The notes under the pieces are model-generated. The model made no database searches. It saw nothing but the letters and a program-made list of their open reading frames with translations, and was not told where the DNA came from. The position numbers were made by a program, and so were the translations under genes. Of a DNA stretch of 64,000 nucleotides, positions 1-64,000 are shown one piece after another (within the stretch, counting starts at the first letter, position 1; every line of letters starts with the position of its first letter). Origin of the DNA: a virus; the IMG/VR virus record IMGVR_UViG_3300035565_000042, positions 19,394 to 83,393 of that record; one strand, given 5' to 3'.

Positions 1-1
1 T

Positions 2-2080
2 GCTGTAAGTACGGTAAGTCTTGATACTGCATTCCTTGATCTCACAGATACCTTTGCAAGTTATTCCGGGAAAGCTGGCTTTGCTGTTGTTGTTAATTCC
101 GGAGCTACAGGACTGGAAGCTACTGCAAAACCATTTCTGCAAGGAGTAAATGCTGATTTTCAACTGCACGAAATAAAGAACATCGTTATTGATCACGTCA
201 CATCAAATCCAGCAACTCCCTCTGAAGGTCAGTTATGGTACAATACTACAACTCATATACTGAGGTATTATGATGGAACTAACAATATCGATATCACGAA
301 TCTTGGCGGTAACTTTCATTCTCTCTCTTCCTCTTCTTATCTTTCCACTCATGAGATCCCGGTCTATGATACAATAGGTGGTGCTTATCATAAGATAACT
401 CTTGGAGATTTACCAACAACTACAGAATTTGCAGAAATAGATGTAGACAGCGGAGATGACATTGTCGCTTCATCTGAAGGGGTTGTAACACTTGCTGGCG
501 ATGGAGTCCTGGCAACATTTGTAGGATCATTAACTCCGGATACTATTACTCTGACATTGTCAACACAGACAATGAATCTTATCTTTGCCGGCCCTCCAAG
601 TGGATCTGCTGCCAAACCTACATTCAGGGCAATGGTAGATGCTGATCTTCCTTCGAGTTATCATAATGCTGTCTGGGATACTCTCGTATCAACTCCATTG
701 ACTTCTCTTGTACCATATACTGGAGCAACTGCTTCTGTAGATCTTGGTGATCAGACATTGTCAACAACCGGCCGGGCAACGGTTGGTGACATAACGATAG
801 TCAATACTCCGGTTGTCTCAACTGATGCCGCCACAGTAGGATATGTAAATCTTATCGTAGCTCTGGGAATATTCTGGGTTGCAGCTGTTGAGGATATTGT
901 TTCATCATTACCAGGAGGAACACCTGCTTCCGGGCTTCGCTACATACTTTCCACTAATAAAAAAATATATACTGCCAATGGTTCTGGAGGTTATGATACA
1001 CCTTCTGCTACAACAACCGGAACAACTTGTTTCGTTAAGTCAAATGCTGCAGCTCCGACAAATGAAATAGGGCCCTACACATACAATGGATCAGACTGGG
1101 TTTATATTGGAGCCGGCCAGATACATAATGATCTTTCGTCGATACAAGGAGGAACAACTGCAGAATACTATCATCTTACTTTAGCACAACATGCTGTTGC
1201 TATCCAGGCAGCCACGGATAGTCTTAATGGTTATCTTTCTTCTGCAGACTGGTCATACTTCGATTCAAAGGCTGACTATCCTCATGCTCATGATGATGGT
1301 ATCTTTGACTGGAGTATGAGCGGAAATGGATCCTACGTGGCCTACGCTGCGAAATCCGCGGGTTGTTTTGATAGTGGTGCTGTTGCTCCATCGCATACCA
1401 ATCGATTGAATTACGATGGCTATCTGTACGCTACAAAGCTTTATTCAGCCAATACTGAAGTAAGTGTTACCGGACATACTCATGCTGAGTCAACGATAAC
1501 CTTTACAGCGATAACTACAAATAACGTATCAATAACAAAACATGGTTACTGTCCTATTCTTCCTAACGATGCAACAAAGTATCTTGATGGTACGGGTGCC
1601 TGGACGGTTCCGGCAGGAAGTGGTGGCGGATCATCATTATGGTCAAGATCTGGTACTGTACTCTCTACATTGAATGCCGGAGATAAGGTTGCCATAGGAA
1701 GTACAACACCTGGTACATATATGCTTCACGTTACCGGTAATGGTTATTTTACTGGAGCTGTACAGGTAAACTGCGATATCCGGAATAAGATAGTTCTTGG
1801 GCCGGTTGAAGATGTCCTTGACAATATAATGAATATTGAGACCATAAGATTCATATACAAGGATGACGAGTTCAAAGAAAAAAGATGTGGTTTCTCAGCT
1901 CAGAATGTAAATAAGTTTTTCCCTTGTGTCGCTTCTTATTATGAAGAAACAGATCAGTATGGTATCGATCCTATTGGTGTAGGAGCTATGAATACAAAAG
2001 CTATACAGGAGCTCAGGGCCAGGTTTGAAAGAAGACTTGAGTTGCTTGAAAATGAGTTTGCAGATATCATAAGAAGATAA
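2..2080 (+). CDS. Tail fibre protein with C-terminal S74-type chaperone domain (5' partial)
   Basis: The reading frame is open from the first bases of the window, so the start lies upstream; at least 692 residues remain. The middle is low-complexity Gly/Ser/Thr-rich fibre sequence with the segment AAKPTFRAMVDADLP, a type common in trimeric tail fibres. The last 105 residues or so resemble the peptidase S74 intramolecular chaperone: a C-D-I-R-N-K motif (bases 1772-1789), then GFSAQNV, and a final helix with AIQELRARFERRLELLE. Family members trimerise the fibre and may cut themselves off at a Ser in the S-D-x-x-x-K motif. Here that position is Cys. Two bases separate it from the next tail gene. 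A host-recognition role is inferred. Confidence 0.75.
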   Translation, partial: AVSTVSLDTAFLDLTDTFASYSGKAGFAVVVNSGATGLEATAKPFLQGVNADFQLHEIKNIVIDHVTSNPATPSEGQLWYNTTTHILRYYDGTNNIDITNLGGNFHSLSSSSYLSTHEIPVYDTIGGAYHKITLGDLPTTTEFAEIDVDSGDDIVASSEGVVTLAGDGVLATFVGSLTPDTITLTLSTQTMNLIFAGPPSGSAAKPTFRAMVDADLPSSYHNAVWDTLVSTPLTSLVPYTGATASVDLGDQTLSTTGRATVGDITIVNTPVVSTDAATVGYVNLIVALGIFWVAAVEDIVSSLPGGTPASGLRYILSTNKKIYTANGSGGYDTPSATTTGTTCFVKSNAAAPTNEIGPYTYNGSDWVYIGAGQIHNDLSSIQGGTTAEYYHLTLAQHAVAIQAATDSLNGYLSSADWSYFDSKADYPHAHDDGIFDWSMSGNGSYVAYAAKSAGCFDSGAVAPSHTNRLNYDGYLYATKLYSANTEVSVTGHTHAESTITFTAITTNNVSITKHGYCPILPNDATKYLDGTGAWTVPAGSGGGSSLWSRSGTVLSTLNAGDKVAIGSTTPGTYMLHVTGNGYFTGAVQVNCDIRNKIVLGPVEDVLDNIMNIETIRFIYKDDEFKEKRCGFSAQNVNKFFPCVASYYEETDQYGIDPIGVGAMNTKAIQELRARFERRLELLENEFADIIRR

Positions 2081-2081
2081 T

Positions 2082-4022
2082 ATGTCAAAACTTGCTACAT
2101 CTGATCTTTCTACAGATGATATAAAGATTGCACTTGGATTACAAGGTGTTCAGTCTATCGAAGATTTATGCACAAGTGAGAATGTAAAGCCAGAAGGACT
2201 TGATGCTACATATTGTCCCGGAGCTCAGTCTTATAATAAACTGATAAATCTTCGAACAGAACCATACGATATCAGTAAGTTTCGTGGTTATGATCCGAGT
2301 GATAGAATTACTGTTCTTGACAATAGTAATCTGATCCATAAGTTAAATGCCGGAGAATGGGATTCTTCTCTTATTCTTGGGATCGATCATCGTTGTGTTG
2401 TTCGTGGTTCTGATGGTTATACATGGATCGGAGCCGAGACATCTTTATATCCTGGCAATGAAGGATTATACCGATATACCGGTACTGGGATGGGATGGAA
2501 AGTTCCTGCTTCATATCTTTCCGGATCATTTGTATATTCATTACTTGTAGATAACGATGGCAAACTCTGGATTGGCACAAGCAATGGAATAACAATCTAC
2601 GATCCGATTGCTAATACATGGACAAAGTATACTGCATCTTCACCTTATGCTTCTGGTAAGATGACAAATAGTAACGTAAAGTGCATGCTCCTTGATAGTG
2701 TGGACGGTTCTATATGGCTTGGTACTTTGCGAGAACTCATTAATATCAAAGTCTTAAATAGTAGTCTTGGATGGATCCGATATACATATCCGGTACTATC
2801 TGACTATGCGGTACTATCAATAGCTCAGGATGCAGCCGGTGATCTTTGGATTGGTACTATGTTTGGCGGTGTTACCAAAATGAATCACATAACTCATGCA
2901 ACTACATTTTATAAAGTTGCAGATGGACTTGCAAACAGGCGAGTAAATTCCGTGAAGATTGACAGTAGTGATGTCAAATGGTTTGCAACTGCATCAGGTC
3001 TGTCTGTATATGATGGTACGTGGACAACGCTAACTACAACTGATGGTCTGGCAAATAATAATGTTCTCTGTCTTGTTGTAGATAATGTAGACTGTAAATG
3101 GATTGGCTGTCATGGAGGATTATCAAAAATATTCAGAAAAACAGGAACGATTCAGACGTGGTATTTTAATGGATTACATGATCCTAATGATGAACCATCA
3201 CCTGGTATTGATAGTATAAATGCCATTTTTGCTGAAGTTGCTCCTGTAGTTCCTGATGCTGTTGTTGCTACCGCAGGGGTAGATATTGATGAGTGGTCAT
3301 TTACGGCTCATTGGAATATTTCTGAACTTGCTTTAGGATATTATCTTGATGTTTCAGAGGATCCTGCTTTTGCTACTTTTGTTTCGGGTTTTAATAATCT
3401 TAATGTTGGTAATGTTCTTTTATATGGAGTAACTGGTCTTACTCCAAATATTAACTATTACTACAGATTAAGGGCATACAATAAAAACGGTACAAGCAGT
3501 AACTCAAATATTATAACATATAATATAGTACATCAATATGATGATTGGTTCTTGCCATCTCTTGATGAGTTACAGGCAATGTATGATCAATTGCAACTAC
3601 ATGGAATAGGTAACTTTTCTATTATTAATTCAACCTATTGGTCTTCAAGTGAAGGTTCAGTTCCGGCAACTTCTGCTAAGGCTATTGATTTTTCAAATAG
3701 TTCAACATGGAATAATGTGAAAAGTAATTCTGCCGGCCCATGTACTAGAGCCTGCAGAGCATTTACGTCTACTAATCATTCATACGCATTAAGAGATACC
3801 GGTCCGGCAGGAGGATGGATATTCTGGAAGTCAGGGAATAATTATCTTGAATGTGCTGTATCAGATTTAAGTAATACCCAGTCATGGAGTAATGTTACAA
3901 ATCTTGCTATTGGTACTACTGGAACTGCAATAGGAACCGGTCAGTCAAATACAAATAAAGTAATAGCGCAGGTTGGTCATATAAACAGTGCTGCTAAACT
4001 TTGCAATGATCTTATAGTATAA
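2082..4022 (+). CDS. Tail-tip adhesin: beta-propeller, Fn3, and permuted DUF1566/Lcl-type domain
   Basis: This 646-residue protein probably binds the host surface. Residues about 110-350 hold six propeller-type blades with repeated W-I-G-T/W-x-x-T cores followed by G-L/G-I strands, like the Reg_prop blades of Bacteroidota hybrid sensors. Residues about 385-470 look like a fibronectin type III domain. Residues 486-646 carry the signatures of a DUF1566/Lcl C-terminal (C-type-lectin-like) domain, but the YDDWFLPS...YWSSSE...CRAF half (486-562) comes before the RDTGPAGG...YLE...IGTGQ...AAKLC half (568-646). In the usual order the second half comes first. The gene ends the rightward arm and is closed by a strong terminator. 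Domain names rest on motif reading only. Confidence 0.7.
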   Translation: MSKLATSDLSTDDIKIALGLQGVQSIEDLCTSENVKPEGLDATYCPGAQSYNKLINLRTEPYDISKFRGYDPSDRITVLDNSNLIHKLNAGEWDSSLILGIDHRCVVRGSDGYTWIGAETSLYPGNEGLYRYTGTGMGWKVPASYLSGSFVYSLLVDNDGKLWIGTSNGITIYDPIANTWTKYTASSPYASGKMTNSNVKCMLLDSVDGSIWLGTLRELINIKVLNSSLGWIRYTYPVLSDYAVLSIAQDAAGDLWIGTMFGGVTKMNHITHATTFYKVADGLANRRVNSVKIDSSDVKWFATASGLSVYDGTWTTLTTTDGLANNNVLCLVVDNVDCKWIGCHGGLSKIFRKTGTIQTWYFNGLHDPNDEPSPGIDSINAIFAEVAPVVPDAVVATAGVDIDEWSFTAHWNISELALGYYLDVSEDPAFATFVSGFNNLNVGNVLLYGVTGLTPNINYYYRLRAYNKNGTSSNSNIITYNIVHQYDDWFLPSLDELQAMYDQLQLHGIGNFSIINSTYWSSSEGSVPATSAKAIDFSNSSTWNNVKSNSAGPCTRACRAFTSTNHSYALRDTGPAGGWIFWKSGNNYLECAVSDLSNTQSWSNVTNLAIGTTGTAIGTGQSNTNKVIAQVGHINSAAKLCNDLIV

Positions 4023-4047
4023 AAAAAGAGGCCTAAGCCTCTTTTTC
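4020..4047. terminator. Bidirectional rho-independent terminator between convergent arms
   Basis: AAAAAAGAGGC, a CTAA loop and GCCTCTTTTT form a perfect hairpin with A and T runs on both sides. It lies exactly where the rightward tail genes meet the end of the leftward early operon, so it can stop transcription from both sides. The stop codon of the minus-strand gene lies inside it. Confidence 0.9.
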
Positions 4048-4596
4048 ATTACCATCGTCAATCTTCTCTGGATCAAACTTACTTATCCCCGCCAGTTCTG
4101 TGTAATGAATAGTCAGAAATACATTACCGGTAACCCAATCAATAACCTTTGGTAATGACCAGTTCAATGCTTCTTCCGGTAGGAATGGATTTACTTCTTT
4201 CCCTACAGCAAGTTTTGCACGGATAGACTCAGGAATATCAACTGTATCCCATGCGACAACAAAGTATCTTTTTATCTCCTGCATTGAGTCATCCTTCTTT
4301 GGAGCCATGCGTTGCGGAAGAATAAGATTTGCAACCTTTGACTTTATCTGCTTTCCGGGAGCATCAATGACATAGATTCTTCCATTGACCGGTTCGCTTT
4401 CGCACTTTGGTATCTCAATGGATTTATACTCTATTTCTTCTTCGGCTTTTACAAACTTTTGTCGGAAATCTTCTGTAACTAATCCTGGGGATACTACTCC
4501 GGATAATACAGGAGACTCACGGTCGCCTTGTTCATCTGACGGATGACCAATGTTATCAGCCATTTCATTTATTTCTTTCTTTCTTTTCTCTTCCAT
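4033..4596 (-). CDS. Unknown protein, last gene of the early operon
   Basis: The gene encodes 187 residues from the ATG at 4596, chosen because it follows the glycosylase stop by one base; an upstream in-frame ATG (4668) would overlap that gene by 71 bp, and a third ATG lies at 4563. The N-terminus is charged and disordered (Glu, Lys, Pro). The C-terminal half has a compact section with VNPFLPEEALNWSLPKVIDW and a β-rich end. I do not recognise the family. Being last in the leftward operon, it is presumably expressed early with the replication genes. Confidence 0.7.
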   Translation of the reverse strand: MEEKRKKEINEMADNIGHPSDEQGDRESPVLSGVVSPGLVTEDFRQKFVKAEEEIEYKSIEIPKCESEPVNGRIYVIDAPGKQIKSKVANLILPQRMAPKKDDSMQEIKRYFVVAWDTVDIPESIRAKLAVGKEVNPFLPEEALNWSLPKVIDWVTGNVFLTIHYTELAGISKFDPEKIDDGNEKEA

Positions 4597-4597
4597 T

Positions 4598-5479
4598 TTA
4601 TGATTGTTTTTGTGGTTTAGTTGAAAATGCTGCTTCAATTTCGTGAAGATAGTTAAAATAATTGTCACGATTTACAGGAATATGCAAAATCAGATCTTTG
4701 TCGATGTAGTTGCATATCTTGTCTGCCTCGATAGGATAGTGTTCGCGAACTATTGCCTTGGCTTTAGCCTTATCAAAGCATGAGTCAAGATCAACCTGGT
4801 TATAGATGTTCGACTTATTGATCATTGGAAGTATGTCCCTGACAATACTGAAGTGCCGGCATCCGGTAAACTTATCGGTACCGTTGGAGTCTTTATATAG
4901 TTCAGCAGCTGGGTGTGGCGCTGTAAGGACTACATGCTTGGGATTCTTGATGTATTGCTGGTATTCCTGAGCATCCCGGCCCCAGAGAAGATATATGACC
5001 TGATGTTCTTTTTTGTCAAGAGCCTTGAAAACTTCTTCTATAACCAATTCCCATCCTTTTCCTTTATGAGATCCTGACTTGTTCTCTTCGACGGTAAGAA
5101 CTACGTTTAACAAGAGAATGCCAAGTTTCGTCCAGTTTGTAAGATCAGCTGTAGGAAAGAACTCTTCAATGGTTACGTTGTGGAAATATTGAATGTTTAG
5201 ATCTTGGTATATCTCCTTGAAGATAACCTCAAGAGATTTGGGCCACTCTTTCTTTCGTGAAGAGAATGCCAGACCATCAGCGACTCCTTCCCACGGATAT
5301 GGATCCTGACCGAGTATTACTACTTTAGTTTGCTCGTAAGTACAGAGATCGAATGCCCTGAATACATCTTTGCCTTCCGGATAGATCTTCTTGTTCTGGC
5401 GCTCAGACTTCAGAAATGCCTGTAACTCTCGCATCCTTGGAGTTGAGAGAACCGGTGTTAGTATTTCATTCCAAGTCAT
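4598..5479 (-). CDS. ung: Uracil-DNA glycosylase (family 1) with C-terminal extension
   Basis: This enzyme removes uracil from DNA by breaking the N-glycosidic bond. The water-activating motif GQDPY is at residues 57-61 (catalytic Asp59), followed by ADGLAFS, then LLLNVVLTVE (about 122-131) and HPAAEL (189-194), equivalent to the HPSPLS minor-groove loop. The core is about 225 residues; the remaining 68 or so are an added tail of unknown role. The usual His after GQDPY is Pro-Trp here, and the loop Leu is shifted, so kinetics may differ from bacterial Ung. It overlaps the upstream 53-codon gene by 4 bp (ATGA). Confidence 0.9.
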   Translation of the reverse strand: MTWNEILTPVLSTPRMRELQAFLKSERQNKKIYPEGKDVFRAFDLCTYEQTKVVILGQDPYPWEGVADGLAFSSRKKEWPKSLEVIFKEIYQDLNIQYFHNVTIEEFFPTADLTNWTKLGILLLNVVLTVEENKSGSHKGKGWELVIEEVFKALDKKEHQVIYLLWGRDAQEYQQYIKNPKHVVLTAPHPAAELYKDSNGTDKFTGCRHFSIVRDILPMINKSNIYNQVDLDSCFDKAKAKAIVREHYPIEADKICNYIDKDLILHIPVNRDNYFNYLHEIEAAFSTKPQKQS

Positions 5480-5637
5480 GATTCGTCTTTTAGATTATCA
5501 AGGATACTCTTAAGTTGATCCCATGTACGATACAATGGATTAATGAAATAGTCTGTTCTCCATGAATATGCTGACAGATTACCATTGAAACATCTTTTGA
5601 TAAAATATCCTCTATACATTAATGGATGTTTTGTCAT
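5476..5637 (-). CDS. Small unknown protein (53 aa)
   Basis: A 53-codon frame starts at 5637 and overlaps its neighbours by 4 bp at each end (ATGA at both junctions). This translational-coupling geometry recurs through the operon and is the main evidence that it is real. The protein is basic and aromatic (YFIKRCF, WRTDYF, YRTWDQLKS) with a charged C-terminus. I do not recognise a family. It lies between a NinB-like gene and the uracil-DNA glycosylase, so a DNA-metabolism role is possible but unsupported. Confidence 0.65.
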   Translation of the reverse strand: MTKHPLMYRGYFIKRCFNGNLSAYSWRTDYFINPLYRTWDQLKSILDNLKDES

Positions 5638-6110
5638 GTATAATGTTTTAGATCGATTTGAAATTTGTTGTACTTATAGTGTTCGGCCGGCTTAGGATTG
5701 ATGTCACATTCCATAACAAGCCACATGATGACTTCATTTATGTATTTAGCCATCTCTGTCTTACTTCTCACTATTTCATTGAAATCAGGAACTGTTTCAA
5801 CAACTTTAAGACTTCCGTCTTTCATTGTTATGTTTCTCATAGTTCCACGGACTTCCTGAAGAAGAATAGAATGAATTTCTTTTTCTTTCATTCCTCCAAA
5901 GGTATTTGAGTTCATGCATTCCTTCCGGATGATACCACCGAAGTAATATGCCAGTTGGTTCCGGGAAGCTCCGGGAGTATCTTCTTCAATGATAGCATAC
6001 CCCCGTTTGCCTTCCAGATTTCTTTTGCAGAGCTCAAACATATCCGGACTTTCCCAGTTGAACTTCCCATCGGTTACGGTGAAGAAGTGCTTATATGCAA
6101 GCTCTCTCAT
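5634..6110 (-). CDS. NinB-like recombination protein (tentative)
   Basis: The product has 158 residues. The stretch SRNQLAYYFGGIIRKE, then KEKEIHSILL, and a late S-K-T-E-M-A-K-Y-I-N-E-V segment followed by a helix ending in a Pro-rich tail resemble the layout of phage NinB/Orf-type recombination mediators (residues about 45-150). NinB proteins bind single-stranded DNA and help load recombinases. The match is by pattern only, and a different phage helical family is possible. It lies two bases downstream of a candidate ssDNA-binding protein, which fits a recombination/replication cassette. Confidence 0.5.
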   Translation of the reverse strand: MRELAYKHFFTVTDGKFNWESPDMFELCKRNLEGKRGYAIIEEDTPGASRNQLAYYFGGIIRKECMNSNTFGGMKEKEIHSILLQEVRGTMRNITMKDGSLKVVETVPDFNEIVRSKTEMAKYINEVIMWLVMECDINPKPAEHYKYNKFQIDLKHYT

Positions 6111-6112
6111 TT

Positions 6113-6826
6113 CTACCAGTTACCTTCAACGGTCTTTCCTGTTGCTGGCTGATCAGATGATGGTTCTGGTCCTAATGAATCAGGTTCATCAGATCCTTCG
6201 ATCTTATATCCGCCTGCATATTTTCTGAACTCATCAGATGTAGCCGCTTTTTTCTGCAACCATTTTGGCATCTTTTCAAAAAGATCCTTATCGAAGCCAT
6301 TGGTTGCAATCTTGTCCCAATCCCAGTTGTAGTAAGCATTGACGACAGGAAGTGCTTCGACATTCTTTGGTACCGGCATGATACCATTGAATTTAAGGTT
6401 TGTGTTGGCATTGGTTGCTACAGAAACTTCTTTGCCGATGTAGTCCTTCTTGCGTTTATGTATAAATGATATGAAACATGGTTTGCCGATCATTACTGCC
6501 GGGTCGAATGACTCTTCCTCTTTTTCATCAAGAGGCCTGTTTCTCCATGAGGAAACGAGTTTTGACAGATTGGACTTGTCACCTGTTACGGCTGTCAGTT
6601 CCATGCCAATAACGAATGGCTGTTCGCCCTTGTCGGGATTGAATGTTGCAAGTAATCCTGGGAATTCCCACGTGATGTAGATCTTTCTCTGCTTGCCTTT
6701 TGCTTCTCCTTTGAAAAATACCGGAACTGTTCCGATATCGATTACTGAATAACATCTTGCGAATGCGGTTTGAGGTTCGGGCAGCGGTACTGAATTAAAG
6801 TTACCGCCTTTTGTGGCTTGTGTCAT
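6113..6826 (-). CDS. Candidate single-stranded DNA-binding protein
   Basis: The product has 237 residues. The N-terminus (T-K-G-G-N-F-x-x-V-P-L-P-E-P, then ARCYSVIDIGTVP and ITWEFPG) matches a pattern I associate with a phage replication protein family thought to have an OB fold. The last 35 residues are acidic and flexible and end in Trp, as in SSB-like tails that recruit partners. It is followed closely by the NinB-like gene and uracil-DNA glycosylase. The leader upstream of 6826 is AT-rich. The fold and role are inferred; confidence in the coding region is high. Confidence 0.6.
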   Translation of the reverse strand: MTQATKGGNFNSVPLPEPQTAFARCYSVIDIGTVPVFFKGEAKGKQRKIYITWEFPGLLATFNPDKGEQPFVIGMELTAVTGDKSNLSKLVSSWRNRPLDEKEEESFDPAVMIGKPCFISFIHKRKKDYIGKEVSVATNANTNLKFNGIMPVPKNVEALPVVNAYYNWDWDKIATNGFDKDLFEKMPKWLQKKAATSDEFRKYAGGYKIEGSDEPDSLGPEPSSDQPATGKTVEGNW

Positions 6827-6925
6827 AATTAATAAAGATTTAGTGTAACAATAAGTGAAGATTAATTTAATGATAATTTTCTTTCCAACGTATGTGTATC
6901 AAATGTAAGTTGTTATAGCGAGATA

Positions 6926-7420
6926 TCAAAGTTTGCGTCCTATTATTTTCATCCATTGTTCATAACTCCAAACTTCCAATCCTTTGCTCTTTCGATACTC
7001 CATGAGTTCCCGCCATCTTATTTTGAATCGTTCCCGATGCCATAGTTTTTTCAGATATGCACGTTTCTTATTGCATCGTCTTATATGTGCGGCCAGTTCT
7101 GCATCCCAGCGTCTTTGTCGTTCCTGCATGGTCATTCCAAGGAACCCGAGTTCGTCTATCTTGACATAAACACCAAGTCGCATCCGGTTTACTATTCTTG
7201 TGAAAAAAAGTCTTATAACCCGTTCTACCAAGTTATAAGACAAATCCATTCCCTGTTCTTTGCCATCTTCAACGATTTGTCTGATGATCAGGTTCCATCC
7301 ATGGGGGCCATCAAAAGGAACTTTACCTGACGACGTACTGGTCGTCGATATAGAATTTAATGCCCGGTAAGGTCTCTCGTCCTGAATGCAAATCCTCTTT
7401 GATTTTCTCTCTGTTTTCAT
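6926..7420 (-). CDS. HU/IHF-like DNA-binding protein (probable)
   Basis: Residues about 41-97 read like an HU/IHF core: a helix-turn-helix start (GWNLIIRQIVEDGKEQG), a long helix (LVERVIRLFFTRIVNRM) and the β turn G-V-Y-V-K-I-D-E-L-G-F-L. The remaining tail is very basic and helical instead of the usual β arms. Such proteins bend DNA in replication or packaging, and IHF-like genes occur in crAss-like phages. The ATG at 7420 overlaps the upstream gene by 98 bp; the next ATG (7249) would remove the first helix, so the longer form is preferred with doubt. Confidence 0.55.
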   Translation of the reverse strand: MKTERKSKRICIQDERPYRALNSISTTSTSSGKVPFDGPHGWNLIIRQIVEDGKEQGMDLSYNLVERVIRLFFTRIVNRMRLGVYVKIDELGFLGMTMQERQRRWDAELAAHIRRCNKKRAYLKKLWHRERFKIRWRELMEYRKSKGLEVWSYEQWMKIIGRKL

Positions 7421-8375
7421 TTATAAAAGAATATATCTTTGATTCATCAACACTAAGAAGATCTCTGGTTACTGATAATTCATCAACAACAGTATACTTC
7501 AGCTGACCTCTTATTCCTTTCCCTGCATCAGCAACTACAGCTTCATTAGCTTTATCTTCTTTCTTTATCGCTCTTCCAATCTTCTTATCTGTTGTTTCAA
7601 AGTTCTCCTTACTCTCAACTTCGGCTGCAGCACGTTTCTCGGATATCTTCTCAAGAGCCTTTGTTCTCTGATATGGTTCCAGGTGTTCAGCTTCGATGAT
7701 CAGAAGGCTTGCCTTGTGTTCAGCCAGGCGTTTGCGTATCTTGCGTACCATTTCGCTGTAAAGCTCGGAAAAATATTTGAATGTCTCTTCTTTGGGAAGA
7801 CTTCCGTCAAGCCATGTGGAAAGATCATCACAGTCAGAAGATTTGATACAGCCGGAACTTTGTTTGTTCTCCCCATTCTTGTTCTGCCAGTTGCCACCAT
7901 ATATCCTGGCATTAAGCTGGACTTCAATCCTGTTGATCTTGGCATTTTCTTCAGTCATCTCTGCCTGTTTGACCTCAAGTTCCTTGTCCTTTGCTTCTTT
8001 CTCAACTCTGGCTGCAGCTTCCTGGACGACCTTATAGTTAGCGATCTCTGAAGTGATACGGACCTTGATCCGTGTAAGCATATCGGTGACAGTCTTGAAA
8101 TAACTGTCAATAGCTTTTGATGTGGCCAGATATGGTTCTTTCAGTATTACGCGAGTATTCTCAACTTCCTTGAGATAACCAACTACGTTTGCCGCATTGT
8201 TTTCGGCTATTGTCAGGATCTCCGGAGTGGTGATCTTCAGTTCAAGACTCATCTTGTCAAGTTCAGGAAGTTTATCCTGGATGATCTTGACCTTAGATGC
8301 CATTGTTTCTACCGGCATCAGTGATTCAGTTTTCTTTACTGCCTTGGTTGTTTCTTTGTCTTTAGTTGCTTTCAT
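7323..8375 (-). CDS. Coiled-coil phage protein (DUF1351-like pattern)
   Basis: The product has 350 residues and is dominated by charged helices: a Lys/Glu-rich coiled coil at about 100-150 and another at about 215-275. The C-terminus ends GIKFYIDDQYVVR, similar in style to phage recombination-module proteins whose last strand reads G-x-x-F-x. A Cys pair in the middle (SSGCIKSSDCDD) could bind metal or form a disulfide. I do not recognise a firm family. The gene is between a small 56-residue protein and the HU-like gene, inside the replication operon. Confidence 0.6.
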   Translation of the reverse strand: MKATKDKETTKAVKKTESLMPVETMASKVKIIQDKLPELDKMSLELKITTPEILTIAENNAANVVGYLKEVENTRVILKEPYLATSKAIDSYFKTVTDMLTRIKVRITSEIANYKVVQEAAARVEKEAKDKELEVKQAEMTEENAKINRIEVQLNARIYGGNWQNKNGENKQSSGCIKSSDCDDLSTWLDGSLPKEETFKYFSELYSEMVRKIRKRLAEHKASLLIIEAEHLEPYQRTKALEKISEKRAAAEVESKENFETTDKKIGRAIKKEDKANEAVVADAGKGIRGQLKYTVVDELSVTRDLLSVDESKIYSFINENREKIKEDLHSGRETLPGIKFYIDDQYVVR

Positions 8376-8384
8376 GATTATTAC

Positions 8385-8555
8385 TTATTGTACATTATAG
8401 TTTAATTGTTTCGATTTGTGCAGGTATGTAGACAATAACGGGGTCGGATTATGGAATAATTTATCTTCAATCTCTATCAGTCTTGCCTTTGGATGCACTG
8501 TTGCTCCATAATGACGTAGTTTTCGATGAAGATAATACCTACTTGCATTACTCAT
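8385..8555 (-). CDS. Small unknown basic protein (56 aa)
   Basis: The 56-codon frame begins at 8555, overlapping the stop of the TOPRIM gene by 8 bp, and ends 10 bp before the next gene. The protein is rich in His, Arg and Lys (YYLHRKLRHYG) with a possible amphipathic helix LIEIEDKLFH. Nucleic-acid binding is conceivable from charge alone. Tight packing in the operon supports it as a real gene; no family is recognised. Confidence 0.6.
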   Translation of the reverse strand: MSNASRYYLHRKLRHYGATVHPKARLIEIEDKLFHNPTPLLSTYLHKSKQLNYNVQ

Positions 8556-9432
8556 CTGTATTTATATTTTGTACAATTTTCTTGAGTGACGATCTGTATT
8601 CCTTCGTTTCTTCTCTTTCTTGAATGAGAAGTTCTGTGAATCTACCCTGGTCAAATATACTATTGATGGCGTCGGTACACATCTGCTGGAGTTGTTCCGG
8701 TTTTATAGCGTCCAGTTCGACCTGTCCAAGTCCTGTCCACTTTGCGGTCCTCACATCAGATTCTTTTGCTGGTGCCGGTGGAAGGTTCCATTCGATAACC
8801 TGATCTTCCATTAAAGCTATTCTTCTTACTTCAACTTCAACACCAAACTTCATGAAGTTCTCATAGATACTTCTCGGAATATCTTCCCCGGAAGGATCGT
8901 AATCACCGAAGTATATTATTATTGGCTTCTTTCCTTCTTCCACTGCATTCTCAAATCTTTTTGATGCTTCATGAAGGAATGTCAATGAAGGATATCCCTT
9001 GCATGCACCAAGTGTCACACCTTGTCTTGTAGTAACTGGATTGAATACTCCTTGGAGTGCTTTCTTTTCGATGAATACTTCGGGATAATATTCCTGATTT
9101 TCCCATCTGTTCTTTGAATAATATTGCATCCAACTTTTGATAGCATCTTCGGCATCAAGGATCGCTTCATTAACATTTGTCTGTTTGAACTTCGTTTCAC
9201 CTATCATGACACGGTCCAGATCAGAGAATTGGTCAAAGTCAATATCATTATTCCATCTGGCATCAATCATTGCTGTAACTACACGTTTGTAGTGATTGAT
9301 ATCATTGGTCATGCCAATACCTACCAGTTGGTAATGTAAGGATCTCAAAGTAAGAACTCCAAATGCATACCTACTACAGATCTCAATAGAATGTTCTATG
9401 ATCCACTGTTTTGTAAAAATATCTTTTTCCAT
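8548..9432 (-). CDS. TOPRIM protein resembling topoisomerase VI subunit A / Spo11
   Basis: The product has 294 residues. Residues 1-75 form a winged-helix-like region with T-L-R-S-L-H-Y-Q-L-V (28-37), the place where Topo VI-A-like proteins carry R-x-x-(F/Y)-Y-x-L-V. A TOPRIM domain follows: the acidic Glu122 in VFIEKKAL and the metal-binding G-D-Y-D-P-S-G at 176-182. Topo VI-A/Spo11 proteins cut double-stranded DNA through a Tyr; Tyr34 is the candidate here. Nicking or topological work at replication forks is inferred from its position 2 bp downstream of the primase-helicase gene. A GHKL ATPase is encoded in the same operon. Confidence 0.75.
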   Translation of the reverse strand: MEKDIFTKQWIIEHSIEICSRYAFGVLTLRSLHYQLVGIGMTNDINHYKRVVTAMIDARWNNDIDFDQFSDLDRVMIGETKFKQTNVNEAILDAEDAIKSWMQYYSKNRWENQEYYPEVFIEKKALQGVFNPVTTRQGVTLGACKGYPSLTFLHEASKRFENAVEEGKKPIIIYFGDYDPSGEDIPRSIYENFMKFGVEVEVRRIALMEDQVIEWNLPPAPAKESDVRTAKWTGLGQVELDAIKPEQLQQMCTDAINSIFDQGRFTELLIQEREETKEYRSSLKKIVQNINTDE

Positions 9433-9434
9433 GA

Positions 9435-11351
9435 TTAAAATCCTTCAAAGTTAATTTGTTTCTCTGCCTCGTAATTTGTGAACGGATATACCGTATAAGC
9501 ACTACTGAGATTGCTTATATCCTCTCTCTCAAGAAATCTGTTCGATCTCCTGTCAAATTTAAGCAATACCGGATTGGCCCTGTCGGTAGGAAATCCTGCC
9601 AGCTTATGTTCCTTGTTCTTTTGGATATGGATCTCTGCCAGAGTATTCTGCCATGACGTGCGATCATGCTTGTGAATGCACATCATTGAGTAAGTTGTTG
9701 ATGACCATACCTGGCCGCCAATGAGATCAAACTGACTTGGAGCCGGATAGTTCTTATCCTTATCCCTTGGCGGAGTAGGTGGATGATGACATATCAGGTT
9801 GATCAGATCATTCTTTATTGCGATCCTTACTTCAGCTGCCAACTCTTCCTGAAGATACATATCGATGGATTTGTTCCCAAGGTCATGTTTCAGGTTTTTC
9901 CATGGATCAGTAAGGAATCCATTTATGCCATGTTGCCGAATAAGGTTCTTTTTAACGCGTCTAAGCTCACTTGGTGTGTAGCCTTCCTCATTGTCCACAA
10001 AGAAGAAATGCTTGTCTATATGCCTCTGGATTGCGTCCTGGTAGCGTTTTTTACTCATCCTGTCTCCAAAAGAAATGTCTGCAGTATCTCCTACAAGTAT
10101 TTCAGTCAGGGTATCAATGATATTTTCCGGTGGATAGTTCTCAGGACAATACATTCCCCACTTCCAGTCGTATAGAACAGTTGATATCACTATCAGATTG
10201 AAAAGAAGACTTGACTTACCTTCCCCGGGATAACCATTGCCAAGGACTAACCAGCCAGGCATCCAATTGAAATGCGGATCCAGTGATTTGTATCCTGTTG
10301 AATAACCTTTCTGCCTGCCATTGTCAAAGATTCTTTCCATTTTATCCCAGTACTGGGAAGCTGTTGTCACTCCAGATATCGGATACGGATGTGCATATTC
10401 ATTGGAAAGACTGTTTGCCAGGTATTCCTTTCCCTTAGATACAAGAAGATCATTGGCATCTTTGCATGGAGTACCATCTTGTTTCGTATATTCTGAGAAC
10501 TTAATGTACCGGCATCTGTCCTTGCCAAGTCTCCGGGCCAGCTCCTCACGAAGTTTCAATCCGGGAATATCATCATCGGTAGCAAGATAGATTGTTTCTA
10601 TTTCTTTGAAGTATTCAATGCAGATGTCAAGATAATTGAGGTTGAGGTTCTCCCTGAATCTTCCGGTTCTTTTGAACTCTTCAATCTCCTGCGGTGATAT
10701 TGCTGATCCATTTGGTACGCTTATGACATTCGTGATGCCGGCTTCATGATATGCAAGAACGTCCATCTCTCCTTCAACAATGACAACCGATTTCTGTCCT
10801 TTCATTGCATCAAGATTATAAAATATCTTGGTAGCTCCGGATATCAGTTTGAAATTCTTGTCTTCATCCCTGTACTTTATATCAATGAGTATACCGTCTT
10901 TCTTGTACTTGAAGTTGATGCATTTCCTATTTACATAGGTACCTCGGACACTCTCGTTTCCTTCCTTGACCTTATTCTGAAGTATCGGTTCGGTACTCAT
11001 CGAAATATCAAGATTCAGCAATGTCTGTTTTGAGATTTTCCTTTCTTCCCAAAACCATTTAACCAGACTATCACTTACCGGAAGTGTCTTCTTGGCTTCA
11101 AGGATAGGTTTAATCGTCATCCTGTTATAATAATCCTCATCGACAATATAACCACCTTCATTACAATGGTTACAGCGCCAGGGCCGCGGTATCTTGTTCA
11201 CGTTAATAGCAAGCTTCTTTTCTTTCTGGTGAGCCGGTTCCCGGGTTGGAGAACATATAGGGCATACTATATAAACTTCTCCTGTTGCCGGCATCTTGTC
11301 TTTCGGAATAGTGATATCGAATATGCCTTTGCTTGTTATTATCTTTTCCAT
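9435..11351 (-). CDS. Twinkle-like primase-helicase
   Basis: This 638-residue protein combines primase and replicative helicase. An N-terminal zinc ribbon has Cys30, Cys33, Cys60 and Cys63. The TOPRIM primase core has EGEMD (193-197) and ATDDD (257-261). A RecA/DnaB-type helicase domain has Walker A GYPGEGKS (373-380), a Walker B-like GFLTDPW, and a later CHHPPTPP segment. This is the phage T7 gp4/Twinkle layout: RNA primer synthesis plus 5'-3' unwinding. It abuts the upstream 220-residue gene with no gap and is followed 2 bp later by the TOPRIM gene. It is the central replication enzyme visible here. Confidence 0.92.
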   Translation of the reverse strand: MEKIITSKGIFDITIPKDKMPATGEVYIVCPICSPTREPAHQKEKKLAINVNKIPRPWRCNHCNEGGYIVDEDYYNRMTIKPILEAKKTLPVSDSLVKWFWEERKISKQTLLNLDISMSTEPILQNKVKEGNESVRGTYVNRKCINFKYKKDGILIDIKYRDEDKNFKLISGATKIFYNLDAMKGQKSVVIVEGEMDVLAYHEAGITNVISVPNGSAISPQEIEEFKRTGRFRENLNLNYLDICIEYFKEIETIYLATDDDIPGLKLREELARRLGKDRCRYIKFSEYTKQDGTPCKDANDLLVSKGKEYLANSLSNEYAHPYPISGVTTASQYWDKMERIFDNGRQKGYSTGYKSLDPHFNWMPGWLVLGNGYPGEGKSSLLFNLIVISTVLYDWKWGMYCPENYPPENIIDTLTEILVGDTADISFGDRMSKKRYQDAIQRHIDKHFFFVDNEEGYTPSELRRVKKNLIRQHGINGFLTDPWKNLKHDLGNKSIDMYLQEELAAEVRIAIKNDLINLICHHPPTPPRDKDKNYPAPSQFDLIGGQVWSSTTYSMMCIHKHDRTSWQNTLAEIHIQKNKEHKLAGFPTDRANPVLLKFDRRSNRFLEREDISNLSSAYTVYPFTNYEAEKQINFEGF

Positions 11352-12014
11352 CTATTTGCTTGCCTCCTTTGCATAAGCTTTGTTAACTTCTTCTCTTGTT
11401 ACTGGCTTGACAGCATTTTCTGCCGGCCGATTCATTCCAAGTTTCTCTTTGAGGTCATTACGATATTTCTGCCAGTCCTCAAGATACCGTTCATTTTCAG
11501 GATTAAGAAATACCTGAGCCATCAACTTCTGTCTGGCAAAACCATTCTTATGTTCCAAAATAAGATATTCAAAATAATATCTGCGCTGATCAGATAGGAA
11601 ATCTCTGGAATACTTTCTGCGAACCTTAATATAATATTCAAGAGCTTTCTTTCTTACACCTGGCCATGCAACCTTGCCATCCTCTTTCCAAAAGAATTCA
11701 TCAAACTCTTTTTCGATGTCTGCGAATCCATCCATCCACTTTGAAGTGACAATACATTCATCGCCTTTGATGATAATGAATCCTTTCAGAATAAGTCCTT
11801 TTAGGATCTGTTGCTGGTTATCCGGAGAGAAACCTGTTTGTATATATGTCGATAATGTATCAGCGACTTCACCCTTGTCTTGTTTTCGGGCCATATGATC
11901 AAGGAACGCATATTCACTGCAGTTAAGTCCAAGACTTACTCTTGCAGCATGATTGATCGTAGTACTGCCGACTATAGCCGGAGCCTTCGATTTATAACTA
12001 TCAAGACTTGCCAT
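11352..12014 (-). CDS. Winged-helix-like replication accessory protein (unknown)
   Basis: The product has 220 residues. Residues about 28-85 look like a winged helix (LNCSEYAFLDHMARKQ ... QQILKGLILKGFIII), as in phage replication initiators and helicase loaders, and the rest is helical and charged. The N-terminus carries SYKSKAP (6-12), a short element also at the start of the two 190-residue paralogs at 31.4 and 34.0 kb. Its stop is directly against the primase-helicase start, so a helicase-loading or DNA-binding role is plausible. The family is not recognised. Confidence 0.6.
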   Translation of the reverse strand: MASLDSYKSKAPAIVGSTTINHAARVSLGLNCSEYAFLDHMARKQDKGEVADTLSTYIQTGFSPDNQQQILKGLILKGFIIIKGDECIVTSKWMDGFADIEKEFDEFFWKEDGKVAWPGVRKKALEYYIKVRRKYSRDFLSDQRRYYFEYLILEHKNGFARQKLMAQVFLNPENERYLEDWQKYRNDLKEKLGMNRPAENAVKPVTREEVNKAYAKEASK

Positions 12015-12039
12015 AAATAATTGTTTGAAAGTGGAATAA

Positions 12040-12465
12040 CTACTTTTTTTTGTCAGAAGGTTTTATTGATAGATCGCCTTCCGTATCTTTCTCCAGCTTG
12101 ACAATCCGCGGTGTGCCGGGTATTGCTGTTGGCGTAATCCATTTGATGAATGACAAAAACCTTGCGTTCCAGCGGATGATCTCTTCCTTGGACTCAGCAT
12201 CACGCATGACAACAAAGACTCTGTATCCATCCGATGAGGCTTCCAGATATGGTACAAGTTGTTTATCGGGGCTTGCTGACGTGACATATGCCTGACCATT
12301 GGCAATCTTGGTAAACGATGCGATTGTATGACCTTTCGTTATATGCATCATCCAATCTGTCTTCTCAACGGGATCACCAATATCCGGCGGATTTGGTCCT
12401 TTGTTCTTCAATTTCTTCTTTTCAGCTTTACGCTGATCCAATGTTTTCTGACTTGTTATACTCAT
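12040..12465 (-). CDS. Unknown protein between helicase and replication genes
   Basis: The product has 141 residues, with a Lys-rich N-terminus (RKAEKKKLKNKG), a β-rich core with YRVFVVMRD and a Lys/Asp-rich C-terminal tail. The start overlaps the SF2 helicase stop by 4 bp (ATGA), so the two are probably translated together. A helicase partner or DNA-binding accessory role is conceivable from context. I do not recognise the family. Confidence 0.6.
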   Translation of the reverse strand: MSITSQKTLDQRKAEKKKLKNKGPNPPDIGDPVEKTDWMMHITKGHTIASFTKIANGQAYVTSASPDKQLVPYLEASSDGYRVFVVMRDAESKEEIIRWNARFLSFIKWITPTAIPGTPRIVKLEKDTEGDLSIKPSDKKK

Positions 12466-13982
12466 GACTTCAATTTGTTAATTATGTTTTCTCTTGTCTT
12501 ATCATCAATAACGAATTTTTCCTTGATGTCAATAGCCTGTTTTACTCTCTGGTACTGACCTACGGTAGCTCCATGAGTAACATCATATCCTTTGACAGCA
12601 AGATAACGTATCTGCCATTCCTGGCATGGTAGGTTGCTTATTAGTTCTGAGGCCTGCATCTTTGTATACTCGGTATCCTCAACCCATATCTGAGCTCTTT
12701 TAAGCCAGTCGATTTGTTTCTCGGTAGCCGGTTCAAGCATTTTCTCACTACTCCATACTTTGACTTGTGGAAGCTTTAGCAGGTCTATCTTCTTATCTTT
12801 GCCATAACTAAGCTGAACATATCTCTCTCTGCGCTTACGTTCTTCTTCCAGAAGTTTCTCTTTATGTTCTTTTGGAAGGAACAACTTATCAGCAATAGGT
12901 ACATCTTTCTCGAGCTCGTAAGCATTGATCAGTGATAACCGGCCGGTATTGTCTACGAAGTCAAGAACAATACATGCATCGGAACTATATTTCTGAACAA
13001 ATGTCTGAGATTTCAACCTTGTCCCCCTGCCAAGACATTGAATATACAAAGTCTCTGATTGTGTGGGCCGGCACATCATAATACATCCGATATCATTGTA
13101 GTCAAATCCTTCGGTTAGGATCTCGCAGTTTGTGAGAACTGTTATCGATCCATCTTTAAATCCTTTGATCAGTTCTGAACGGTTATCACAACGATCCTTG
13201 TCTGAAGATACTGTCTCACATATGATACCATTCTTCCGGAATTCATCACGAAGATGATAAGCATGATTAATGTCCACACAATAGGCTATGCCTTGCCGGC
13301 CGGGTGTGTATTGCTTGTATTTCTGAACGATGAGATTATTTCTCAGTTCACTGTCGACCACTTCGCTTAATTGCTTCTGATTGAAATCTCCGGCCACTCT
13401 CTTGACCTTACTGATGTCTGCCTGAGTCTTTACCTGATATGCCTCTACAGTGGCTAAAAACCCGTCTTTGATGCCATCAGCGATGTTATACTCAAATACA
13501 AGTTTGTCAAACAGATTTGACAATGATAATCCATCAAGACGTTTTGGTGTAGCTGTCCATCCTGTCATCAGCTTTGGAGTCCAATGCCTGGCTGTCTCAA
13601 GAAAAGTTCGGCTGGCATAATGATGACATTCATCTATGACAATGAGCTGGAATGTATCAGGATTAATTTTATCAAGACGATTAAATAGAGTCTGTACTGA
13701 GGCAACAACTATCTTTTTGTCGATCTCAAAAGATTTCTGTTTGACTATGCCTACATTTAAAGGATAGTATTTCTCAATCTCATCATATGCCTGTTGCATG
13801 AGTTCTTCACGATGAACAATGAAAAGACTTCTTGGGAAGTGTTGCATTAGATCTACAGCAGCGAGTCTTTTGCCCGTCCCTGTTGCGGCAACGATTAGTT
13901 GTTTGGTAACGCCCTTATCATAATTCTCCTTGATTGCTTTTTTGCATTCGACCTGGTATGGCCGCCAGTTAATATCTACCAT
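12462..13982 (-). CDS. Superfamily 2 DEAD/DEAH-type helicase
   Basis: This 506-residue ATP-dependent nucleic-acid helicase has Walker A ATGTGK (33-38), motif Ia LFIVHREE, the DECH box (117-120), motif III TATP (143-146) and a C-terminal motif VI with QCLGRGTRL. The spacing fits UvsW/RAD3-like and type III restriction-like SF2 helicases. The residue after the Walker Lys is Arg rather than Thr/Ser, an unusual change at a magnesium-coordinating position. Replication-fork or recombination work is likely. It overlaps the DnaA-like gene by 14 bp. Confidence 0.9.
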
Positions 13983-14385
13983 TGATATGCTCTTTGATCA
14001 TTTCCATTAGTTCTGCATTCTGATGTTCAGGACTCGTTTCTATATGTCGTTCCTTTATCAGTTCTCTTGCTCTTGTAAGCCAGTTAATGACTATGAAGTC
14101 TTTTGTGTCTATCATGTCATTTACAGTCTTGATAGCATGAAGAACTGTAGCATGATCTCTTCCTCCATGCCGGGCCCCGATTGTAGCCAGACTTTGTTTT
14201 GTTAGTTCCTTGCAAAGAGACATCGATATCTGCCTGGCAACGACATATTCCCTTTTCCTTGCTCCCTTTGTCTTGTCGGGCATAAGCATTTCTTCCTTGC
14301 TTATCTCTGCAGCTGAGGCAGCACAGTCGATAATATCGCTTATAGCGAAGTAATCGGTTTGTGGTAAACTATTATTTCCTTCCAT
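13969..14385 (-). CDS. DnaA domain IV-like DNA-binding protein without AAA+ domain
   Basis: The product has 138 residues. Residues about 45-100 match DnaA domain IV: a basic helix ([15 protein letters not shown]), then [15 protein letters not shown] (70-84), which contains the DnaA-box recognition signature GGRDH-x-T-V-L-H. No Walker motifs are present and the protein is far shorter than DnaA (about 450 residues), so it is a stand-alone box-binding domain. Bacterial DnaA domain IV binds TTATCCACA-type boxes. Similar sites cluster at 33.12 kb. It lies directly upstream of the SF2 helicase and behind an ACAACCAACACAAAAACAG leader. Confidence 0.88.
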
Positions 14386-14427
14386 CTGTTTTTGTGTTGG
14401 TTGTCAATAATAAGATAATTATTTTTA

Positions 14428-15015
14428 TTAAGTAGATAACTTCGGATTTATGAGTAGATCACTCCGGATTGATTCAAGGTATTCTTTTATGAGTACTTTC
14501 TTGAACTTGATTTTTCGTGGTTTGCCGGTGTTATCAGTGAACTGGTATGCTTTAGGAATGAATGTTTCAGCGAATAACTGGACAGGGATTATCTTCTGTA
14601 CATAGATATGATATTTCTGATATACCCACTTCATATTCAACGGGAATGTTATCGCAGACGTATTGTGAGGCCCTATGAAAGTTCCTTTGACATCTATTAC
14701 TGAAAAGTTGGTTTTTCCCTGAGCAACGAAGATGGCATCTTTGACATTGCACTTCTGGTTGAGATTAAGAAATATCTTTCCTATCCATTCCGGGTTCCAG
14801 TGTATCAGGAAGTCAGCCTGGTACTGATGATCATTGATAATTACCGAGTCTTTGGAAACAGTCTTTGTTTTGAGTATCTTGTCGTAGACATGGACTATTC
14901 GATCACTAAGGATGAAAGGCTTTGGATGGTAGTGCCAATCTGTTATCACTCTATTTTCGCGTAACTCTTCCAGATACCACGAGAAGTAGAGTTCTTCTGA
15001 ACTATCATACTGCAT
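14428..15015 (-). CDS. PD-(D/E)XK endonuclease, DUF1064/resolvase-like
   Basis: The product has 195 residues. An acidic pair near the start (SSEELYFSWYLEEL), Asp68 in Y-Q-A-D-F-L-I, and Asp108-Val-Lys110 in SVIDVKGTF match the PD-(D/E)XK nuclease pattern of phage DUF1064-type proteins, which are thought to resolve branched DNA. The family usually runs 110-180 residues, so the size is normal. It would act on recombination or replication intermediates. A TTATCTACT site lies across its stop codon. It starts just downstream of a terminator-like hairpin, hinting at its own promoter. Confidence 0.75.
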   Translation of the reverse strand: MQYDSSEELYFSWYLEELRENRVITDWHYHPKPFILSDRIVHVYDKILKTKTVSKDSVIINDHQYQADFLIHWNPEWIGKIFLNLNQKCNVKDAIFVAQGKTNFSVIDVKGTFIGPHNTSAITFPLNMKWVYQKYHIYVQKIIPVQLFAETFIPKAYQFTDNTGKPRKIKFKKVLIKEYLESIRSDLLINPKLST

Positions 15016-15051
15016 AAATGAAAATGTTAACGTATCTCGCGATAAAGATAT

Positions 15052-15083
15052 AAAAAAAGACCGATACGTTTTCCATATCGACC
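15052..15083 (-). terminator. Probable terminator downstream of the 15.1-kb gene
   Basis: On the minus strand TCGATA ... TATCGG forms a short stem (nine-base loop) followed closely by a run of seven T. It sits 9 bp past the stop of the gene at 15092-15574 and upstream of the resolvase-like gene. The stem is short, so partial termination is more likely than full. Confidence 0.5.
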
Positions 15084-15091
15084 CTAATTAA

Positions 15092-15574
15092 TTACTTTAT
15101 TTTTAAAACAAGTTCTTTGACTAATTTGTCAAGAAGTTCGGTAATTTCCTTGCTTCCTTTTGTTAGCTGAGCAATGCTGAGTTGATGGCAAAGGTATTCC
15201 TGTACAGAAGTTGTTCTCCATCCTTTCATGTTTTCAAATCCTTCAGGGACGAGAGCATTAATAGAAGGCATTGGAAATTTACTTGACTTGTACCAGGAAA
15301 GGAATGAACACTGAGTAGATTCGATATCCCTCTGAACTCTCGAATAATACTTGTCAGGTTTTTCTACGGTTATCGCTTTATCGACATCTTTTGCAAGTGC
15401 AATAAGACATGAGAAATTCTGACCGAGAGTTGTTCTGGCAAAATCTTTCTCAAAGTTCAAATACTCTTTCGATTTCAGGATCTTGTCTATTCGCTCCTGT
15501 ACGATAGTGTTGATTCGGTTTGCACCTTCTGTTGCAAGGGTCTTCAGTTCTGTTGGCGTTAATTGTCTGTTCAT
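15092..15574 (-). CDS. Helical protein of unknown function
   Basis: The product has 160 residues, predicted mainly helical, starting MNRQLTPTELKTLATEGANRI and ending in a Lys-rich helix. The middle (SFLSWYKSSKFPMPSINALVPEGFENMKGWRT) is the most structured part. No family is recognised. It is followed by a terminator-like hairpin and preceded by the RadC-type gene. Confidence 0.6.
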   Translation of the reverse strand: MNRQLTPTELKTLATEGANRINTIVQERIDKILKSKEYLNFEKDFARTTLGQNFSCLIALAKDVDKAITVEKPDKYYSRVQRDIESTQCSFLSWYKSSKFPMPSINALVPEGFENMKGWRTTSVQEYLCHQLSIAQLTKGSKEITELLDKLVKELVLKIK

Positions 15575-15608
15575 TTTTTAAGTTTTACTTTGGTTATGAA
15601 ATTGGCTT

Positions 15609-16262
15609 TTATAAGATTCCGTTATCTGCAAAAGAATAGTATTCCTTCTCTGAAACAATGATATGATCCAGAAGCTGAACATCAAATATATTTCCGGCTT
15701 CTTTTACTTTTTGTGTTATCCTGGTATCGGATTCACTCGGGTTAAGATTGCCCGATGGATGGTTATGACAGATTATCAGTCCGGATGCTTTGTATTCAAG
15801 GGCAACACGAAGTATTATCCTGATATCAGTTACTGTCCCATTGATTCCTCCTTGGCTCATTTTTTCTCTGTGAAGAATTTTATTGCTCCTATTTAGGTAA
15901 ACAACCCAGAATTCTTCATGATCGAGATCCTGCAGATATGGTGTAAATAGATCGGCCATGTCTTTAGAACATTTGATCTGGAACCTATCAGGAAATGCCT
16001 GAATGGATCTTCTTTTCATAAATTCTCCGGTTGCGATTAACCTTGTTGCCTGGGAATGAGATAAACCATTCTTTACCATGTCTGCATAACTCAACTTTGT
16101 AACCATGTTAAAATTGAATTCGCAATGGCTATAGATTATTCTGGCGCGTTCAATGGAATTCGTACCTGCCATTATGATAGAAAGAGTTTCAACATCAGAT
16201 AGGGTATTCACTCCTTTGTCTATGATCTTGTAGTTAGGATCATCAAGTCTTTTTTGTTTCAT
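15609..16262 (-). CDS. radC: RadC-like JAB/MPN-domain protein
   Basis: The product has 217 residues. The C-terminal JAB1/MPN metalloprotease-like domain holds the zinc motif H-N-H-P-S-G-N ... S-x-S-D (His166, His168, Asp179) with an upstream Glu pair (116-117). The N-terminal 85 residues form the helix-hairpin-helix-like part usual in RadC. RadC-type proteins are common on phages and conjugative elements; a repair role is claimed historically but the biochemical function is not settled. The start overlaps the upstream 56-codon gene by 4 bp. Confidence 0.88.
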   Translation of the reverse strand: MKQKRLDDPNYKIIDKGVNTLSDVETLSIIMAGTNSIERARIIYSHCEFNFNMVTKLSYADMVKNGLSHSQATRLIATGEFMKRRSIQAFPDRFQIKCSKDMADLFTPYLQDLDHEEFWVVYLNRSNKILHREKMSQGGINGTVTDIRIILRVALEYKASGLIICHNHPSGNLNPSESDTRITQKVKEAGNIFDVQLLDHIIVSEKEYYSFADNGIL

Positions 16263-16429
16263 ACGTCTTCCTCCGTTAATATTCCATGTTCGATAAGTTT
16301 TGCATTGAATTCCTTTTCAAGTTCCTTACGAAGAGTAAACATTGCATTCAGAGCTATCTGCTCGTAGGTACTGATGTTTGCTGAGGCTTTCTTTTCGGCC
16401 TCATAGATTTCTTTATTTGTCCTCGCCAT
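16259..16429 (-). CDS. Small helical protein (56 aa)
   Basis: A 56-codon frame runs from 16429 and overlaps radC by 4 bp (ATGA) and the preceding gene by 17 bp. The product is a charged amphipathic helix (IYEAEKKASANISTYEQI, then LRKELEKEFNAKL). It could form a coiled-coil or adapter. The family is not recognised; translational coupling supports the call. Confidence 0.65.
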   Translation of the reverse strand: MARTNKEIYEAEKKASANISTYEQIALNAMFTLRKELEKEFNAKLIEHGILTEEDV

Positions 16430-16715
16430 ATACTTTCTTAATTATGGAAAGTGAATGTTCAGCAACCATCTCGTTTATATCAATGATGTTCTTTGATGAA
16501 GCGTCAATGCCAAGATATCTCTCGACATACAGTTCGGCAAGATTTAGCGGAGAACCTACTATTTTGTTCTCCATGTATGACCAGACGAAATATCCTCTTG
16601 GATCAACATTAAGAAGATTGATACAGTCATCCACGAAGTTCTGTGGCAGGGCCGTATCAATACTTCTCTTTTCGTCATCAGCCAATACCAGGTCTATGAG
16701 TTGTCCTTTTGTCAT
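16413..16715 (-). CDS. Unknown protein (100 aa)
   Basis: The product has 100 residues, starting MTKGQLIDLVLADDEKRS and mainly helical with an acidic bias. No motif or family is recognised. It lies five bases downstream of a 63-codon gene and overlaps the following 56-codon gene, so it is part of the tightly packed leftward operon. Confidence 0.6.
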   Translation of the reverse strand: MTKGQLIDLVLADDEKRSIDTALPQNFVDDCINLLNVDPRGYFVWSYMENKIVGSPLNLAELYVERYLGIDASSKNIIDINEMVAEHSLSIIKKVYGEDK

Positions 16716-16720
16716 GGTAT

Positions 16721-16912
16721 CTATATTACAAGTTCAAGCGTTTCTTTATCTCCGTATGCTGATAAATGAAGTTGGGCACAGAATTCCAGAAGCTTGTCGT
16801 AAACATATTCATCCTCACAGATTACCTTTCGGCTCCATATAGTCTCAATAAAATCTTTATCAGACTTTATAGAGTCGACCATTTTTCTTGTTACAAGAAG
16901 TTGTTCTGGCAT
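16721..16912 (-). CDS. Small unknown protein (63 aa)
   Basis: The frame of 63 codons fills the space between the KTSC gene (1 bp away) and the next gene (5 bp away), which supports it as coding. The sequence is mixed helical with two Cys. No family is recognised. Confidence 0.55.
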   Translation of the reverse strand: MPEQLLVTRKMVDSIKSDKDFIETIWSRKVICEDEYVYDKLLEFCAQLHLSAYGDKETLELVI

Positions 16913-16913
16913 C

Positions 16914-17171
16914 TCAGATCTGCTTTAATTGTCCTAATACAACTCTGTACGGAACTTTAGTATAGAGTCTGTCCGGAGTCTTTACTTCTTCATTGAAGTA
17001 CTTACCGACATGTAAAGTCGGAACGAGCATCTTGTTGAACTTCTCAATAGGAACATTGTCATAAGCATAGACATTTCCATTAAGGAACTCAACATAAAGT
17101 TTCCTTGTGTCCGGATCGTATCCTACGGATCTGATCATCTTGGACGATACTGGGTGCATTGTGATATTCAT
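16914..17171 (-). CDS. KTSC domain protein
   Basis: The product has 85 residues, which is about the whole KTSC domain (PF13619). It shows the characteristic order V-S-S-K-M-I-R-S-V-G-Y-D, then LYVEFLNGNVYAYDNVP and a late helix with GKYFNEEVK. The domain is found beside lysyl-tRNA synthetases, in RecD-like proteins and in phages; a nucleic-acid-binding role has been suggested but not proven. The start overlaps the upstream acidic 49-codon gene by 4 bp. Confidence 0.85.
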   Translation of the reverse strand: MNITMHPVSSKMIRSVGYDPDTRKLYVEFLNGNVYAYDNVPIEKFNKMLVPTLHVGKYFNEEVKTPDRLYTKVPYRVVLGQLKQI

Positions 17172-17317
17172 TGGTCGTTCTTTTGGGATTCATACTTTGC
17201 CTCTCCTTCCTGTTCACGAAGGTCATCCTTCTCATCTTCTGACAAAGGATTTTCTTCTTCGTTCCATGGAGCTCGCGGATCATTGTCTGAACCGATTGGT
17301 AAATAACCGTCACTCAT
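17168..17317 (-). CDS. Small acidic protein (49 aa)
   Basis: A 49-codon frame begins at 17317 behind an AT-rich leader and overlaps the KTSC gene by 4 bp (ATGA). About a third of residues are Asp or Glu (EEENPLSEDEKDDLREQE). It is likely disordered; small acidic phage proteins can mimic DNA, which is speculation here. It is preferred over a longer frame in another phase because of the junction and the leader. Confidence 0.6.
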   Translation of the reverse strand: MSDGYLPIGSDNDPRAPWNEEENPLSEDEKDDLREQEGEAKYESQKNDQ

Positions 17318-17347
17318 TTTATTTAAAGTTTGTGAATGGAATAATTG

Positions 17348-18661
17348 CTATGCCACTTCTTTCACGCGTTTCCGCGACTTACTGGCTTTCTCGATGGCAG
17401 GTATGCAACTCTGGGCGAGCTTTACAATTTTTCTATGATACTTTGAATCTTTGTTGCAGGCACCTCTTGCCTGAATAAGCTTCATACTTACCAGCGATAC
17501 TTCTATAGTCTCAAGGAATTTGTTGTTTTTTCTGGCTGAGAGAATAAGAGTATCTGGCTTTTTGTGATAATCATTCGAGTACACGCAATGGTGAAGTGCT
17601 TTGCCTTCCATGTAGATTTCCTTTACGTGTCTTGGGACAACAATCTTTATTTCTCCATCTGCAAATGCCAATCCTATGAATTTGCCTTTGAGTTTCTGGT
17701 ACTCAATATTTGCCTTTTCAAGTTCTGCTTCAATCCGGGCCAGTTCTTCCTTGTTACGTATCTTCTGTCTCCTGTCTATAAGTTTCTGATGTTCCTTGTT
17801 AAGATTTGCCGGGCAGATGAACTTTGGATTGTGTGTATCCTTATGGAAATATTCAAGTAGTTCAAGATGATCGAGCCACATACTCGTATCACGGATGATA
17901 TAACCATTGCGGATACATATCTTGATCTGTTGCCAGTATTTCGTCCAAAGCTTATCCTTTGGCTCGAATGCCTTCAGAAGACTTATCTGACCAGTTTTAA
18001 GCAAAGTTTCAGCTATCGGATATGCAAGGATAATATGGAAGAACCAAGACTGGTTAAACTCATGGAAATTGCCTTTAAATCCATTCCTACGGATAATAGG
18101 CAATATCTTCCTTCCAGGGAAAGTAGGAATTTTGTTTATGAAATATGTATCGTTATCATTTCGTCTTACCTCCATTGGTGTATCGTAACACCATGCAGTC
18201 TGTCCTGATCTCCAGCCACCCATTGAATTTTTCTTTATCGCAAGGACAGTAAACCTACCATCAGGTGCTATCCAGTGCTGGTACACCTCGATACATGAGT
18301 AACTGGCTTTATATCCTTTCTTGTAATACTGCATTAAAAAGAACATTCTTACTATCTGAAATCCATGAAAGGTAGTCATGATCTGGAAATATCCCCATTC
18401 CTGTTTGCTCCAAGCCTTACTATCAGTTACCTTCAGTTTGTTCTTACACTTAGGGCAATCACAACCAAGCAATGAACTAATGAGATTGGTTTCAACATTC
18501 CAGGCATGACCACACTCAAAACATACAGTGGTGTGTTTTGTCTTGTATGCCCATCTTGTGAATACTTTCTTCCATGCCCATTCCTTATGCTTGTTTGTGA
18601 TCTTCGGAAGCTTGGCACTCAGTTTTATTACTTCATGATGAAGTTTTGTCTGTGGTTTCAT
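17348..18661 (-). CDS. PcfJ-like protein
   Basis: The product has 437 residues, starting at the ATG at 18661 that overlaps the preceding stop by 4 bp (an earlier ATG exists at 18691). The N-terminal part has a four-Cys zinc finger (CFECGHAW ... CDCPKCKNK). The C-terminal third carries the PcfJ hallmark ALHHCVYSNDYHKK. PcfJ-like proteins were named from conjugative plasmid pCF10 and are spread through Bacteroidota mobile elements and phages; their activity is unknown. A PcfK-like gene lies just upstream, the usual partnership. Confidence 0.82.
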   Translation of the reverse strand: MKPQTKLHHEVIKLSAKLPKITNKHKEWAWKKVFTRWAYKTKHTTVCFECGHAWNVETNLISSLLGCDCPKCKNKLKVTDSKAWSKQEWGYFQIMTTFHGFQIVRMFFLMQYYKKGYKASYSCIEVYQHWIAPDGRFTVLAIKKNSMGGWRSGQTAWCYDTPMEVRRNDNDTYFINKIPTFPGRKILPIIRRNGFKGNFHEFNQSWFFHIILAYPIAETLLKTGQISLLKAFEPKDKLWTKYWQQIKICIRNGYIIRDTSMWLDHLELLEYFHKDTHNPKFICPANLNKEHQKLIDRRQKIRNKEELARIEAELEKANIEYQKLKGKFIGLAFADGEIKIVVPRHVKEIYMEGKALHHCVYSNDYHKKPDTLILSARKNNKFLETIEVSLVSMKLIQARGACNKDSKYHRKIVKLAQSCIPAIEKASKSRKRVKEVA

Positions 18662-18900
18662 TTTACTTTTATTAGCTGATATGATCCCCATCCTTTCTCA
18701 AAATGAGTACATTTTTCCTGCTTTGCAAGTTGTTTAGCGCGAGTTATAGCTGCAGTTTTGCTGGAAGCATAGAATGTGATGCATCCTGGATTTGCAAGTA
18801 TTTCGCAACTAAGATCATCTACAGATAAGCATAACTGAGCTATTTTCTGATTATCGGAGTAATCCTTATATACCCCGAAATAATACTTGAGTGTTTTCAT
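18658..18900 (-). CDS. Small unknown protein between PcfK- and PcfJ-like genes
   Basis: The product has 80 residues from the ATG at 18900, which is interlocked with the PcfK-like stop (TGATG). It has an alternating β/helix pattern with FYASSKTAAITRAKQLAKQ. No family is recognised. Its place between the two Pcf-like genes with overlapping junctions suggests joint function. Confidence 0.65.
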   Translation of the reverse strand: MKTLKYYFGVYKDYSDNQKIAQLCLSVDDLSCEILANPGCITFYASSKTAAITRAKQLAKQEKCTHFEKGWGSYQLIKVK

Positions 18901-19337
18901 CAAAATAAGGATTGTTCAACCGGTTTTGTTTCAGTAACGATCTTCTTATCATCCTCTTTCTTCTCTACGGTAGTTGAGGTAGGCTTGGCTCTCATCTTCT
19001 TCTTGATCTCATTCTTGAGTTCTTCGATAGCCTTGACTTTCGCTTCAGCTTTCTCTTCTTCGGTGAGATGCACGGTATGGTTTACAACGACCTGGCAATC
19101 CATTTTAGAACCTACATTGATATTGTCCTCATCGAAGTAATGGATTGCCATGTTATAGACTTCATCATCAGTAAAGCCACTGCAACCACTATTCTTGACG
19201 GTATTCAAGATGTATGTAATGCAATCATCCATATTCTTGCCAGGCTTCTGAACTATCTTTGCAAAGAGCGGATCCTTCATGGCACGGCTGACCAGATAAT
19301 CTCTGATTGTCTGCTTAAATGCTGGTGTTGTTTTCAT
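18900..19337 (-). CDS. PcfK-like protein
   Basis: The product has 145 residues. The central part (CITYILNTVKNSGCSGFTDD, then EVYNMAIHYFDEDNI) is the PcfK family signature. A Lys/Glu-rich helix and a tail ending VEQSLF follow. PcfK-like proteins accompany PcfJ on conjugative elements and phages, with no established activity. The start at 19337 is preferred over an upstream in-frame codon because of the AT-rich leader. Confidence 0.82.
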   Translation of the reverse strand: MKTTPAFKQTIRDYLVSRAMKDPLFAKIVQKPGKNMDDCITYILNTVKNSGCSGFTDDEVYNMAIHYFDEDNINVGSKMDCQVVVNHTVHLTEEEKAEAKVKAIEELKNEIKKKMRAKPTSTTVEKKEDDKKIVTETKPVEQSLF

Positions 19338-19705
19338 TATCTGTTTGGTATTATTTTTCTGAAAATGATTTGATCTGAACAATACTCTTTCTCAAGATTA
19401 TTAAAGTAATACATCGATCCTTTCGGAATAATAAATTCACCAATGACAGATACATCTGAGTATGATCTGTCAGGTTTGTAAGAATAAGAGTGAAATCCTG
19501 CTTCAACTGTTTGTCGATGATCAGGGCTGTAGCCAAGAGAAAGTACTTGTTTATAAACAACATTAGCAATATACAGGAATCGGAATAGTGAAGATACAAA
19601 TTGTGTATCATTGCAATATAACCATCTTCCTGTCGTTTTATAGCAAATGATATCAGCTTTTGCTTTTCTTGGCTTCGACCAATTGTGCAATATTATTAAA
19701 CACAT
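19337..19705 (-). CDS. Unknown phage protein (start uncertain)
   Basis: Up to 122 residues are encoded. The C-terminal half (SVIGEFIIPKGSMYYFN, then EKEYCSDQIIFRKII) has the look of a small β-rich phage domain, with an I-P-K-G-S-x-Y-Y pattern. The only early ATG (19705) would overlap the frameshifted upstream gene by 53 bp, so a non-ATG start further in is possible. No function is assigned. Confidence 0.5.
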   Translation of the reverse strand: MCLIILHNWSKPRKAKADIICYKTTGRWLYCNDTQFVSSLFRFLYIANVVYKQVLSLGYSPDHRQTVEAGFHSYSYKPDRSYSDVSVIGEFIIPKGSMYYFNNLEKEYCSDQIIFRKIIPNR

Positions 19706-19810
19706 CTTTTTCTTCTGGATTTAATTCAAGATAACCGTAAGGAATAACAACAGGAACACCATTATTTTAGTGCTCAGATTATTTAGCTCTTTTAGTTGTT
19801 CTTGTGTCAT
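19653..19810 (-). pseudogene. Small gene split by a one-base frameshift
   Basis: From the ATG at 19810 the frame reads MTQEQLKELNNLSTKI and then runs to an early stop at 19721. In the neighbouring frame the sequence continues as NGVPVVIPYGYLELNPEEKD and ends in a Lys-rich tail at 19653. Adding one A to the run at 19765-19768 joins both parts into one 52-residue protein. It could be a decayed gene, a programmed frameshift or a sequencing error. Confidence 0.5.
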
Positions 19811-19823
19811 CTTATTTCTGTTA

Positions 19824-20087
19824 TTAATCTAATATTGAGTTTAAGAAATTTAATGCTTCTTCTCCGAATTTTGTTCTGACGTATTCCTGCATGGCAATAC
19901 CTTCTTGTCCTTTGTATGTACAATTCTCAGGATCGTAATCAGAATCATGTTGAGCAAATTTTTCGTCAAGTTTTATGATGTCTACCTGAGCTTTATTTGG
20001 GCCAGATAGTACTGTTAAGAGCATATCAATAGGCGGATCCATATTGAAATACCTTCGAAACGATCTTTGAAGCTGTGGTATAGTCAT
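19824..20087 (-). CDS. Unknown protein (87 aa)
   Basis: The start at 20087 (MTIPQLQRSFRRYFN) lies one base past the upstream stop and is preferred over the overlapping ATG at 20111. The protein is helical with an acidic middle (FAQHDSDYDPENC) and a final helix. No family is recognised. Confidence 0.6.
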   Translation of the reverse strand: MTIPQLQRSFRRYFNMDPPIDMLLTVLSGPNKAQVDIIKLDEKFAQHDSDYDPENCTYKGQEGIAMQEYVRTKFGEEALNFLNSILD

Positions 20088-20088
20088 C

Positions 20089-20367
20089 TTATTTCTTTTT
20101 ATAGAATTCAATCACTTCTTTTATCTCTTCAATGGAAAACATTGGCATCCTGCCAAGAATATCACCAGTTTTTGGCTTCCATCGGACGAGTTCGACCTCA
20201 CGAGTCTCACTATCCCATGTAAGATATATTCCCTTTGCAAGTTTCATCTCCACAAGAAACCATTCATAACCATGTTGATCAAGAAAGACATTGTCGTATT
20301 GTTGTTTCTGGACAAATCCGAGATCGATCATGTCTTTGTACCTGAATTTTACAGGTCCTGTTGCCAT
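20089..20367 (-). CDS. Unknown protein (92 aa)
   Basis: The ATG at 20367 overlaps the upstream stop (TAATG), typical of this operon. The sequence has a β-rich N-terminal half (YEWFLVEMKLAKGIYLTWD) and a C-terminal helix (IEEIKEVIEFYKKK). It is not recognised; a small β-barrel-plus-helix fold seems likely. Confidence 0.6.
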   Translation of the reverse strand: MATGPVKFRYKDMIDLGFVQKQQYDNVFLDQHGYEWFLVEMKLAKGIYLTWDSETREVELVRWKPKTGDILGRMPMFSIEEIKEVIEFYKKK

Positions 20368-20957
20368 TACCATTCTTCCCCTCCAAGTGTTAGTTCTTTC
20401 TTAACTTCAGGTTTTGGATCGGCAAGTTCTTTCTTCTCCTGAGCTATAAGATCAGTAACTTTAGCTTTGCCTTCGTTTATATCCTGAGCTGTGATCTTAT
20501 GTGGTTTTACTTCAGGCGATGCTTCAGGGGCCGTTCCTGACATTATCTGTTCACGGGTAAGGGGAACGTCTGGCTCGACCTTTGCCTCGCTTACAGGCTC
20601 GCTTTTGACTTCTGCGGCCGGTTCTATAACTTCCCCGGTTTCTTCATCAATATCGGGATCCTCTTCATCATTGTCCAGCTCTTCATTTGGTTCTTCAATT
20701 ACCGATTCTGGTTTGGCTGGCTTATGAGTTGCCTTGCCTGGCTTTTTTGTCTCTGTAGTTACTGGCTTAACAGGTTCCGGCTTCTTATCCGGAATGACTA
20801 TTGCTTCGGCCGGCTTGACAACTTCCAATATCTCTTTGTAGGCAAGAGTATCGACGTTGAATGACAAAGCACCTACTTCTTTGCCATCAACCATGATTAC
20901 GAGTGTCAGCACCTTTCCGGGTGCAATGAACTTCTCAAGTTCTTTCCAGTTTATCAT
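20367..20957 (-). CDS. Protein with small N-terminal domain and long acidic Pro-rich tail
   Basis: The product has 196 residues from the ATG at 20957, which follows the previous stop by 4 bp. Residues 1-50 form a small folded domain (INWKELEKFIAPGKVLTLVI). The rest is low-complexity Pro, Glu, Lys and Val, ending LTLGGEEW. The layout recalls PRTRC protein E-type proteins of mobile elements, but I would not name it on this. A scaffold or tether role is possible. Confidence 0.6.
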   Translation of the reverse strand: MINWKELEKFIAPGKVLTLVIMVDGKEVGALSFNVDTLAYKEILEVVKPAEAIVIPDKKPEPVKPVTTETKKPGKATHKPAKPESVIEEPNEELDNDEEDPDIDEETGEVIEPAAEVKSEPVSEAKVEPDVPLTREQIMSGTAPEASPEVKPHKITAQDINEGKAKVTDLIAQEKKELADPKPEVKKELTLGGEEW

Positions 20958-20961
20958 TTTT

Positions 20962-21204
20962 TTAATTTTCAAGTTTTTCTACTTCTTCAACAAACGCTCT
21001 TATTGTAGTACCAAGATATGTATGTCCAAAAAGAAAGTAATTATAATTAGTTCCTTTTTTCATTGTTACTGGTGGTAATGATTCAACAATAAATTCTGCA
21101 CCAATAGGAACAACAACATAAGATGTCTTACCTTCTCCTTTGATATTTACTTTAAGCTTTACCTTATCGCCAATCTGTATCCGGTTTGAATCTTTCCTTC
21201 CCAT
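20962..21204 (-). CDS. Small SH3-like protein (80 aa)
   Basis: The product has 80 residues. The alternating pattern (IQIGDKVKLKVNIKG ... VPIGAEFIVESLPPV ... IRAFVEEVEKL) fits a small SH3-like barrel of the kind often found as hypothetical genes in phages. No catalytic residues are visible. It is followed by the gene for an acidic-tailed protein. Confidence 0.6.
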   Translation of the reverse strand: MGRKDSNRIQIGDKVKLKVNIKGEGKTSYVVVPIGAEFIVESLPPVTMKKGTNYNYFLFGHTYLGTTIRAFVEEVEKLEN

Positions 21205-21215
21205 AACTACGATTG

Positions 21216-22526
21216 TTATATTGAATATGCGTTGATTGTTTTCATGTACGTTACAAACTCATCAAACAAGGCATTCTGAAATGCCCGGGTCATATCACTC
21301 TTCCCGCTCTTGATATGAAGATACTCCTCAATCAATGCACATACAACCTGATGCACGCCTTGATTCAGTACTGTAAGAGATATCAGAATATCCTTGTTCT
21401 CAATGGATGCAAGAACATCTTTCTTCTCGAACTCAACAAATCTAACCTTGTTATAGATTTGGTATTTGCATTCTTTCAGAAATGTCATTGCCTGATCATA
21501 TACTTGCATCTGTGTAGCACTTGGAATAGCTTCAACACAAAATCCACTTTCAGAGACTATCGAGAAGCATGATGCCGGTTTTGCTTTTGAACACCGCGAT
21601 GTTATGGCATTATACAGTCGTTGTGGCAGGAACAATGTTTTTATCCTCTCTTCTTCATTGACGTATCCTCCCATATTTTCTGGTGCAAGGAATTTATCTT
21701 CTATGACATCATTCCAGACCTCTGCAGCCATTTTATCACTCTGGTCATCATATCCCCACTCATTGATATTTCCTTCAAGCAATCCTTCTTTAGTTACATT
21801 ATCAAGTACTTGCCTTACAATAGTTGGATTATCACATTTAAAGATGATCTTCCACATTTCATTGGATACCTGCCAGGCATAACGAATTTGCCTTGACTCG
21901 TTCACATCAATATTGAACAAATTATAATCGAATATCGATCCTTTCTTATTGACCTGGCAAAGAACACCCTTGTGATATACTCTGCCTTCCATCCCATGTT
22001 TGCGAAGTATCTGCCCTTCAGCACAACTGAAGATTACTTCCTTCTTGTAGCTTAGATAATCATTAATGTTGAACATGATATCCTCAATGGCATCATCAGC
22101 TTTCAAGATAATCTGTGTGTTTTCGTTCCCACAAAACAGTTTATCCGGAAGCTCATCTTCGGTAACGATCTTAAAGGTCATCAATCCTTCATCCATGGCA
22201 TTGCAGTATAATTCCCGGATTGCACCCCATAGATCCCATTGAAGTCCGAAATCCGTGGTTATACTGGTCCTGACATCATTGATAGTCATTACTTCAAATT
22301 CTTTGTCACGAAGCATAGCTTTCTCTGTAGACAGTTTTATCTCAGCACCTCCGGTAAGTATCCTTATTCCGATACCGTTGCGTAACAGGTATGCCAAAGC
22401 ATACTTATTGCCACTGCCAAACATTCCTATCTTGGAATGGTCTTCACGCTTGGTAGATGCTCCGAGTAATGTCAATGCTTCTACCTGGAGAACGCCTTTG
22501 TTCTCAATCAATAGATATTTATTCAT
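21216..22526 (-). CDS. GHKL (Hsp90-like) ATPase with zincin-like C-terminal motif
   Basis: The product has 436 residues. Residues 102-113 (IRELYCNAMDEG) match the GHKL N box E-x-x-x-N-x-x-D, as in Hsp90 RELISNASDA. Residues 32-44 (KIGMFGSGNKYAL) look like the Hsp90 lid motif IGQFGVG. In known GHKL proteins the lid follows the N box; here it comes first, suggesting a permuted or distinct subfamily. Near the C-terminus IEEYLH (399-404) resembles a degraded HExxH zinc motif. Its partner is unknown. The operon also carries a Topo VI-A-like gene. The leader contains TCTAACCAAC. Confidence 0.7.
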   Translation of the reverse strand: MNKYLLIENKGVLQVEALTLLGASTKREDHSKIGMFGSGNKYALAYLLRNGIGIRILTGGAEIKLSTEKAMLRDKEFEVMTINDVRTSITTDFGLQWDLWGAIRELYCNAMDEGLMTFKIVTEDELPDKLFCGNENTQIILKADDAIEDIMFNINDYLSYKKEVIFSCAEGQILRKHGMEGRVYHKGVLCQVNKKGSIFDYNLFNIDVNESRQIRYAWQVSNEMWKIIFKCDNPTIVRQVLDNVTKEGLLEGNINEWGYDDQSDKMAAEVWNDVIEDKFLAPENMGGYVNEEERIKTLFLPQRLYNAITSRCSKAKPASCFSIVSESGFCVEAIPSATQMQVYDQAMTFLKECKYQIYNKVRFVEFEKKDVLASIENKDILISLTVLNQGVHQVVCALIEEYLHIKSGKSDMTRAFQNALFDEFVTYMKTINAYSI

Positions 22527-22582
22527 CTTATGAAATTATGTTGGTTAGACGATCAGAAAATACAGAAATAGAATAATTTTAT

Positions 22583-22984
22583 TTATCTATGCCCTTGATT
22601 CTTGCGCTGCAATAGACCACGATTATCTCTCCAGTCTGCCATCTTCTCTCTGTTATGTTGTCTATGACCTTGTACTTTCTTATTTCTCATCTTCACTTTG
22701 AGATATTTGTATGGATCTATGGCTTTCAGACCACCATAGCGACATTTCTCGTAGTGGATACACATATCATGGTTTATTCCCGGCTTTGATATTCTGTACT
22801 TTTCATAGAGTTTTAGTTCATCGAATACTTCCGGAGAGAATGATATTCCTTCGACATGGAAATAAATCCATATCAGGTAGAGCCCTTTTTGCATATCAAT
22901 AATTTGGCCAACACTCATTTCTGAGTATTGACCAAATCCAATGATACTTTTTCTTGTCAGAGTTCTAAGAAGAACGACATCCAT
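22583..22984 (-). CDS. Unknown protein, DUF3820-like N-terminal half
   Basis: The product has 133 residues. The first half (IIGFGQYSEMSVGQIIDMQKG, shortened here) followed by LIWIYFHVEGI resembles the small phage domain that reads F-G-K-Y-x-G-x-x-V-x-x-I and is found near exonucleases. The C-terminal half is very basic (KVKMRNKKVQGHRQHNREKM) and may bind nucleic acid. The name is tentative. Confidence 0.55.
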   Translation of the reverse strand: MDVVLLRTLTRKSIIGFGQYSEMSVGQIIDMQKGLYLIWIYFHVEGISFSPEVFDELKLYEKYRISKPGINHDMCIHYEKCRYGGLKAIDPYKYLKVKMRNKKVQGHRQHNREKMADWRDNRGLLQRKNQGHR

Positions 22985-22988
22985 ATTT

Positions 22989-23285
22989 CTACATTATAAG
23001 ATGAACTACCCATCCGAACAATAGAAAGATACCACCAATAGTTAATGATTCGATAAATCCATGTACCACTATGTCATAAAGATCATCTTCAACTTTTGAT
23101 GGTTTTCTATAATTTACATAGAGAATGAATAACGATAGACCTATGGCTTCGATTAAAGTTATTGGCCGTATATCGAATATCTGAACGATGAACCAAGCCC
23201 ATAACTTAACAATGACAAATCCCTGAACAATTGTTGAAAGGACTGTCAGAATTATTCCTGCAACTATCTTGCCGAATGTTTCCAT
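22989..23285 (-). CDS. Small membrane protein
   Basis: The product has 98 residues with about three hydrophobic segments: residues 7-30, 41-56 and 76-97, separated by a charged loop (NYRKPSKVEDD). It should sit in the inner membrane. It overlaps the next upstream gene by one base. In the early operon such proteins may exclude other phages or modify the host envelope; this is speculation. Confidence 0.65.
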   Translation of the reverse strand: METFGKIVAGIILTVLSTIVQGFVIVKLWAWFIVQIFDIRPITLIEAIGLSLFILYVNYRKPSKVEDDLYDIVVHGFIESLTIGGIFLLFGWVVHLIM

Positions 23286-24220
23286 TAGTTCTTGTTTAAC
23301 TCAAAGCTTTCAAGAAGATATTCAGCAAAAAGTGCGCTGGATGACTGTATACCAGCAATGTCCATAATTTCCGGTTTCATTACTGATGTTCCGTAATTGT
23401 AGAGATCCCAGACTGTATTGAGATCAACAGGACGATTGAACTCATGAGCTCCTACGTCTTTCTTCTTCATGAGCATTTTTTGCACGAAGTTACTCATGCC
23501 TGCAGTATCGAATGGTGCCGGCTGTTTTGATATGTATGCCTGGTCTATTGCTTTCCTGTATAGATCACCAATGGTGAATTCCAATGCTCCGGCACTTATT
23601 GGTGCATTCTGCATCCTTGCCATGATATCCATCTCGACCTTCATTTTCTGATCAAGAGATGCAGTCCATTCTTTCAGCTGATATTCGATAGACTCCCAGC
23701 TTTGTCCTTCACGGCCGTTCTGCTTGAACGTATGCAGAAGAGATCCTCCCATGATAGCGAAGTTACTGCATGTCCTTACGTTAAGGCCAAATGCTGTTTC
23801 AATACCTTCTTCACTGAACCTCATTCCAATCCTTGCACATACCAGGTCATTACCAAGGTTAGGAATCTGGATAGTTGCCAGGACTTTATCGAACATCCAT
23901 TTTCTGATCGGGCAATTGCTACGATCATAACCCAGCTTCTTCTCATCATCTGTGAGCATAGGGAATGAATTCCTTTTCTGCACATACAGAGACTCAAGGT
24001 TATAATTTACTTCCTGAGCTTCAAGCAAGCCAAGGATGAATGCAACTACAGTCCATGATTGAACAGGACGGGTAGCAAGAACTCTTCCATGTTTTCCTTC
24101 AACCCTGATGGATTGCTCAAGCATGGTGAGTGGAATTGTCTTTGTCGATTCATCTTCGACAAATCCAAAGATTTCTGGAGCCTGCAGGACTTCCTCTTTC
24201 GATGTGATGATGTCTTCCAT
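23285..24220 (-). CDS. DUF932/DUF3871-like phage protein (tentative)
   Basis: The product has 311 residues. A late segment (VDLNTVWDLYNYGTSVMKPE, then MDIAGIQSSSALFAEYLL) and the N-terminal half recall Bacteroidota phage/plasmid proteins of the DUF3871 or DUF932 type, whose function is unknown. Conserved aromatic and Asn residues in a repeated α/β pattern fit such folds. The start follows an AT-rich stretch. The terminator at 24286-24316 lies upstream, so this gene may be the first of its own transcript. Confidence 0.6.
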   Translation of the reverse strand: MEDIITSKEEVLQAPEIFGFVEDESTKTIPLTMLEQSIRVEGKHGRVLATRPVQSWTVVAFILGLLEAQEVNYNLESLYVQKRNSFPMLTDDEKKLGYDRSNCPIRKWMFDKVLATIQIPNLGNDLVCARIGMRFSEEGIETAFGLNVRTCSNFAIMGGSLLHTFKQNGREGQSWESIEYQLKEWTASLDQKMKVEMDIMARMQNAPISAGALEFTIGDLYRKAIDQAYISKQPAPFDTAGMSNFVQKMLMKKKDVGAHEFNRPVDLNTVWDLYNYGTSVMKPEIMDIAGIQSSSALFAEYLLESFELNKN

Positions 24221-24237
24221 TTTTAGATAATTATTAA

Positions 24238-24411
24238 TTAATAATATATAACTGAAAGTAAAATAAGTCTTTTGCTAAGATATAATAAAAAAGCCCCCGG
24301 GACATTCCCAGGGGCCATAACAACAACTCTTTTATTCCGGATTTCCTTCAATAGAAGGCCTTCGATCGCTATGAGTCGATCTACTGGTGAGTTGCCAAAG
24401 CATCCGGCCAT
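24238..24411 (-). CDS. Small phage protein beginning MAGCFGNSP
   Basis: The frame of 57 codons starts at 24411, overlapping the previous stop. The N-terminus MAGCFGNSPVDR resembles a small hypothetical protein that I recall from many Bacteroidota phages with the start M-x-G-C-F-G-N-S-P-x-D-R. The rest is hydrophobic and Lys-rich. Oddly, the sequence for residues 32-42 also forms the terminator stem at 24286-24316, so the C-terminal part may be dispensable. The far end coordinate could be off by a base or two. Confidence 0.5.
   Translation of the reverse strand: MAGCFGNSPVDRLIAIEGLLLKEIRNKRVVVMAPGNVPGAFLLYLSKRLILLSVIYY
24286..24316 (-). terminator. Rho-independent terminator within a small gene
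   Basis: On the minus strand GGCCCCTGGG, a five-base loop and CCCGGGGGC form a GC-rich stem followed by TTTTTT. It would end transcripts coming from 24.4-29 kb and isolate the gene at 23285-24220. The stem lies in the open frame of the small gene above. Confidence 0.75.
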
Positions 24412-24412
24412 G

Positions 24413-24559
24413 TTATTCCTCCTCGCTTTTGTTCATTTCACGAATAGTATTCCGTATGACTCTTCTGCGATTTTCTTTCCAGAGTCTTCGATATTTGTAC
24501 CATTGGCAGAACCAGCCTATTGAGGCCAGTATTGCCCATATTAACAGTATTGTTTTCAT
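24413..24559 (-). CDS. Small single-pass membrane protein (48 aa)
   Basis: The frame of 48 codons starts MKTILLIWAILASIGWFC, a hydrophobic segment suitable for membrane insertion, and continues with a very basic, then acidic tail (YRRLWKENRRR ... MNKSEEE). Its stop overlaps the next start by 2-3 bases. Function unknown. Confidence 0.6.
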   Translation of the reverse strand: MKTILLIWAILASIGWFCQWYKYRRLWKENRRRVIRNTIREMNKSEEE

Positions 24560-24604
24560 ATCTCAGGATGTTGTTTAGCAAAATCTAATTCCATAACTAT
24601 TGGA

Positions 24605-24745
24605 TTATTTTTTAAGTCTTAAATTACATCTCAGTATCCACAATTCCAAATTGCACCACCTGATAAACTTCCTGAAAATAGACTCCTCGTTTATCTCCTT
24701 AATCAATTCCTCAATAACTTTACTGTGATACTCATTTGCTTTCAT
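24605..24745 (-). CDS. Small unknown protein (46 aa)
   Basis: The frame of 46 codons reads MKANEYHSKVIEELIKEINE and then a Trp/Leu/Arg-rich C-terminus (FIRWCNLELWILRCNLRLKK). It is probably helical and could touch the membrane. Nothing else occupies this stretch on either strand. Family not recognised. Confidence 0.5.
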   Translation of the reverse strand: MKANEYHSKVIEELIKEINEESIFRKFIRWCNLELWILRCNLRLKK

Positions 24746-24769
24746 TGCCTTCTCTTTATTGATGAGGGG

Positions 24770-25000
24770 CTAAACAAGTGTTATCTTAAATTTTTTCAAC
24801 ACCTTCCTTCTGATGTTTCTTTCAGACATTCCCAGTTTCCGATGGCGGTCAATAAAAATATCAATTTCGGTTCGCTTGTCAATAGGTATTGGGCGTTCAC
24901 TTTTCATGACTTCGGCTTTGGTCGGCTTTTGATTTAAGGACAAATCTGCCCACTTTGCGGGTTTCCCGTCCATTAAATTATCAAATTCTCTTTCTTGCAT
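24770..25000 (-). CDS. Small basic protein (76 aa)
   Basis: The product has 76 residues; the C-terminal half (IDIFIDRHRKLGMSERNIRRK) is a basic helix pair that may form a helix-turn-helix. The start is preceded by GTTAAACTAAAAGAAACGAG, the recurring leader type of this genome, which supports the ATG at 25000. Role unknown. Confidence 0.6.
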   Translation of the reverse strand: MQEREFDNLMDGKPAKWADLSLNQKPTKAEVMKSERPIPIDKRTEIDIFIDRHRKLGMSERNIRRKVLKKFKITLV

Positions 25001-25039
25001 TTCTCGTTTCTTTTAGTTTAACTATTCAATACTCTGTAA

Positions 25040-25303
25040 TTATTCTCCATCGGGCTTGGTAACTTCTCTTTCTTTCATCAGTTTGTTGATGACAAAAAGA
25101 ACTTCAGTCAGGCAGGAATTATTCCAGACAGTATCAAATTCGAGGGAAGGAAAGAAGCAGTATTGCCTCCATGCTCCATACCATTCGATTGTTGCAATTA
25201 CGTACCCTGACGACTTATTAACCACTTCGACAAGTTTTGTCTTTCTACCGGGGATGTCCTGAGAATTGAAGTATAAATACTTTGTTACGTGAATCGTTTC
25301 CAT
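25040..25303 (-). CDS. Small phage protein with GYVIATIEWYGAWRQYCFFP core
   Basis: The product has 87 residues from the ATG at 25303, preferred because TTAAACTAAATTATAGAGAG lies just upstream; an ATG at 25357 would add 18 residues and overlap the previous gene by 14 bp. The core strand-turn-strand with I-E-W-Y-G-x-W-R-x-Y-x-F-x-P followed by a C-L-T-E-V-L-F-V-I helix is a recurring Bacteroidota phage pattern of unknown function. Confidence 0.65.
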   Translation of the reverse strand: METIHVTKYLYFNSQDIPGRKTKLVEVVNKSSGYVIATIEWYGAWRQYCFFPSLEFDTVWNNSCLTEVLFVINKLMKEREVTKPDGE

Positions 25304-25343
25304 CTCTCTATAATTTAGTTTAACACTATTGTTCACTCGGAAA

Positions 25344-25829
25344 TCACTCGGCTTCACCTTTATATTTTTTGTAACTGAAAATCTGTGGCTTAATGCCTTC
25401 TCGCCTTAATATAGAATACATGAGGCGTTGCTCCTCGTAGGCACTATGCTCTTGCTGTTTTGCTGGTATAATCTCTTTGATAACTCCCGATGCGCTTATG
25501 TAAAGCAACCCCCAATCTTTAGGTAGTTCAGATTCTTTTATCATGCCTTCGGGACATAAATAACTCCGATATTTACCCAATCCAAATTCAGGGCGCCTTC
25601 TCCAGTATTTCTTTTTATCTGAAAGAAAGTCTGCTCTCGAAATCTTTACCTCGATTAATTGAGTTGACCCCCAGCTAAAGCCAAAAGCATCGGGACTTTC
25701 ACCAACCCTTTCCAACTCACAAACCACATACGGACAAGTGTGGAATGGTTGAATGCCTTGTTTCCGCAAGTAGGATGCAGCCTTAAAACAAAGTTCCCTA
25801 TGTGTAAATGATTTATTCATTTTGTTCAC
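25344..25829 (-). CDS. MmcB-like PD-(D/E)XK protein
   Basis: The product has 161 residues. Glu44 and Asp47 (GESPDAFGF) and Glu60-Val-Lys62 (LIEVKISRADFLSD) form a PD-(D/E)XK active-site pattern of the MmcB-like type, seen in DNA-repair-associated and phage proteins. A small restriction-endonuclease-like fold fits the size. DNA substrate and role are not known. It overlaps the upstream gene by 4 bp. Confidence 0.7.
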   Translation of the reverse strand: MNKMNKSFTHRELCFKAASYLRKQGIQPFHTCPYVVCELERVGESPDAFGFSWGSTQLIEVKISRADFLSDKKKYWRRRPEFGLGKYRSYLCPEGMIKESELPKDWGLLYISASGVIKEIIPAKQQEHSAYEEQRLMYSILRREGIKPQIFSYKKYKGEAE

Positions 25830-26509
25830 TCGGAAATCAAACCGTCTCTCATTGCCTTTGCACCGAGCATCTTAAAGTAATTAGCGTATTTTGTTTCAAA
25901 CATCATCGGAGGGCATTCGTTCGGATAAAACTTCTCAATCTGCTCGTCACCCACCTTCTCATCACTAATCTTATGGCTCTGGAGGGAGGAAAGACGATCA
26001 CGATACCATTCAAAACAATGATTGAAACCGAGAGTATAAATATGCTTCTCTTCGTTTGTATAACCATCCCAAATGTTATTGGCACACTCATCCCTTGCTT
26101 CGACATCCTCTATTATCGCCTTGTCCGGTGTCTCAACCTTATCTGTCATTGTGAAATCTCTCCAACTGGTAGGATGCTTTGGTTCTTCATCGTCCGCCTG
26201 ATCTATTAATGGAACAAGTTTATATCTGAACGTTTCCCCTTTTGGCGGTGTTATCACTATATCAAAATCACCCGTTGGATCTTGCTCTTCATTCATTCTG
26301 TCAATCATCTGATCGGAATGACTCTCTTGCTTAATCCCGTCAATAAAGTCAGCAATACAATCTTTTGCCTTTGCAAGCAAAATAACTGCCTCGGTCAACC
26401 TTTCGTCTGCGCCCGCCTTCTCAACTTCCTGTATGGCGTTATGGATAGCGAGTTCTGCCGGAGTATTTAAGTCCAATCTGTTTCTCCTTGGAATTTCATT
26501 GTTTTTCAT
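25826..26509 (-). CDS. Protein with N-terminal helical hairpin (possible Acb2/Tad1-type)
   Basis: The product has 227 residues. The N-terminal 60 residues (TPAELAIHNAIQEVEKAG, a turn at ADERLT, then EAVILLAKAKDCIADFIDG) form a helical hairpin. The pattern recalls the hairpin of Acb2/Tad1-type proteins, some of which bind cyclic-nucleotide signals of CBASS or Thoeris defence. The rest is acidic with no family recognised; a C-terminal section (YPNECPPMMFETKYANYFKM) may be a second domain. The assignment is a hypothesis from pattern only. Confidence 0.5.
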   Translation of the reverse strand: MKNNEIPRRNRLDLNTPAELAIHNAIQEVEKAGADERLTEAVILLAKAKDCIADFIDGIKQESHSDQMIDRMNEEQDPTGDFDIVITPPKGETFRYKLVPLIDQADDEEPKHPTSWRDFTMTDKVETPDKAIIEDVEARDECANNIWDGYTNEEKHIYTLGFNHCFEWYRDRLSSLQSHKISDEKVGDEQIEKFYPNECPPMMFETKYANYFKMLGAKAMRDGLISE

Positions 26510-26957
26510 ATTCTTCTTTTGTTATTTCAATATATTTGGTTTTGCACATTTTATGATCGTTTGGCGAAACATGACCCTCAGCGATAGGAAGCCAATAAGG
26601 GAATCCGTTAAACTCAAACTTTGTCCCACAATCAACACATTTGAAATATCTTAATGGTTTTGTCTCTGGCTTATCAGGTGCGGATAACTCTGCAATAGCA
26701 TCTAACCTTTCTCTTAAATGGTCAATAAAATTATGACTCAAATCGGTAGTCTCAAGACTTCGAGGAGTGCTACAAAATGTTAACCATTCAATTAATTCAT
26801 CACATAATTTCCGTCTCTCTTTCGAGGGGATAGACTGAGAGGCAAATTCTTCCATTGCCTCAATCGCCTCTTGTTGTGTGAATTTCAATGTATGACCAAA
26901 ATTAGAGTCACTTTTTTGATAAATTTTATCAAGTATTTCTTCTTCTGTCTTTTCCAT
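26496..26957 (-). CDS. Helical protein with C-terminal zinc-binding motif
   Basis: The product has 153 residues. The first 90 are helical. The C-terminal part holds C-V-D-C-G-T-K-F and then H-K-M-C, a pattern that could coordinate zinc. Small zinc proteins of this sort are frequent in phage early regions and usually bind DNA or proteins. It overlaps the next gene by 14 bp; its own start follows an AAACTAATATC leader. Confidence 0.6.
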   Translation of the reverse strand: MEKTEEEILDKIYQKSDSNFGHTLKFTQQEAIEAMEEFASQSIPSKERRKLCDELIEWLTFCSTPRSLETTDLSHNFIDHLRERLDAIAELSAPDKPETKPLRYFKCVDCGTKFEFNGFPYWLPIAEGHVSPNDHKMCKTKYIEITKEEYEKQ

Positions 26958-26961
26958 GATA

Positions 26962-27933
26962 TTAGTTTATTTTAATTCCTGTGATCTCCTCAAATACATT
27001 AGCATCAAAGTTTGGAAGTGCCTTGAGCAGTTTTATATCTTCTTTAGATGCGTCTTTATAGGCTATTGCCCATGCTTCTTTATAACTGACAGTTTTTAAA
27101 TAACCATCAGTCACAAAAGCATCTTTGTTTGACTTCTTCTCATCATCTGTCATATTGCTCCACGAAACCCATGTATCAATATTGATATTATAAATGAAAT
27201 TAGGCTTTGGTGCATTATCCCAAACTTCTCTTTCGCATTCCTTATTGAATACTAAAATAGTATTAGGGGTAATTGAATTAAAGTTCCCTGAGTTTCCGTC
27301 CCCTGAGTTTCCGTTCCCTGAGTTTCCGTTCCCTGAGTTTCTGTACCCTGAGTTTCCGTACCCTGAGTTTCCGTCCCCTGAGTTTCCGTCCCCTGAGTTT
27401 CCGTCCCCTGAGTTTCTGTACCCTGAGTTTCTGTACCCTGAGTTTCTGTTCCCTGAGTTTCCGTTCCCTGAGTTTCTGTACCCTGAGTTTCTGTCCCCTG
27501 AGTTTCCGTACCCTGAGTTTCCGTCCCCTGAGTTTCCGTCCCCTGAGTTTCCGTCCCCTGAGTTTCTGTACCCTGAGTTTCTGTTCCCTGAGTTTCCGTC
27601 CCCTGAGTTTCTGTACCCTGAGTTTCCTATGCCAGAATTAGCAAGAGTTAACATCTCTTCCCACGTCACTTCCCTCACAATGGTTATCTTCTGAGCGCAT
27701 TGCTTATCGCTGTCAAGACCTAATATAATACCCGACAGTATAACTTCAGCAACTTTGTTTTTGGGGTCAAAAGAATAATATGTAAAGCAATCGGATACCT
27801 TCTGACAGGCATGAAATCCACGCTCACACATAGACGGCTCTTCTTTGATTGAATAAGTCTTTCCGGTTTCATATTGAAATCCCCTGTACTTCCAATCAGG
27901 GTCAAATACTTTGTACGCTTTTACTGTTTTCAT
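26962..27933 (-). CDS. DUF7666-like protein with 23 tandem xNSGx pentapeptides
   Basis: The product has 323 residues. Residues 1-100 (VKAYKVFDPDWKYRGFQYE ... CERGFHACQKVSDCFTYYS) look like the DUF7666 domain of Bacteroidota phages. Residues about 102-216 are a run of G/R-N-S-G-Y/D/N/G pentapeptides encoded by 15-bp DNA repeats. The C-terminal 100 residues (YNINIDTWVSWSNMTDDEK and on) form a separate folded part. Regular NSG pentapeptides may stack as a β-helix. Copy number may vary between isolates. The leader is AAACTAAAAACTAACTATATG. Function unknown. Confidence 0.75.
   Translation of the reverse strand: MKTVKAYKVFDPDWKYRGFQYETGKTYSIKEEPSMCERGFHACQKVSDCFTYYSFDPKNKVAEVILSGIILGLDSDKQCAQKITIVREVTWEEMLTLANSGIGNSGYRNSGDGNSGNRNSGYRNSGDGNSGDGNSGDGNSGYGNSGDRNSGYRNSGNGNSGNRNSGYRNSGYRNSGDGNSGDGNSGDGNSGYGNSGYRNSGNGNSGNGNSGDGNSGNFNSITPNTILVFNKECEREVWDNAPKPNFIYNINIDTWVSWSNMTDDEKKSNKDAFVTDGYLKTVSYKEAWAIAYKDASKEDIKLLKALPNFDANVFEEITGIKIN
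27286..27630. repeat. 15-bp minisatellite, 23 units
   Basis: The unit CCCTGAGTTTC(C/T)GT(A/C/T) repeats 23 times without interruption; variation is limited to about two positions per unit. It codes, on the minus strand, for xNSGx pentapeptides. Such uniformity implies recent expansion or gene conversion, and the array is prone to length change by slippage. Confidence 0.95.
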
Positions 27934-27953
27934 ATAGTTAGTTTTTAGTTTGT

Positions 27954-28187
27954 TTATTTGACCTCGGTGATTTCGCTGTTAACAATCAAATTCCTTGTAA
28001 CTTTTGTAGGCTTTAATGCACCCGCCATTTGACTCATTATTTCGAGTTGAATATGTTCCAGCCATCCTAACAACTCCTGAGCTGTAAACCCGTCATTAGT
28101 GCGTTCAACGTGTAGTCCTTCTTCAAAGTCACTGACCTTAATGGTGTAGACTTTTACTGATCTTGGTTTTTTAGTTTCTTTTTCCAT
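27954..28187 (-). CDS. Unknown protein (77 aa)
   Basis: The product has 77 residues from the ATG at 28187, chosen because the longer frame starts inside the intergenic leader. N-terminal Lys/Glu stretch, a β strand pair (VKVYTIKVSDFEEG) and helix (AQELLGWLEHIQLEIM). No family recognised. Probably a small single-domain phage protein. Confidence 0.6.
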   Translation of the reverse strand: MEKETKKPRSVKVYTIKVSDFEEGLHVERTNDGFTAQELLGWLEHIQLEIMSQMAGALKPTKVTRNLIVNSEITEVK

Positions 28188-28241
28188 ATCTTCAATTTGT
28201 GCAATGTATCTTATATCCCATAAAAGGCATGAAGCCAACAG

Positions 28242-28661
28242 TCATTTGAATGTTACCATTCCACTTTCATTATGGACAAACCCTCTATACATGAAATCAG
28301 CATCGCTGATATACGGAGAGATCTTTTCCATATCCACATCATTAAACACTATGTTTCTTAGATGAAGTTCATAGCCAACATATCTTAGAGCTACAGCTGC
28401 AACAACAGCTTCATCGATTGCTCTTCTCATTAAAGCTTTCGAAGTAAACATTCCATCACATTTATTGTAAGTCTCAATGATGTCATGTAAGATCTTGCAT
28501 ATATTCAATAAATGCGAGTCTTGAAGAAGATAGATAAACTCTTCAGTTCCGTCCCTGGATGTCCAGGTCTTTATATCATGATCCTGCAATGGTATTCTGC
28601 AATATACCGGAGTTGTCACGCGCTTGGAGCGATACTGTGCTAATCTGCTGTTTGGTTCCAT
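28242..28661 (-). CDS. Unknown protein (139 aa)
   Basis: The product has 139 residues, α/β, with a helix-rich centre (LLNICKILHDIIETYNKCDG, then RRAIDEAVVAAVALRYVG). No catalytic signature is visible. It stands alone between short spacers in the leftward operon. Family not recognised. Confidence 0.55.
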   Translation of the reverse strand: MEPNSRLAQYRSKRVTTPVYCRIPLQDHDIKTWTSRDGTEEFIYLLQDSHLLNICKILHDIIETYNKCDGMFTSKALMRRAIDEAVVAAVALRYVGYELHLRNIVFNDVDMEKISPYISDADFMYRGFVHNESGMVTFK

Positions 28662-28680
28662 TTCTTGTTATTTAGTATAA

Positions 28681-29169
28681 TCAAGAAAATGATAACTCTT
28701 TTGGATATATGAGCCAGGCAAAGATAATCCGTTTCTTCAAATAGTTCGGATAGTTACAATTGGCATATGCTTCACGGAAAAATGGATTTTCCTGCATGAA
28801 CCACGCAACAAGGAATGGCAGTAAGAACTTGTTAAGAATGCTTACTTTCTTTTTAAAGCTTCGGAATCCGCTTATGAGTATGATAAGTGGATATACCAAG
28901 AGCAATAACAATGAAAACCATCCTACAAGGTAGGAAAGGCCTATCATAGCTATTATCTCTGCCTGTAATATCTCTTCCTGTTGCTTGAGCATAATAGCGT
29001 CCATATTGCCCTGCAAATCGCTTGTAGTGAGTTTTGTCATATGCTTTGATCCGTAGAATATGAATGGATAGATCACCACCGATGTAAAATCTTCATATAT
29101 CTTTCGCCTGAGCAACCATGGCCAGGCAACCTTGAACCCTTTGAGGATATTAAAATGGTACGACTTCAT
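28681..29169 (-). CDS. Membrane protein of unknown function
   Basis: The product has 162 residues. A basic N-terminus with a weakly hydrophobic stretch is followed by a strong hydrophobic segment at residues about 73-100 (IAMIGLSYLVGWFSLLLLL...) and another aromatic, hydrophobic part near 115-130. It overlaps the upstream gene by 20 bp. It should sit in the inner membrane. The leader contains AAAACTAAACACAG. An envelope or exclusion function is only a guess. Confidence 0.6.
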   Translation of the reverse strand: MKSYHFNILKGFKVAWPWLLRRKIYEDFTSVVIYPFIFYGSKHMTKLTTSDLQGNMDAIMLKQQEEILQAEIIAMIGLSYLVGWFSLLLLLVYPLIILISGFRSFKKKVSILNKFLLPFLVAWFMQENPFFREAYANCNYPNYLKKRIIFAWLIYPKELSFS

Positions 29170-29686
29170 TTTTTCTGTGTTTAGTTTTTATTTCTTCCCA
29201 GAATGTGTCCAGAATCATTTCATGGAACATTTTCTTTGGTTTGTATATTACAACAACTCTCTTATCTGCCGGCAACTCTGCAAGAGAGTCTTTAAGTGAT
29301 GTTCTTACAGGGCGTGTCTTAACCAATGCATGATGCAGACATATCAATATTCGATCAAATATCTTCGATTCAAGGAAATGATCATGCTCAATATTTGACA
29401 TTCCTTTTACAACTGATAATGGATCGGGCCGGCCACTTATATCTTTGACAAGGAATTGCTCGTATTCAGCGAATAATTGTTTAATGTCTGCTCTGATATC
29501 GCTTTCACGCATAGTATCAGGGAATACAATGGAATAGCCAAAATATTCCCTGACTATCTGGTAACGATCTTTAAGCGGAAGGCTTTCATAGTGATCAACA
29601 GTCAAGGCTCCTTCTTCCATGATATACGAAACAAACTTGCGCGTGGTATTCGGAGCCAATGACTGCAAGGACTCTATCATTCTCAT
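29150..29686 (-). CDS. Unknown protein (178 aa)
   Basis: The product has 178 residues, mixed α/β, with helix-rich N-terminal half (YQIVREYFGYSI) and a C-terminal KRVVVIYKPKK strand. No motif for a known enzyme is visible. It overlaps the membrane-protein gene downstream by 20 bp, so the two are probably co-translated. Confidence 0.55.
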   Translation of the reverse strand: MRMIESLQSLAPNTTRKFVSYIMEEGALTVDHYESLPLKDRYQIVREYFGYSIVFPDTMRESDIRADIKQLFAEYEQFLVKDISGRPDPLSVVKGMSNIEHDHFLESKIFDRILICLHHALVKTRPVRTSLKDSLAELPADKRVVVIYKPKKMFHEMILDTFWEEIKTKHRKNEVVPF

Positions 29687-29719
29687 GTTTACATGAATCT
29701 TATAAAAATGGAATAATTT

Positions 29720-30583
29720 TTACTCCTTGTATATCTTCAGAAGCGTGGTAATGGCATCGAGTTCAGTATTTGCATCATCAATCCTGGTCTCGAGTTCACG
29801 TATCTCTGCCTGAAGCAATTTCTTCCTGAGGGTAAGATCAATGATCTTATGCTGTTCGGCAGGCTTTTCGATCTTCTCGACATTATCTTTAAAGCTGAAC
29901 TTCCTGTCCTTTATTCTTTTGATGTCCGGAGAGTCTATTGTCTCTGTTGAATTCAGATCTTCCATTTCTGCAAGAGTCTTGAGAGGACTCTGCGTTATAT
30001 TCTCCGGGGAATGTTCATTCATGCCATTAGCCTCTGGATCTTTTATTTCAGCAGGTTGTGATGCGTTCTGAATTTCTTCATGAAAACCACCTTTCTTTTC
30101 TATCATTTTCAGAAGAGAGTCTTCATATATCATTCCGGCCAGTTCAGAAGTATCACTTTCATTGGCAAATTCTCTCCAATCGAATGTGTCAGTCTTGATC
30201 ATGAATGATACTGCCATGTCCTTCACTACAGTGTCGGAAAGCAAACTATAGCTCTTTGTTTTCACAAAAGAGATGTATGCCTGGTTTACTTTTATCTTGT
30301 CTGCCATCTCTCTTTGTTTGCATTTCAGGTCATCGACAATCGCAATGATCATCTCAGCCATCATGTCAACAAGTTGTTTCTTTGTCTCAGCATTCTCAAA
30401 AACGAATCTTTCAGTTGTCATAATATTGTGTTTAATTGGTTCCTGTTTTTCAGTCATATCAGTTGCCGGCACCAGTTCATCACTCACACGCCTAACAATG
30501 GGCGCATGGGATGTGTCTGGTGCATATTTACCAAGAAAAGTATTGTAATCCATTACACATGGATCGGTTTCGTCTGGCATCAT
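29720..30583 (-). CDS. Helix-turn-helix regulator with coiled-coil C-terminus
   Basis: The product has 287 residues. Residues about 87-110 (KQREMADKIKVNQAYISFV) form an XRE-type helix-turn-helix for DNA binding. The middle is acidic and probably disordered. The last 35 residues (LLQAEIRELETRIDDANTE) form a coiled coil for dimerisation. Near the head of the early operon it is a candidate control protein for the 31-34 kb operators. The start could also be an internal ATG (for example MTTERF). The role is inferred. Confidence 0.65.
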   Translation of the reverse strand: MMPDETDPCVMDYNTFLGKYAPDTSHAPIVRRVSDELVPATDMTEKQEPIKHNIMTTERFVFENAETKKQLVDMMAEMIIAIVDDLKCKQREMADKIKVNQAYISFVKTKSYSLLSDTVVKDMAVSFMIKTDTFDWREFANESDTSELAGMIYEDSLLKMIEKKGGFHEEIQNASQPAEIKDPEANGMNEHSPENITQSPLKTLAEMEDLNSTETIDSPDIKRIKDRKFSFKDNVEKIEKPAEQHKIIDLTLRKKLLQAEIRELETRIDDANTELDAITTLLKIYKE

Positions 30584-30593
30584 AGCAATATTG

Positions 30594-30794
30594 TTAGTTG
30601 TTTTCTGTAAGCAGAAGATCTGCAGCCTTCAGAAATGTTTCATCTGAATATTCTTTATCACCAGTACGGTCAAGAAGCTCAAATACCTGATTATTTTTCT
30701 TCAGTGCATCTTCAAAGATATGATCAGATAATGATTCTCTGTCTTTAAAGTTTTCTAATAGCCATTTGTGGTAAGCGGTCAGATTTGTTTTCAT
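30594..30794 (-). CDS. Small helical protein (66 aa)
   Basis: The product has 66 residues, three short helices with an acidic bias (LSDHIFEDALKKNN ... ETFLKAADLLLTENN). It overlaps the lysozyme-like gene upstream by 50 bp, so its start may be a later codon. Family not recognised. Confidence 0.5.
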   Translation of the reverse strand: MKTNLTAYHKWLLENFKDRESLSDHIFEDALKKNNQVFELLDRTGDKEYSDETFLKAADLLLTENN

Positions 30795-31200
30795 AAAGAT
30801 ATGTTTTTACTTTTTTCCAATAATCCTTTGTCTTTGGGCCAGAACCATTCCATTTCCTGGCTATTGTCTCCATATCATTCGGCCCTATCTCATTAGCGTA
30901 ATATAGAAACACTTTCTCCGCTTTATGATAATCTCTCATCTCCCAGAGAGTATATCGTATGCCTGTTCGTTTGTAGTAGTCGTTGAGGCGAACCTGTCTT
31001 ATTTGAAAATAACCGAATGCATATTCATTCCAGTTTATCTTCAGAGTATCAAGATTCGTTTCAACTTTACCAATCGCATATATGATTTTCTTATATGGAT
31101 CTATTGCCTTTGCTTTCTCAATATATAGCGTGGTATATCCTGGTGCAAACAGGATCTTGGCTAACATTAGAAAAGCAATGATTAATAGTGCTTGTTTCAT
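30745..31200 (-). CDS. Exported lysozyme / lytic transglycosylase-like protein
   Basis: The product has 151 residues. Residues 1-19 (MKQALLIIAFLMLAKILFA) form a signal peptide or signal anchor. The mature part matches an SLT/lysozyme layout: catalytic Glu47 in AIGKVETN, then AFGYFQIR (61-68), and a later ARKWNGSGP-type loop before a W-x-K-V helix. Such enzymes cut the glycan of peptidoglycan. It is the first gene of the early operon, far from the lysis cassette at 54-56 kb, so an early role at the cell wall is possible. The leader is AAACCAAAAAGAGAAAG. Confidence 0.7.
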   Translation of the reverse strand: MKQALLIIAFLMLAKILFAPGYTTLYIEKAKAIDPYKKIIYAIGKVETNLDTLKINWNEYAFGYFQIRQVRLNDYYKRTGIRYTLWEMRDYHKAEKVFLYYANEIGPNDMETIARKWNGSGPKTKDYWKKVKTYLYENKSDRLPQMAIRKL

Positions 31201-31279
31201 TCTTTCTCTTTTTGGTTTATACTCAAAATTTCAAAGATGAAATGACTGTAGATATGATAATTTTCGTGAATTGATTTCC

Positions 31280-31294
31280 TATCATTTGACAGGG
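31280..31294 (+). promoter_or_regulatory. Operator-like motif TATCATTTGACAGGG upstream of the early operon
   Basis: The 15-mer occurs here, about 80 bp upstream of the first gene of the long leftward operon, and again exactly at 33773, with close variants at 33793 and 33816 and a coding match at 35719. This placement suggests a binding site for a phage regulator or replication protein. Confidence 0.55.
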
Positions 31295-31351
31295 CATATA
31301 TGTGAATATGTTTCACACAAAGAACTGTATACGGAACAACAAAGATACAAA

Positions 31352-31388
31352 AAAAATGATCCCCCGGTACTAATGACCAGGGAATCAC
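31352..31388 (-). terminator. Terminator of the 31.4-kb gene
   Basis: On the minus strand GATTCCCTGGT, a seven-base loop and ACCGGGGGATC pair with two mismatches, followed by eight T. It closes the transcript of the 190-residue gene and separates it from the early operon. The remaining bases to 31201 hold the operator-like motif and an AT-rich leader. Confidence 0.7.
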
Positions 31389-31415
31389 TCTTTCATCATT
31401 TCACTTGTTTGGTGA

Positions 31416-31988
31416 TTAGCCGTCGATATCTGATGTCTCAACAACTGCAACTGCAGCTTTCTTGAACTGGGATATCCTCAGCTGATCCTTGCCTTCATAG
31501 GGCTCATTGGTGACGTTCACAATGAATTCCTTCTTCTCGGCAATGATTGCATCCAGATCTTCGATACCGGAACCTTCTGCCATTCCCAGTGCAGCAAACA
31601 GCTGGTCCATGATGCCTTCGCATACGGCTGTGTTTGCAGGATCAGGAATTCTGTTCAGTTCCTTGGATTTCGGGTTGACAGCGCAGGCATAGCCTGATAC
31701 GTCTGTGAACTTTCCGCTTTCGATCTCTGCAGCTGAGAGCTTGCTGAATGGTACATAACCTTCCAGGTTGAGCCTGTGGGTTAATCCACCTTTACCTTCA
31801 GTGCTGACAACTGTTATTGCAAGCTGTTCGCAAGGGTTGGTGTAGTCCGGAAGAGTCTCTTTGAGGGTTCCGTCATAGTTGTGAAACGAATCAGTCGGCC
31901 TGAATGATACGAGCCTGACTTTGTTGGCACCGGTAGGCAGTTTTGCGAATACCGGGGTCTTGCTCTTGTAAGAAGCGATTTTTGTCAT
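31416..31988 (-). CDS. 190-residue protein, paralog A (possible ssDNA-binding or abundant early protein)
   Basis: The product has 190 residues and a closely related copy at 34.0 kb. Shared blocks are SYKSKTPVF at the N-terminus, DSFHNYDGT, NPCEQLAITVVS, GGLTHRLNLEGYVPFSKLSA and VNVTNEPYEG(K/R)DQLRIS, ending TSDID. The β-rich middle and acidic end recall OB-fold SSB proteins, but I cannot name the family. The leader (TCTAACCAAAAAGAAAGAAA) and private terminators on both sides imply strong, independent expression. Confidence 0.7.
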   Translation of the reverse strand: MTKIASYKSKTPVFAKLPTGANKVRLVSFRPTDSFHNYDGTLKETLPDYTNPCEQLAITVVSTEGKGGLTHRLNLEGYVPFSKLSAAEIESGKFTDVSGYACAVNPKSKELNRIPDPANTAVCEGIMDQLFAALGMAEGSGIEDLDAIIAEKKEFIVNVTNEPYEGKDQLRISQFKKAAVAVVETSDIDG

Positions 31989-32053
31989 TTTCTTTCTTTT
32001 TGGTTAGACAATTTGAAAATACTCATGATAAAATAATTTACTGGCACATATAT

Positions 32054-32113
32054 CAAAAAAGACGCGGGGGGATCATTGAGAAGGTTAACTCAATAATCGA
32101 CAACCCGCGTCTA
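32054..32113 (-). ncRNA. Structured RNA or elaborate terminator (two nested stems)
   Basis: On the minus strand AGACGCGGG and CCCGCGTCT close a 9-bp outer stem; inside, ATTGAG and CTCAAT form a second 6-bp hairpin. A T-run follows directly. It lies eight bases past the amber-interrupted gene and 66 bp before the start of paralog A. It may be just a terminator, but the inner hairpin makes a small regulatory RNA possible. Confidence 0.6.
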
Positions 32114-32120
32114 AAATAAG

Positions 32121-32357
32121 TCATTGTCTCTGGTCCTCAGGAACGTCTTTCTGGCATTGTTCAGATACCACATCGGACGTGACCTGTCTCACCATTGTGC
32201 ATAACACTTCCTCTGCATTGAATTTATGTACCGTTAACGTTAACGGAACTGCCGTTAAATCTTTATCGGTTGACCGTGTCTTGGTCTATTCCGGTATTTC
32301 ACCGGTGTGAAAGTCTAAACAGGCAATTAAACCTGAAATTATGCGACAATAACTCAT
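32121..32357 (-). pseudogene. Small gene interrupted by an in-frame TAG
   Basis: From the ATG at 32357, 23 sense codons (ending FHTGEIPE) lead to TAG at 32286-32288. The same frame then stays open for 54 further codons (TKTRSTDKD ... VPEDQRQ) to a TGA at 32123-32121, just ahead of a terminator. With the amber read as an amino acid it encodes 78 residues. Several other genes here end in TAG, so whole-genome recoding is unlikely; suppression or gene decay are the options. TTAACGG-type repeats lie inside it. Confidence 0.5.
32231..32260. promoter_or_regulatory. Palindromic operator-like site CCGTTAACGTTAACGG plus half site
   Basis: CCGTTAACGTTAACGG is a perfect 16-bp palindrome, and a further CCGTTAA half site follows at 32252. 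The same TTAACGG half site recurs three times at 33732-33766. Such symmetric spaced half sites are typical of dimeric repressors. It lies within the interrupted small gene. Confidence 0.55.
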
Positions 32358-32401
32358 CGGTTAATTAACCAATAATCGGGAATAAAATAATTTCTTTGCT
32401 A

Positions 32402-32563
32402 TTACTTTCCTCTCTTTTTATGAGGAAACCTGGCACGCATGTTATTTTCTCTTTTACTCTCCTGAGCTGTCATATACTCATGAAGGTCTTTAGCGCCAGA
32501 TGGCGTGAATATATGTCTGCTTTTCAGAAAAGCAAACGTATCCTTGTTACTGAGCTTTGCCAT
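32402..32563 (-). CDS. Small basic protein (53 aa)
   Basis: The frame of 53 codons starts at 32563, 5 bp after the preceding stop. It begins MAKLSNKDTFAFLKSRHIF and ends in a very basic tail (RARFPHKKRGK). The charge suggests nucleic-acid binding. The tight junction supports the call. No family recognised. Confidence 0.6.
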   Translation of the reverse strand: MAKLSNKDTFAFLKSRHIFTPSGAKDLHEYMTAQESKRENNMRARFPHKKRGK

Positions 32564-32567
32564 GATA

Positions 32568-32909
32568 TTATTTGTCTTTTATTAAAAGTTTACAAACTGG
32601 TGAATTCACATACCCTGTCCTCACATACCTGACAGGATCCGATATTATCCCTGCCTCAACAAGTACTGCCAGCATCCCTTCATTCTCACTGTAGTCCTTG
32701 ATGATTACTTCATCATCTGTCATCATCTCTGCCGGCAGGTTTATAGTTGCCACAGCTATATCCTCCATTCCCGGATATGCTATATAGTCATCCTCCCGTA
32801 TGGTATTGGCATTTACCAGGACTATTGCCTTCCTTCCATTGCCATACTCCCTGAGCTGTACATTACACAGCCACTGCCTGAACTGTACCTTCTTCCCTGT
32901 TTCCACCAT
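32568..32909 (-). CDS. Unknown protein (113 aa)
   Basis: The product has 113 residues, β-rich at first (KVQFRQWLCNVQLREYGNGR, then KAIVLVNA) with an acidic centre and a short helix near the C-terminus. It lies between two small genes in the leftward control block. No family or active-site motif is visible. Confidence 0.6.
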   Translation of the reverse strand: MVETGKKVQFRQWLCNVQLREYGNGRKAIVLVNANTIREDDYIAYPGMEDIAVATINLPAEMMTDDEVIIKDYSENEGMLAVLVEAGIISDPVRYVRTGYVNSPVCKLLIKDK

Positions 32910-32912
32910 GAC

Positions 32913-33038
32913 TCAGACCCTCGCATGTTTGTTACTGTTCCTTACATACTTCACTACTGTTATAACAAAGTATGCCACTATCAGTACTGCAGAAGTGATC
33001 TCAATCACTCCCCCTGCATTGCAAGCTATTGTTTCCAT
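32913..33038 (-). CDS. Small single-pass membrane protein (41 aa)
   Basis: The 41-codon frame encodes a hydrophobic segment (VIEITSAVLIVAYFVITVV) and a basic end (KYVRNSNKHARV), so it should span the inner membrane once. The leader TCTAACCAAAGAGAAGAAAAAG and a TATCTTTG box some 50 bp upstream fit a Bacteroidota promoter and start. It lies next to the candidate origin. Function unknown. Confidence 0.65.
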   Translation of the reverse strand: METIACNAGGVIEITSAVLIVAYFVITVVKYVRNSNKHARV

Positions 33039-33119
33039 CTTTTTCTTCTCTTTGGTTAGACTTTATTATTACTCTATTCATCAATTAACAAAGATAAAAT
33101 AATTACTCTGATATCCTCC

Positions 33120-33285
33120 CAGTTATCTACTCATAGAGTTATCTACTCCATCCACCTGAGTCATCTACTCGATAAAAAAGGGTTCTCTCTGCACTCTTTC
33201 CTTATATTGTATATAATATATATAATCTTTAAAGAATAATATATATAATATTATAAAAAGAAAAGAAAGATAAAGAATATACCTA
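33120..33285. other. Candidate replication origin: DnaA-box-like cluster plus AT-rich tract
   Basis: Three sites occur within 47 bp: TTATCTACT at 33123 and 33139, and TCATCTACT at 33161. They differ from the bacterial DnaA box TTATCCACA at one to three positions. A strongly AT-rich tract follows at about 33209-33280, like a DNA unwinding element. The phage encodes a DnaA domain IV protein, and the stretch has no genes. The layout of boxes beside an AT-rich unwinding region matches bacterial origins. Assignment is inference. Confidence 0.55.
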
Positions 33286-33527
33286 ACCTTCCTTCAATCT
33301 TTATATCCCCTTTCAGTAATATTCCATCAATATCCAATCAGTATGTCCCTCAATGACTCCCTTATTACCTCATATACTATCCATTGTTATCCTTTACTAT
33401 CAGTAGTCATCCATAGTCACCCATACCAATCAATCCCCAATACCCCCTCTATCGAACTACTGTCATGGCCACGGGCTTGTTAACATTGAATGTTTATAAC
33501 AATGGAATAGTAATATGTGATGAATGA
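33286..33527. other. Gene-free pyrimidine-rich stretch
   Basis: No convincing gene or terminator lies here. The plus strand is notably C/T-rich with repeated short words such as ATCCA, CCAAT and CATCCATAG (for example CAGTAGTCATCCATAG). It may be part of the origin or of an untranslated leader for minus-strand transcripts, but I see no specific site. Confidence 0.5.
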
Positions 33528-33528
33528 T

Positions 33529-33627
33529 TATCTTTGTAGTCACTCAGATTCATTCTACGAATCATTTCTAACGTATCTGTCCCTGGTAGGAAGTGGCATG
33601 CAAGGCAAGGCTTATGGAATACCAGGG
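33529..33627 (+). other. Possible promoter followed by hairpins
   Basis: TATCTTTG (about 33529) matches the Bacteroides -7 box TAnnTTTG, though no good TTTG -33 element was found. Downstream are hairpins GATTC ... GAATC and CCCTGGTA (33581-33588) with TACCAGGG (33620-33627), the latter enclosing a GC-richer inner region. No open frame follows, so an untranslated RNA is possible. Confidence 0.35.
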
Positions 33628-33731
33628 ACTCTTCATTTCATCCCACAGCTATTCTCAGAGGGTTTCAGGGCATTTTGATATGAGAGTGGTATGTAGAGAT
33701 GTCTGTATGGTTATCGTGTCTTAAACACCCT

Positions 33732-33766
33732 CCGTTAACGTACACGATTTAACGGAACATTAACGG
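33732..33766. promoter_or_regulatory. TTAACGG operator-like cluster
   Basis: CCGTTAACG at 33732, TTAACGG at 33749 and TTAACGG at 33760 form an inverted and direct arrangement of the half site seen as a perfect palindrome at 32231. The ATTTAACGG and TTAACGGTA contexts are shared with the other cluster on the opposite strand. Confidence 0.5.
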
Positions 33767-33772
33767 TAAAAC

Positions 33773-33830
33773 TATCATTTGACAGGGTAAATACCATTTG
33801 ACGGGCAGGCAACGCTATCATATGACAGGG
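33773..33830 (+). repeat. Three iteron-like copies of TATCATTTGACAGGG
   Basis: Copies lie at 33773 (exact), 33793 (ACCATTTGACGGG) and 33816 (TATCATATGACAGGG) with spacings of 19 and 24 bp between the aligned cores. A further exact copy lies at 31280 and a partial one in coding sequence at 35719. Clustering close to the candidate origin suggests binding by a replication or control protein. Confidence 0.6.
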
Positions 33831-33837
33831 TGAATAT

Positions 33838-33936
33838 TAAAAAAAGAGAGATCATCCAGGGATACGGAATACTTCTTACCGTACCAGCTATCTTTCGCAC
33901 CCATTCTCATAGGTAGATAGACTAATGATCTCTCAA
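33838..33936 (-). ncRNA. Structured small RNA (three-way-junction type)
   Basis: On the minus strand GAGAGATCAT and ATGATCTCTC form a perfect 10-bp closing stem about 90 nt apart. Inside are two hairpins, CTATC/GATAG and GGTACGG/CCGTATC, giving a three-way junction. A run of seven T follows the closing stem. The gene 34009-34581 already has its own terminator upstream of it, so this looks like an independent small RNA. No known RNA family is recognised. Confidence 0.6.
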
Positions 33937-33956
33937 AAATATAATAACTGTATTAA

Positions 33957-33994
33957 AAAAAGAAAGAGGCTTTATTACCTCTCTCTTAAACTGA
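33957..33994 (-). terminator. Terminator of the 34.0-kb gene
   Basis: On the minus strand AGAGAGAGG and CCTCTTTCT pair around a short loop and are followed by a T-run. It lies 15 bp after the stop of the 190-residue paralog B, closing that transcript. Confidence 0.75.
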
Positions 33995-34008
33995 TTACCC
34001 TTCGGCGA

Positions 34009-34581
34009 TTAGCTATCGATGTCTGAAGTCTCGGCTTTCTTGACTGCGACCTTGCCAAACCTCGAGATACGAAGCTGATCACGTCCCTCGAATGGTTCAT
34101 TGGTCACATTGACCGTGAAAGCTTTCTTTTCAGCGATGGCATTGTCGAGTGCCTCGATGCCACTGCCCTCAGGCATTCCGAGTGCTGAAAAGAACTGGTC
34201 GAGAATACCCTCGCAAACCTCGGTGTTCTTGTTATCGATGAGCCTGACCAGCTTGTTGGTTTTGCTGTTGAGCATGCAGGCATAGCCATTGACGTCGATG
34301 TACTCACCGGACTCAATCTGCTTTGCAGACAGTTTTGAGAACGGAACATAACCCTCGAGATTCAGCCTGTGTGTCAGACCGCCGTTGCCGGCAACACTGA
34401 CGACTGTGATAGCGAGTTGTTCGCATGGGTTCTCAAACTCCGGAAGGTTTTCTTTCACCGTGCCGTCGTAGTTGTGAAAGCTGTCTGTGTCCTTGTAGGA
34501 AACAAGACGAACTTCATTCTGACCGAGTGGAAGTTTCATGAAGACCGGAGTCTTCGACTTGTAAGAACTGATTTTTGACAT
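34009..34581 (-). CDS. 190-residue protein, paralog B
   Basis: The product has 190 residues, co-linear with the gene at 31416-31988 and sharing most of its residues, with no gaps needed. Differences cluster in the middle (ADP-type loop versus NSKTNKLVRLIDNKN). Shared N-terminal SYKSKTPVF and C-terminal TSDID are kept. Unlike its neighbours, the start has a clear Shine-Dalgarno-like AGGAGGG 10 bp upstream, in addition to ACTAACCAAAAACACAG. Both flanks have terminators. Duplicate genes around the origin suggest an abundant DNA-related protein, but this is inference. Confidence 0.7.
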   Translation of the reverse strand: MSKISSYKSKTPVFMKLPLGQNEVRLVSYKDTDSFHNYDGTVKENLPEFENPCEQLAITVVSVAGNGGLTHRLNLEGYVPFSKLSAKQIESGEYIDVNGYACMLNSKTNKLVRLIDNKNTEVCEGILDQFFSALGMPEGSGIEALDNAIAEKKAFTVNVTNEPFEGRDQLRISRFGKVAVKKAETSDIDS

Positions 34582-34667
34582 TGTGTCAGCCCTCCTAAGG
34601 CTGTGTTTTTGGTTAGTACTAAAGAAAAAATGTCAAGTACAAAATAACTTCTGTACAATATCAAAAA

Positions 34668-34703
34668 ATAAGTTGAGAAGGGTTCGATACCCTTTCTCAA
34701 CTT
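34668..34703 (-). terminator. Terminator upstream of paralog B
   Basis: On the minus strand AAGTTGAGAAAGGGT, a short loop and ACCCTTCTCAACTT form a long stem with one bulge, followed by ATTTTTTG. It ends the transcript of the genes at 34.7-35.1 kb, so paralog B needs its own promoter in 34590-34667. Confidence 0.85.
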
Positions 34704-34713
34704 ATAATTCATC

Positions 34714-34926
34714 TCATGATGTCTTATCATTCATCATCGATACCAGGCATAGTCTTCCCTTTGCATACTGGCTGTCATTCCTGTGCTCTCTTAGCCACCA
34801 TTGGCAAAGACGTTTGGGCTTATCATACATCTCAACTACATTCTCGCTGTATGTACCATAAACCCAAACTACCTTGTAGTTGCTGTTAACAACTACTTGG
34901 CTCTTGATCTTCCCAGTGGAAACCAT
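34714..34926 (-). CDS. Small unknown protein (70 aa)
   Basis: The product has 70 residues, β-rich N-terminal (SQVVVNSNYKVVWVYGTYSE) and a Trp/Arg helix (RLCQWWLREHRND). It is directly followed by a terminator and overlaps the next upstream gene by 34 bp. No family recognised. Confidence 0.55.
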   Translation of the reverse strand: MVSTGKIKSQVVVNSNYKVVWVYGTYSENVVEMYDKPKRLCQWWLREHRNDSQYAKGRLCLVSMMNDKTS

Positions 34927-35084
34927 AATGAGTGAAGATCAGAGATGTGCTTGTCTATTCTCTCTTCTACCATCTTCTTGTCTTCGTAGTTGCGAAGAAT
35001 CTTAACGGTAGCAACGATGTCCTTGCGTTGCGCTCTGCGCTTGGCAATAGGACTGTGAACTGCATAAATGTGTGTCATAATCAT
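34893..35084 (-). CDS. Small basic protein, first gene of the leftward arm
   Basis: The product has 63 residues; two ATG codons (35084, 35078) are possible. A basic stretch (IAKRRAQRKDIVATVKILR) and a charged helix follow. The leader GTTAACCAATAATAATC fits other starts. It is the first gene left of the divergent region. DNA binding is conceivable. Family not recognised. Confidence 0.5.
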   Translation of the reverse strand: MIMTHIYAVHSPIAKRRAQRKDIVATVKILRNYEDKKMVEERIDKHISDLHSLWFPLGRSRAK

Positions 35085-35330
35085 GATTATTATTGGTTAA
35101 CAGAGATATAATAACTTTCATCCTGTAAGCATTCTTTTTTGGGGCCCCCTTTTGGCAATCAAACACGCCCCCCTGGTCGGTTTCTGTCATAACCACATCA
35201 AAAATGCCAATATTAGGTCAGGGATGCGTTTTTACACAAAAAAAATAATAGGGATGTTAATAAGTAGTTATCTACTTGTGATTGCGGAGTGGATAACTTG
35301 TAATATATTCGCGAGAAGAAAAGGAAGACA
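35085..35330. promoter_or_regulatory. Divergent control region with facing DnaA-box-like sites
   Basis: The two gene arms diverge here. TTATCTACT lies at 35268-35276, and its near match to the bacterial DnaA box, TTATCCACT, lies on the opposite strand at 35288-35296. A GGGGCCCCC palindrome occurs near 35143. AT-rich tracts flank the sites. Promoters for both arms must be here, but I cannot fix their exact boxes. Confidence 0.55.
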
Positions 35331-35717
35331 ATGGAAGAGAAGGAAAGGAAGTTTGTATATCCAGCAGTAAGGATCAATCAGGTATGGTTGGACAGGGACC
35401 ACATGATACTAAGAATGGAGACATGGTTAAGGAAGAAAGAGAGAGGGTTCTTGGGTATTTGGAAAGGGAAGTGGTATCTTCAGAGGTTTTGGAGTGAGTA
35501 TATCATAACTGATGGTACAGATGGGATAATAGCAAGTATGAGTCAGTTTCATGCTACGGTATATAAGTCTGTCATATGTGGGAGAGTTGACAGGAAGATA
35601 GTATTCCCGGGGATTGATGGTCCGGCAAGGAGATTGTTTGAAGATGATCCGGAGCAGATAGATGAGAGGGAAAGGATTGGTGATGGTTTAAGCGGGAGGA
35701 AACATGGCAACAAATAA
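35331..35717 (+). CDS. Unknown protein, first gene of the rightward arm
   Basis: The product has 128 residues, basic, with a β-rich middle (WKGKWYLQRFWSEYIITDGTDG) and acidic end. G-rich codon context (AGG/GGA) gives a purine-rich plus strand. It overlaps the next gene by 14 bp. Being first on the rightward arm near DnaA-like boxes, it could be regulatory; no family recognised. Confidence 0.6.
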   Translation: MEEKERKFVYPAVRINQVWLDRDHMILRMETWLRKKERGFLGIWKGKWYLQRFWSEYIITDGTDGIIASMSQFHATVYKSVICGRVDRKIVFPGIDGPARRLFEDDPEQIDERERIGDGLSGRKHGNK

Positions 35718-35958
35718 GTATCATTTGACGGTATATATTAGGCCTGACATACAGAAGAAGTTGAGGTACCTGTGGTTACTGAGCAGGAAGGATGGTCTGG
35801 GGAATGGTGTTGTAGGTAGGAAGAAACTCAAGTTTGGTGAGTTTATTGAGACGGTGATGGAGGAATACCTGGCGAAGAGAAAGGGGATACTGGACAAGTT
35901 GCTTAGTGTGGAGCATGAGGTACTGAGTAGGGAAGAGGAAACTACAAAAGTAGAATAA
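35704..35958 (+). CDS. Ribbon-helix-helix-like DNA-binding protein (probable)
   Basis: The product has 84 residues. A short strand (KYHLTVYI), a helix (RPDIQKKLRYLWLLSR) and a second helix (KFGEFIETVMEEYLAKRKG) fit a ribbon-helix-helix repressor. The coding sequence contains TATCATTTGACGG (35719), a variant of the 15-mer repeated at 31.3 and 33.8 kb. As a small regulator at the head of the rightward arm it may control early-late switching; this is inference. Confidence 0.55.
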   Translation: MATNKYHLTVYIRPDIQKKLRYLWLLSRKDGLGNGVVGRKKLKFGEFIETVMEEYLAKRKGILDKLLSVEHEVLSREEETTKVE

Positions 35959-36005
35959 AAATTATTTTACTTTCGTGGATATTAAAACTGAAAAAAGATT
36001 TGTTT

Positions 36006-36365
36006 ATGGGAATAGATAATCAACAGATGGGAAGTAAGAAGGCAGAGTTATATTATGTAAAGACCAGGGGGATCAGGTATACCGAGCAGGAAGCATCAGA
36101 TCATGGCATCAAGAGAGTGTACAACTACACCAGCGAACTTGAGTTCATGAATGATGAAGACATAGATGGCTGGGTAAAGGGATTGTATGATCCGCGGCAT
36201 AGTGAAGCTGTACTGGTAGAGAGCGCCATAAAGACGATCAATGGAGTTCCCTTGTACATTATGACCTGTATAGTATTCATGTCCATTGAGGGATGTAATC
36301 TGTATTATCTGAGATACCAGAGTGATTTCAAGGAGAACAAGGGATTTGCACATTTACTGAACTAA
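36006..36365 (+). CDS. Unknown protein (119 aa)
   Basis: The product has 119 residues from the ATG at 36006. It is α/β with a hydrophobic strand (LYIMTCIVFMSIEGCNLYYL) near the C-terminus. An AAATTATTTTACTTTCGTG element upstream recurs near other starts in this genome and may be part of a promoter. Family not recognised. Confidence 0.55.
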   Translation: MGIDNQQMGSKKAELYYVKTRGIRYTEQEASDHGIKRVYNYTSELEFMNDEDIDGWVKGLYDPRHSEAVLVESAIKTINGVPLYIMTCIVFMSIEGCNLYYLRYQSDFKENKGFAHLLN

Positions 36366-36394
36366 TTTTTTATATAAACTTAACAATTGTAGTT

Positions 36395-36688
36395 ATGAGT
36401 GAAGAGAAGGAAATTGCACCAAGTAAACCGATATTATTGGAACTGGACTCTATTCGTAAGGATCTGTACGAACTTTCAGATTGCAGATCATCTTTGGAAC
36501 AGATACTTGATCGTTTGCAATCGAATGATAATTTAAACAATCAGTTAAAAGAGGTACCTGACACTGCTAAAGAGAAGGACTGGGATCAGATGTCTATAAA
36601 CGAGAAAGTAACATCTCTCAGAAAAATTTCATCCATACTCTCTCATAAGTTTGGTGAGCTTCACCAGCGGATAGATAGCGCGATTTGA
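36395..36688 (+). CDS. Coiled-coil protein (97 aa)
   Basis: The product has 97 residues, mostly two long helices (LDSIRKDLYELSDCRSSLEQ, then KVTSLRKISSILSHKFGELH) that should form a coiled-coil hairpin. The start follows CTTAACAATTGTAGTT, a leader also found before other rightward genes. It precedes a structured RNA. Function unknown. Confidence 0.6.
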   Translation: MSEEKEIAPSKPILLELDSIRKDLYELSDCRSSLEQILDRLQSNDNLNNQLKEVPDTAKEKDWDQMSINEKVTSLRKISSILSHKFGELHQRIDSAI

Positions 36689-36762
36689 TCAGTAGCAAGA
36701 AAATTATTATTCTTTCGGGATATATCGAATTTGATAAAGCATACTGTTTTTGGTTAGACAGC

Positions 36763-36847
36763 AGTCAGGGGCCCGGCACTAAGGTAGCGAAGTGAGACAT
36801 TGGTTGACGACAACATATTAAAGTCCGGGCCACTGACATATTTTTTG
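36763..36847 (+). ncRNA. Structured small RNA (three-way-junction type)
   Basis: GTCAG (36764-36768) pairs with CTGAC (36833-36837), and GGCCCGG pairs with CCGGGCC, together a 12-bp closing stem with small bulges. Inside lie hairpins CACT/AGTG and GTTG/CAAC, making a three-way junction, and a T-run follows. The ~48-nt interior is too large for an ordinary terminator. It may be processed from the upstream transcript or made on its own. No known RNA family recognised. Confidence 0.65.
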
Positions 36848-36873
36848 ATTACAAGAAAAAAAGTTTAACTTTG
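36844..36873 (+). promoter_or_regulatory. Bacteroides-type promoter before the 36.9-kb gene
   Basis: TTTG (36844-36847) and TAACTTTG (36866-36873), 18 bp apart, match the Bacteroides -33/-7 elements TTTG and TAnnTTTG (usual spacing 19-21). It directly follows the structured RNA and leads into a 58-codon gene, so it may restart transcription after termination. Confidence 0.6.
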
Positions 36874-36912
36874 ATCCTCGATTGATCGATCGTTAAACTA
36901 AACTTAAGCGTC

Positions 36913-37089
36913 ATGACAAAGAAAAAAGATCCAGGCGAACTAAAGAGGAAACCGAAAGGTTCAGTAGTTCCGGTGCCAAAGAAAGAAACCAGTGCTTCTA
37001 AAACAAAGAAAGTTTCAGTATCAGCACCTAATCCTGATGGTATCCTTACGCCAAAGAACAAGGCTCATGTACATACCTTGAGTGAGTAG
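36913..37089 (+). CDS. Small Lys-rich protein (58 aa)
   Basis: The 58-codon frame (MTKKKDPGELKRKPKG and on) is Lys/Pro/Ser-rich and probably disordered, with net positive charge. Leader GTTAAACTAAACTTAAGCGTC and a promoter upstream, plus a terminator 14 bp downstream, mark it as a separate transcription unit. Nucleic-acid binding or head-internal role is possible. Confidence 0.7.
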   Translation: MTKKKDPGELKRKPKGSVVPVPKKETSASKTKKVSVSAPNPDGILTPKNKAHVHTLSE

Positions 37090-37102
37090 CAATGCGTTGA
37101 AC

Positions 37103-37140
37103 AGCCCGGAAAGAGTATATTCTGCCGGGCTTATTTTTTT
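37103..37140 (+). terminator. Rho-independent terminator after the 58-codon gene
   Basis: AGCCCGG and CCGGGCT form a 7-bp stem with a 15-base loop, followed by TATTTTTTT. It separates the small Lys-rich gene from the terminase operon and is clearly on the plus strand. Confidence 0.85.
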
Positions 37141-37168
37141 ATTTTTTGAACCATTAATTGTTATTGTT

Positions 37169-38194
37169 ATGCATATCAGTAAATTTAAACTCATCCGCGG
37201 TGGATTGGATGGAGTAGTAATCTCCGCAATCGAACCGATACCTTGCAAGGGTAACATGCTTATTCTTGATGAGGTACAAAGAACACGCAAGGTGACCCTG
37301 TCATCAGAACTTCGCGAGAAAATCCAGAACCTGAAGTACTTTTATCTCAACCTGACGAGCCACTGGATCCCGCCTTACAACAAGTATTTTGATCTGAACA
37401 AGTATGTGCCAAACATCGTCGACACTACTGCAGAGATGCCTCAGGGCCAGACATTGCTTCATGACATCTGGAACCATACCGAGATAACCGGAGTATCAGT
37501 TACCGATCATGGTTTCGTTATAACCGGTGCAATAGAGACTGTTGAACTCAAGAAGATCGGTATCGTGACTCCGTATATCACGGAAGAAGATGATGTATCA
37601 TTCTTCATCACGGCCATGGATAAGATCAATGAGATCATGAAAGACCTGGTATTCAATCTTGAGAACAATATGCTTCCGGCACATGAAAGCAAGGAGACTC
37701 TCATGGCCCTGAATATTCCTACTGAGGAAAAGATGACCGAAGATGAAGTTCTTGAGAAAGTCATCAACCGGCTTATGGATCGTGGGGCTGTCATTCTCAT
37801 GGATGATAGTGGTTCTCCACAGAAAGAGATACAGGAAAAATCTGAAGGAAAGAGTGAGAAAAAGACCAAGGTTCATACCAACACTAAAAGTATCGACTCT
37901 CATAATATGCCTGACGCTGTCGAAACAACTGAGAAGACAACGGAAGAAGCTAACGAAGAAAAGAATGGAACACCAACTCCTGAAGTTATCAGGAAACCAT
38001 CCAGTTCAACGCTTGCATCAGAGAAAGGATTTCCAGATCTGTCAGGAGACCGACCCTCACCAAATGAAGGCAGCCAGGAGTTTATTCCTGATGGTGGTTC
38101 TCTTGAGCATCTTGAGTTCTCAGACAACATGGGAATATCTCAGGAAGTAGGGCCGGATGATTATCCGAGTTCTCCGGAAGATCTTGATGAATAA
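37169..38194 (+). CDS. Unknown phage protein with acidic disordered tail
   Basis: The product has 341 residues from the ATG at 37169 (leader TTAATTGTTATTGTT); an earlier codon would start inside the terminator. Residues 1-180 are folded, α/β (VELKKIGIVTPYITEEDDVS). The last 130 or so are Ser/Glu/Pro-rich and disordered. It begins the packaging operon. I do not recognise the family; a DNA-binding or packaging accessory role is possible. Confidence 0.6.
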   Translation: MHISKFKLIRGGLDGVVISAIEPIPCKGNMLILDEVQRTRKVTLSSELREKIQNLKYFYLNLTSHWIPPYNKYFDLNKYVPNIVDTTAEMPQGQTLLHDIWNHTEITGVSVTDHGFVITGAIETVELKKIGIVTPYITEEDDVSFFITAMDKINEIMKDLVFNLENNMLPAHESKETLMALNIPTEEKMTEDEVLEKVINRLMDRGAVILMDDSGSPQKEIQEKSEGKSEKKTKVHTNTKSIDSHNMPDAVETTEKTTEEANEEKNGTPTPEVIRKPSSSTLASEKGFPDLSGDRPSPNEGSQEFIPDGGSLEHLEFSDNMGISQEVGPDDYPSSPEDLDE

Positions 38195-38201
38195 TTAAAC
38201 C

Positions 38202-39086
38202 ATGGATAACGATATTTTCATCCAGTCTGAAGTTGACTTCGATCCAAAGAAACATACATATACATCAGTACAGGAAGGATTCGAATATACCAGTGTCACG
38301 CGTCTTTTAAGCAGTATACAGGTTCCGTTTGATCGGGAAGCAACTGCAAGACGCATGGCAACTGGTATTGCTGCAGAAGAAGGAGGTAGTGCAGAGGATG
38401 CTTATAATGATATCATCAAGGGATGGAATGATTCTCTGAAAGGATCTATTGATAAAGGAGATTATCTGCATGATGGACTCGAGAAGTTTGTGAAGACTGG
38501 AATGGTTGCTGAAGAGGAACTGAAGAAACCGGTAACATTTCTTTCGCCAATATTGAAAGAGTATTACAGGTTCTATCCGGAAGTCACGCTTCATTCTAAT
38601 GATCACAAAGTAGCCGGCAGGACTGATCTGATCTTGCAAAGGCAGAAGACAAAGAATTCAGTGTTTGACTTCATTGATTACAAAACAAATATGTCAAAAG
38701 GAATTGTCTATGACTCGATCAAAAGAAACACAACTCCAATTAAGCATTATAACCGGTTCCTGCTTCCACCATTCGATTATCTTGAGGACTGCAACTATGT
38801 AATCGATTCACTTCAACTGAGTATCTACGCATTCATGGCAATGACCAGGTTAAACCTAAGAGTTGGCAAACTCAGGATCATTTTCTTTGATAACAATTTT
38901 GATGGTCATATCATTCCGGTGCCATTTATGTACCAGGAAGCAAAGATGCTTTGTGAACTCAATGTATCGAGAAAGCAACTTCCGGAATTTAATTTGATGC
39001 CCAAACTTATTCCGGACAATGTAATCCATGATATTCCGAAACCATATGAACCATTTGATCCAGCAAATGTAAGGGAGAATTGGTAA
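38202..39086 (+). CDS. PD-(D/E)XK exonuclease-like protein
   Basis: The product has 294 residues. Active-site pattern: His90 (GDYLHDGLE), Asp142 (AGRTDLI), Asp159-Tyr-Lys161 (DFIDYKTN) and a later DSLQLSIYAF helix, as in RecB/λ-exonuclease-like PD-(D/E)XK enzymes that degrade or process DNA ends. Similar genes accompany terminase genes in crAss-like and other Bacteroidota phages. It overlaps the next gene by a base and begins the DNA-packaging block. Confidence 0.75.
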   Translation: MDNDIFIQSEVDFDPKKHTYTSVQEGFEYTSVTRLLSSIQVPFDREATARRMATGIAAEEGGSAEDAYNDIIKGWNDSLKGSIDKGDYLHDGLEKFVKTGMVAEEELKKPVTFLSPILKEYYRFYPEVTLHSNDHKVAGRTDLILQRQKTKNSVFDFIDYKTNMSKGIVYDSIKRNTTPIKHYNRFLLPPFDYLEDCNYVIDSLQLSIYAFMAMTRLNLRVGKLRIIFFDNNFDGHIIPVPFMYQEAKMLCELNVSRKQLPEFNLMPKLIPDNVIHDIPKPYEPFDPANVRENW

Positions 39087-39616
39087 TGAGTGTATTTAAA
39101 ATAAATAAGGAATATACGGCAGTCCTCAACCCAGAGGCTGCCAAACTTGTTCCTGAGCTATCAGGACTCAGTCCGGATGAACTTCTGTATGTCATCCTTG
39201 TTGCAGACTATGCTGATGGTCCATACCGTAAGAGACCACCAGAGGAAAGACGTACACTTGCCCTAAAGCATGTTTTTGGAGCCAAGCAAGTCAATCTGGA
39301 TAATCAAAGGATCTATGATGCTCTTGATGCTTACAAGAGTCTTGTATTTGATATCCGGAGAGAAACACTTGATATTCTCAAACAAAAAGCACAACTATAT
39401 CATAAGGAACTTCTGAATCCAAATATTGAATTCAAAAGGATGAAGGAACTTGACCAGGCAATTCAGTACATTGAGGATCGCATTGAGAAGATTGAGACAA
39501 GTCTTTCAACTGATGATATCACTGAGATGGAACTCAAAGGGCAAAAGAAACTTTCATTCCTTGAAATCTGGCAGAGAAGACAGAAAGAGTATAAGAAATT
39601 CAAAGAGACAACATGA
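39086..39616 (+). CDS. Candidate terminase small subunit
   Basis: The product has 176 residues, N-terminal α-helical (LSPDELLYVILVADYADGPY) with long coiled-coil helices after residue 80. Its stop overlaps the large-terminase start by 4 bp. Position directly before the large subunit, size and helical content fit TerS, which recognises packaging DNA, but no signature is visible. A different helper is possible. Confidence 0.5.
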   Translation: MSVFKINKEYTAVLNPEAAKLVPELSGLSPDELLYVILVADYADGPYRKRPPEERRTLALKHVFGAKQVNLDNQRIYDALDAYKSLVFDIRRETLDILKQKAQLYHKELLNPNIEFKRMKELDQAIQYIEDRIEKIETSLSTDDITEMELKGQKKLSFLEIWQRRQKEYKKFKETT

Positions 39617-41760
39617 TAGGAAATGTTTATGTTCCAGAGATTAAGAAGCATGGGTTCTGTCCGAATCCTGTTGCTGGCAACATACCTATTTATGCTGACT
39701 CGATAACGAATCCGAAATGCATAGGCACACTTGCTTATGAAGAGTTTTGGAACGAACAGATAAACCGTTGCATTAATGGTTATGATACCGCAGGAGTTCA
39801 TATCTCTGGGCGGTATTATTTTTTTCTGAACTTTAAGATACTTCCAGGACTTAAAGGGCCCCAATACCCTTTCTTCGTAGATATGCAGAAAGAATACTTT
39901 GATCTGATCGAATGGGTTAAAAAAAACAGAAAACCGGGCATAGTAGGCCTGAAAGCTCGTAGGAAAGGACTATCTGAGATTGAGGAAACCATCCTTGCTC
40001 ATGGTATCCGGTTTATAGAGGACTATAGAGCTGCGGTAACTGCTGGCATGGAAACCTATGTGACAGGTATCAAAAATAAGTTTGAATATACCCAGAAAAC
40101 GATTATTCAAGATCTCAGACTTTCGGTTCTTGAAAATAACGATAAGACATACAAGATTGGTTATGCAGTTCGTAACCCAATCGGAGGATTTGTCGAGGAA
40201 GGTTATGGAGGATTCCTATCATTTGAAACTATGTTCGACAATCCTACTAAACTTGAAGGTGAATATTTCCACGATGTCCTTTGTGAAGAGAGTGGCCGGT
40301 ACAAGTATCTTGGAAAGGTAATAACAAGTATTCAACCGGCTCTGGAGTTTGGTAGCCAGATGCTCGGAACATTCTATATCTATGGAACCGGAGGCAATAT
40401 CCTGTCAACATCAAAGGACTTCAAAGAAATCTGGGATCATGCAGAGGCAATGGGATTCGTTAAGTTCTGGGTTCCGGGAAGCAGAATGTATTATCCATTC
40501 TTTGGCAATAATAAGGAAGAATTTTTTATAGATCCTGACAACGGAAGTAAAGTTGACTCAATGCCAAACCTTCGAAAGTTCTCAAAAGAACAGAGAATAG
40601 GAATGGAAGACACAAAGGCAGCTGAAGAATATATCATTCGTAAGCGCGTAGAATATGCCAAACTTCCAAACAAGAAAAAACTTAAGGAACATAACCAGGC
40701 ATATCCTTTGACTATTGAAGAAGCTTTTACCTCAGGTGGATCTAATAACTTCAATGATGAAAAGATATATAACCAACTATTCGATATAGAGGGAGACCCT
40801 AATGCATTCACTCCAGTAGTTCTTGAATGGGTAACTGATTCAACTGGGCAGAGACTCGAAGGTGAAGAAATGGTTGTAAAACACCGTCCAGCAACGGCAA
40901 ATGATCCTGACTGGAAAATTGTATGGGTTTACCAGTTTCCAAAGAAAGAGATGCTTGATCTTGATATTGGAGGTATTGATGGTTATAACCAGGACCAGAC
41001 GCAGACATCTTCTTCACAGGGAGCCATGACTGTTGTCAGGCAGGGAAATAAAGTAAACATGGTTGGCGATGGTATTCATAAAGCTATTTATCCAGTTTGT
41101 CTTTATTACAAACGGCCCCCGCGAAAGGAAGAGTTCTATGATGTCTGTTTGAAGATCTCAGTATGGTACCGGCTTATTCGAAATACAATGGCCAATGCTG
41201 AACAGGATTTCGTCATAGACTACTTCATGAAGAATGGTGGAGCTCGTTATCTTTCTCCGCGTCCAAAAGCTTTTGACTCTCCAAAATCACAGCAAGTTCA
41301 TAAACTTGGTGCAAAGATGACCGGATATTCGAAAGAAATTATCCTTGGTATTGTTCAGACATATGTTGAAAACTATATCGAACTTAACCGGTTTCCGGCA
41401 ATGCTCAGAGATCTTCTTGCTTATGATGAGGAATATATCGGTACAGACTGGGACTCTGTAGATGCACTTGCATATGCTCTCATGCGTATAGAAGATATGA
41501 AGACAAGGCCGCGCAAGGCAGATGATGATGATAATTCTGATATCGAACCAGAATGGGGCAAAGACGAAGCCGGGAATCTTGTTATCAAGAATAAGGAAGT
41601 ACTCATGGAAAAACCAAAAGAGAGAAAGAGTGACAAGGATGAAGAGACAAAAAACCTTGAGTATACAGGAAGATGGAAAGCGCAAGAATATAAAGAGAGA
41701 AAGAGACAAGATGACAATGAGAGAAAACCTTTCGATTACGACGAGCATGAAGACAAATAA
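39613..41760 (+). CDS. terL: Terminase large subunit
   Basis: The product has 715 residues: ATPase plus nuclease that packages DNA into the head. Walker A-like GLKARRKGLSE (112-122), in the deviant form common in TerL; Walker B with DVLCEESGRY (221-230). The C-terminal nuclease has L-D-L-D-I-G-G-I-D-G (about 450-460) and an acidic Asp-Trp-Asp-Ser-Val-Asp-Ala stretch. A highly charged Lys/Glu tail of 70 residues ends it. TerL proteins usually have 450-700 residues. It overlaps the preceding gene and is followed by the portal. Confidence 0.88.
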   Translation: MIGNVYVPEIKKHGFCPNPVAGNIPIYADSITNPKCIGTLAYEEFWNEQINRCINGYDTAGVHISGRYYFFLNFKILPGLKGPQYPFFVDMQKEYFDLIEWVKKNRKPGIVGLKARRKGLSEIEETILAHGIRFIEDYRAAVTAGMETYVTGIKNKFEYTQKTIIQDLRLSVLENNDKTYKIGYAVRNPIGGFVEEGYGGFLSFETMFDNPTKLEGEYFHDVLCEESGRYKYLGKVITSIQPALEFGSQMLGTFYIYGTGGNILSTSKDFKEIWDHAEAMGFVKFWVPGSRMYYPFFGNNKEEFFIDPDNGSKVDSMPNLRKFSKEQRIGMEDTKAAEEYIIRKRVEYAKLPNKKKLKEHNQAYPLTIEEAFTSGGSNNFNDEKIYNQLFDIEGDPNAFTPVVLEWVTDSTGQRLEGEEMVVKHRPATANDPDWKIVWVYQFPKKEMLDLDIGGIDGYNQDQTQTSSSQGAMTVVRQGNKVNMVGDGIHKAIYPVCLYYKRPPRKEEFYDVCLKISVWYRLIRNTMANAEQDFVIDYFMKNGGARYLSPRPKAFDSPKSQQVHKLGAKMTGYSKEIILGIVQTYVENYIELNRFPAMLRDLLAYDEEYIGTDWDSVDALAYALMRIEDMKTRPRKADDDDNSDIEPEWGKDEAGNLVIKNKEVLMEKPKERKSDKDEETKNLEYTGRWKAQEYKERKRQDDNERKPFDYDEHEDK

Positions 41761-41803
41761 AATATTTATTAACAATTGATAGTTATATGTCAGAATTTAT
41801 TAT

Positions 41804-41811
41804 TATCTTTG
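41804..41811 (+). promoter_or_regulatory. Possible -7 promoter element before the portal gene
   Basis: TATCTTTG fits the Bacteroides -7 box TAnnTTTG and lies 16 bp before the portal start. No clear TTTG -33 element is at the expected distance, so it may be weak or activator-dependent. Confidence 0.35.
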
Positions 41812-41827
41812 ATCAAATTTTGCATAG

Positions 41828-44026
41828 ATGTTATTCCCGGATGTAACAAACATAGACTTCTCAGTCGATGGGAGTAAGAACAAGCACCTTCATCAAATGC
41901 TTGACTATGCTGTCATGAGATGGTATGCCCGAGATGTCCGGTTACAGAAGATCGCTAAACTTTATGATGCTCACAATGGACTCATTGACTCCAGAGAAAC
42001 TGAAGCGATAACAAAACCATTCGGGAAAGAATCAAAAACCAAATATGTCAAGTACCGGTTGGGAAGGACAAAGCTCAAGCAACTCCATGGAGAATTTCTT
42101 GAGATCTCCTTAACTCCCACTGTTTCAACAGTTAACCGCGATGCTATCAACAAAAAAATGGCCAAGTACAAAGAGATACTTGGCCTTTCTCTTAGCAAAC
42201 CATTCATCGAAAGAGTTCGTCAGTTGGGATATAACGTATTCCCTGGAATGAAGTTACCGGACTATGATGACAAGAGTACCTGGAATATAAATAACTTCAA
42301 ACTTGCCAATGAACTCATCATGCAAAAAATTCTTGATGATAAGATGGCAAACGAGAGACTGAAGACAATCTTCTATCAGAATTTCATTGATCTTACAATA
42401 ACAGCTGAAATATTCGGAAAAGTTGAACGCAATGTCAATGGAGTCGATACATACCGGTTCATTCCGATGAAATATGCCATGTATGAAGAAAGTATCAATG
42501 ATCCATTCCTTACACAGTCTCCATATCTTGGTGAAGTAAAACCAATGTTCTATCATGAGATAGCAACAAATAAGGAATTCAATCTTACTCCGGCCCAACT
42601 TGAAGAACTTCGTCAGTCGTCACTTGCATATCATACAGACAATATCGGCCAGCGAGATATACAGACTCAGAAAGGAACTTATCTTATAAATACTTACAAT
42701 ATTCAGTGGAAAGGACTTGAGAAGGTAAGAGTTAAGATATCTCCGGTTGATGGATCAGATGAACCATTCAGATTGATCATAAGTGACGAATATTATAACG
42801 AACACCAGAAACAGATTGAGAAGGATGTTCGCAATGGAAAGTACACTATCGAAACTTATGAACGCGAAATACTCTGGGAAGCTACTCGCATAGGGCCGAC
42901 TCTTTATACCCCTGCACGCAAGACAAAGAATCTTATTCAGCGCCTTAATGACAATAACAAATACAATGTCGATTATGACTTTTGTGGTATGTTATTCTGC
43001 ACGATTGATGGCACCAGAGTATCTCTTCAGGAAGTGATATATGAACTTGAAAAGATCTATGATGATCTTCGGTTCTATATCAACCGGGAGATGAAGAAAC
43101 TGAAAGGCAATCTTGCTTACTTTGATGAAGCTTTCCGGCCCAAAGGAATGCGTTTCATTGATGTCATGAATTCTATTACCGAGGATGGTGTTATTCGGTT
43201 TAACTCGTCAGCTGAAGGAAATACATCAGGAACTGCATCCGATAGTGACAAGGTAGGTATCGGAGCAATCAATCTTGGTCAGAATCAAAATTTGATGGTT
43301 CTTCTTAACCAGGCAATGGATGTCGAGAGAGTCATGGATCGCATTACAGGAATGAATGATAATCGCCAGGGACTATCAAGACCTACAACAACTGCAACAG
43401 CAAACGTCAACAGTATTGACGCCTCAAGATCGATGACATACGATCTTTTTTACTTTATGCAGGAATATGTAGAAAGAACACTTACCAAACTTGTTGAGAA
43501 GACAAAAATCAATAAGACTTATTATGGAGAGGATAACCGTCAGTTCATTATGGATGATGGCGAGCTCCTGTACATGATGTCAACAAAAGACCTGACATTT
43601 GATAACTATGGAGTAACGATAACAGATGGACGCAAAGAGAAAGATATTCTTGCCAAGATCGAAACGTTATTCCCTCAGGAGATCAATGCCAGAAATATCC
43701 GGACAACCGATATTGCCAAGTTCTGGATGGAGAGTTCCTATTCTGCAGCTATTCGTGTTCTTGATAATGCTCATGATGAAATGGCCAAGATCCGTGAGAA
43801 AGAGATCAATCTCAAACAGCAAAGCGCAATGGCTAATATCCAGTCTCAGGAACAACAGCAACAGCAAATGCTCGCTTCTGAACAGGAACATGATAAGGAT
43901 ATGGCATTACTCCGTGGTGAGATTGACAAGGAAGAGATACAGCTTGAAGAAGGATTAAAATCGAACAGGGATACAGCTAATATAGCCGGTAAGTCGGCAC
44001 TACAGGCAACAAAACCTGTTAAGTAG
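41828..44026 (+). CDS. Portal protein
   Basis: The product has 732 residues and follows the terminase by 67 bp. A long α/β body ends in helices typical of portals; residues about 500-560 have MDRITGMNDNRQGLSRPTTT and SIDASRSMTYDLFYFMQEYV, matching the portal pattern of a G-x-x loop before the crown helices. The last 80 residues are a Gln-rich coiled coil. Portals form the ring through which DNA enters and leaves the head. Called by position, size and pattern. Confidence 0.78.
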   Translation: MLFPDVTNIDFSVDGSKNKHLHQMLDYAVMRWYARDVRLQKIAKLYDAHNGLIDSRETEAITKPFGKESKTKYVKYRLGRTKLKQLHGEFLEISLTPTVSTVNRDAINKKMAKYKEILGLSLSKPFIERVRQLGYNVFPGMKLPDYDDKSTWNINNFKLANELIMQKILDDKMANERLKTIFYQNFIDLTITAEIFGKVERNVNGVDTYRFIPMKYAMYEESINDPFLTQSPYLGEVKPMFYHEIATNKEFNLTPAQLEELRQSSLAYHTDNIGQRDIQTQKGTYLINTYNIQWKGLEKVRVKISPVDGSDEPFRLIISDEYYNEHQKQIEKDVRNGKYTIETYEREILWEATRIGPTLYTPARKTKNLIQRLNDNNKYNVDYDFCGMLFCTIDGTRVSLQEVIYELEKIYDDLRFYINREMKKLKGNLAYFDEAFRPKGMRFIDVMNSITEDGVIRFNSSAEGNTSGTASDSDKVGIGAINLGQNQNLMVLLNQAMDVERVMDRITGMNDNRQGLSRPTTTATANVNSIDASRSMTYDLFYFMQEYVERTLTKLVEKTKINKTYYGEDNRQFIMDDGELLYMMSTKDLTFDNYGVTITDGRKEKDILAKIETLFPQEINARNIRTTDIAKFWMESSYSAAIRVLDNAHDEMAKIREKEINLKQQSAMANIQSQEQQQQQMLASEQEHDKDMALLRGEIDKEEIQLEEGLKSNRDTANIAGKSALQATKPVK

Positions 44027-44058
44027 TTTTATTTATTTTTTTTAAACTAATAGTTGTT

Positions 44059-45234
44059 ATGGCAGAGAAAGACGATAAAATGTCTATGACCGATGAAGAT
44101 GATTTCGACATAGGCGCCCTGAAGACGGGTAAGAAAGAAGAAGAACTTGAAAAGAGTGATGAAAAAGAAAAAGTCGACGAAGAGAAGAAAGATGAAGGGA
44201 AGGAAAAGGTAGACGAAGGAAAAGAAAAAGTCGATGAAGGAAAGAAATCATCAGACAAGGAAGACAAAGACGATAAAAGCAAAGAGAAGAAAGACGAAAA
44301 AAAGAATGAAGAACCTGAGGATCTCTTTGTAGACAAGGATGACAAGAAAGAAGGAAAACGCAAGACTTTAAAGGAAATAGGAAAGAAACTTGACGTTGAC
44401 CTTGAAAAAGACGATGATGATGAAGAATTCGAAAGGAAGATCGCAGAGAAACTCGCAAAGAGCCGCCAGGATGTTAATCTTGATGGTTATTCTGATGATG
44501 CGAAGGCCCTCATCAAACACCTAAATGAGAATGGTGGTGATGTCGAATCATTTTTCACAAACAAGAATATAATTGGATTACAAAGCGTTCTTTCACTTGA
44601 TGCAGAAACAAAAGTAAGTCAGGTTCGTTACAATGAATTGATCGAAGCAGGCAAGACTCCACAGGAAGCCCAGGAAACACTTGACACTGAGATGAAGGCA
44701 ATGTCAACAAGAGAGATCAAAGACATGGCAGATGATATTGATCTTCAGGCAAAGAAACTCATTCAGACGGAAGTCAAGAAAATGGTAGGTGACAAGGAAC
44801 TGAAAGTTGCCGCAACAAGACAGCAACAGGAGGCTGCAACATTACAGGAACGAACTAACTTAAGGAATTTTATCAACAAACAAGATACATTTCTTGGAAT
44901 AAAACTTTCTGAAGAAGCCAAAAAATCGATACTACGTGACATTGACACTGGTAACTTTGACAAGGTTTTGAAAGAGAGTCCGGAGATGCAAAAGTTTTCA
45001 GCTTATATGTTATCGAAACACGGTGGTAAAATTTTGAAAAAAATCGAGGCGTCAGTCGATGAAGCCAACAGAGCCGGCTACAATAAAGCACAGAAGAAAG
45101 CCACGGATGCATTGCATAAAGTGGACGACGGAGGTGGTAGCAGTTCTAAAGGTGGATCTGGTCACGAAAGCGATTCAAAGAAATCCGGTGACAAAGGATC
45201 CAGACCAGGCTGGAAGAATGACGAGATTGAGTAG
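44059..45234 (+). CDS. Scaffold-like protein
   Basis: The product has 391 residues, located between portal and major capsid genes, the normal place for scaffold. The first 110 residues are almost entirely Lys, Glu and Asp with repeats of E-K-V-D-E-G-K. The middle is helical and the C-terminus ends in a Gly/Ser/Lys tail. Scaffold proteins guide capsid assembly and leave later. Leader AAACTAATAGTTGTT precedes the start. No protease motif seen. Confidence 0.65.
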   Translation: MAEKDDKMSMTDEDDFDIGALKTGKKEEELEKSDEKEKVDEEKKDEGKEKVDEGKEKVDEGKKSSDKEDKDDKSKEKKDEKKNEEPEDLFVDKDDKKEGKRKTLKEIGKKLDVDLEKDDDDEEFERKIAEKLAKSRQDVNLDGYSDDAKALIKHLNENGGDVESFFTNKNIIGLQSVLSLDAETKVSQVRYNELIEAGKTPQEAQETLDTEMKAMSTREIKDMADDIDLQAKKLIQTEVKKMVGDKELKVAATRQQQEAATLQERTNLRNFINKQDTFLGIKLSEEAKKSILRDIDTGNFDKVLKESPEMQKFSAYMLSKHGGKILKKIEASVDEANRAGYNKAQKKATDALHKVDDGGGSSSKGGSGHESDSKKSGDKGSRPGWKNDEIE

Positions 45235-45291
45235 AAATGAGTAAAGAATGGATCTTTTGAAATTAAGTAATTAACTAAAAAGATTCAAAAG

Positions 45292-46800
45292 ATGAAAATT
45301 AAGATTTATCATGGTAGCGTCAGCGAAGGAGATGCACAGGAGTATCATCTTGTACAGAACCACCTTCTGGATCCTACAGCCAATATCGACAGGGTAATCA
45401 TGTACGCTGAACAGCGTCATCTTATGACCCTTCTCACTTCAGGTGCAAGAGACTCACGTTATACCGCACCTGGATGGACGCCTAAAAATGGTGATGCCAT
45501 TACCACCCATATCCAGCCGATTCCTCAGGCAGAAATGGTTTCTTCAAATGCATGGTCATACAAGATCATGGGAAGGATCCAGAAGTCTGTTGAAGTGCTT
45601 GGAAGCGCAATCGTTGGAACGCAACTGAACTCATCGAGTATCAAGGGTTGCGTTTTCAGTCTGTATCTCAAGGACAACTATCTTACCCCGGGAATGAACG
45701 CTGTTTTCTATAATGGAGAACATGCAAGGGTTATGAAACGCCCGATCGGATACTCAGACCGGTATCTGTATACTTTCGAAACTTATCCTGGCAAAGACTT
45801 TTCATGGAACACATGGATCGGCACTCAGGTAGGTCGCAAGTCAATCTTCGGTGGTTATACCACATTCGGAGAAAGGTCAAGGAGAGGTTATGGAATGTTC
45901 CACTATCCGGATCGTTTCATCCAGCATACAACCAAACAGAGGAAATCTATTTCTCTGTCTGGTGATGTCAACGCCAATGAAGTTATCTGGTATGAACTCG
46001 ACAACAAGAAGGGATTTGTCTATGAGGCAGAGGCCCAGATGAGAGCTCAGTTCCTGCTTGAAGATGAATACCGTCTATGGTGGGGAGAATCAACCATGAG
46101 AGACCAGTATGGCAACTTACTCACTCGCGCCTGCATGCAGGACGAAGAAGGTAACGACATCGTAGCAGGTGATGGTTTCATTCCTCAGATCAAGGGTGCT
46201 AATGACATGGACTCATCCAATGCAGATGGTACATTCACCTATGATGACCTTCGCGATATGGTCAAACAGCTGAAGAAAAAGAAAAACAGAATCTCTGGGA
46301 ACACATATATCTGTGTTACTGGTGCTGATGGTATGGCAAACGCACATGATGTTTGTTCAGGCCGTTATGCAGCAGGAACCCCGATAGTCCAGGTTGTTCA
46401 GCAGAATGATCAGGCCGGTGGTGCAGAACCTGTAACCGGTTACAACTTCAAGAGGTTGAACATAGCTGGTGAGCAGATCATCTTCTGTGAGAACCCGATG
46501 ATGGATGACGAGCAGAAATTCCCGAGAAGGCTTTCAAATGGTGCTCTTGCATCAAGTAACACTGTTTACTTCCTCGACATGGATACCGATGATCGTGGAA
46601 GGATGAACGTCGAGATCAGGGCAAGAGGACGCGCTGGTGTCAACCGTAATATCGTTTACCTCTGGGAAAATGGTATGACTGGTGAAGGCACTGCACAGAA
46701 TCCTGTTGATGCCAAGGCATTCCATATGCTGAAGGAAACACTTCTGGCTGTTTACAACACCAGATCCTGCGGTATACTGAAACCGGCAGCAACTGCCTAA
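45292..46800 (+). CDS. Major capsid protein (probable HK97-fold)
   Basis: The product has 502 residues and follows the scaffold-like gene. Size and position fit the major capsid protein. Visible blocks: IDRVIMYAEQRHLMTLLTSG (N-terminal), WNTWIGTQVGRKSIFGGYTT in the middle, and VYFLDMDTDDRGRMNVEIRA near the end. It probably assembles the icosahedral head. Leader TTAACTAAAAAGATTCAAAAG and a strong terminator after it imply a high, separately controlled output. Fold is inferred from context. Confidence 0.78.
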   Translation: MKIKIYHGSVSEGDAQEYHLVQNHLLDPTANIDRVIMYAEQRHLMTLLTSGARDSRYTAPGWTPKNGDAITTHIQPIPQAEMVSSNAWSYKIMGRIQKSVEVLGSAIVGTQLNSSSIKGCVFSLYLKDNYLTPGMNAVFYNGEHARVMKRPIGYSDRYLYTFETYPGKDFSWNTWIGTQVGRKSIFGGYTTFGERSRRGYGMFHYPDRFIQHTTKQRKSISLSGDVNANEVIWYELDNKKGFVYEAEAQMRAQFLLEDEYRLWWGESTMRDQYGNLLTRACMQDEEGNDIVAGDGFIPQIKGANDMDSSNADGTFTYDDLRDMVKQLKKKKNRISGNTYICVTGADGMANAHDVCSGRYAAGTPIVQVVQQNDQAGGAEPVTGYNFKRLNIAGEQIIFCENPMMDDEQKFPRRLSNGALASSNTVYFLDMDTDDRGRMNVEIRARGRAGVNRNIVYLWENGMTGEGTAQNPVDAKAFHMLKETLLAVYNTRSCGILKPAATA

Positions 46801-46812
46801 GCATACTTGGTT

Positions 46813-46852
46813 TTGGGGGAACCTAAACAAAATCCCCCATTTTTTCTTTTTT
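46813..46852 (+). terminator. Rho-independent terminator after capsid gene
   Basis: TGGGGGA and TCCCCCA form a 7-bp stem with a 12-base loop, followed by TTTTTTCTTTTTTT. It limits read-through from the capsid gene into the next virion genes, as in many phages with highly expressed capsid genes. Confidence 0.85.
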
Positions 46853-46883
46853 TATTATTTATCGTATTTTATAATTTATTATC

Positions 46884-47822
46884 ATGGAAACACCAAAGCT
46901 TTTAGTTACCGTCAAAGAACGGAAAGAAATACAGGAATCGCTATCGAAGGAATTCGGTACTAAGGTTAAATATCGCGTTATTGATCTTGAGAAAGCAGTT
47001 CAGAAGATCCGCGAAGAAAGAGCCAAGTTCTCTCTTTCTCCATTCATAGAGATCAAACCGATATCTCCTGACATGCATAAAATTCCGTCAAGGACGAGTA
47101 CATTCCAGAAAGACCCAATAACCGGAGTTCTCTATGGCATTGCCATCGACCAGGATGAGTTTGGCAATATCCGCTGGCAGAAAATACAGATAAGTGATAA
47201 TATGTCACTTAATCTTGATAATGACAATGATGCCAAAGTATGGGCAGTATTGCGTTTCAATCCGGATATCAAGGGTAGTCCATTCCAGGTTCAGAATCCT
47301 TACTTTGAGATTTACGATCCTGTTCAGACAGCTCGTAATGAAATGGGTGAAGTAACCCAGATGAAGAAGGCCTTTGAACGCATTGACCTTATTGCTGATA
47401 AACCTATCGACATGGTTATGTTTGCCAGGTTCCTCGGAGAAGAAGTTCGCGAGAACGCATCATTCGATATTGTGTATAACACATTACTTCGTGTTGCACG
47501 TAATCACCCGGGAGACTTCAATAAGAAATGGGACAGCAAGACACGTAGTTTTGGAGAAAGATTTGCCACAGCTGCAGCACTTGGGATAATCACTCAGGAT
47601 GTTGATCGCGGATATATGTTCAACAATATTCCTCTTGGATTATCTGAAGAAGAAGCAATCAGGTTCTTAAGCAAGGATGTGAATGTGATGAGTTCCATAA
47701 ACAGCCAGATCCTTGAAAAAGATGATGTGGTCAATATGATGAAGAAAGAAATCGCAGTCACAAAAGAAAAAGAACTTGAAGGTGCTGAGACAAAGAAAAC
47801 AAAGGTAAGTGAGTTTGAATGA
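46884..47822 (+). CDS. Virion-associated protein downstream of capsid (unknown)
   Basis: The product has 312 residues, mixed α/β, with a charged helical start (VKERKEIQESLSKEFG) and a C-terminal helix with VVNMMKKEIAVTKEKE. It overlaps the next gene by 4 bp (ATGA). Place after the capsid suggests a head-associated or head-tail protein. Family not recognised. Confidence 0.6.
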   Translation: METPKLLVTVKERKEIQESLSKEFGTKVKYRVIDLEKAVQKIREERAKFSLSPFIEIKPISPDMHKIPSRTSTFQKDPITGVLYGIAIDQDEFGNIRWQKIQISDNMSLNLDNDNDAKVWAVLRFNPDIKGSPFQVQNPYFEIYDPVQTARNEMGEVTQMKKAFERIDLIADKPIDMVMFARFLGEEVRENASFDIVYNTLLRVARNHPGDFNKKWDSKTRSFGERFATAAALGIITQDVDRGYMFNNIPLGLSEEEAIRFLSKDVNVMSSINSQILEKDDVVNMMKKEIAVTKEKELEGAETKKTKVSEFE

Positions 47823-48670
47823 ATATAGTTCAAATACATGAAAGGATCCGGTTTTGGCTGGATATTGTAGGATCTTCAAGGTTTGAAGCTTCGGACATCG
47901 ATGTTGCTATGAACACTTCTCAGCACGACATGGTTGAGGAAAGGTATGAAGCAAGCAAGAAGATGGGTACCGGAGACTCGTTTCAGAAGACACAAAAACT
48001 TCGTGACGAATTAAAAACCCTGGTAGTCTATAATGACACAGATACGGATCTTGTACTTTCAAGTTCTTCGCATATTCCGGCCGGCGATACAACAAGACAT
48101 GCGCTTATTACTGCAGCATCATTCCCGGAGGACTATAAGTATTTACTTTGTGTAGCCTTCCGTGATGACTCAACTGCAAAAGCCAAGTATAATTGCTGGC
48201 CACTGACATACAACCGTCAGAATCTATTAAATCGCAATCCATTCCGCAGGGTTCGTTATGCTCCATTCTCAAAGCAATATTTTATTGAGAGTAATGAAGG
48301 GATCATGATTTATCATGCGCTTCCAAGTTCACTTGATATTAGCAGGATTGAGATCTTCTATTTGAAGGAACCTATCTTCTGGCATTATGGGATCGAAAAA
48401 ACCCTTGCTGATACCCTTGTGGTTGCGTCTGTGGTCATTGTAGTATCAGAGACTGCAGTTTATAATGGAACGACTTATCTTCGCGGAGATGAGATTACAA
48501 TCGTTGCAGGGCATACCAATATCACTTCTGGTACCGTTCTTGACAATTATACTACAAGTGATATCACTTCAGTACTTCATGAAGATATTGCCAGGAACTC
48601 TGCAATCGATCTTTTGATCTCTATAAGAGATTTTGATAAGGTAAAGATGTTAAAAGAAATGTTTGATTGA
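47819..48670 (+). CDS. Head-tail connector-like protein
   Basis: The product has 283 residues. The N-terminal 50 residues are helical (IVQIHERIRFWLDIVGSSRF) and the rest β-rich with ASFPEDYKYLLCVAF and RRVRYAPFSKQYFI, a pattern also visible in the gene at 58.9 kb, where a P-D-S-C-Y-K-V strand is in the same position. Proteins like this form connector rings or gatekeepers in podoviruses. Assigned by pattern and position. Confidence 0.55.
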   Translation: MNIVQIHERIRFWLDIVGSSRFEASDIDVAMNTSQHDMVEERYEASKKMGTGDSFQKTQKLRDELKTLVVYNDTDTDLVLSSSSHIPAGDTTRHALITAASFPEDYKYLLCVAFRDDSTAKAKYNCWPLTYNRQNLLNRNPFRRVRYAPFSKQYFIESNEGIMIYHALPSSLDISRIEIFYLKEPIFWHYGIEKTLADTLVVASVVIVVSETAVYNGTTYLRGDEITIVAGHTNITSGTVLDNYTTSDITSVLHEDIARNSAIDLLISIRDFDKVKMLKEMFD

Positions 48671-48743
48671 TCGTTAGTGTAGGTGCTTGCACCGAATATC
48701 GATACAAAAAAAGTGTTTAGTATTAACCAAAAAAAGAAAGAAA

Positions 48744-49895
48744 ATGCACAAACTCGCACAAGTAGGGATTATCACGACAACTGAGAATACCTACGCACAG
48801 GTTATCGACGACACCACACTGAGCCAGTACTCCATTGTACAGACATCAGCAGGTGCTGTCAGGATCCTTGGCCCTATTCCTTATGGAAAGACCAAGAGAC
48901 TCATCACACAGACTCCGCAGGTTGAAGTACAGAATACCGTACTCATCGGAGGTGCAACAGTTGAAGTTATCGTAGCAGCTACCAGGTACCGTGTTGAAAT
49001 ATGGAACCCTGAAGCCGATTACGAAAGATTTACACAGGGCCCTCTCATCTATGCAACCGTATCAGCAACAACTCTGAGTGGTAATGCATATACCGACAGG
49101 ACAAACGTCTATTCAGCTCTGGTAACCAAGATCAATGCTTATGCAGGTAACAACTGTACCGCTTATGGTCTTGTTAAGGCTACCTATTCAGGTGGGACAT
49201 CATCTGGAGATGCAGATACCAATTTTGTAGTTGGTGAAACAGTCACACAGGAAACATCTACCTATACAGCAAAAGTTGCTGCATGTACGATTGACACTGG
49301 TACTTTTGCCGGAGATAATGCTGCCGGAACAATCTGGCTATATGCTCTTAGCAATGAGACACTCTGGCTTACAACTCAGAAAACTCTTACAGCTGCTGGC
49401 CACGTTGCTGCAGTATCTGGTATTTCTGCTGCGACTACAAACTGCGTTGTTACAGTAACCAATGCTACCGTATACTTCAACCAGGGTATCGTTCTTGTTG
49501 ACGATGCTGGTTACTTCACATCATCGAAGACAAGAGGTGGTATCAACCGCGTTGGTCTTACAGCTGGCTTCGCAACAGCAACCGCAACAGTTATCATCAC
49601 TGGTTACTACTCCGTTGGAGTTGGTACCGACATGCTTGCTCAGCGTCCAGTATTCGATATTGGCAACCAGGCACTCATTGCCGGAAATATCGAGTTCCAG
49701 GCATCTGATGGCACACTTCCTGTTGCCGGGATATACTACAAAAAGTATATTCTTGAGGTTGAGGATGGTGACGAAAATGCAGTCGACCAGTTAAGGATTG
49801 CAGCCAGAAAGCATTATGTTCTCTGGTTCCCGACTACTACAGCTGATTACGTAAGTGATCTGGATTCAGAACTTGCAACTGTAGTTGCCAAGTAA
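48744..49895 (+). CDS. Abundant virion protein (unknown; β-rich)
   Basis: The product has 383 residues from the ATG at 48744, chosen over an upstream TTG because the leader TATTAACCAAAAAAAGAAAG precedes it. The composition (Thr, Ala, Val, Gly; few Lys) suggests a stable β-rich virion protein such as a head decoration, tail-tube or neck-ring protein. It has a private terminator. Residues 205-300 may be an inserted domain. No family recognised. Confidence 0.6.
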   Translation: MHKLAQVGIITTTENTYAQVIDDTTLSQYSIVQTSAGAVRILGPIPYGKTKRLITQTPQVEVQNTVLIGGATVEVIVAATRYRVEIWNPEADYERFTQGPLIYATVSATTLSGNAYTDRTNVYSALVTKINAYAGNNCTAYGLVKATYSGGTSSGDADTNFVVGETVTQETSTYTAKVAACTIDTGTFAGDNAAGTIWLYALSNETLWLTTQKTLTAAGHVAAVSGISAATTNCVVTVTNATVYFNQGIVLVDDAGYFTSSKTRGGINRVGLTAGFATATATVIITGYYSVGVGTDMLAQRPVFDIGNQALIAGNIEFQASDGTLPVAGIYYKKYILEVEDGDENAVDQLRIAARKHYVLWFPTTTADYVSDLDSELATVVAK

Positions 49896-49902
49896 ATAAC
49901 CT

Positions 49903-49943
49903 GAAAGTACGAGGGGATGATTGTCATCCCCTTTAGTACTTTC
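49903..49943 (+). terminator. Long-stem terminator after the 48.7-kb gene
   Basis: GAAAGTAC-GAGGGGATGA and TCATCCCCTTTAGTACTTTC pair as a stem of about 17 bp with a three-base loop and a small internal mismatch; there is only a weak T-run. The hairpin could also be an RNase III or mRNA-stability element. The next start codon (49959) lies just beyond it. Confidence 0.7.
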
Positions 49944-49958
49944 ATAATCTCTACAACA

Positions 49959-50282
49959 ATGCAAAATGAAAATATTGTAGGTGTAGCAGTAAACCGTATG
50001 GGTCAACCATTACCTATACTCACACCAGACACGACACCGACATCAGTAGATATTGATGGAACTTCTGCACATGCTGAATCAGGAAAACTTGCTGAAGGCA
50101 TATATCGTCTTGCAGTTGTATCGTCTTCTGCAGGAGTAAGAATAGCAATTGGTGCGGCACCGGTTGCTTCAACAAGTTATGGTGTTTATCTTGCCGACCA
50201 GCAATTTGAATATTATTTTATTCCAGCAGACAGTAAAGTTTCTGTCCTTGGTGGAATACTCAATATAATAAGGTTCTCTTAA
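49959..50282 (+). CDS. Small virion-type β protein (107 aa)
   Basis: The product has 107 residues from the ATG at 49959; an earlier ATG lies inside the hairpin and is rejected. The sequence is β-rich with GVAVNRMGQPLPILTPDTTP and YYFIPADSKVSVLGG. A small fibre-attachment or decoration protein is likely in this place, ahead of the fibre genes. It overlaps the next gene by 1 bp. Family not recognised. Confidence 0.6.
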   Translation: MQNENIVGVAVNRMGQPLPILTPDTTPTSVDIDGTSAHAESGKLAEGIYRLAVVSSSAGVRIAIGAAPVASTSYGVYLADQQFEYYFIPADSKVSVLGGILNIIRFS

Positions 50283-52045
50283 TGAAAATGCTTCGGACAA
50301 ATATTAACCGTCCAAGGATCAATAAACTTCCAGGATCAACTTCTTCATTGAATTGGAACTCGTACTGGAATACAATTATTCCGATGCCACTACTTGCATA
50401 CAGTACAAGTGAGACAACGATGGCTCTTTCTGTTACCGATATGTTTTCTGGCAAAGGTAAACTTGCTTGGTACAGAAGCGCGGACGGCTCGACTTACGCC
50501 AAGATTGCAACAACAGGAACTGGTGTTTTGAGCTATAACGATACCGGACTGACGGCAGGGACTCTTTATTATTACAAATGTAGAGCAGAACAGGGCAGTC
50601 ATTATTCTGCATGGTCGAATGTTGCTTCTACTCCGACATGGTGTTCTAATTACACGACTCTCTATGCGGCAATTACCGGAACTAAACCATCGGCAATGGT
50701 TGCTTCCGCTCAATCAAAATTTCTTTGGAGATTATTAGGTAACAATAGTCTTTCTTTAAATGTGTTGCAGAAAATTGTTTATTTGTTACCTACAGAAGCC
50801 GGTATGCCTTCTTCGGCTGATGCTTTGATAAGATGGGATAATCCTTCAAAGAAAGCTACATTAAGTGCAGTAGCTCCAACATATACTGTAAATCGAGGTT
50901 TCAAGGGAAATGGGGTTTCAGCATATATATTAACCGGATTCAATAGTTCTATTGACGGTGCAGGTATTTATCTACAGGATTCATGTTCCTCTGTTCATCA
51001 CTTCACCTATGGATCAACAATTTCTACGGATACAGGAGGAAGTGGCTGGCAATCTTCAGCATCTGGCAATCCAGGTATGGCTATTTATCCTATCTATACC
51101 AATAATGTATATATCAGATGCCAGGGGTCTTACGTAAATTGGGCAAATACTCACATTGATCAGTTATTCTCTTGTGTAAGAAATAATGCAACACAATGTC
51201 AGATTTATTTTGCAAAAGAAGCACAGGGACTTAAATCCGCAAATTCCATTGCATTACAGAATCTTGAAGCGTATGCATTGTCAATAAATATTGCTGGTAC
51301 TGCTGGTTCTTTTATGACTGATTATTGTGGACTTATTTGTTATGCATCTGGTTTTACAGCTAATGATGTAACAGTATTTGCTGATGCTTATGATGAAATG
51401 CTACTTGCAATTAATTATGGAACAATATTACTTGAAGAACTTGGCGATGGCGTAAGTATTGATGTAGCAAAATGGACTGTTACAAATACTAATCCATTAT
51501 CAGTTGAATTTGAAATTGATAAAGGTTTGGTAATGCACAACATGCTTCCTGGTGGTGCAGATCCTATATATGATAATATACGAAGTGTTTTAAAATTTAA
51601 TTGGGGTATCTATAAGTTTGATTGGATGGACATGATGCGTGTAACTATTGGTTATTCTTACCATCAAGTTACCTGGTATTACCTCTATAACTATTACATG
51701 AAATTGCAGATACTTTGGAATGCAGGAACTTCAGTTTGGGAATTACATTTTATGATATATTATCCAGGTTTAGTACTTGATATAGTATTGGGTAGCGGTA
51801 CTGTTGGTACACCTTTCGATTTTGCATCATTAAAAATAGTGGATACACCTCTTCACTATTTAAAAGCCTATGTATGGAATTTTGTTACTGAATTATGGGA
51901 AGAAAAGGGTAGCGCATTTTATCATCCTCATAAACCTTACGATATTGGAATGGCATCGAGGGGTTCAGAACTTGCATTAGGTACAAAAACAGTAATGGAT
52001 GATATATATGTTACAGCGTTTGATTTTGATACTTTAAATCCGTAA
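50282..52045 (+). CDS. Fibre protein with Fn3-like domain
   Basis: The product has 587 residues. Residues about 36-110 (LAYSTSETTMALSV ... AWYRSADGSTYAKI ... GLTAGTLYYYKCRAEQGSHY) resemble a fibronectin type III domain. The centre is a β-rich, Gly/Ser region with LamG-like character, and the C-terminal 190 residues (IDVAKWTVTNTNPLSVEFEI and on) resemble a jelly-roll/concanavalin-like fold. It likely binds the cell surface. It is 5 bp before the tailspike gene. Confidence 0.6.
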   Translation: MKMLRTNINRPRINKLPGSTSSLNWNSYWNTIIPMPLLAYSTSETTMALSVTDMFSGKGKLAWYRSADGSTYAKIATTGTGVLSYNDTGLTAGTLYYYKCRAEQGSHYSAWSNVASTPTWCSNYTTLYAAITGTKPSAMVASAQSKFLWRLLGNNSLSLNVLQKIVYLLPTEAGMPSSADALIRWDNPSKKATLSAVAPTYTVNRGFKGNGVSAYILTGFNSSIDGAGIYLQDSCSSVHHFTYGSTISTDTGGSGWQSSASGNPGMAIYPIYTNNVYIRCQGSYVNWANTHIDQLFSCVRNNATQCQIYFAKEAQGLKSANSIALQNLEAYALSINIAGTAGSFMTDYCGLICYASGFTANDVTVFADAYDEMLLAINYGTILLEELGDGVSIDVAKWTVTNTNPLSVEFEIDKGLVMHNMLPGGADPIYDNIRSVLKFNWGIYKFDWMDMMRVTIGYSYHQVTWYYLYNYYMKLQILWNAGTSVWELHFMIYYPGLVLDIVLGSGTVGTPFDFASLKIVDTPLHYLKAYVWNFVTELWEEKGSAFYHPHKPYDIGMASRGSELALGTKTVMDDIYVTAFDFDTLNP

Positions 52046-52049
52046 TAAA

Positions 52050-53087
52050 ATGGCTGGAATAAAAATAGATATAAAAACACGTGGTGCAATACCAGACGGA
52101 GTAACTGATTGTTCTTCTATAATTAATGCTATCCTTATAGAAGGTAATTATCCCTATGCATTGAATGGCAGGTATATCATTCATGAGAGTATGAAATTCC
52201 CAAGTAATAGTATTTTGTATGGTAAAAATGCAAAGATTAAACTTGGCGATAATTGTTTTGATAATTTAATGAGAAATGCTGATTTCACGAATGGTAATTA
52301 CAATATAAAAATAATAGGAGAAGGGAATTTCATTCTTGATCACAATGCAGTAGGTAACATTGATGATCTTTATACGAGGTATGGTAAGAACGGAGTTAAT
52401 TCTTATAAATATCAGACATACGCATGGTCAAATGTTGATGATATTGAAATGGTTAATATAAATCTTTGTGATTGTCAACATTGGCAATTATATATGCAAA
52501 GAGTTACTAATTCAGAATTTCATCATTATTATCAAAATTTTTATAGATTAACACCTAATCAGGATGGGATAGATTTTGGTCATGGATGTAATAATATTCA
52601 TATCCATCATTGGAGGGGTCATTCGTCTGATGATTTTGTTTGTTATGGGATAGCAGCACATGCTGATGGCGGAGTTCGGGACAGCCATTGGCTTGAAGGA
52701 GACATCCACGATATTGAAATGGATCATATTGTTATTTATTCAGCAGTTAACGGGAGTTCTTGTGCTTTAGTCGTGGGAGAAGGGAGAAAACTATATAATA
52801 TAAACCATCATGATAATAGACTAATAAGTGCAGGGACAATTTTATATAGTAGTTATGGAGACGTATGGTTTAATGTACCGCCAGCTATTGATGATGTTCA
52901 TGATTTAACATTTACTGACATTACTGTTGATTATAATTCACGAGCTGCCCTATTTATGTTTGGAGATAATTGCAAGAATGTACTTGGTGTAGGAATAATA
53001 AACAATACTGCAAAAAACATGTTTGAAAGTGATGCTGCATCTCAGCATAATGTAGTTATTAACGGTGTTGATTATTCTACTCCATGA
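52050..53087 (+). CDS. Right-handed β-helix tailspike-like protein
   Basis: The product has 345 residues. The start (IDIKTRGAIPDGVTDCSSII, and NGRYIIHESMKFPSNSILYG) has the pectate-lyase/GH28-like entry seen in tailspikes (G-A-x-x-D-G-x-T-D). The rest shows β-helix turns with repeated N-I-x-I and D-I-x-M-x-x-I, and a His/Asp-rich groove (QHWQLYMQR ... HHWRGHSSDDF). Such spikes degrade surface polysaccharide. Catalytic residues cannot be fixed. It overlaps the following small gene by 4 bp. Confidence 0.7.
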   Translation: MAGIKIDIKTRGAIPDGVTDCSSIINAILIEGNYPYALNGRYIIHESMKFPSNSILYGKNAKIKLGDNCFDNLMRNADFTNGNYNIKIIGEGNFILDHNAVGNIDDLYTRYGKNGVNSYKYQTYAWSNVDDIEMVNINLCDCQHWQLYMQRVTNSEFHHYYQNFYRLTPNQDGIDFGHGCNNIHIHHWRGHSSDDFVCYGIAAHADGGVRDSHWLEGDIHDIEMDHIVIYSAVNGSSCALVVGEGRKLYNINHHDNRLISAGTILYSSYGDVWFNVPPAIDDVHDLTFTDITVDYNSRAALFMFGDNCKNVLGVGIINNTAKNMFESDAASQHNVVINGVDYSTP

Positions 53088-53206
53088 TAAAATCAATCTC
53101 ATCGGGTTATGTAACTTTTGAATGGGAAGATGGGGAAACGCATTGTCTGACTATTGGTGAGTATAATTGGTTTGCAGAGAAGCATGGATTGGAGAAAGTA
53201 AAATAA
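53084..53206 (+). CDS. Small protein coupled to the tailspike (40 aa)
   Basis: A 40-codon frame begins in the tailspike stop (ATGA overlap). It has SSGYVTFEWEDGETHCLTIG and a short helix YNWFAEKHG. The overlap suggests co-translation and perhaps a tailspike partner or chaperone. Family not recognised. Confidence 0.55.
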   Translation: MIKSISSGYVTFEWEDGETHCLTIGEYNWFAEKHGLEKVK

Positions 53207-53230
53207 TTGTAGTTGGTAACGCGCTGATTT

Positions 53231-54142
53231 ATGAAATTATTCAAAACATATCGAACCTTTGAAGAGATCCTGCCGGAACACCTGACAGAGAGAAAGATTG
53301 CGCTTACTCACCGATCCTTTGCCGGAGAGGTAAGCAAGTTCAGAAGGTTTGATTCCTGGCTTAATTCTCATGATCTGCACGATAAATCACTCCGGAAGAT
53401 ATCAAACCGTGATATCGCAAGATTTTTTGTGGAGATTGCCGGCGAACTCGATAAGCCCACTTGCCAGAAATATTTCATATCAATCCGGGGACTATGGCAG
53501 TTTGCGTTTAAGGTAGGAGAGATAGGCAAGACTCTTCCCTTTGACTTGGTTGTTTTTCCTACAAAAAAAGATGACTATTCACCAGCCCTAATACCACGGG
53601 AAGACTTCTGCGAGCTTATGGAAGATATAAAGAAGAACGACAGACAGCTTTACCTGGCTTCAATGATTGTTTACTATGCCTTTATCAGGCCAGGAAGAGA
53701 GCTGAGGCTACTCAAAACCGACGATTTCAATTTTGAACTTGGTTATATAAGGGTAATTGCCCAGAATGCCAAAACCAGGAAACAGAGATTTGTAACAATT
53801 CCTCCAGAGCTCATGGAGGTTTGTATTGCTTATGGGATAGATGACGCGGATCCCGGTCTGTTTGTGTTCGGATCCAAGGGAAAGATAAGCAAAAGGCATA
53901 TCGGAATTAATAGCCTGGCGGCGAGGTTTAACGTATTCAGAACCAAACATGGTCTCTCAAGAAAGGTAAAATTTTACTCTTTTAAGCATACTGGAATGAC
54001 GGACATGCTGAATGCCGGTGTTCCACTTTTGGCAGTCCAGGGACAGGCAGGGCATGATCGGTTAACATCGACACAACATTACGCAAAAAAGTATGCCGGG
54101 ATCATTAATCCAAGCATCAAAACCTATTTAAGAACAGCATAA
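53231..54142 (+). CDS. int: Tyrosine recombinase / integrase
   Basis: The product has 303 residues. The N-terminal core-binding region (1-105) has SRFDSWL-type helices. Catalytic pattern: Arg153 in FIRPGRELRLL, Lys in KTRK (181-184), Y-S-F-K-H-T-G (249-255) in place of the usual H-x-L-R-H-T, Gly274-His275, and nucleophile Tyr284 in STQHY. The Arg-to-Lys exchange at 252 is conservative and not rare in Bacteroidota integrases. It could integrate the phage or switch tail genes. Unusually, it lies inside the late rightward operon, 25 bp after the small tailspike partner. Confidence 0.9.
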   Translation: MKLFKTYRTFEEILPEHLTERKIALTHRSFAGEVSKFRRFDSWLNSHDLHDKSLRKISNRDIARFFVEIAGELDKPTCQKYFISIRGLWQFAFKVGEIGKTLPFDLVVFPTKKDDYSPALIPREDFCELMEDIKKNDRQLYLASMIVYYAFIRPGRELRLLKTDDFNFELGYIRVIAQNAKTRKQRFVTIPPELMEVCIAYGIDDADPGLFVFGSKGKISKRHIGINSLAARFNVFRTKHGLSRKVKFYSFKHTGMTDMLNAGVPLLAVQGQAGHDRLTSTQHYAKKYAGIINPSIKTYLRTA

Positions 54143-54156
54143 GATTAATCTTTAAC

Positions 54157-54648
54157 ATGAAAGATATGACAGATAAGGAAATATTTGACAGTATCAATAC
54201 AATAGTTGGTGGTCATGTGTCAGCACTAACAATGCTCATCTCTACGGAAACTCAGGATATCCGGCATTCAGTCGATCAGTTAACAGAGAGAGTTAAACGA
54301 CAGAACGGATCTGTGAGAGATTTAAATGAATGGAAGGCATCTGTCATTGGAGAAGACAAAGGAGCTGACAAATTGAACAAAGAAAGAAGAGCCAATTTTC
54401 AAAAGGTACTTCAATTAATTGCTACTGTAGTAATGGCTATAGGCTTATGCATTACAACATATTTCAGTATCTTTGGTAGTAAGCAAAGTAAAAAGAATGC
54501 TGAAGAGATTGGAATAGCAAACAAGAAGATTGATGATTTTGGTACTCCAGTAATTGTTGACAAGACAGGTAAACTAATGGATACAAGATCAGTTGAATTG
54601 AAGATGTGGCCAAAAGATTTTCTTAATGATACAGTAAAAACTAAATAG
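54157..54648 (+). CDS. Single-pass membrane protein with coiled coil (lysis or tail accessory)
   Basis: The product has 163 residues. Helix-rich N-terminus (about 10-80) with coiled-coil content, one transmembrane segment (about 84-106, VLQLIATVVMAIGLCITTYF), then a charged C-terminal tail. The layout resembles XhlA-like hemolysins and small phage lysis accessory proteins. It precedes the M15 peptidase gene by 1 bp, so a part in lysis is likely. Confidence 0.6.
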   Translation: MKDMTDKEIFDSINTIVGGHVSALTMLISTETQDIRHSVDQLTERVKRQNGSVRDLNEWKASVIGEDKGADKLNKERRANFQKVLQLIATVVMAIGLCITTYFSIFGSKQSKKNAEEIGIANKKIDDFGTPVIVDKTGKLMDTRSVELKMWPKDFLNDTVKTK

Positions 54649-54649
54649 T

Positions 54650-55096
54650 ATGCCAGTATTCAGTCAGACATCAAAAGATAAACTTTCCCTGGCACACAGG
54701 GATTTGCAGACTTTATTCAATGAAGTGATAAAATGGTATGATTGTACTATTGCTGATTCTTATCGTACCAAGGCAGCACAGCATCAATTCTTACTTGAAG
54801 GGAAATCGAAGGTAGACTATCCTACGGTTCATAATACCAAGCCAAGTAATGCAGTTGATGTTTATCCTTATGAAGTAGATCATATTGACTGGGGACAATT
54901 GCAGAGTGCTTATTTTGCAGGGTGGATAATGGGAATTGCAGTAAGATTGTTTGAAGAAGGGAAGATTACTCATAGGATAAGATGTGGGATTGACTGGGAT
55001 AAGGATAATGATATTGACGATAATGCATTTTGGGATGCAGGTCATTTTGAGATAATACCCAATCCTGGAGAGACATTTCAATATTTCGAAACTTAA
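54650..55096 (+). CDS. Endolysin: peptidase M15-type (zinc L-Ala-D-Glu/D-Ala-D-Ala)
   Basis: The product has 148 residues. Zinc-site pattern of M15C peptidases: S-Y-R-T-K-x-x-Q (about 37-45), His61 and Asp70 (VHNTKPSNAVDVYP), and Asp129-His132 (WDAGHFEI). T5-type endolysins have the same size and cleave cross-links or stem peptides in peptidoglycan. The gene sits in the lysis cassette between two membrane genes. No signal peptide, so it should need a holin. Confidence 0.88.
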   Translation: MPVFSQTSKDKLSLAHRDLQTLFNEVIKWYDCTIADSYRTKAAQHQFLLEGKSKVDYPTVHNTKPSNAVDVYPYEVDHIDWGQLQSAYFAGWIMGIAVRLFEEGKITHRIRCGIDWDKDNDIDDNAFWDAGHFEIIPNPGETFQYFET

Positions 55097-55107
55097 TTCT
55101 ATTCGAT

Positions 55108-55356
55108 ATGCAAATTCTTAATACAAAGTACTCAGTAAATACATCGAATTGGACGAAGAGGACTCCGCCATATCTGAAGTTCTTTTGCGATTTTCTTCTA
55201 TTCTTAAGTCTGGTTGTAGGAGTACTTCCAGAGATACCTACTCCGATAGGTAAATGGATCCTATTTGGAGGAGTAGTTGCAAAACTACTCTCGAACTTCA
55301 TCTCTGATCATTTGCCTGCAACTGCACAACCAACCAATCCGGAGGTAACACCATGA
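55108..55356 (+). CDS. Holin-like small membrane protein
   Basis: The product has 82 residues with two hydrophobic segments: about 24-44 (YLKFFCDFLLFLSLVVGVLP) and about 49-65 (WILFGGVVAKLLSNFI), and a polar tail. Size and two membrane spans fit class II holins. It is directly after the endolysin and overlaps the spanin-like gene by 4 bp. Confidence 0.65.
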   Translation: MQILNTKYSVNTSNWTKRTPPYLKFFCDFLLFLSLVVGVLPEIPTPIGKWILFGGVVAKLLSNFISDHLPATAQPTNPEVTP

Positions 55357-56090
55357 AGAAAATAATGAAATGGATCCAGGCAAATTCGAAGTTAGTGATT
55401 CGGATACTTATTGGCATAGCAATATTTCTCGTTATCCTTTGCTTAGTTTCTAATTGTGTTCAGTCAGACCGATACCAGAAGATCAAGAAAGATCATAAGG
55501 AATTAAAGAAAGAAAAAGAGCTGGCTGAACATAAAATCGATTCTTTGCAGAAAGTATTTGCAGATAGTCAACAGCAAATAAACATTCTTATCTTGAAGAG
55601 TGATAGTATCAAAAAGGCCTCTAAGGAGGTCATAGAGGCAATGAAGATTAAAGAAGGGCAATACCTTCAAACGATAGCAGATCTCAAGACAGTGCCCCCT
55701 GATACGGTCTACAAGAGGATATTTGCTTATAACCCCAATATCAATAATGATTTGTTACGATATCCATTTGGATCAACCCAGATAAAAAACATCTATTCAG
55801 ATCATCTGTCACTAAATTATAATATAGGACTTGCCAATGATTTTCATACTCGTCTTGATCTTTGCAGTAAGGATAACCAGGTTAAAGATGGAGTGATTGT
55901 GCAAAAAGATAAACAGATCGGAAGTCTTAATGATCAACTCAAAATAAATGTTGGTCTGATTACAACACTTACAAGTGACAATAAGGTACTCGAAAAATCA
56001 TATAAAGGTGAACGAAGATGGAAGATTGTCTGGCGCACCGCATCTATTGTAGAGGGAGGATTCATAGTCTATCAGTCATTGAAAAAATAA
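55353..56090 (+). CDS. Spanin-like membrane/coiled-coil protein
   Basis: The product has 245 residues. An N-terminal transmembrane helix (about 14-36) is followed by a long coiled coil (KIKKDHKELKKEKELAEHKI and on), a short folded section, and a second coiled coil. This matches inner-membrane spanins or tail-spanning lysis proteins; it is longer than λ Rz. It is the last lysis gene. A separate outer-membrane partner is not seen. It could be a scaffolding protein instead. Confidence 0.6.
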   Translation: MKKIMKWIQANSKLVIRILIGIAIFLVILCLVSNCVQSDRYQKIKKDHKELKKEKELAEHKIDSLQKVFADSQQQINILILKSDSIKKASKEVIEAMKIKEGQYLQTIADLKTVPPDTVYKRIFAYNPNINNDLLRYPFGSTQIKNIYSDHLSLNYNIGLANDFHTRLDLCSKDNQVKDGVIVQKDKQIGSLNDQLKINVGLITTLTSDNKVLEKSYKGERRWKIVWRTASIVEGGFIVYQSLKK

Positions 56091-56106
56091 CTTAAAAAAT
56101 CATACA

Positions 56107-57495
56107 ATGAAAAATCCGGTACTTGGTTCAAACTTAATACAGTCATTTCTTGATTTCGAAACTATAGCAGGTAAGTTTCGATGGGGTATTGAAGGCCCAG
56201 ATCAAAGAATGTTCTGTGAGACTTCATCCGGGAAAGTTTATCTTACCGATACAAGTGGATATCAGTGTGCAGATGTGATAAATGAAATTTCGTCTGGCAG
56301 TGGAGTTACCATTGATGGTGTTCTCCTCAAAGATACTTCGGTAAACTTTTCAGGGAAAACACCAGCATATTCTGCATATACTATTGCAGGAACTGGAGGA
56401 CGTAATGCTCCATTCATTAACATGGGTTCATGGGATGCACCAATGAACATTGTTCTTAAATCTGACCATTATGTTCCTATTCAGGTAAACCTAAAGAACA
56501 CTGGAAACGTTGCATTCGATGTTGCAGCAGCCAGATTCAGGGTAGACACTGGCGGTGCTACGGCAAATGTTGCTCATAATGTACTTGAACTACGTGCTAC
56601 TGTAGGGCATAATGTTAACTCTGTTGCCGTAGTTCAGGCAAGTGCAAGTTTCAGTACTATGTCTGTGACTTCCGGAGAAGTTGTAATTGGATACTTCTCT
56701 TTTGATGGAGCCGGCAATGTAACTCTTCCGGGAAGCAACTGTGCTTCAGCGATAGTAGGATCAGTAACCAATACCGGGACTCCTGTAGGAACTGTTAACG
56801 TTGCATATTTCAGATCTGCAGCCAGTACAAGTGTAACGAACATGATAAAGGTTGACAACCTTGGTAATGCTACTATTGGTGCCACTTTTACCGGATCATA
56901 TTCATGCGTTCTTCAGCTTGGTACTTCCGGAACAAAACTTGCACTTACAAGTGCTACAGACAGAGTAATGTCCGCATATACGACAAGTGCTGTTGCTACT
57001 GCCGCAACATTATCATCTGCAACAATTGCTCAGACAATGACTGCAGCATCAGCAGTAAACTCCGTAGAAGCATTGCAGGTAAGTCTTACCTCAAATGTAC
57101 AGACAGGAAACTGGGCAAATGCCATATCTGCAAAGATTGACTATTCCACGGTAGGTTATGTAACAGGGTTGGCTGGAGTAATTTGTTCTGAACTTGATAT
57201 GCCTGGTGGTGCAGTTGCCGGTGGCAATGGTACATATGCATGTTATGAAGCTGAACTTAACCTTCCTACAAGTTATTCAGGTGGTGGTGTCCCAACAATG
57301 TTCTTCTCTCTTAACGTATGGGGAGCTCAGAAGGCACAGTTCGATACTGCTGGATATTTCTTTGATCTAAATGGTGTTTCTGTTGCATCAGGCAAGATAT
57401 TCCAGGCAAATACAGCCGGAGCTGCAACTCATGCCCTGAGATGCAGAATCAATGGTACAAACTACTATCTGATGCTGACAAACGTAGGCGCTTAA
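56107..57495 (+). CDS. β-rich virion/fibre protein (unknown)
   Basis: The product has 462 residues, Ala/Thr/Gly/Ser-rich with alternate hydrophobic residues, typical of fibre shafts or decoration proteins; repeated V-x-N-T/G-N-V-x-F patterns. Residues about 225-265 have an alanine-serine stretch. N-terminal segment has LDFETIAGKFRWGIEGPDQR. It is placed among the connector-like genes and probably forms part of the tail or head surface. Family not recognised. Confidence 0.6.
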   Translation: MKNPVLGSNLIQSFLDFETIAGKFRWGIEGPDQRMFCETSSGKVYLTDTSGYQCADVINEISSGSGVTIDGVLLKDTSVNFSGKTPAYSAYTIAGTGGRNAPFINMGSWDAPMNIVLKSDHYVPIQVNLKNTGNVAFDVAAARFRVDTGGATANVAHNVLELRATVGHNVNSVAVVQASASFSTMSVTSGEVVIGYFSFDGAGNVTLPGSNCASAIVGSVTNTGTPVGTVNVAYFRSAASTSVTNMIKVDNLGNATIGATFTGSYSCVLQLGTSGTKLALTSATDRVMSAYTTSAVATAATLSSATIAQTMTAASAVNSVEALQVSLTSNVQTGNWANAISAKIDYSTVGYVTGLAGVICSELDMPGGAVAGGNGTYACYEAELNLPTSYSGGGVPTMFFSLNVWGAQKAQFDTAGYFFDLNGVSVASGKIFQANTAGAATHALRCRINGTNYYLMLTNVGA

Positions 57496-57526
57496 TTTTC
57501 TTTTTTATTAACTTATATTTTTTATC

Positions 57527-57856
57527 ATGGAACTTAGTATTTTACAAAGGATAATACTGCAATCAGTATTACCGCCAGAAGGTGACTATGTCACAATTAA
57601 GATTATCCGGGATCTCAAAGCCGAACTTGGGTTCAGTGAAGAAGAGATCAAGAAGTTTAACATCACCCAGGAAGGAACAAAAATATTCTGGGATATGAAG
57701 TCGGCAGAAGGGAAAGAAGGATTGAAAAAGATTAACATTGGCCCAAAAGCTCTCGATATCATTGTTAAGTCTTTAAAAGACCTGAATGCCCAGAAGAAGA
57801 TAAACGAACAGAATGCAGACCTCTACGAATTATTCGTAGTAAAGAAAGGGAAATAA
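57527..57856 (+). CDS. Small protein of the virion operon (109 aa)
   Basis: The product has 109 residues, helix-rich, with L-x-R-I-I-L-x-S-V-L-P-x-E-G-D-Y at the start and DIIVKSLKDLNAQKKI near the end. The stop lies 4 bp before the next gene. It looks like a phage regulator-type or chaperone-type small protein, but nothing is firmly recognised. Confidence 0.55.
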   Translation: MELSILQRIILQSVLPPEGDYVTIKIIRDLKAELGFSEEEIKKFNITQEGTKIFWDMKSAEGKEGLKKINIGPKALDIIVKSLKDLNAQKKINEQNADLYELFVVKKGK

Positions 57857-57859
57857 ATC

Positions 57860-58564
57860 ATGACTGGAGAAGAATTGGTGTACGATATTTTGGAGATCAA
57901 GAATCTTGTTGAGGATGACAGTGATACAGATGAACTCTGGTTACTGAATAAAATCAACATGTACCGGTCTTTATTCATTCGCCAGGAGTATGAACTTACA
58001 CGGGCAATCAATCCGGCATGGCTCCAGCGTATGCACAAAACAACTGTCACGAAGGTCAATTCTTCTGACGATCCTGATATTGATTTTACGAGTATCGATA
58101 ATCTCGGGAAGGTAATAATACCAGTTCTTGTTGCTCTTCCCGAGGATATTGGACTTAATCGTGTTACCGGATCAGCTGGCATATCACAATTCCAACCTAT
58201 CGACTTCAATACTCTCATACTAAAGATTGAATGTAATGAAGAAAGAATGGGTGATTATGGATATTGTGCCAGAGTAGGGAATGCTTTATATCTCTTTCCA
58301 TTTGTCATGGAGATGCAGGCATTACTTATTCCGGAGGATCCATTTGCTATTCAGGTAAACGATGGTGGCACATTACGTGACCGGACAATTACTGATGATT
58401 ATCCAGTGAGTATGGATATGGCACAGAAAATTGTCATGGAGATCCTAACCAAAGACATGAAGATAAACGAACAAAGCATAGCTGACATAGTGAATGATTC
58501 ACAGTCAGAACTTAAAATATTGCAGAGTGGAAACAGCGGTCAACAGCAAACAGCTCAAGTATGA
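57860..58564 (+). CDS. Head-tail connector or tail tubular-like protein
   Basis: The product has 234 residues, α helix-rich at both ends with a β-rich centre (GKVIIPVLVALPEDIGLNRV, then FVMEMQALLIPEDPFAI). The C-terminal helix set (MDMAQKIVMEILTKDMKINE) is Gln/Ser-tailed. Its place with two neighbours of similar size before the 1297-residue tail protein matches the connector block of podoviruses. Assignment by position. Confidence 0.5.
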   Translation: MTGEELVYDILEIKNLVEDDSDTDELWLLNKINMYRSLFIRQEYELTRAINPAWLQRMHKTTVTKVNSSDDPDIDFTSIDNLGKVIIPVLVALPEDIGLNRVTGSAGISQFQPIDFNTLILKIECNEERMGDYGYCARVGNALYLFPFVMEMQALLIPEDPFAIQVNDGGTLRDRTITDDYPVSMDMAQKIVMEILTKDMKINEQSIADIVNDSQSELKILQSGNSGQQQTAQV

Positions 58565-58565
58565 G

Positions 58566-58925
58566 ATGGTGGGTCTTATGCGTAATAGTACGATTAGTCC
58601 TGTTAAAATCAGTTACCGTACAATAAACTTTATATTGTCACGGTTCTTTCATTATTCAATCCAGGCACTCATTAATGGTTATCCAATCGTAGTCTGCAGA
58701 TACTTCAGATTCAAACTTGTTTACGCATTATATTCATTCCTACCTCATCAGGTTCGCGAACATATGAAATACTCTCAGAAAGCATTTGGTTATGCATTCT
58801 ACGTAGTCTGTCAGTCACGACATGCTGATAAGTTTGGCTATACCTTTCGCACGTCAAGAAAACTTCTCGATACTATTCATGAACATACCGAAACGGATGT
58901 TGTCTATAAACTAATGAAGAAATGA
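58566..58925 (+). CDS. Small basic protein in connector block (119 aa)
   Basis: The product has up to 119 residues (ATG at 58566 or 58578), rich in Arg, Lys, Tyr and Phe with helices such as ISYRTINFILSRFFHYSIQA. It could bind DNA or membranes, or act as an assembly factor. The stop overlaps the next gene by 4 bp. Family not recognised. Confidence 0.5.
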   Translation: MVGLMRNSTISPVKISYRTINFILSRFFHYSIQALINGYPIVVCRYFRFKLVYALYSFLPHQVREHMKYSQKAFGYAFYVVCQSRHADKFGYTFRTSRKLLDTIHEHTETDVVYKLMKK

Positions 58926-59608
58926 AGAAATACTCAATAAGACAGGCAGTACTCAATGCAATAGACGAGACTGATGATAGTATCGGCCGGCATATGAATA
59001 CTCTTCTTAAGTGGGCTAAATACTGTGAGACTTGTATAGGAACCCTGAATGGTTATCCTGTCCGCGCTGAGCTCTTTACTGTTCATGCAGCGAAGATAAC
59101 ACTTCCGGACAGTTGCTATAAAGTCTTATGTCTTATCCCGGGAGACTACACCAGCGAAGTAAATCTTCGTTTCAAAGATCTCAATAACATTGTCATCAAT
59201 GTTGATAACAGGGATGGTGAGTTTGCATCAACACCGTCACTTGAATTTGTCTGGAGTGATACATCCTGGCCGCGGGTTCCATCAATGCTCTGGGAAGAAG
59301 TAGGAAATGAACTTTCTATAGTCGATCAGTATAATGATGAAACAGTAACACTTGTTTATCAGTATATACAGGTTGATTCACGTGGATACTGGCTCGTAAA
59401 TGAAAGTCATCTTGAAGCAATAAAGAAATACCTGATATACCAGGTCGCAAGGAAGTTTCTCAACAACAGTTTCAAAAGCAGTAAACTAACTCGCGCGATA
59501 GATTTTCAGGTTGTTCAGGAATACAAAAAAGATTACAGTATTGCCATACGCAATGCCAGGGCCCTTGATAACGAAGAGAATCCGGTCGACTCGCTTAACA
59601 AGAAGTAG
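58922..59608 (+). CDS. Head-tail connector-like protein 2
   Basis: The product has 228 residues. It starts MKKYSIRQAVLNAIDETDDS, has a β-rich centre (LPDSCYKVLCLIPGDYTSEV) and a C-terminal helix (EAIKKYLIYQVARKF), matching the style of connector proteins at this place in podovirus genomes. The protein at 47.8 kb has a similar order of elements. The stop AAGAAGTAG lies in the first copy of the AAGTAGATAACT repeat. Confidence 0.6.
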   Translation: MKKYSIRQAVLNAIDETDDSIGRHMNTLLKWAKYCETCIGTLNGYPVRAELFTVHAAKITLPDSCYKVLCLIPGDYTSEVNLRFKDLNNIVINVDNRDGEFASTPSLEFVWSDTSWPRVPSMLWEEVGNELSIVDQYNDETVTLVYQYIQVDSRGYWLVNESHLEAIKKYLIYQVARKFLNNSFKSSKLTRAIDFQVVQEYKKDYSIAIRNARALDNEENPVDSLNKK

Positions 59609-59636
59609 ATAACTCAGCATACGCAAGTAGATAACT
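59603..59636. repeat. Direct repeat of AAGTAGATAACT before the 1297-aa gene
   Basis: AAGTAGATAACT occurs at 59603-59614 and 59625-59636, 22 bp apart, directly in front of the start at 59638. It is the complement of the DnaA-box-like TTATCTACT at the candidate origin. It may be a binding site or control point for the tail gene, though chance or another role is possible. Confidence 0.5.
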
Positions 59637-59637
59637 T

Positions 59638-62600
59638 ATGGAAATCATTACCAAGATAAAAGACGGGATACATCAGGACAATAACGTGTATGATCAGCCG
59701 GAGAATACTATGCGTGACAATCTCAATGGTGTGATCACTGATATTGGTAATGGGAACTATAAGTGGAGCAACATAAAGGGAAATCTTCTTTCATTCGTTA
59801 CAACTCTTGCAGATAAATATTTCACTCATTGTCTTATCCGGGACAGGTTGATAATCCTTACTCTTGACGTAACCAGTCAGATAGTGAAATTATGGGAAGT
59901 AACTTTTTCAGGAACAATCGGAACTGCCGTAATAATCTGGACCGGATCGAATACTGAGTTAAATCTTTCATTCAGTTATCCAGTACGTGCTATATGGGGA
60001 TTCTATGAGAATGAACAGATTCAGCGGTTTTACATGGTCGATAACAACAACCCTCCACGATGCTTTAATATTGGAGCAGTTGGAGCAACTGTTGTCATTG
60101 ATGAAAAGTTTACCAGGTTTACTCCCGTTATCGATCACGTATATGGGAAATTCAATCTTATTGGACAAACCAGTAATGGTTCAGTAAAGGCAGGATCATT
60201 ATTCTTTGCATGGAGATATTACACTGATGATGGTTATTATACAGACTGGTCTGATCTTTCAAATCCAGTTATTGTCACCGATGGTGTTCCTGGGCCGAAT
60301 TATGACGATTACCAGAAATGTGAAGGAGAACGTTCAGACCTTGATTCAGGGAAGAGCATACAATATCAGATCTCAGATATCGATATTGACTATGATAATA
60401 TTCAAGTATGTGCATTCTATTCAAATGACAAGGATATTGCAATGCCAGGGGTTATCATTTATGATGGCGCTATTGATCCTTCTGGTATAATGCCTCTTAC
60501 ATATTTTGGTAATGAAATATTCGGAACAGTAACTATTGATGATCTGATTGAGGTCACTACTACCATAGAGAAATGTAAGGATATGTTCTATGCCAAGAAG
60601 AAGAATGTCATTGCATGTATTACTGAAAGGCAGGAACTTGATCTTGATGCATATATGCCAGCTGATATCTCTACTGAAGATTACCGGATCGTAATGGACA
60701 GAACTGGTTATAATGGTAAGATGTTAAGTTCTGCTGACAGTAAGGCATTAGTCGGTATGCATTCTGCCTCATTCCTGGCATCAAATCCGGGGTCTACGAC
60801 ACTATTAAGAGGTCAATGGTATAAAGCCATCACTCAGGTTGTTTATACCGGAGATGCAACGCCACACACTATTCCGGCTGGGAATATCTTTTATATCCTT
60901 CCTACACTTACAACCATAACCTATACTTCAGGTACCTACAAACCTTGTATTGTTATCAAGAAATATCTGAAGGCCGGGCATACATCAAATGAAGATGTCA
61001 ATGTAGCATTTGCTTTTGATGTCATTACACTTGAAGATGAATTCCTTGATTACAAATCTCCAAAAGTATCTCACTATCTGAGGGGTTATCCTCATGGAGA
61101 AACAGTTCGTCTTGGAGTTCTTTTCTTTGATAAGACCGGTAGGCCATTCTTTATAAGACATCTCCGCAAGTCAAGTGACACATATGGAGTTGGTGACATA
61201 ACATTGAAAGTTCGTAGTGTTACCAATCTTCTTGTTGAAGAAATAGGAGCGCATACAAGTGGAATAAGTGGAGGCGGAACTGATCCGTGGTATGATCAAA
61301 TCAATGGACTTGTAAAGAGTCTTATTATTGACAATCTTGACCTGACTGATATTGTCGATCAGATCGGAGGATTTGCAATAGTTCGTACACCAATCATTCA
61401 TCAGTATCTTGCCATGGGAATACTCCACTGGACATATCTTTCAGGAAACGATGTGTATAGTGTTCCAGTATTCTCTGGGGTAACAGCTGAAACTGATAAC
61501 TATAATGGTTGTTATGATTTCTATTGCCCTGATGATATATTCAATGCAAAAGGGTTTGCACTTATTGAGAATGATGAGATTGAGAATCTTTACTATCTGA
61601 AACCATATTGCATTGATGAAAAATACACGATAGGATCTGGTGGTTCAAATAACTGGAATGGAGTCGGCCGGCAGGAATCGGCAAACAATGATTTCTACCA
61701 TAAATTCTTTGGTTATAGTGACTCTTCCAATACTACAAATGGAGCTCCGGGAGTTTCGCATAAGCTTAAAGCAATTACAAAGTATGTAATCGGTAGTGAT
61801 GCCATGCCAATAAATCCTATTGATGGTACTAAACTTTACCAGGCATATTGCAAGACTTATTATGACGGATACAACAATCATAAAGGAATTAATGGAGATC
61901 ATTCTGTACTGATGCTTGATATCGATGAAGTAGCTGATGGAATAAAAGGGAGAGCTGGTCAACCGCAAACACAACCAGTTTCACTTCTTTGTGCGGTCAA
62001 ACATCCTAATTCTGATCCATATGGTGGCTACAGTGACTCATCTATTGCCAATTCGCTTTATTTAACAATTGGACATTATCAGGAAATAAATGATGCGGTT
62101 CTGAATGATATTAAGACAACTCCAGGTGGTGTAACAAAATACATCTTCAATCATATTCAGGTATTTGGTGGCGACACTTATCTTGGCTTGTTTGACTTCA
62201 AAAGGATCTTCATCAATGAGAATGATAGTGGAGTTGAGCCATATGGTCAGACATGTATATTTCCAGTTGAGTCAAGAATGAATCTTGCAATGCGTGAAGG
62301 AGTTCATATAGCAAAGGACCGGTCATATGATGCTACTTATAATACCTCTGGAATAAGAATGTTGAATTCAGCGCCTAAGTTTGAAGAGTTCAACTACAAT
62401 GATGGTTATTCTACAAGTGATATTCAGGATTATTACGTCCCGGTTCCTTTCAATTATAAACCAACATCTTCGTATGATTGCCGAATCCGGTATTCTCTTG
62501 AAAAGAATTATGGAGAGACAAGAGATAACTTTCGGATATTCCGTGCTGTCGATTATATTGATTTGAATCCAAATCGTGGAGCAATAACAAATATCCGACA

Positions 62601-63531
62601 TCGCGGGGATCATGTGATATACTGGCAACCGGACGAAGTAGGATATATACCGATCAATGAACGTGCTCTTACACAGTCAGCAATGGGCCAGGCCGTTCAA
62701 CTTGGAGTCAGTGGTATCTTTGAACGGTATGATCAGCTCATCGACAAGATAGGTAATAGCAACCAGTTTGGGCTTATCGAGTCACCTCTTGGGTTCCATT
62801 GGTACGATGCCAGAAGAAAGTTATTCATGAACATCAGTAATAATCTTCAGGTCACTCCGGACTCACTACTCAAGGGACTTGATCATTTTCTTCAGAACAG
62901 TATTCCGAATGACATGTATCTTTACGATAATCCATTTACTGGATTTGGCATATATGGTGGTTATGATCCTATGAGCAAGATCATATTCTGTACATTCAAA
63001 GTCCCAGATGCCATAACTACTGTGAAGAATTATACTATTGGGATCCACTCGATACTCAATAAATTCATTGGTTTCTTTAACCTGACTCCTGGTTATTACA
63101 TTACCTACAAAGGAAATCTTCTTGAGATTGATGATATATTATCTTCTTTCTACATTCATGGTCTTGGAGACTACATGAATTTCTTTGGAGTACAATATCC
63201 CGGATATGTAACTATAGTTCTTAAGGAAGAAAGTAATATCGCAAAGATTTTTGATATCTTTGAACTCATTGGATATACAAATTTCTTTACATCGATATTG
63301 TATGAGAACTCAGGGCAGACTATAGAGGAAATTACGGCAGATTATACTTCCGGAAGTTGTGTTATTCAGAACAGGAACTATATATATCGTAAGCGCAGAT
63401 GGCTTGGCAATTTTCCAAAAGTAAACAGGGAAAGACTTGCAGATGGTTATCTGAAAGTTACTTTTAAGATCGACAAACCTTTTCTTGTCGAATTGAATGA
63501 GATGAAATCAATTGCACGAAAATTCTACTAA
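59638..63531 (+). CDS. Large tail stabilisation/tubular-like protein (1297 aa)
   Basis: The product is the largest in the window. The N-terminal 70 residues (KDGIHQDNNVYDQPENTMRD ... NLNGVITDIGNGNYKW) resemble tail-needle/stabilisation proteins of P22 gp10 or crAss-type tail proteins (D-x-x-P-x-N-T-M-R-x-x-x-N). The rest is β-rich with many aromatic, Asp and Gly residues, and the C-terminus has RNYIYRKRRWLGNFPKV. Such proteins form the tail hub or barrel under the connector. A direct repeat lies before the start. Confidence 0.65.
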   Translation: MEIITKIKDGIHQDNNVYDQPENTMRDNLNGVITDIGNGNYKWSNIKGNLLSFVTTLADKYFTHCLIRDRLIILTLDVTSQIVKLWEVTFSGTIGTAVIIWTGSNTELNLSFSYPVRAIWGFYENEQIQRFYMVDNNNPPRCFNIGAVGATVVIDEKFTRFTPVIDHVYGKFNLIGQTSNGSVKAGSLFFAWRYYTDDGYYTDWSDLSNPVIVTDGVPGPNYDDYQKCEGERSDLDSGKSIQYQISDIDIDYDNIQVCAFYSNDKDIAMPGVIIYDGAIDPSGIMPLTYFGNEIFGTVTIDDLIEVTTTIEKCKDMFYAKKKNVIACITERQELDLDAYMPADISTEDYRIVMDRTGYNGKMLSSADSKALVGMHSASFLASNPGSTTLLRGQWYKAITQVVYTGDATPHTIPAGNIFYILPTLTTITYTSGTYKPCIVIKKYLKAGHTSNEDVNVAFAFDVITLEDEFLDYKSPKVSHYLRGYPHGETVRLGVLFFDKTGRPFFIRHLRKSSDTYGVGDITLKVRSVTNLLVEEIGAHTSGISGGGTDPWYDQINGLVKSLIIDNLDLTDIVDQIGGFAIVRTPIIHQYLAMGILHWTYLSGNDVYSVPVFSGVTAETDNYNGCYDFYCPDDIFNAKGFALIENDEIENLYYLKPYCIDEKYTIGSGGSNNWNGVGRQESANNDFYHKFFGYSDSSNTTNGAPGVSHKLKAITKYVIGSDAMPINPIDGTKLYQAYCKTYYDGYNNHKGINGDHSVLMLDIDEVADGIKGRAGQPQTQPVSLLCAVKHPNSDPYGGYSDSSIANSLYLTIGHYQEINDAVLNDIKTTPGGVTKYIFNHIQVFGGDTYLGLFDFKRIFINENDSGVEPYGQTCIFPVESRMNLAMREGVHIAKDRSYDATYNTSGIRMLNSAPKFEEFNYNDGYSTSDIQDYYVPVPFNYKPTSSYDCRIRYSLEKNYGETRDNFRIFRAVDYIDLNPNRGAITNIRHRGDHVIYWQPDEVGYIPINERALTQSAMGQAVQLGVSGIFERYDQLIDKIGNSNQFGLIESPLGFHWYDARRKLFMNISNNLQVTPDSLLKGLDHFLQNSIPNDMYLYDNPFTGFGIYGGYDPMSKIIFCTFKVPDAITTVKNYTIGIHSILNKFIGFFNLTPGYYITYKGNLLEIDDILSSFYIHGLGDYMNFFGVQYPGYVTIVLKEESNIAKIFDIFELIGYTNFFTSILYENSGQTIEEITADYTSGSCVIQNRNYIYRKRRWLGNFPKVNRERLADGYLKVTFKIDKPFLVELNEMKSIARKFY

Positions 63532-63532
63532 G

Positions 63533-64000
63533 ATGACAGACTCGGTAAAGAAACTCAGATGTAACGGTGGTAAGATGAAATCCGGAGGCAAGAAGAAATT
63601 TGCTGATGGTACTGCCGTACAAAAAGAAATGGCAACTAAGAATGGTCTGTCTACCAATAAAGGATATGCCATTGATGCTGCAATAAATGAAGTTGGTGAC
63701 TTAGGATCAGACATTCTTAAGTCAGGTATCAATACTGACATTGATTCACGTGACAATCCGGAGAGTCAACTAAAAAAGAATTCATCATTATCTACATCTG
63801 CCAATATGCTTAAAGGAACTGCCAAGGGAGCCGGTATAGGAATGATGGTTGCTGGGCCGGTTGGAGCTGCAATTGGTGGTGCTGCCGAACTGGCTGTAGA
63901 GGGAGTCAAAGCATTACTTAATCATGGCGCAAATAAAAGAGCCCGTGCTGAAGCTGTAGGTAAATGGATGAACACATGGAATTCAACTGATGAGTCTGCA
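63533..64000 (+). CDS. Glycine-rich ejection-type protein (3' partial)
   Basis: The frame starts at 63533, one base after the previous stop, and runs off the window (156 codons seen). The N-terminus is Lys/Gly-rich (KLRCNGGKMKSGGKKKFADG), followed by a glycine-zipper hydrophobic stretch (GAGIGMMVAGPVGAAIGGAA) that could enter a membrane. Podovirus internal ejection proteins often have such features. The rest lies outside. Confidence 0.6.
   Translation, partial: MTDSVKKLRCNGGKMKSGGKKKFADGTAVQKEMATKNGLSTNKGYAIDAAINEVGDLGSDILKSGINTDIDSRDNPESQLKKNSSLSTSANMLKGTAKGAGIGMMVAGPVGAAIGGAAELAVEGVKALLNHGANKRARAEAVGKWMNTWNSTDESA

Follow-up and report, generated by a model that had tools for sequence, protein, structure and literature searches.

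The longest intergenic region of an 83,393-base phage genome (32910–34008, 1099 bp) holds three short boxes of related sequence and, on their 3′ side, a strongly AT-rich tract. The genome is that of IMG/VR virus record IMGVR_UViG_3300035565_000042; the window analysed here is a stretch of 64,000 nucleotides covering positions 19394–83393 of the record, and all coordinates below are those of the window. Genes lie in two arms: those between 35.1 and 4.0 kb are read leftward, and those from 35.3 kb on are read rightward. Both ends of the record share an exact 123-bp direct repeat, so that in all likelihood it represents a complete genome with a circular map.

Judged by its sequence, this is a complete but distant crAss-like phage. 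The best annotated relatives of its terminase are crAss-like phages (21–26% identity), PHROG matches include the terminase, portal and head proteins (structural families), and the crAss-like terminase, portal and major head protein that mark membership of the Crassvirales are all present. No near relative was found in the annotated phage set searched. IMG/VR, however, contains two complete or nearly complete relatives whose head proteins are 75% identical to that of the phage studied here: IMGVR_UViG_3300018080_000142 (93.7 kb; hereafter q) and IMGVR_UViG_3300025018_000006 (80.5 kb, with a 127-bp end repeat; hereafter r). An integrase gene located among the late genes (53231–54142) is without counterpart in either relative.

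An orphan DnaA domain IV protein

The candidate reader of the boxes is a 138 amino acid protein encoded on the minus strand at 13969–14385. The earlier note had described the genome as carrying a DnaA domain IV-like protein, and this is borne out by a match to Pfam family PF08299 (E 3.6e-19), including the domain IV helix-turn-helix with its box signature. PF08299 is the only domain found in the protein: the AAA+ domain III, with its ATP- and ssDNA-binding functions, is absent. The AF2 model of the protein has a pLDDT of 87, and its best solved matches in Foldseek, 3pvp and 1j1v, are the DNA-binding domains of M. tuberculosis and E. coli DnaA on box DNA. In the alignment with 1j1v, the E. coli DnaA residues R399, R407, Q408, K415, D433, H434 and T436 are kept, whilst P423 and T435 are both replaced by alanine. 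Some of these aligned residues are base contacts, and the two replacements would be compatible with an altered box sequence. Alanine at the T435 position is common to other aligned viral proteins, many of which were retrieved with a pattern requiring it.

The gene encoding the 138 amino acid protein is overlapped by that for an SF2 helicase (12462–13982, minus strand), and this pairing is conserved in four phage contigs, with synteny kept in q, in r and in a further contig, L071. The same leftward block includes a TOPRIM primase/helicase (9435–11351, minus strand). In the relatives, the DnaA-like proteins (q 36543–37130; r 63241–63894) have at their C-terminus a zinc-finger-like extension with four cysteines, which is absent from the 138 amino acid protein.

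Nine boxes in four clusters

Three sites within 47 bp had been reported in the earlier note, and these are indeed present at 33123 and 33139 (TTATCTACT) and, with one mismatch, at 33161 (TCATCTACT), as are the facing sites reported in the divergent region, 35268 on the plus strand and 35288 (TTATCCACT) on the minus strand. The proposed count of TTATCYACW also held up: the window has 11 occurrences, whereas dinucleotide shuffles average 3.2 ± 1.8 and not one out of 100 came up to 11. Comparison of the sites shows that the conserved word is longer than this 9-mer core: it is the 11-mer AGTNATCYACT, found exactly nine times in the whole 83.4-kb genome, with every copy in one of four clusters at 14.43, 33.12, 35.27 and 59.60 kb. 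The clusters at 14431/14453, directly ahead of the DnaA-like gene, and at 59604/59626 were missing from the earlier list.

The cluster at 33.12 kb is the sole one with three boxes, all on the plus strand: box 1 (33121–33131) and box 2 (33137–33147) are exact copies of AGTTATCTACT at an offset of 16 bp, and box 3 (AGTCATCTACT, 33159–33169) follows box 2 by exactly 22 bp. In the divergent region ahead of the first rightward gene, AGTTATCTACT at 35266–35276 (plus strand) is faced by AGTTATCCACT at 35288–35298 (minus strand), again at an offset of 22 bp. The pair near the DnaA-like gene lies on the minus strand and comprises AGTTATCTACT at 14431–14441, 46 bp ahead of the gene start, and AGTGATCTACT at 14453–14463, 22 bp from its partner. 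Finally, two minus-strand copies of AGTTATCTACT spaced by 22 bp are found at 59604–59614, overlying the end of ORF 58922–59608, and at 59626–59636, a single nucleotide ahead of the ATG of ORF 59638–63531. All four clusters thus sit at gene starts or boundaries, and each includes one pair with the exact 22-bp offset; no other offset is seen more than once.

Could short AT-rich words within an AT-rich region simply have produced this arrangement by chance? The loose 9-mer with one mismatch shows just a slight excess (30 against 22), which speaks for chance. In 200 simulated order-3 Markov genomes, however, AGTNATCYACT occurred 0.27 times on average and twice at most, compared with the nine copies observed, and a pair within 30 bp never arose. 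All nine boxes score at least 16.9 bits with a weight matrix, the next places scoring 14.2 and 11.4 before background is reached. Because this same genome supplied the motif, a blind count of 11-mers matters. Once a 15-bp tandem array at 27.3–27.6 kb had been masked, AGTTATCTACT proved to be the most over-represented 11-mer of the genome, with 6 copies against 0.083 expected (Poisson p 4e-10; next 11-mer 1.3e-6). The Markov count, the equal 22-bp offsets in four clusters and the blind count show that the box excess is not due to chance, an explanation that we consider scarcely credible. The masked array is the genome's strongest word repeat and consists of 23 CCCTGAGTTTCCGTC-like units at 27286–27626, within ORF 26962–27933 (minus strand).

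The 33.1-kb region and its counterparts in two relatives

The strongly AT-rich tract that had been noted beside the sites runs from 33203 to 33282 and is a candidate unwinding element. No other 80-mer of the genome has as few G+C (8 in 80 positions; the next lowest has 12). Nearest-neighbour energy likewise places the least stable DNA of the genome here, clearly ahead of any other stretch at both 60 bp (53.0 against 58.7 kcal/mol) and 100 bp (98.1 against 107.6 kcal/mol). The tract starts about 35 bp 3′ of box 3 on the box strand, so that the boxes point toward it. In the oriC regions of E. coli and B. subtilis, the unwinding element lies on the same side of the boxes. The description of the stretch as gene-free is also correct insofar as boxes and tract contain no ORF of at least 60 amino acids; a possible leftward ORF of 41 amino acids (32913–33038) lies beside them. 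An Rfam search of the candidate origin region returned weak, chance-level matches only.

How closely does this layout resemble that of a bacterial origin, as the earlier note had claimed? The excess and clustering of sites, the AT-rich tract, the polarity of the boxes toward it and the presence of a domain IV gene all support the comparison. Against it, the boxes (AGTTATCTACT) do not fit the bacterial DnaA box consensus TTWTNCACA, and no run of three trio-like triplets is present in the 131 bp after box 3 (DnaA-trio as defined in PMC8287927). Because both the AAA+ domain and the DnaA-trio are missing, the 33.1-kb locus is not a true oriC. Two sequence features expected of a lambda-type or iteron origin are found here, namely helically phased repeats (the 22-bp offset recurs in all four clusters, although the extra box at 33121 stands 16 bp from its neighbour) and an AT-rich region beside them. 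The locus can plausibly be described as a phage origin whose iterons resemble DnaA boxes.

GC skew, which had been proposed as a means of mapping the origin, gave no support for this position. The skew minimum is at 35,208 rather than 33.2 kb and the maximum at 4,031, exactly the points of gene divergence and convergence, and four-fold silent sites are C-rich on the coding strand in both arms. Because its turning points match those of gene direction, and silent-site skew has the same sign in both arms, GC skew carries no independent origin signal and was rejected as evidence.

On a local scale, the most GC-skewed 150-bp stretch of the genome is found at 33298–33447 (8 G, 49 C), and the homologous region holds the most skewed stretch of q and one of the top three in r. 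Extremely G-poor tracts on one strand (33298–33470 here, 51241–51440 in q and about 48016–48165 in r) thus occupy a homologous place in the three genomes, with no conservation of sequence. An R-loop origin arising from such a tract has the extreme skew in all three genomes in its favour, is otherwise unsupported and was set aside.

In q and r, too, the longest intergenic region occupies the homologous place: it adjoins the homologue of gene 34009–34581 on that gene's 3′ side. In the phage studied here, this gene and a paralogue (31416–31988), both leftward, flank the candidate origin region; the relatives have a single homologue of the two. A second short repeat family, TATCATTTGACAGGG-like, has copies at 31277, 33770, 33789, 33813 and 35716, three of them in the long intergenic region to the right of the AT-rich tract.

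Conservation of the 11-mer box itself was rejected. AGTNATCYACT was not found in q by a search for pairs or clusters of its 9-mer core, and r contains one single variant, a poor match; neither genome has a comparably over-represented 11-mer. The only intergenic matches to TTATCNAC in the two relatives are copies of TTATCAACA, at 51084 and 52979 in q and at 48502, 62526 and 62574 in r. These sites occur in the homologous intergenic region of both genomes, in the same orientation relative to the genes, and also in an intergenic stretch of q nearer the rightward arm and ahead of the DnaA operon in r, the kinds of place that hold clusters in the phage studied here. TTATCAACA is modestly enriched in intergenic DNA (post hoc p values of 0.046 and 0.022), and we treat the sites as a lead to possible counterparts of the boxes. 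It is the place of the candidate origin region, not the box sequence, that is conserved in the two relatives.

Possible roles and readers of the boxes

The reading that we favour, at about even odds of being right as a whole, is that the boxes form a phage-specific set read by the orphan protein, with the three-box array at 33.1 kb acting as an origin and the other pairs controlling transcription. Taken part by part, the 33.1-kb locus is probably the replication origin, the other three clusters probably control transcription, including that of the protein's own gene, and a cut-down DnaA is probably what the phage uses to start its own replication and, in part, to control it. The orphan domain IV protein would bind the AGTNATCYACT family of sites. 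At 33.1 kb, where three boxes adjoin the least stable DNA and two of the boxes are spaced by two helical turns, protein bound in phase may strain the neighbouring tract and cause it to open, and the opened tract would then receive the phage primase/helicase. Since the motor domain is missing, loading would have to come from elsewhere: the primase/helicase might load directly, the partner SF2 helicase might mediate, or host DnaA might provide the AAA+ step that the phage protein lacks. Through the remaining pairs the orphan protein may also control transcription: the pair at 14.43 kb would act on its own gene, that at 35.27 kb on the rightward arm and that at 59.60 kb on a late structural gene. 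A more general form of this proposal, to which we give somewhat less than even credence, is that DnaA domain IV alone, without the AAA+ motor, can serve as origin-recognition protein and master transcription regulator with a re-specified box, the box changing between relatives whilst its place is kept.

The main and serious rival is a purely transcriptional role, in which the orphan protein regulates itself, a leftward mini-ORF, the rightward arm and a late structural gene through operators, and the origin lies elsewhere or is undefined. The position of all four clusters at gene starts or boundaries, one of them directly ahead of the protein's own gene, fits this well, as does a 138 amino acid protein without an AAA+ domain. 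In addition, AT-rich sequence resembling a promoter lies next to three of the four clusters and leads into an AACCAA leader at 14.43 and 33.1 kb and into TATATTCG at 35.3 kb, which further qualifies the claim of an oriC-type origin. The promoter-like sequence was, however, recognised by eye, and none is visible at the 59.6-kb pair. Sigma-70 and terminator scans gave results near shuffle level. Operators alone would also leave unexplained why the sole three-box cluster lies beside the least stable DNA, in the longest intergenic region. We regard this rival as less likely than not. The idea that orphan DnaA proteins generally regulate themselves was rejected: orphan domain IV proteins are present in most of 44 viral loci, and no comparable box pairs were found ahead of the gene in these loci, an observation that weighs against the reading favoured here. 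A leader motif, (G)TCTAACCAAAAA, occurs shortly ahead of several start codons (31997, 33049, 34606 and 48700–48743) and may mark the start of transcription or serve as a leader element in translation.

The origin reading has parallels in several known systems. As in bacterial oriC and its basal unwinding system (BUS), tandem DnaA-box-type sites all point toward an adjacent AT-rich tract, and the phage encodes DnaA domain IV, but the box is AGTTATCTACT rather than TTATCCACA, the trio is absent and the protein lacks domains I–III. Lambda ori with its O protein, and plasmid iteron origins such as those of P1 and RK2, combine a replicon-specific DNA-binding protein with phased repeats and an AT-rich neighbour (PMC5043065). 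The phage locus shares the helically phased repeats and AT-rich region with these, and self-regulation is common among them, but its module is DnaA domain IV instead of a lambda O or RepA-type domain, its boxes also occur at three distant places, and it is a candidate origin only. Like DnaA in its role as a transcription factor, the phage protein has boxes ahead of its own gene and other promoters; unlike DnaA, it is an orphan domain without a nucleotide switch. Reuse of domain IV outside DnaA, as an orphan Bac_DnaA_C domain, is also seen in viral contigs and in TnpA-REP transposases; the repeats that flank the transposases are unlike DnaA boxes (PMC6006769), whereas the phage shows candidate target sites. 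A search of the open-access literature for crAss-like phages with a DnaA-domain origin returned no paper. With a stand-alone DnaA DNA-binding domain, nine clear candidate target sites and a neighbouring candidate unwinding tract, the locus is a compact and testable candidate that could reveal which share of the work of DnaA falls within reach of the box-reading domain when the AAA+ motor is absent. Dozens of viral contigs bear the same orphan domain.

It is also conceivable, if quite improbable, that the boxes are read by another protein, either host DnaA or an unrelated phage repressor. Host DnaA might have the specificity to do so. However, canonical TTATCCACA is present only twice, both times within coding DNA, pairs of the exact box are absent from every Bacteroidota genome searched, and one cluster lies directly ahead of the DnaA-like gene. 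Seven scattered prokaryote contigs contain pairs of AGTTATCTACT, but Bacteroidota are not represented among these, and two AT-rich phage contigs have such pairs as part of a short tandem repeat; degenerate 22-bp tandem pairs have no other occurrence in IMG/VR. An unrelated phage lineage (G001), in which pairs likewise occur, carries AGTTATCTACT about 40 times, with many intergenic copies that recall stoperator-like dispersed operators. These differ from the boxes described here in being mostly single and dispersed over 30 kb, and neither a DnaA domain nor proteins similar to those of the phage studied here were detected in the lineage, so that another protein family may read the word. In the unrelated phage lineage of IMGVR_UViG_3300042446_002107 (L021), IMGVR_UViG_3300043570_003543 (L026–L028) and their kin, AGTTATCTACTCT sites, about 40 in number, are dispersed over 30 kb of small genes and are stoperator- or promoter-like. 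A Chloroflexi contig, CAADGT010000233.1 (L117), has AGTTATCTACT in three tandem pairs that together span 126 bp.
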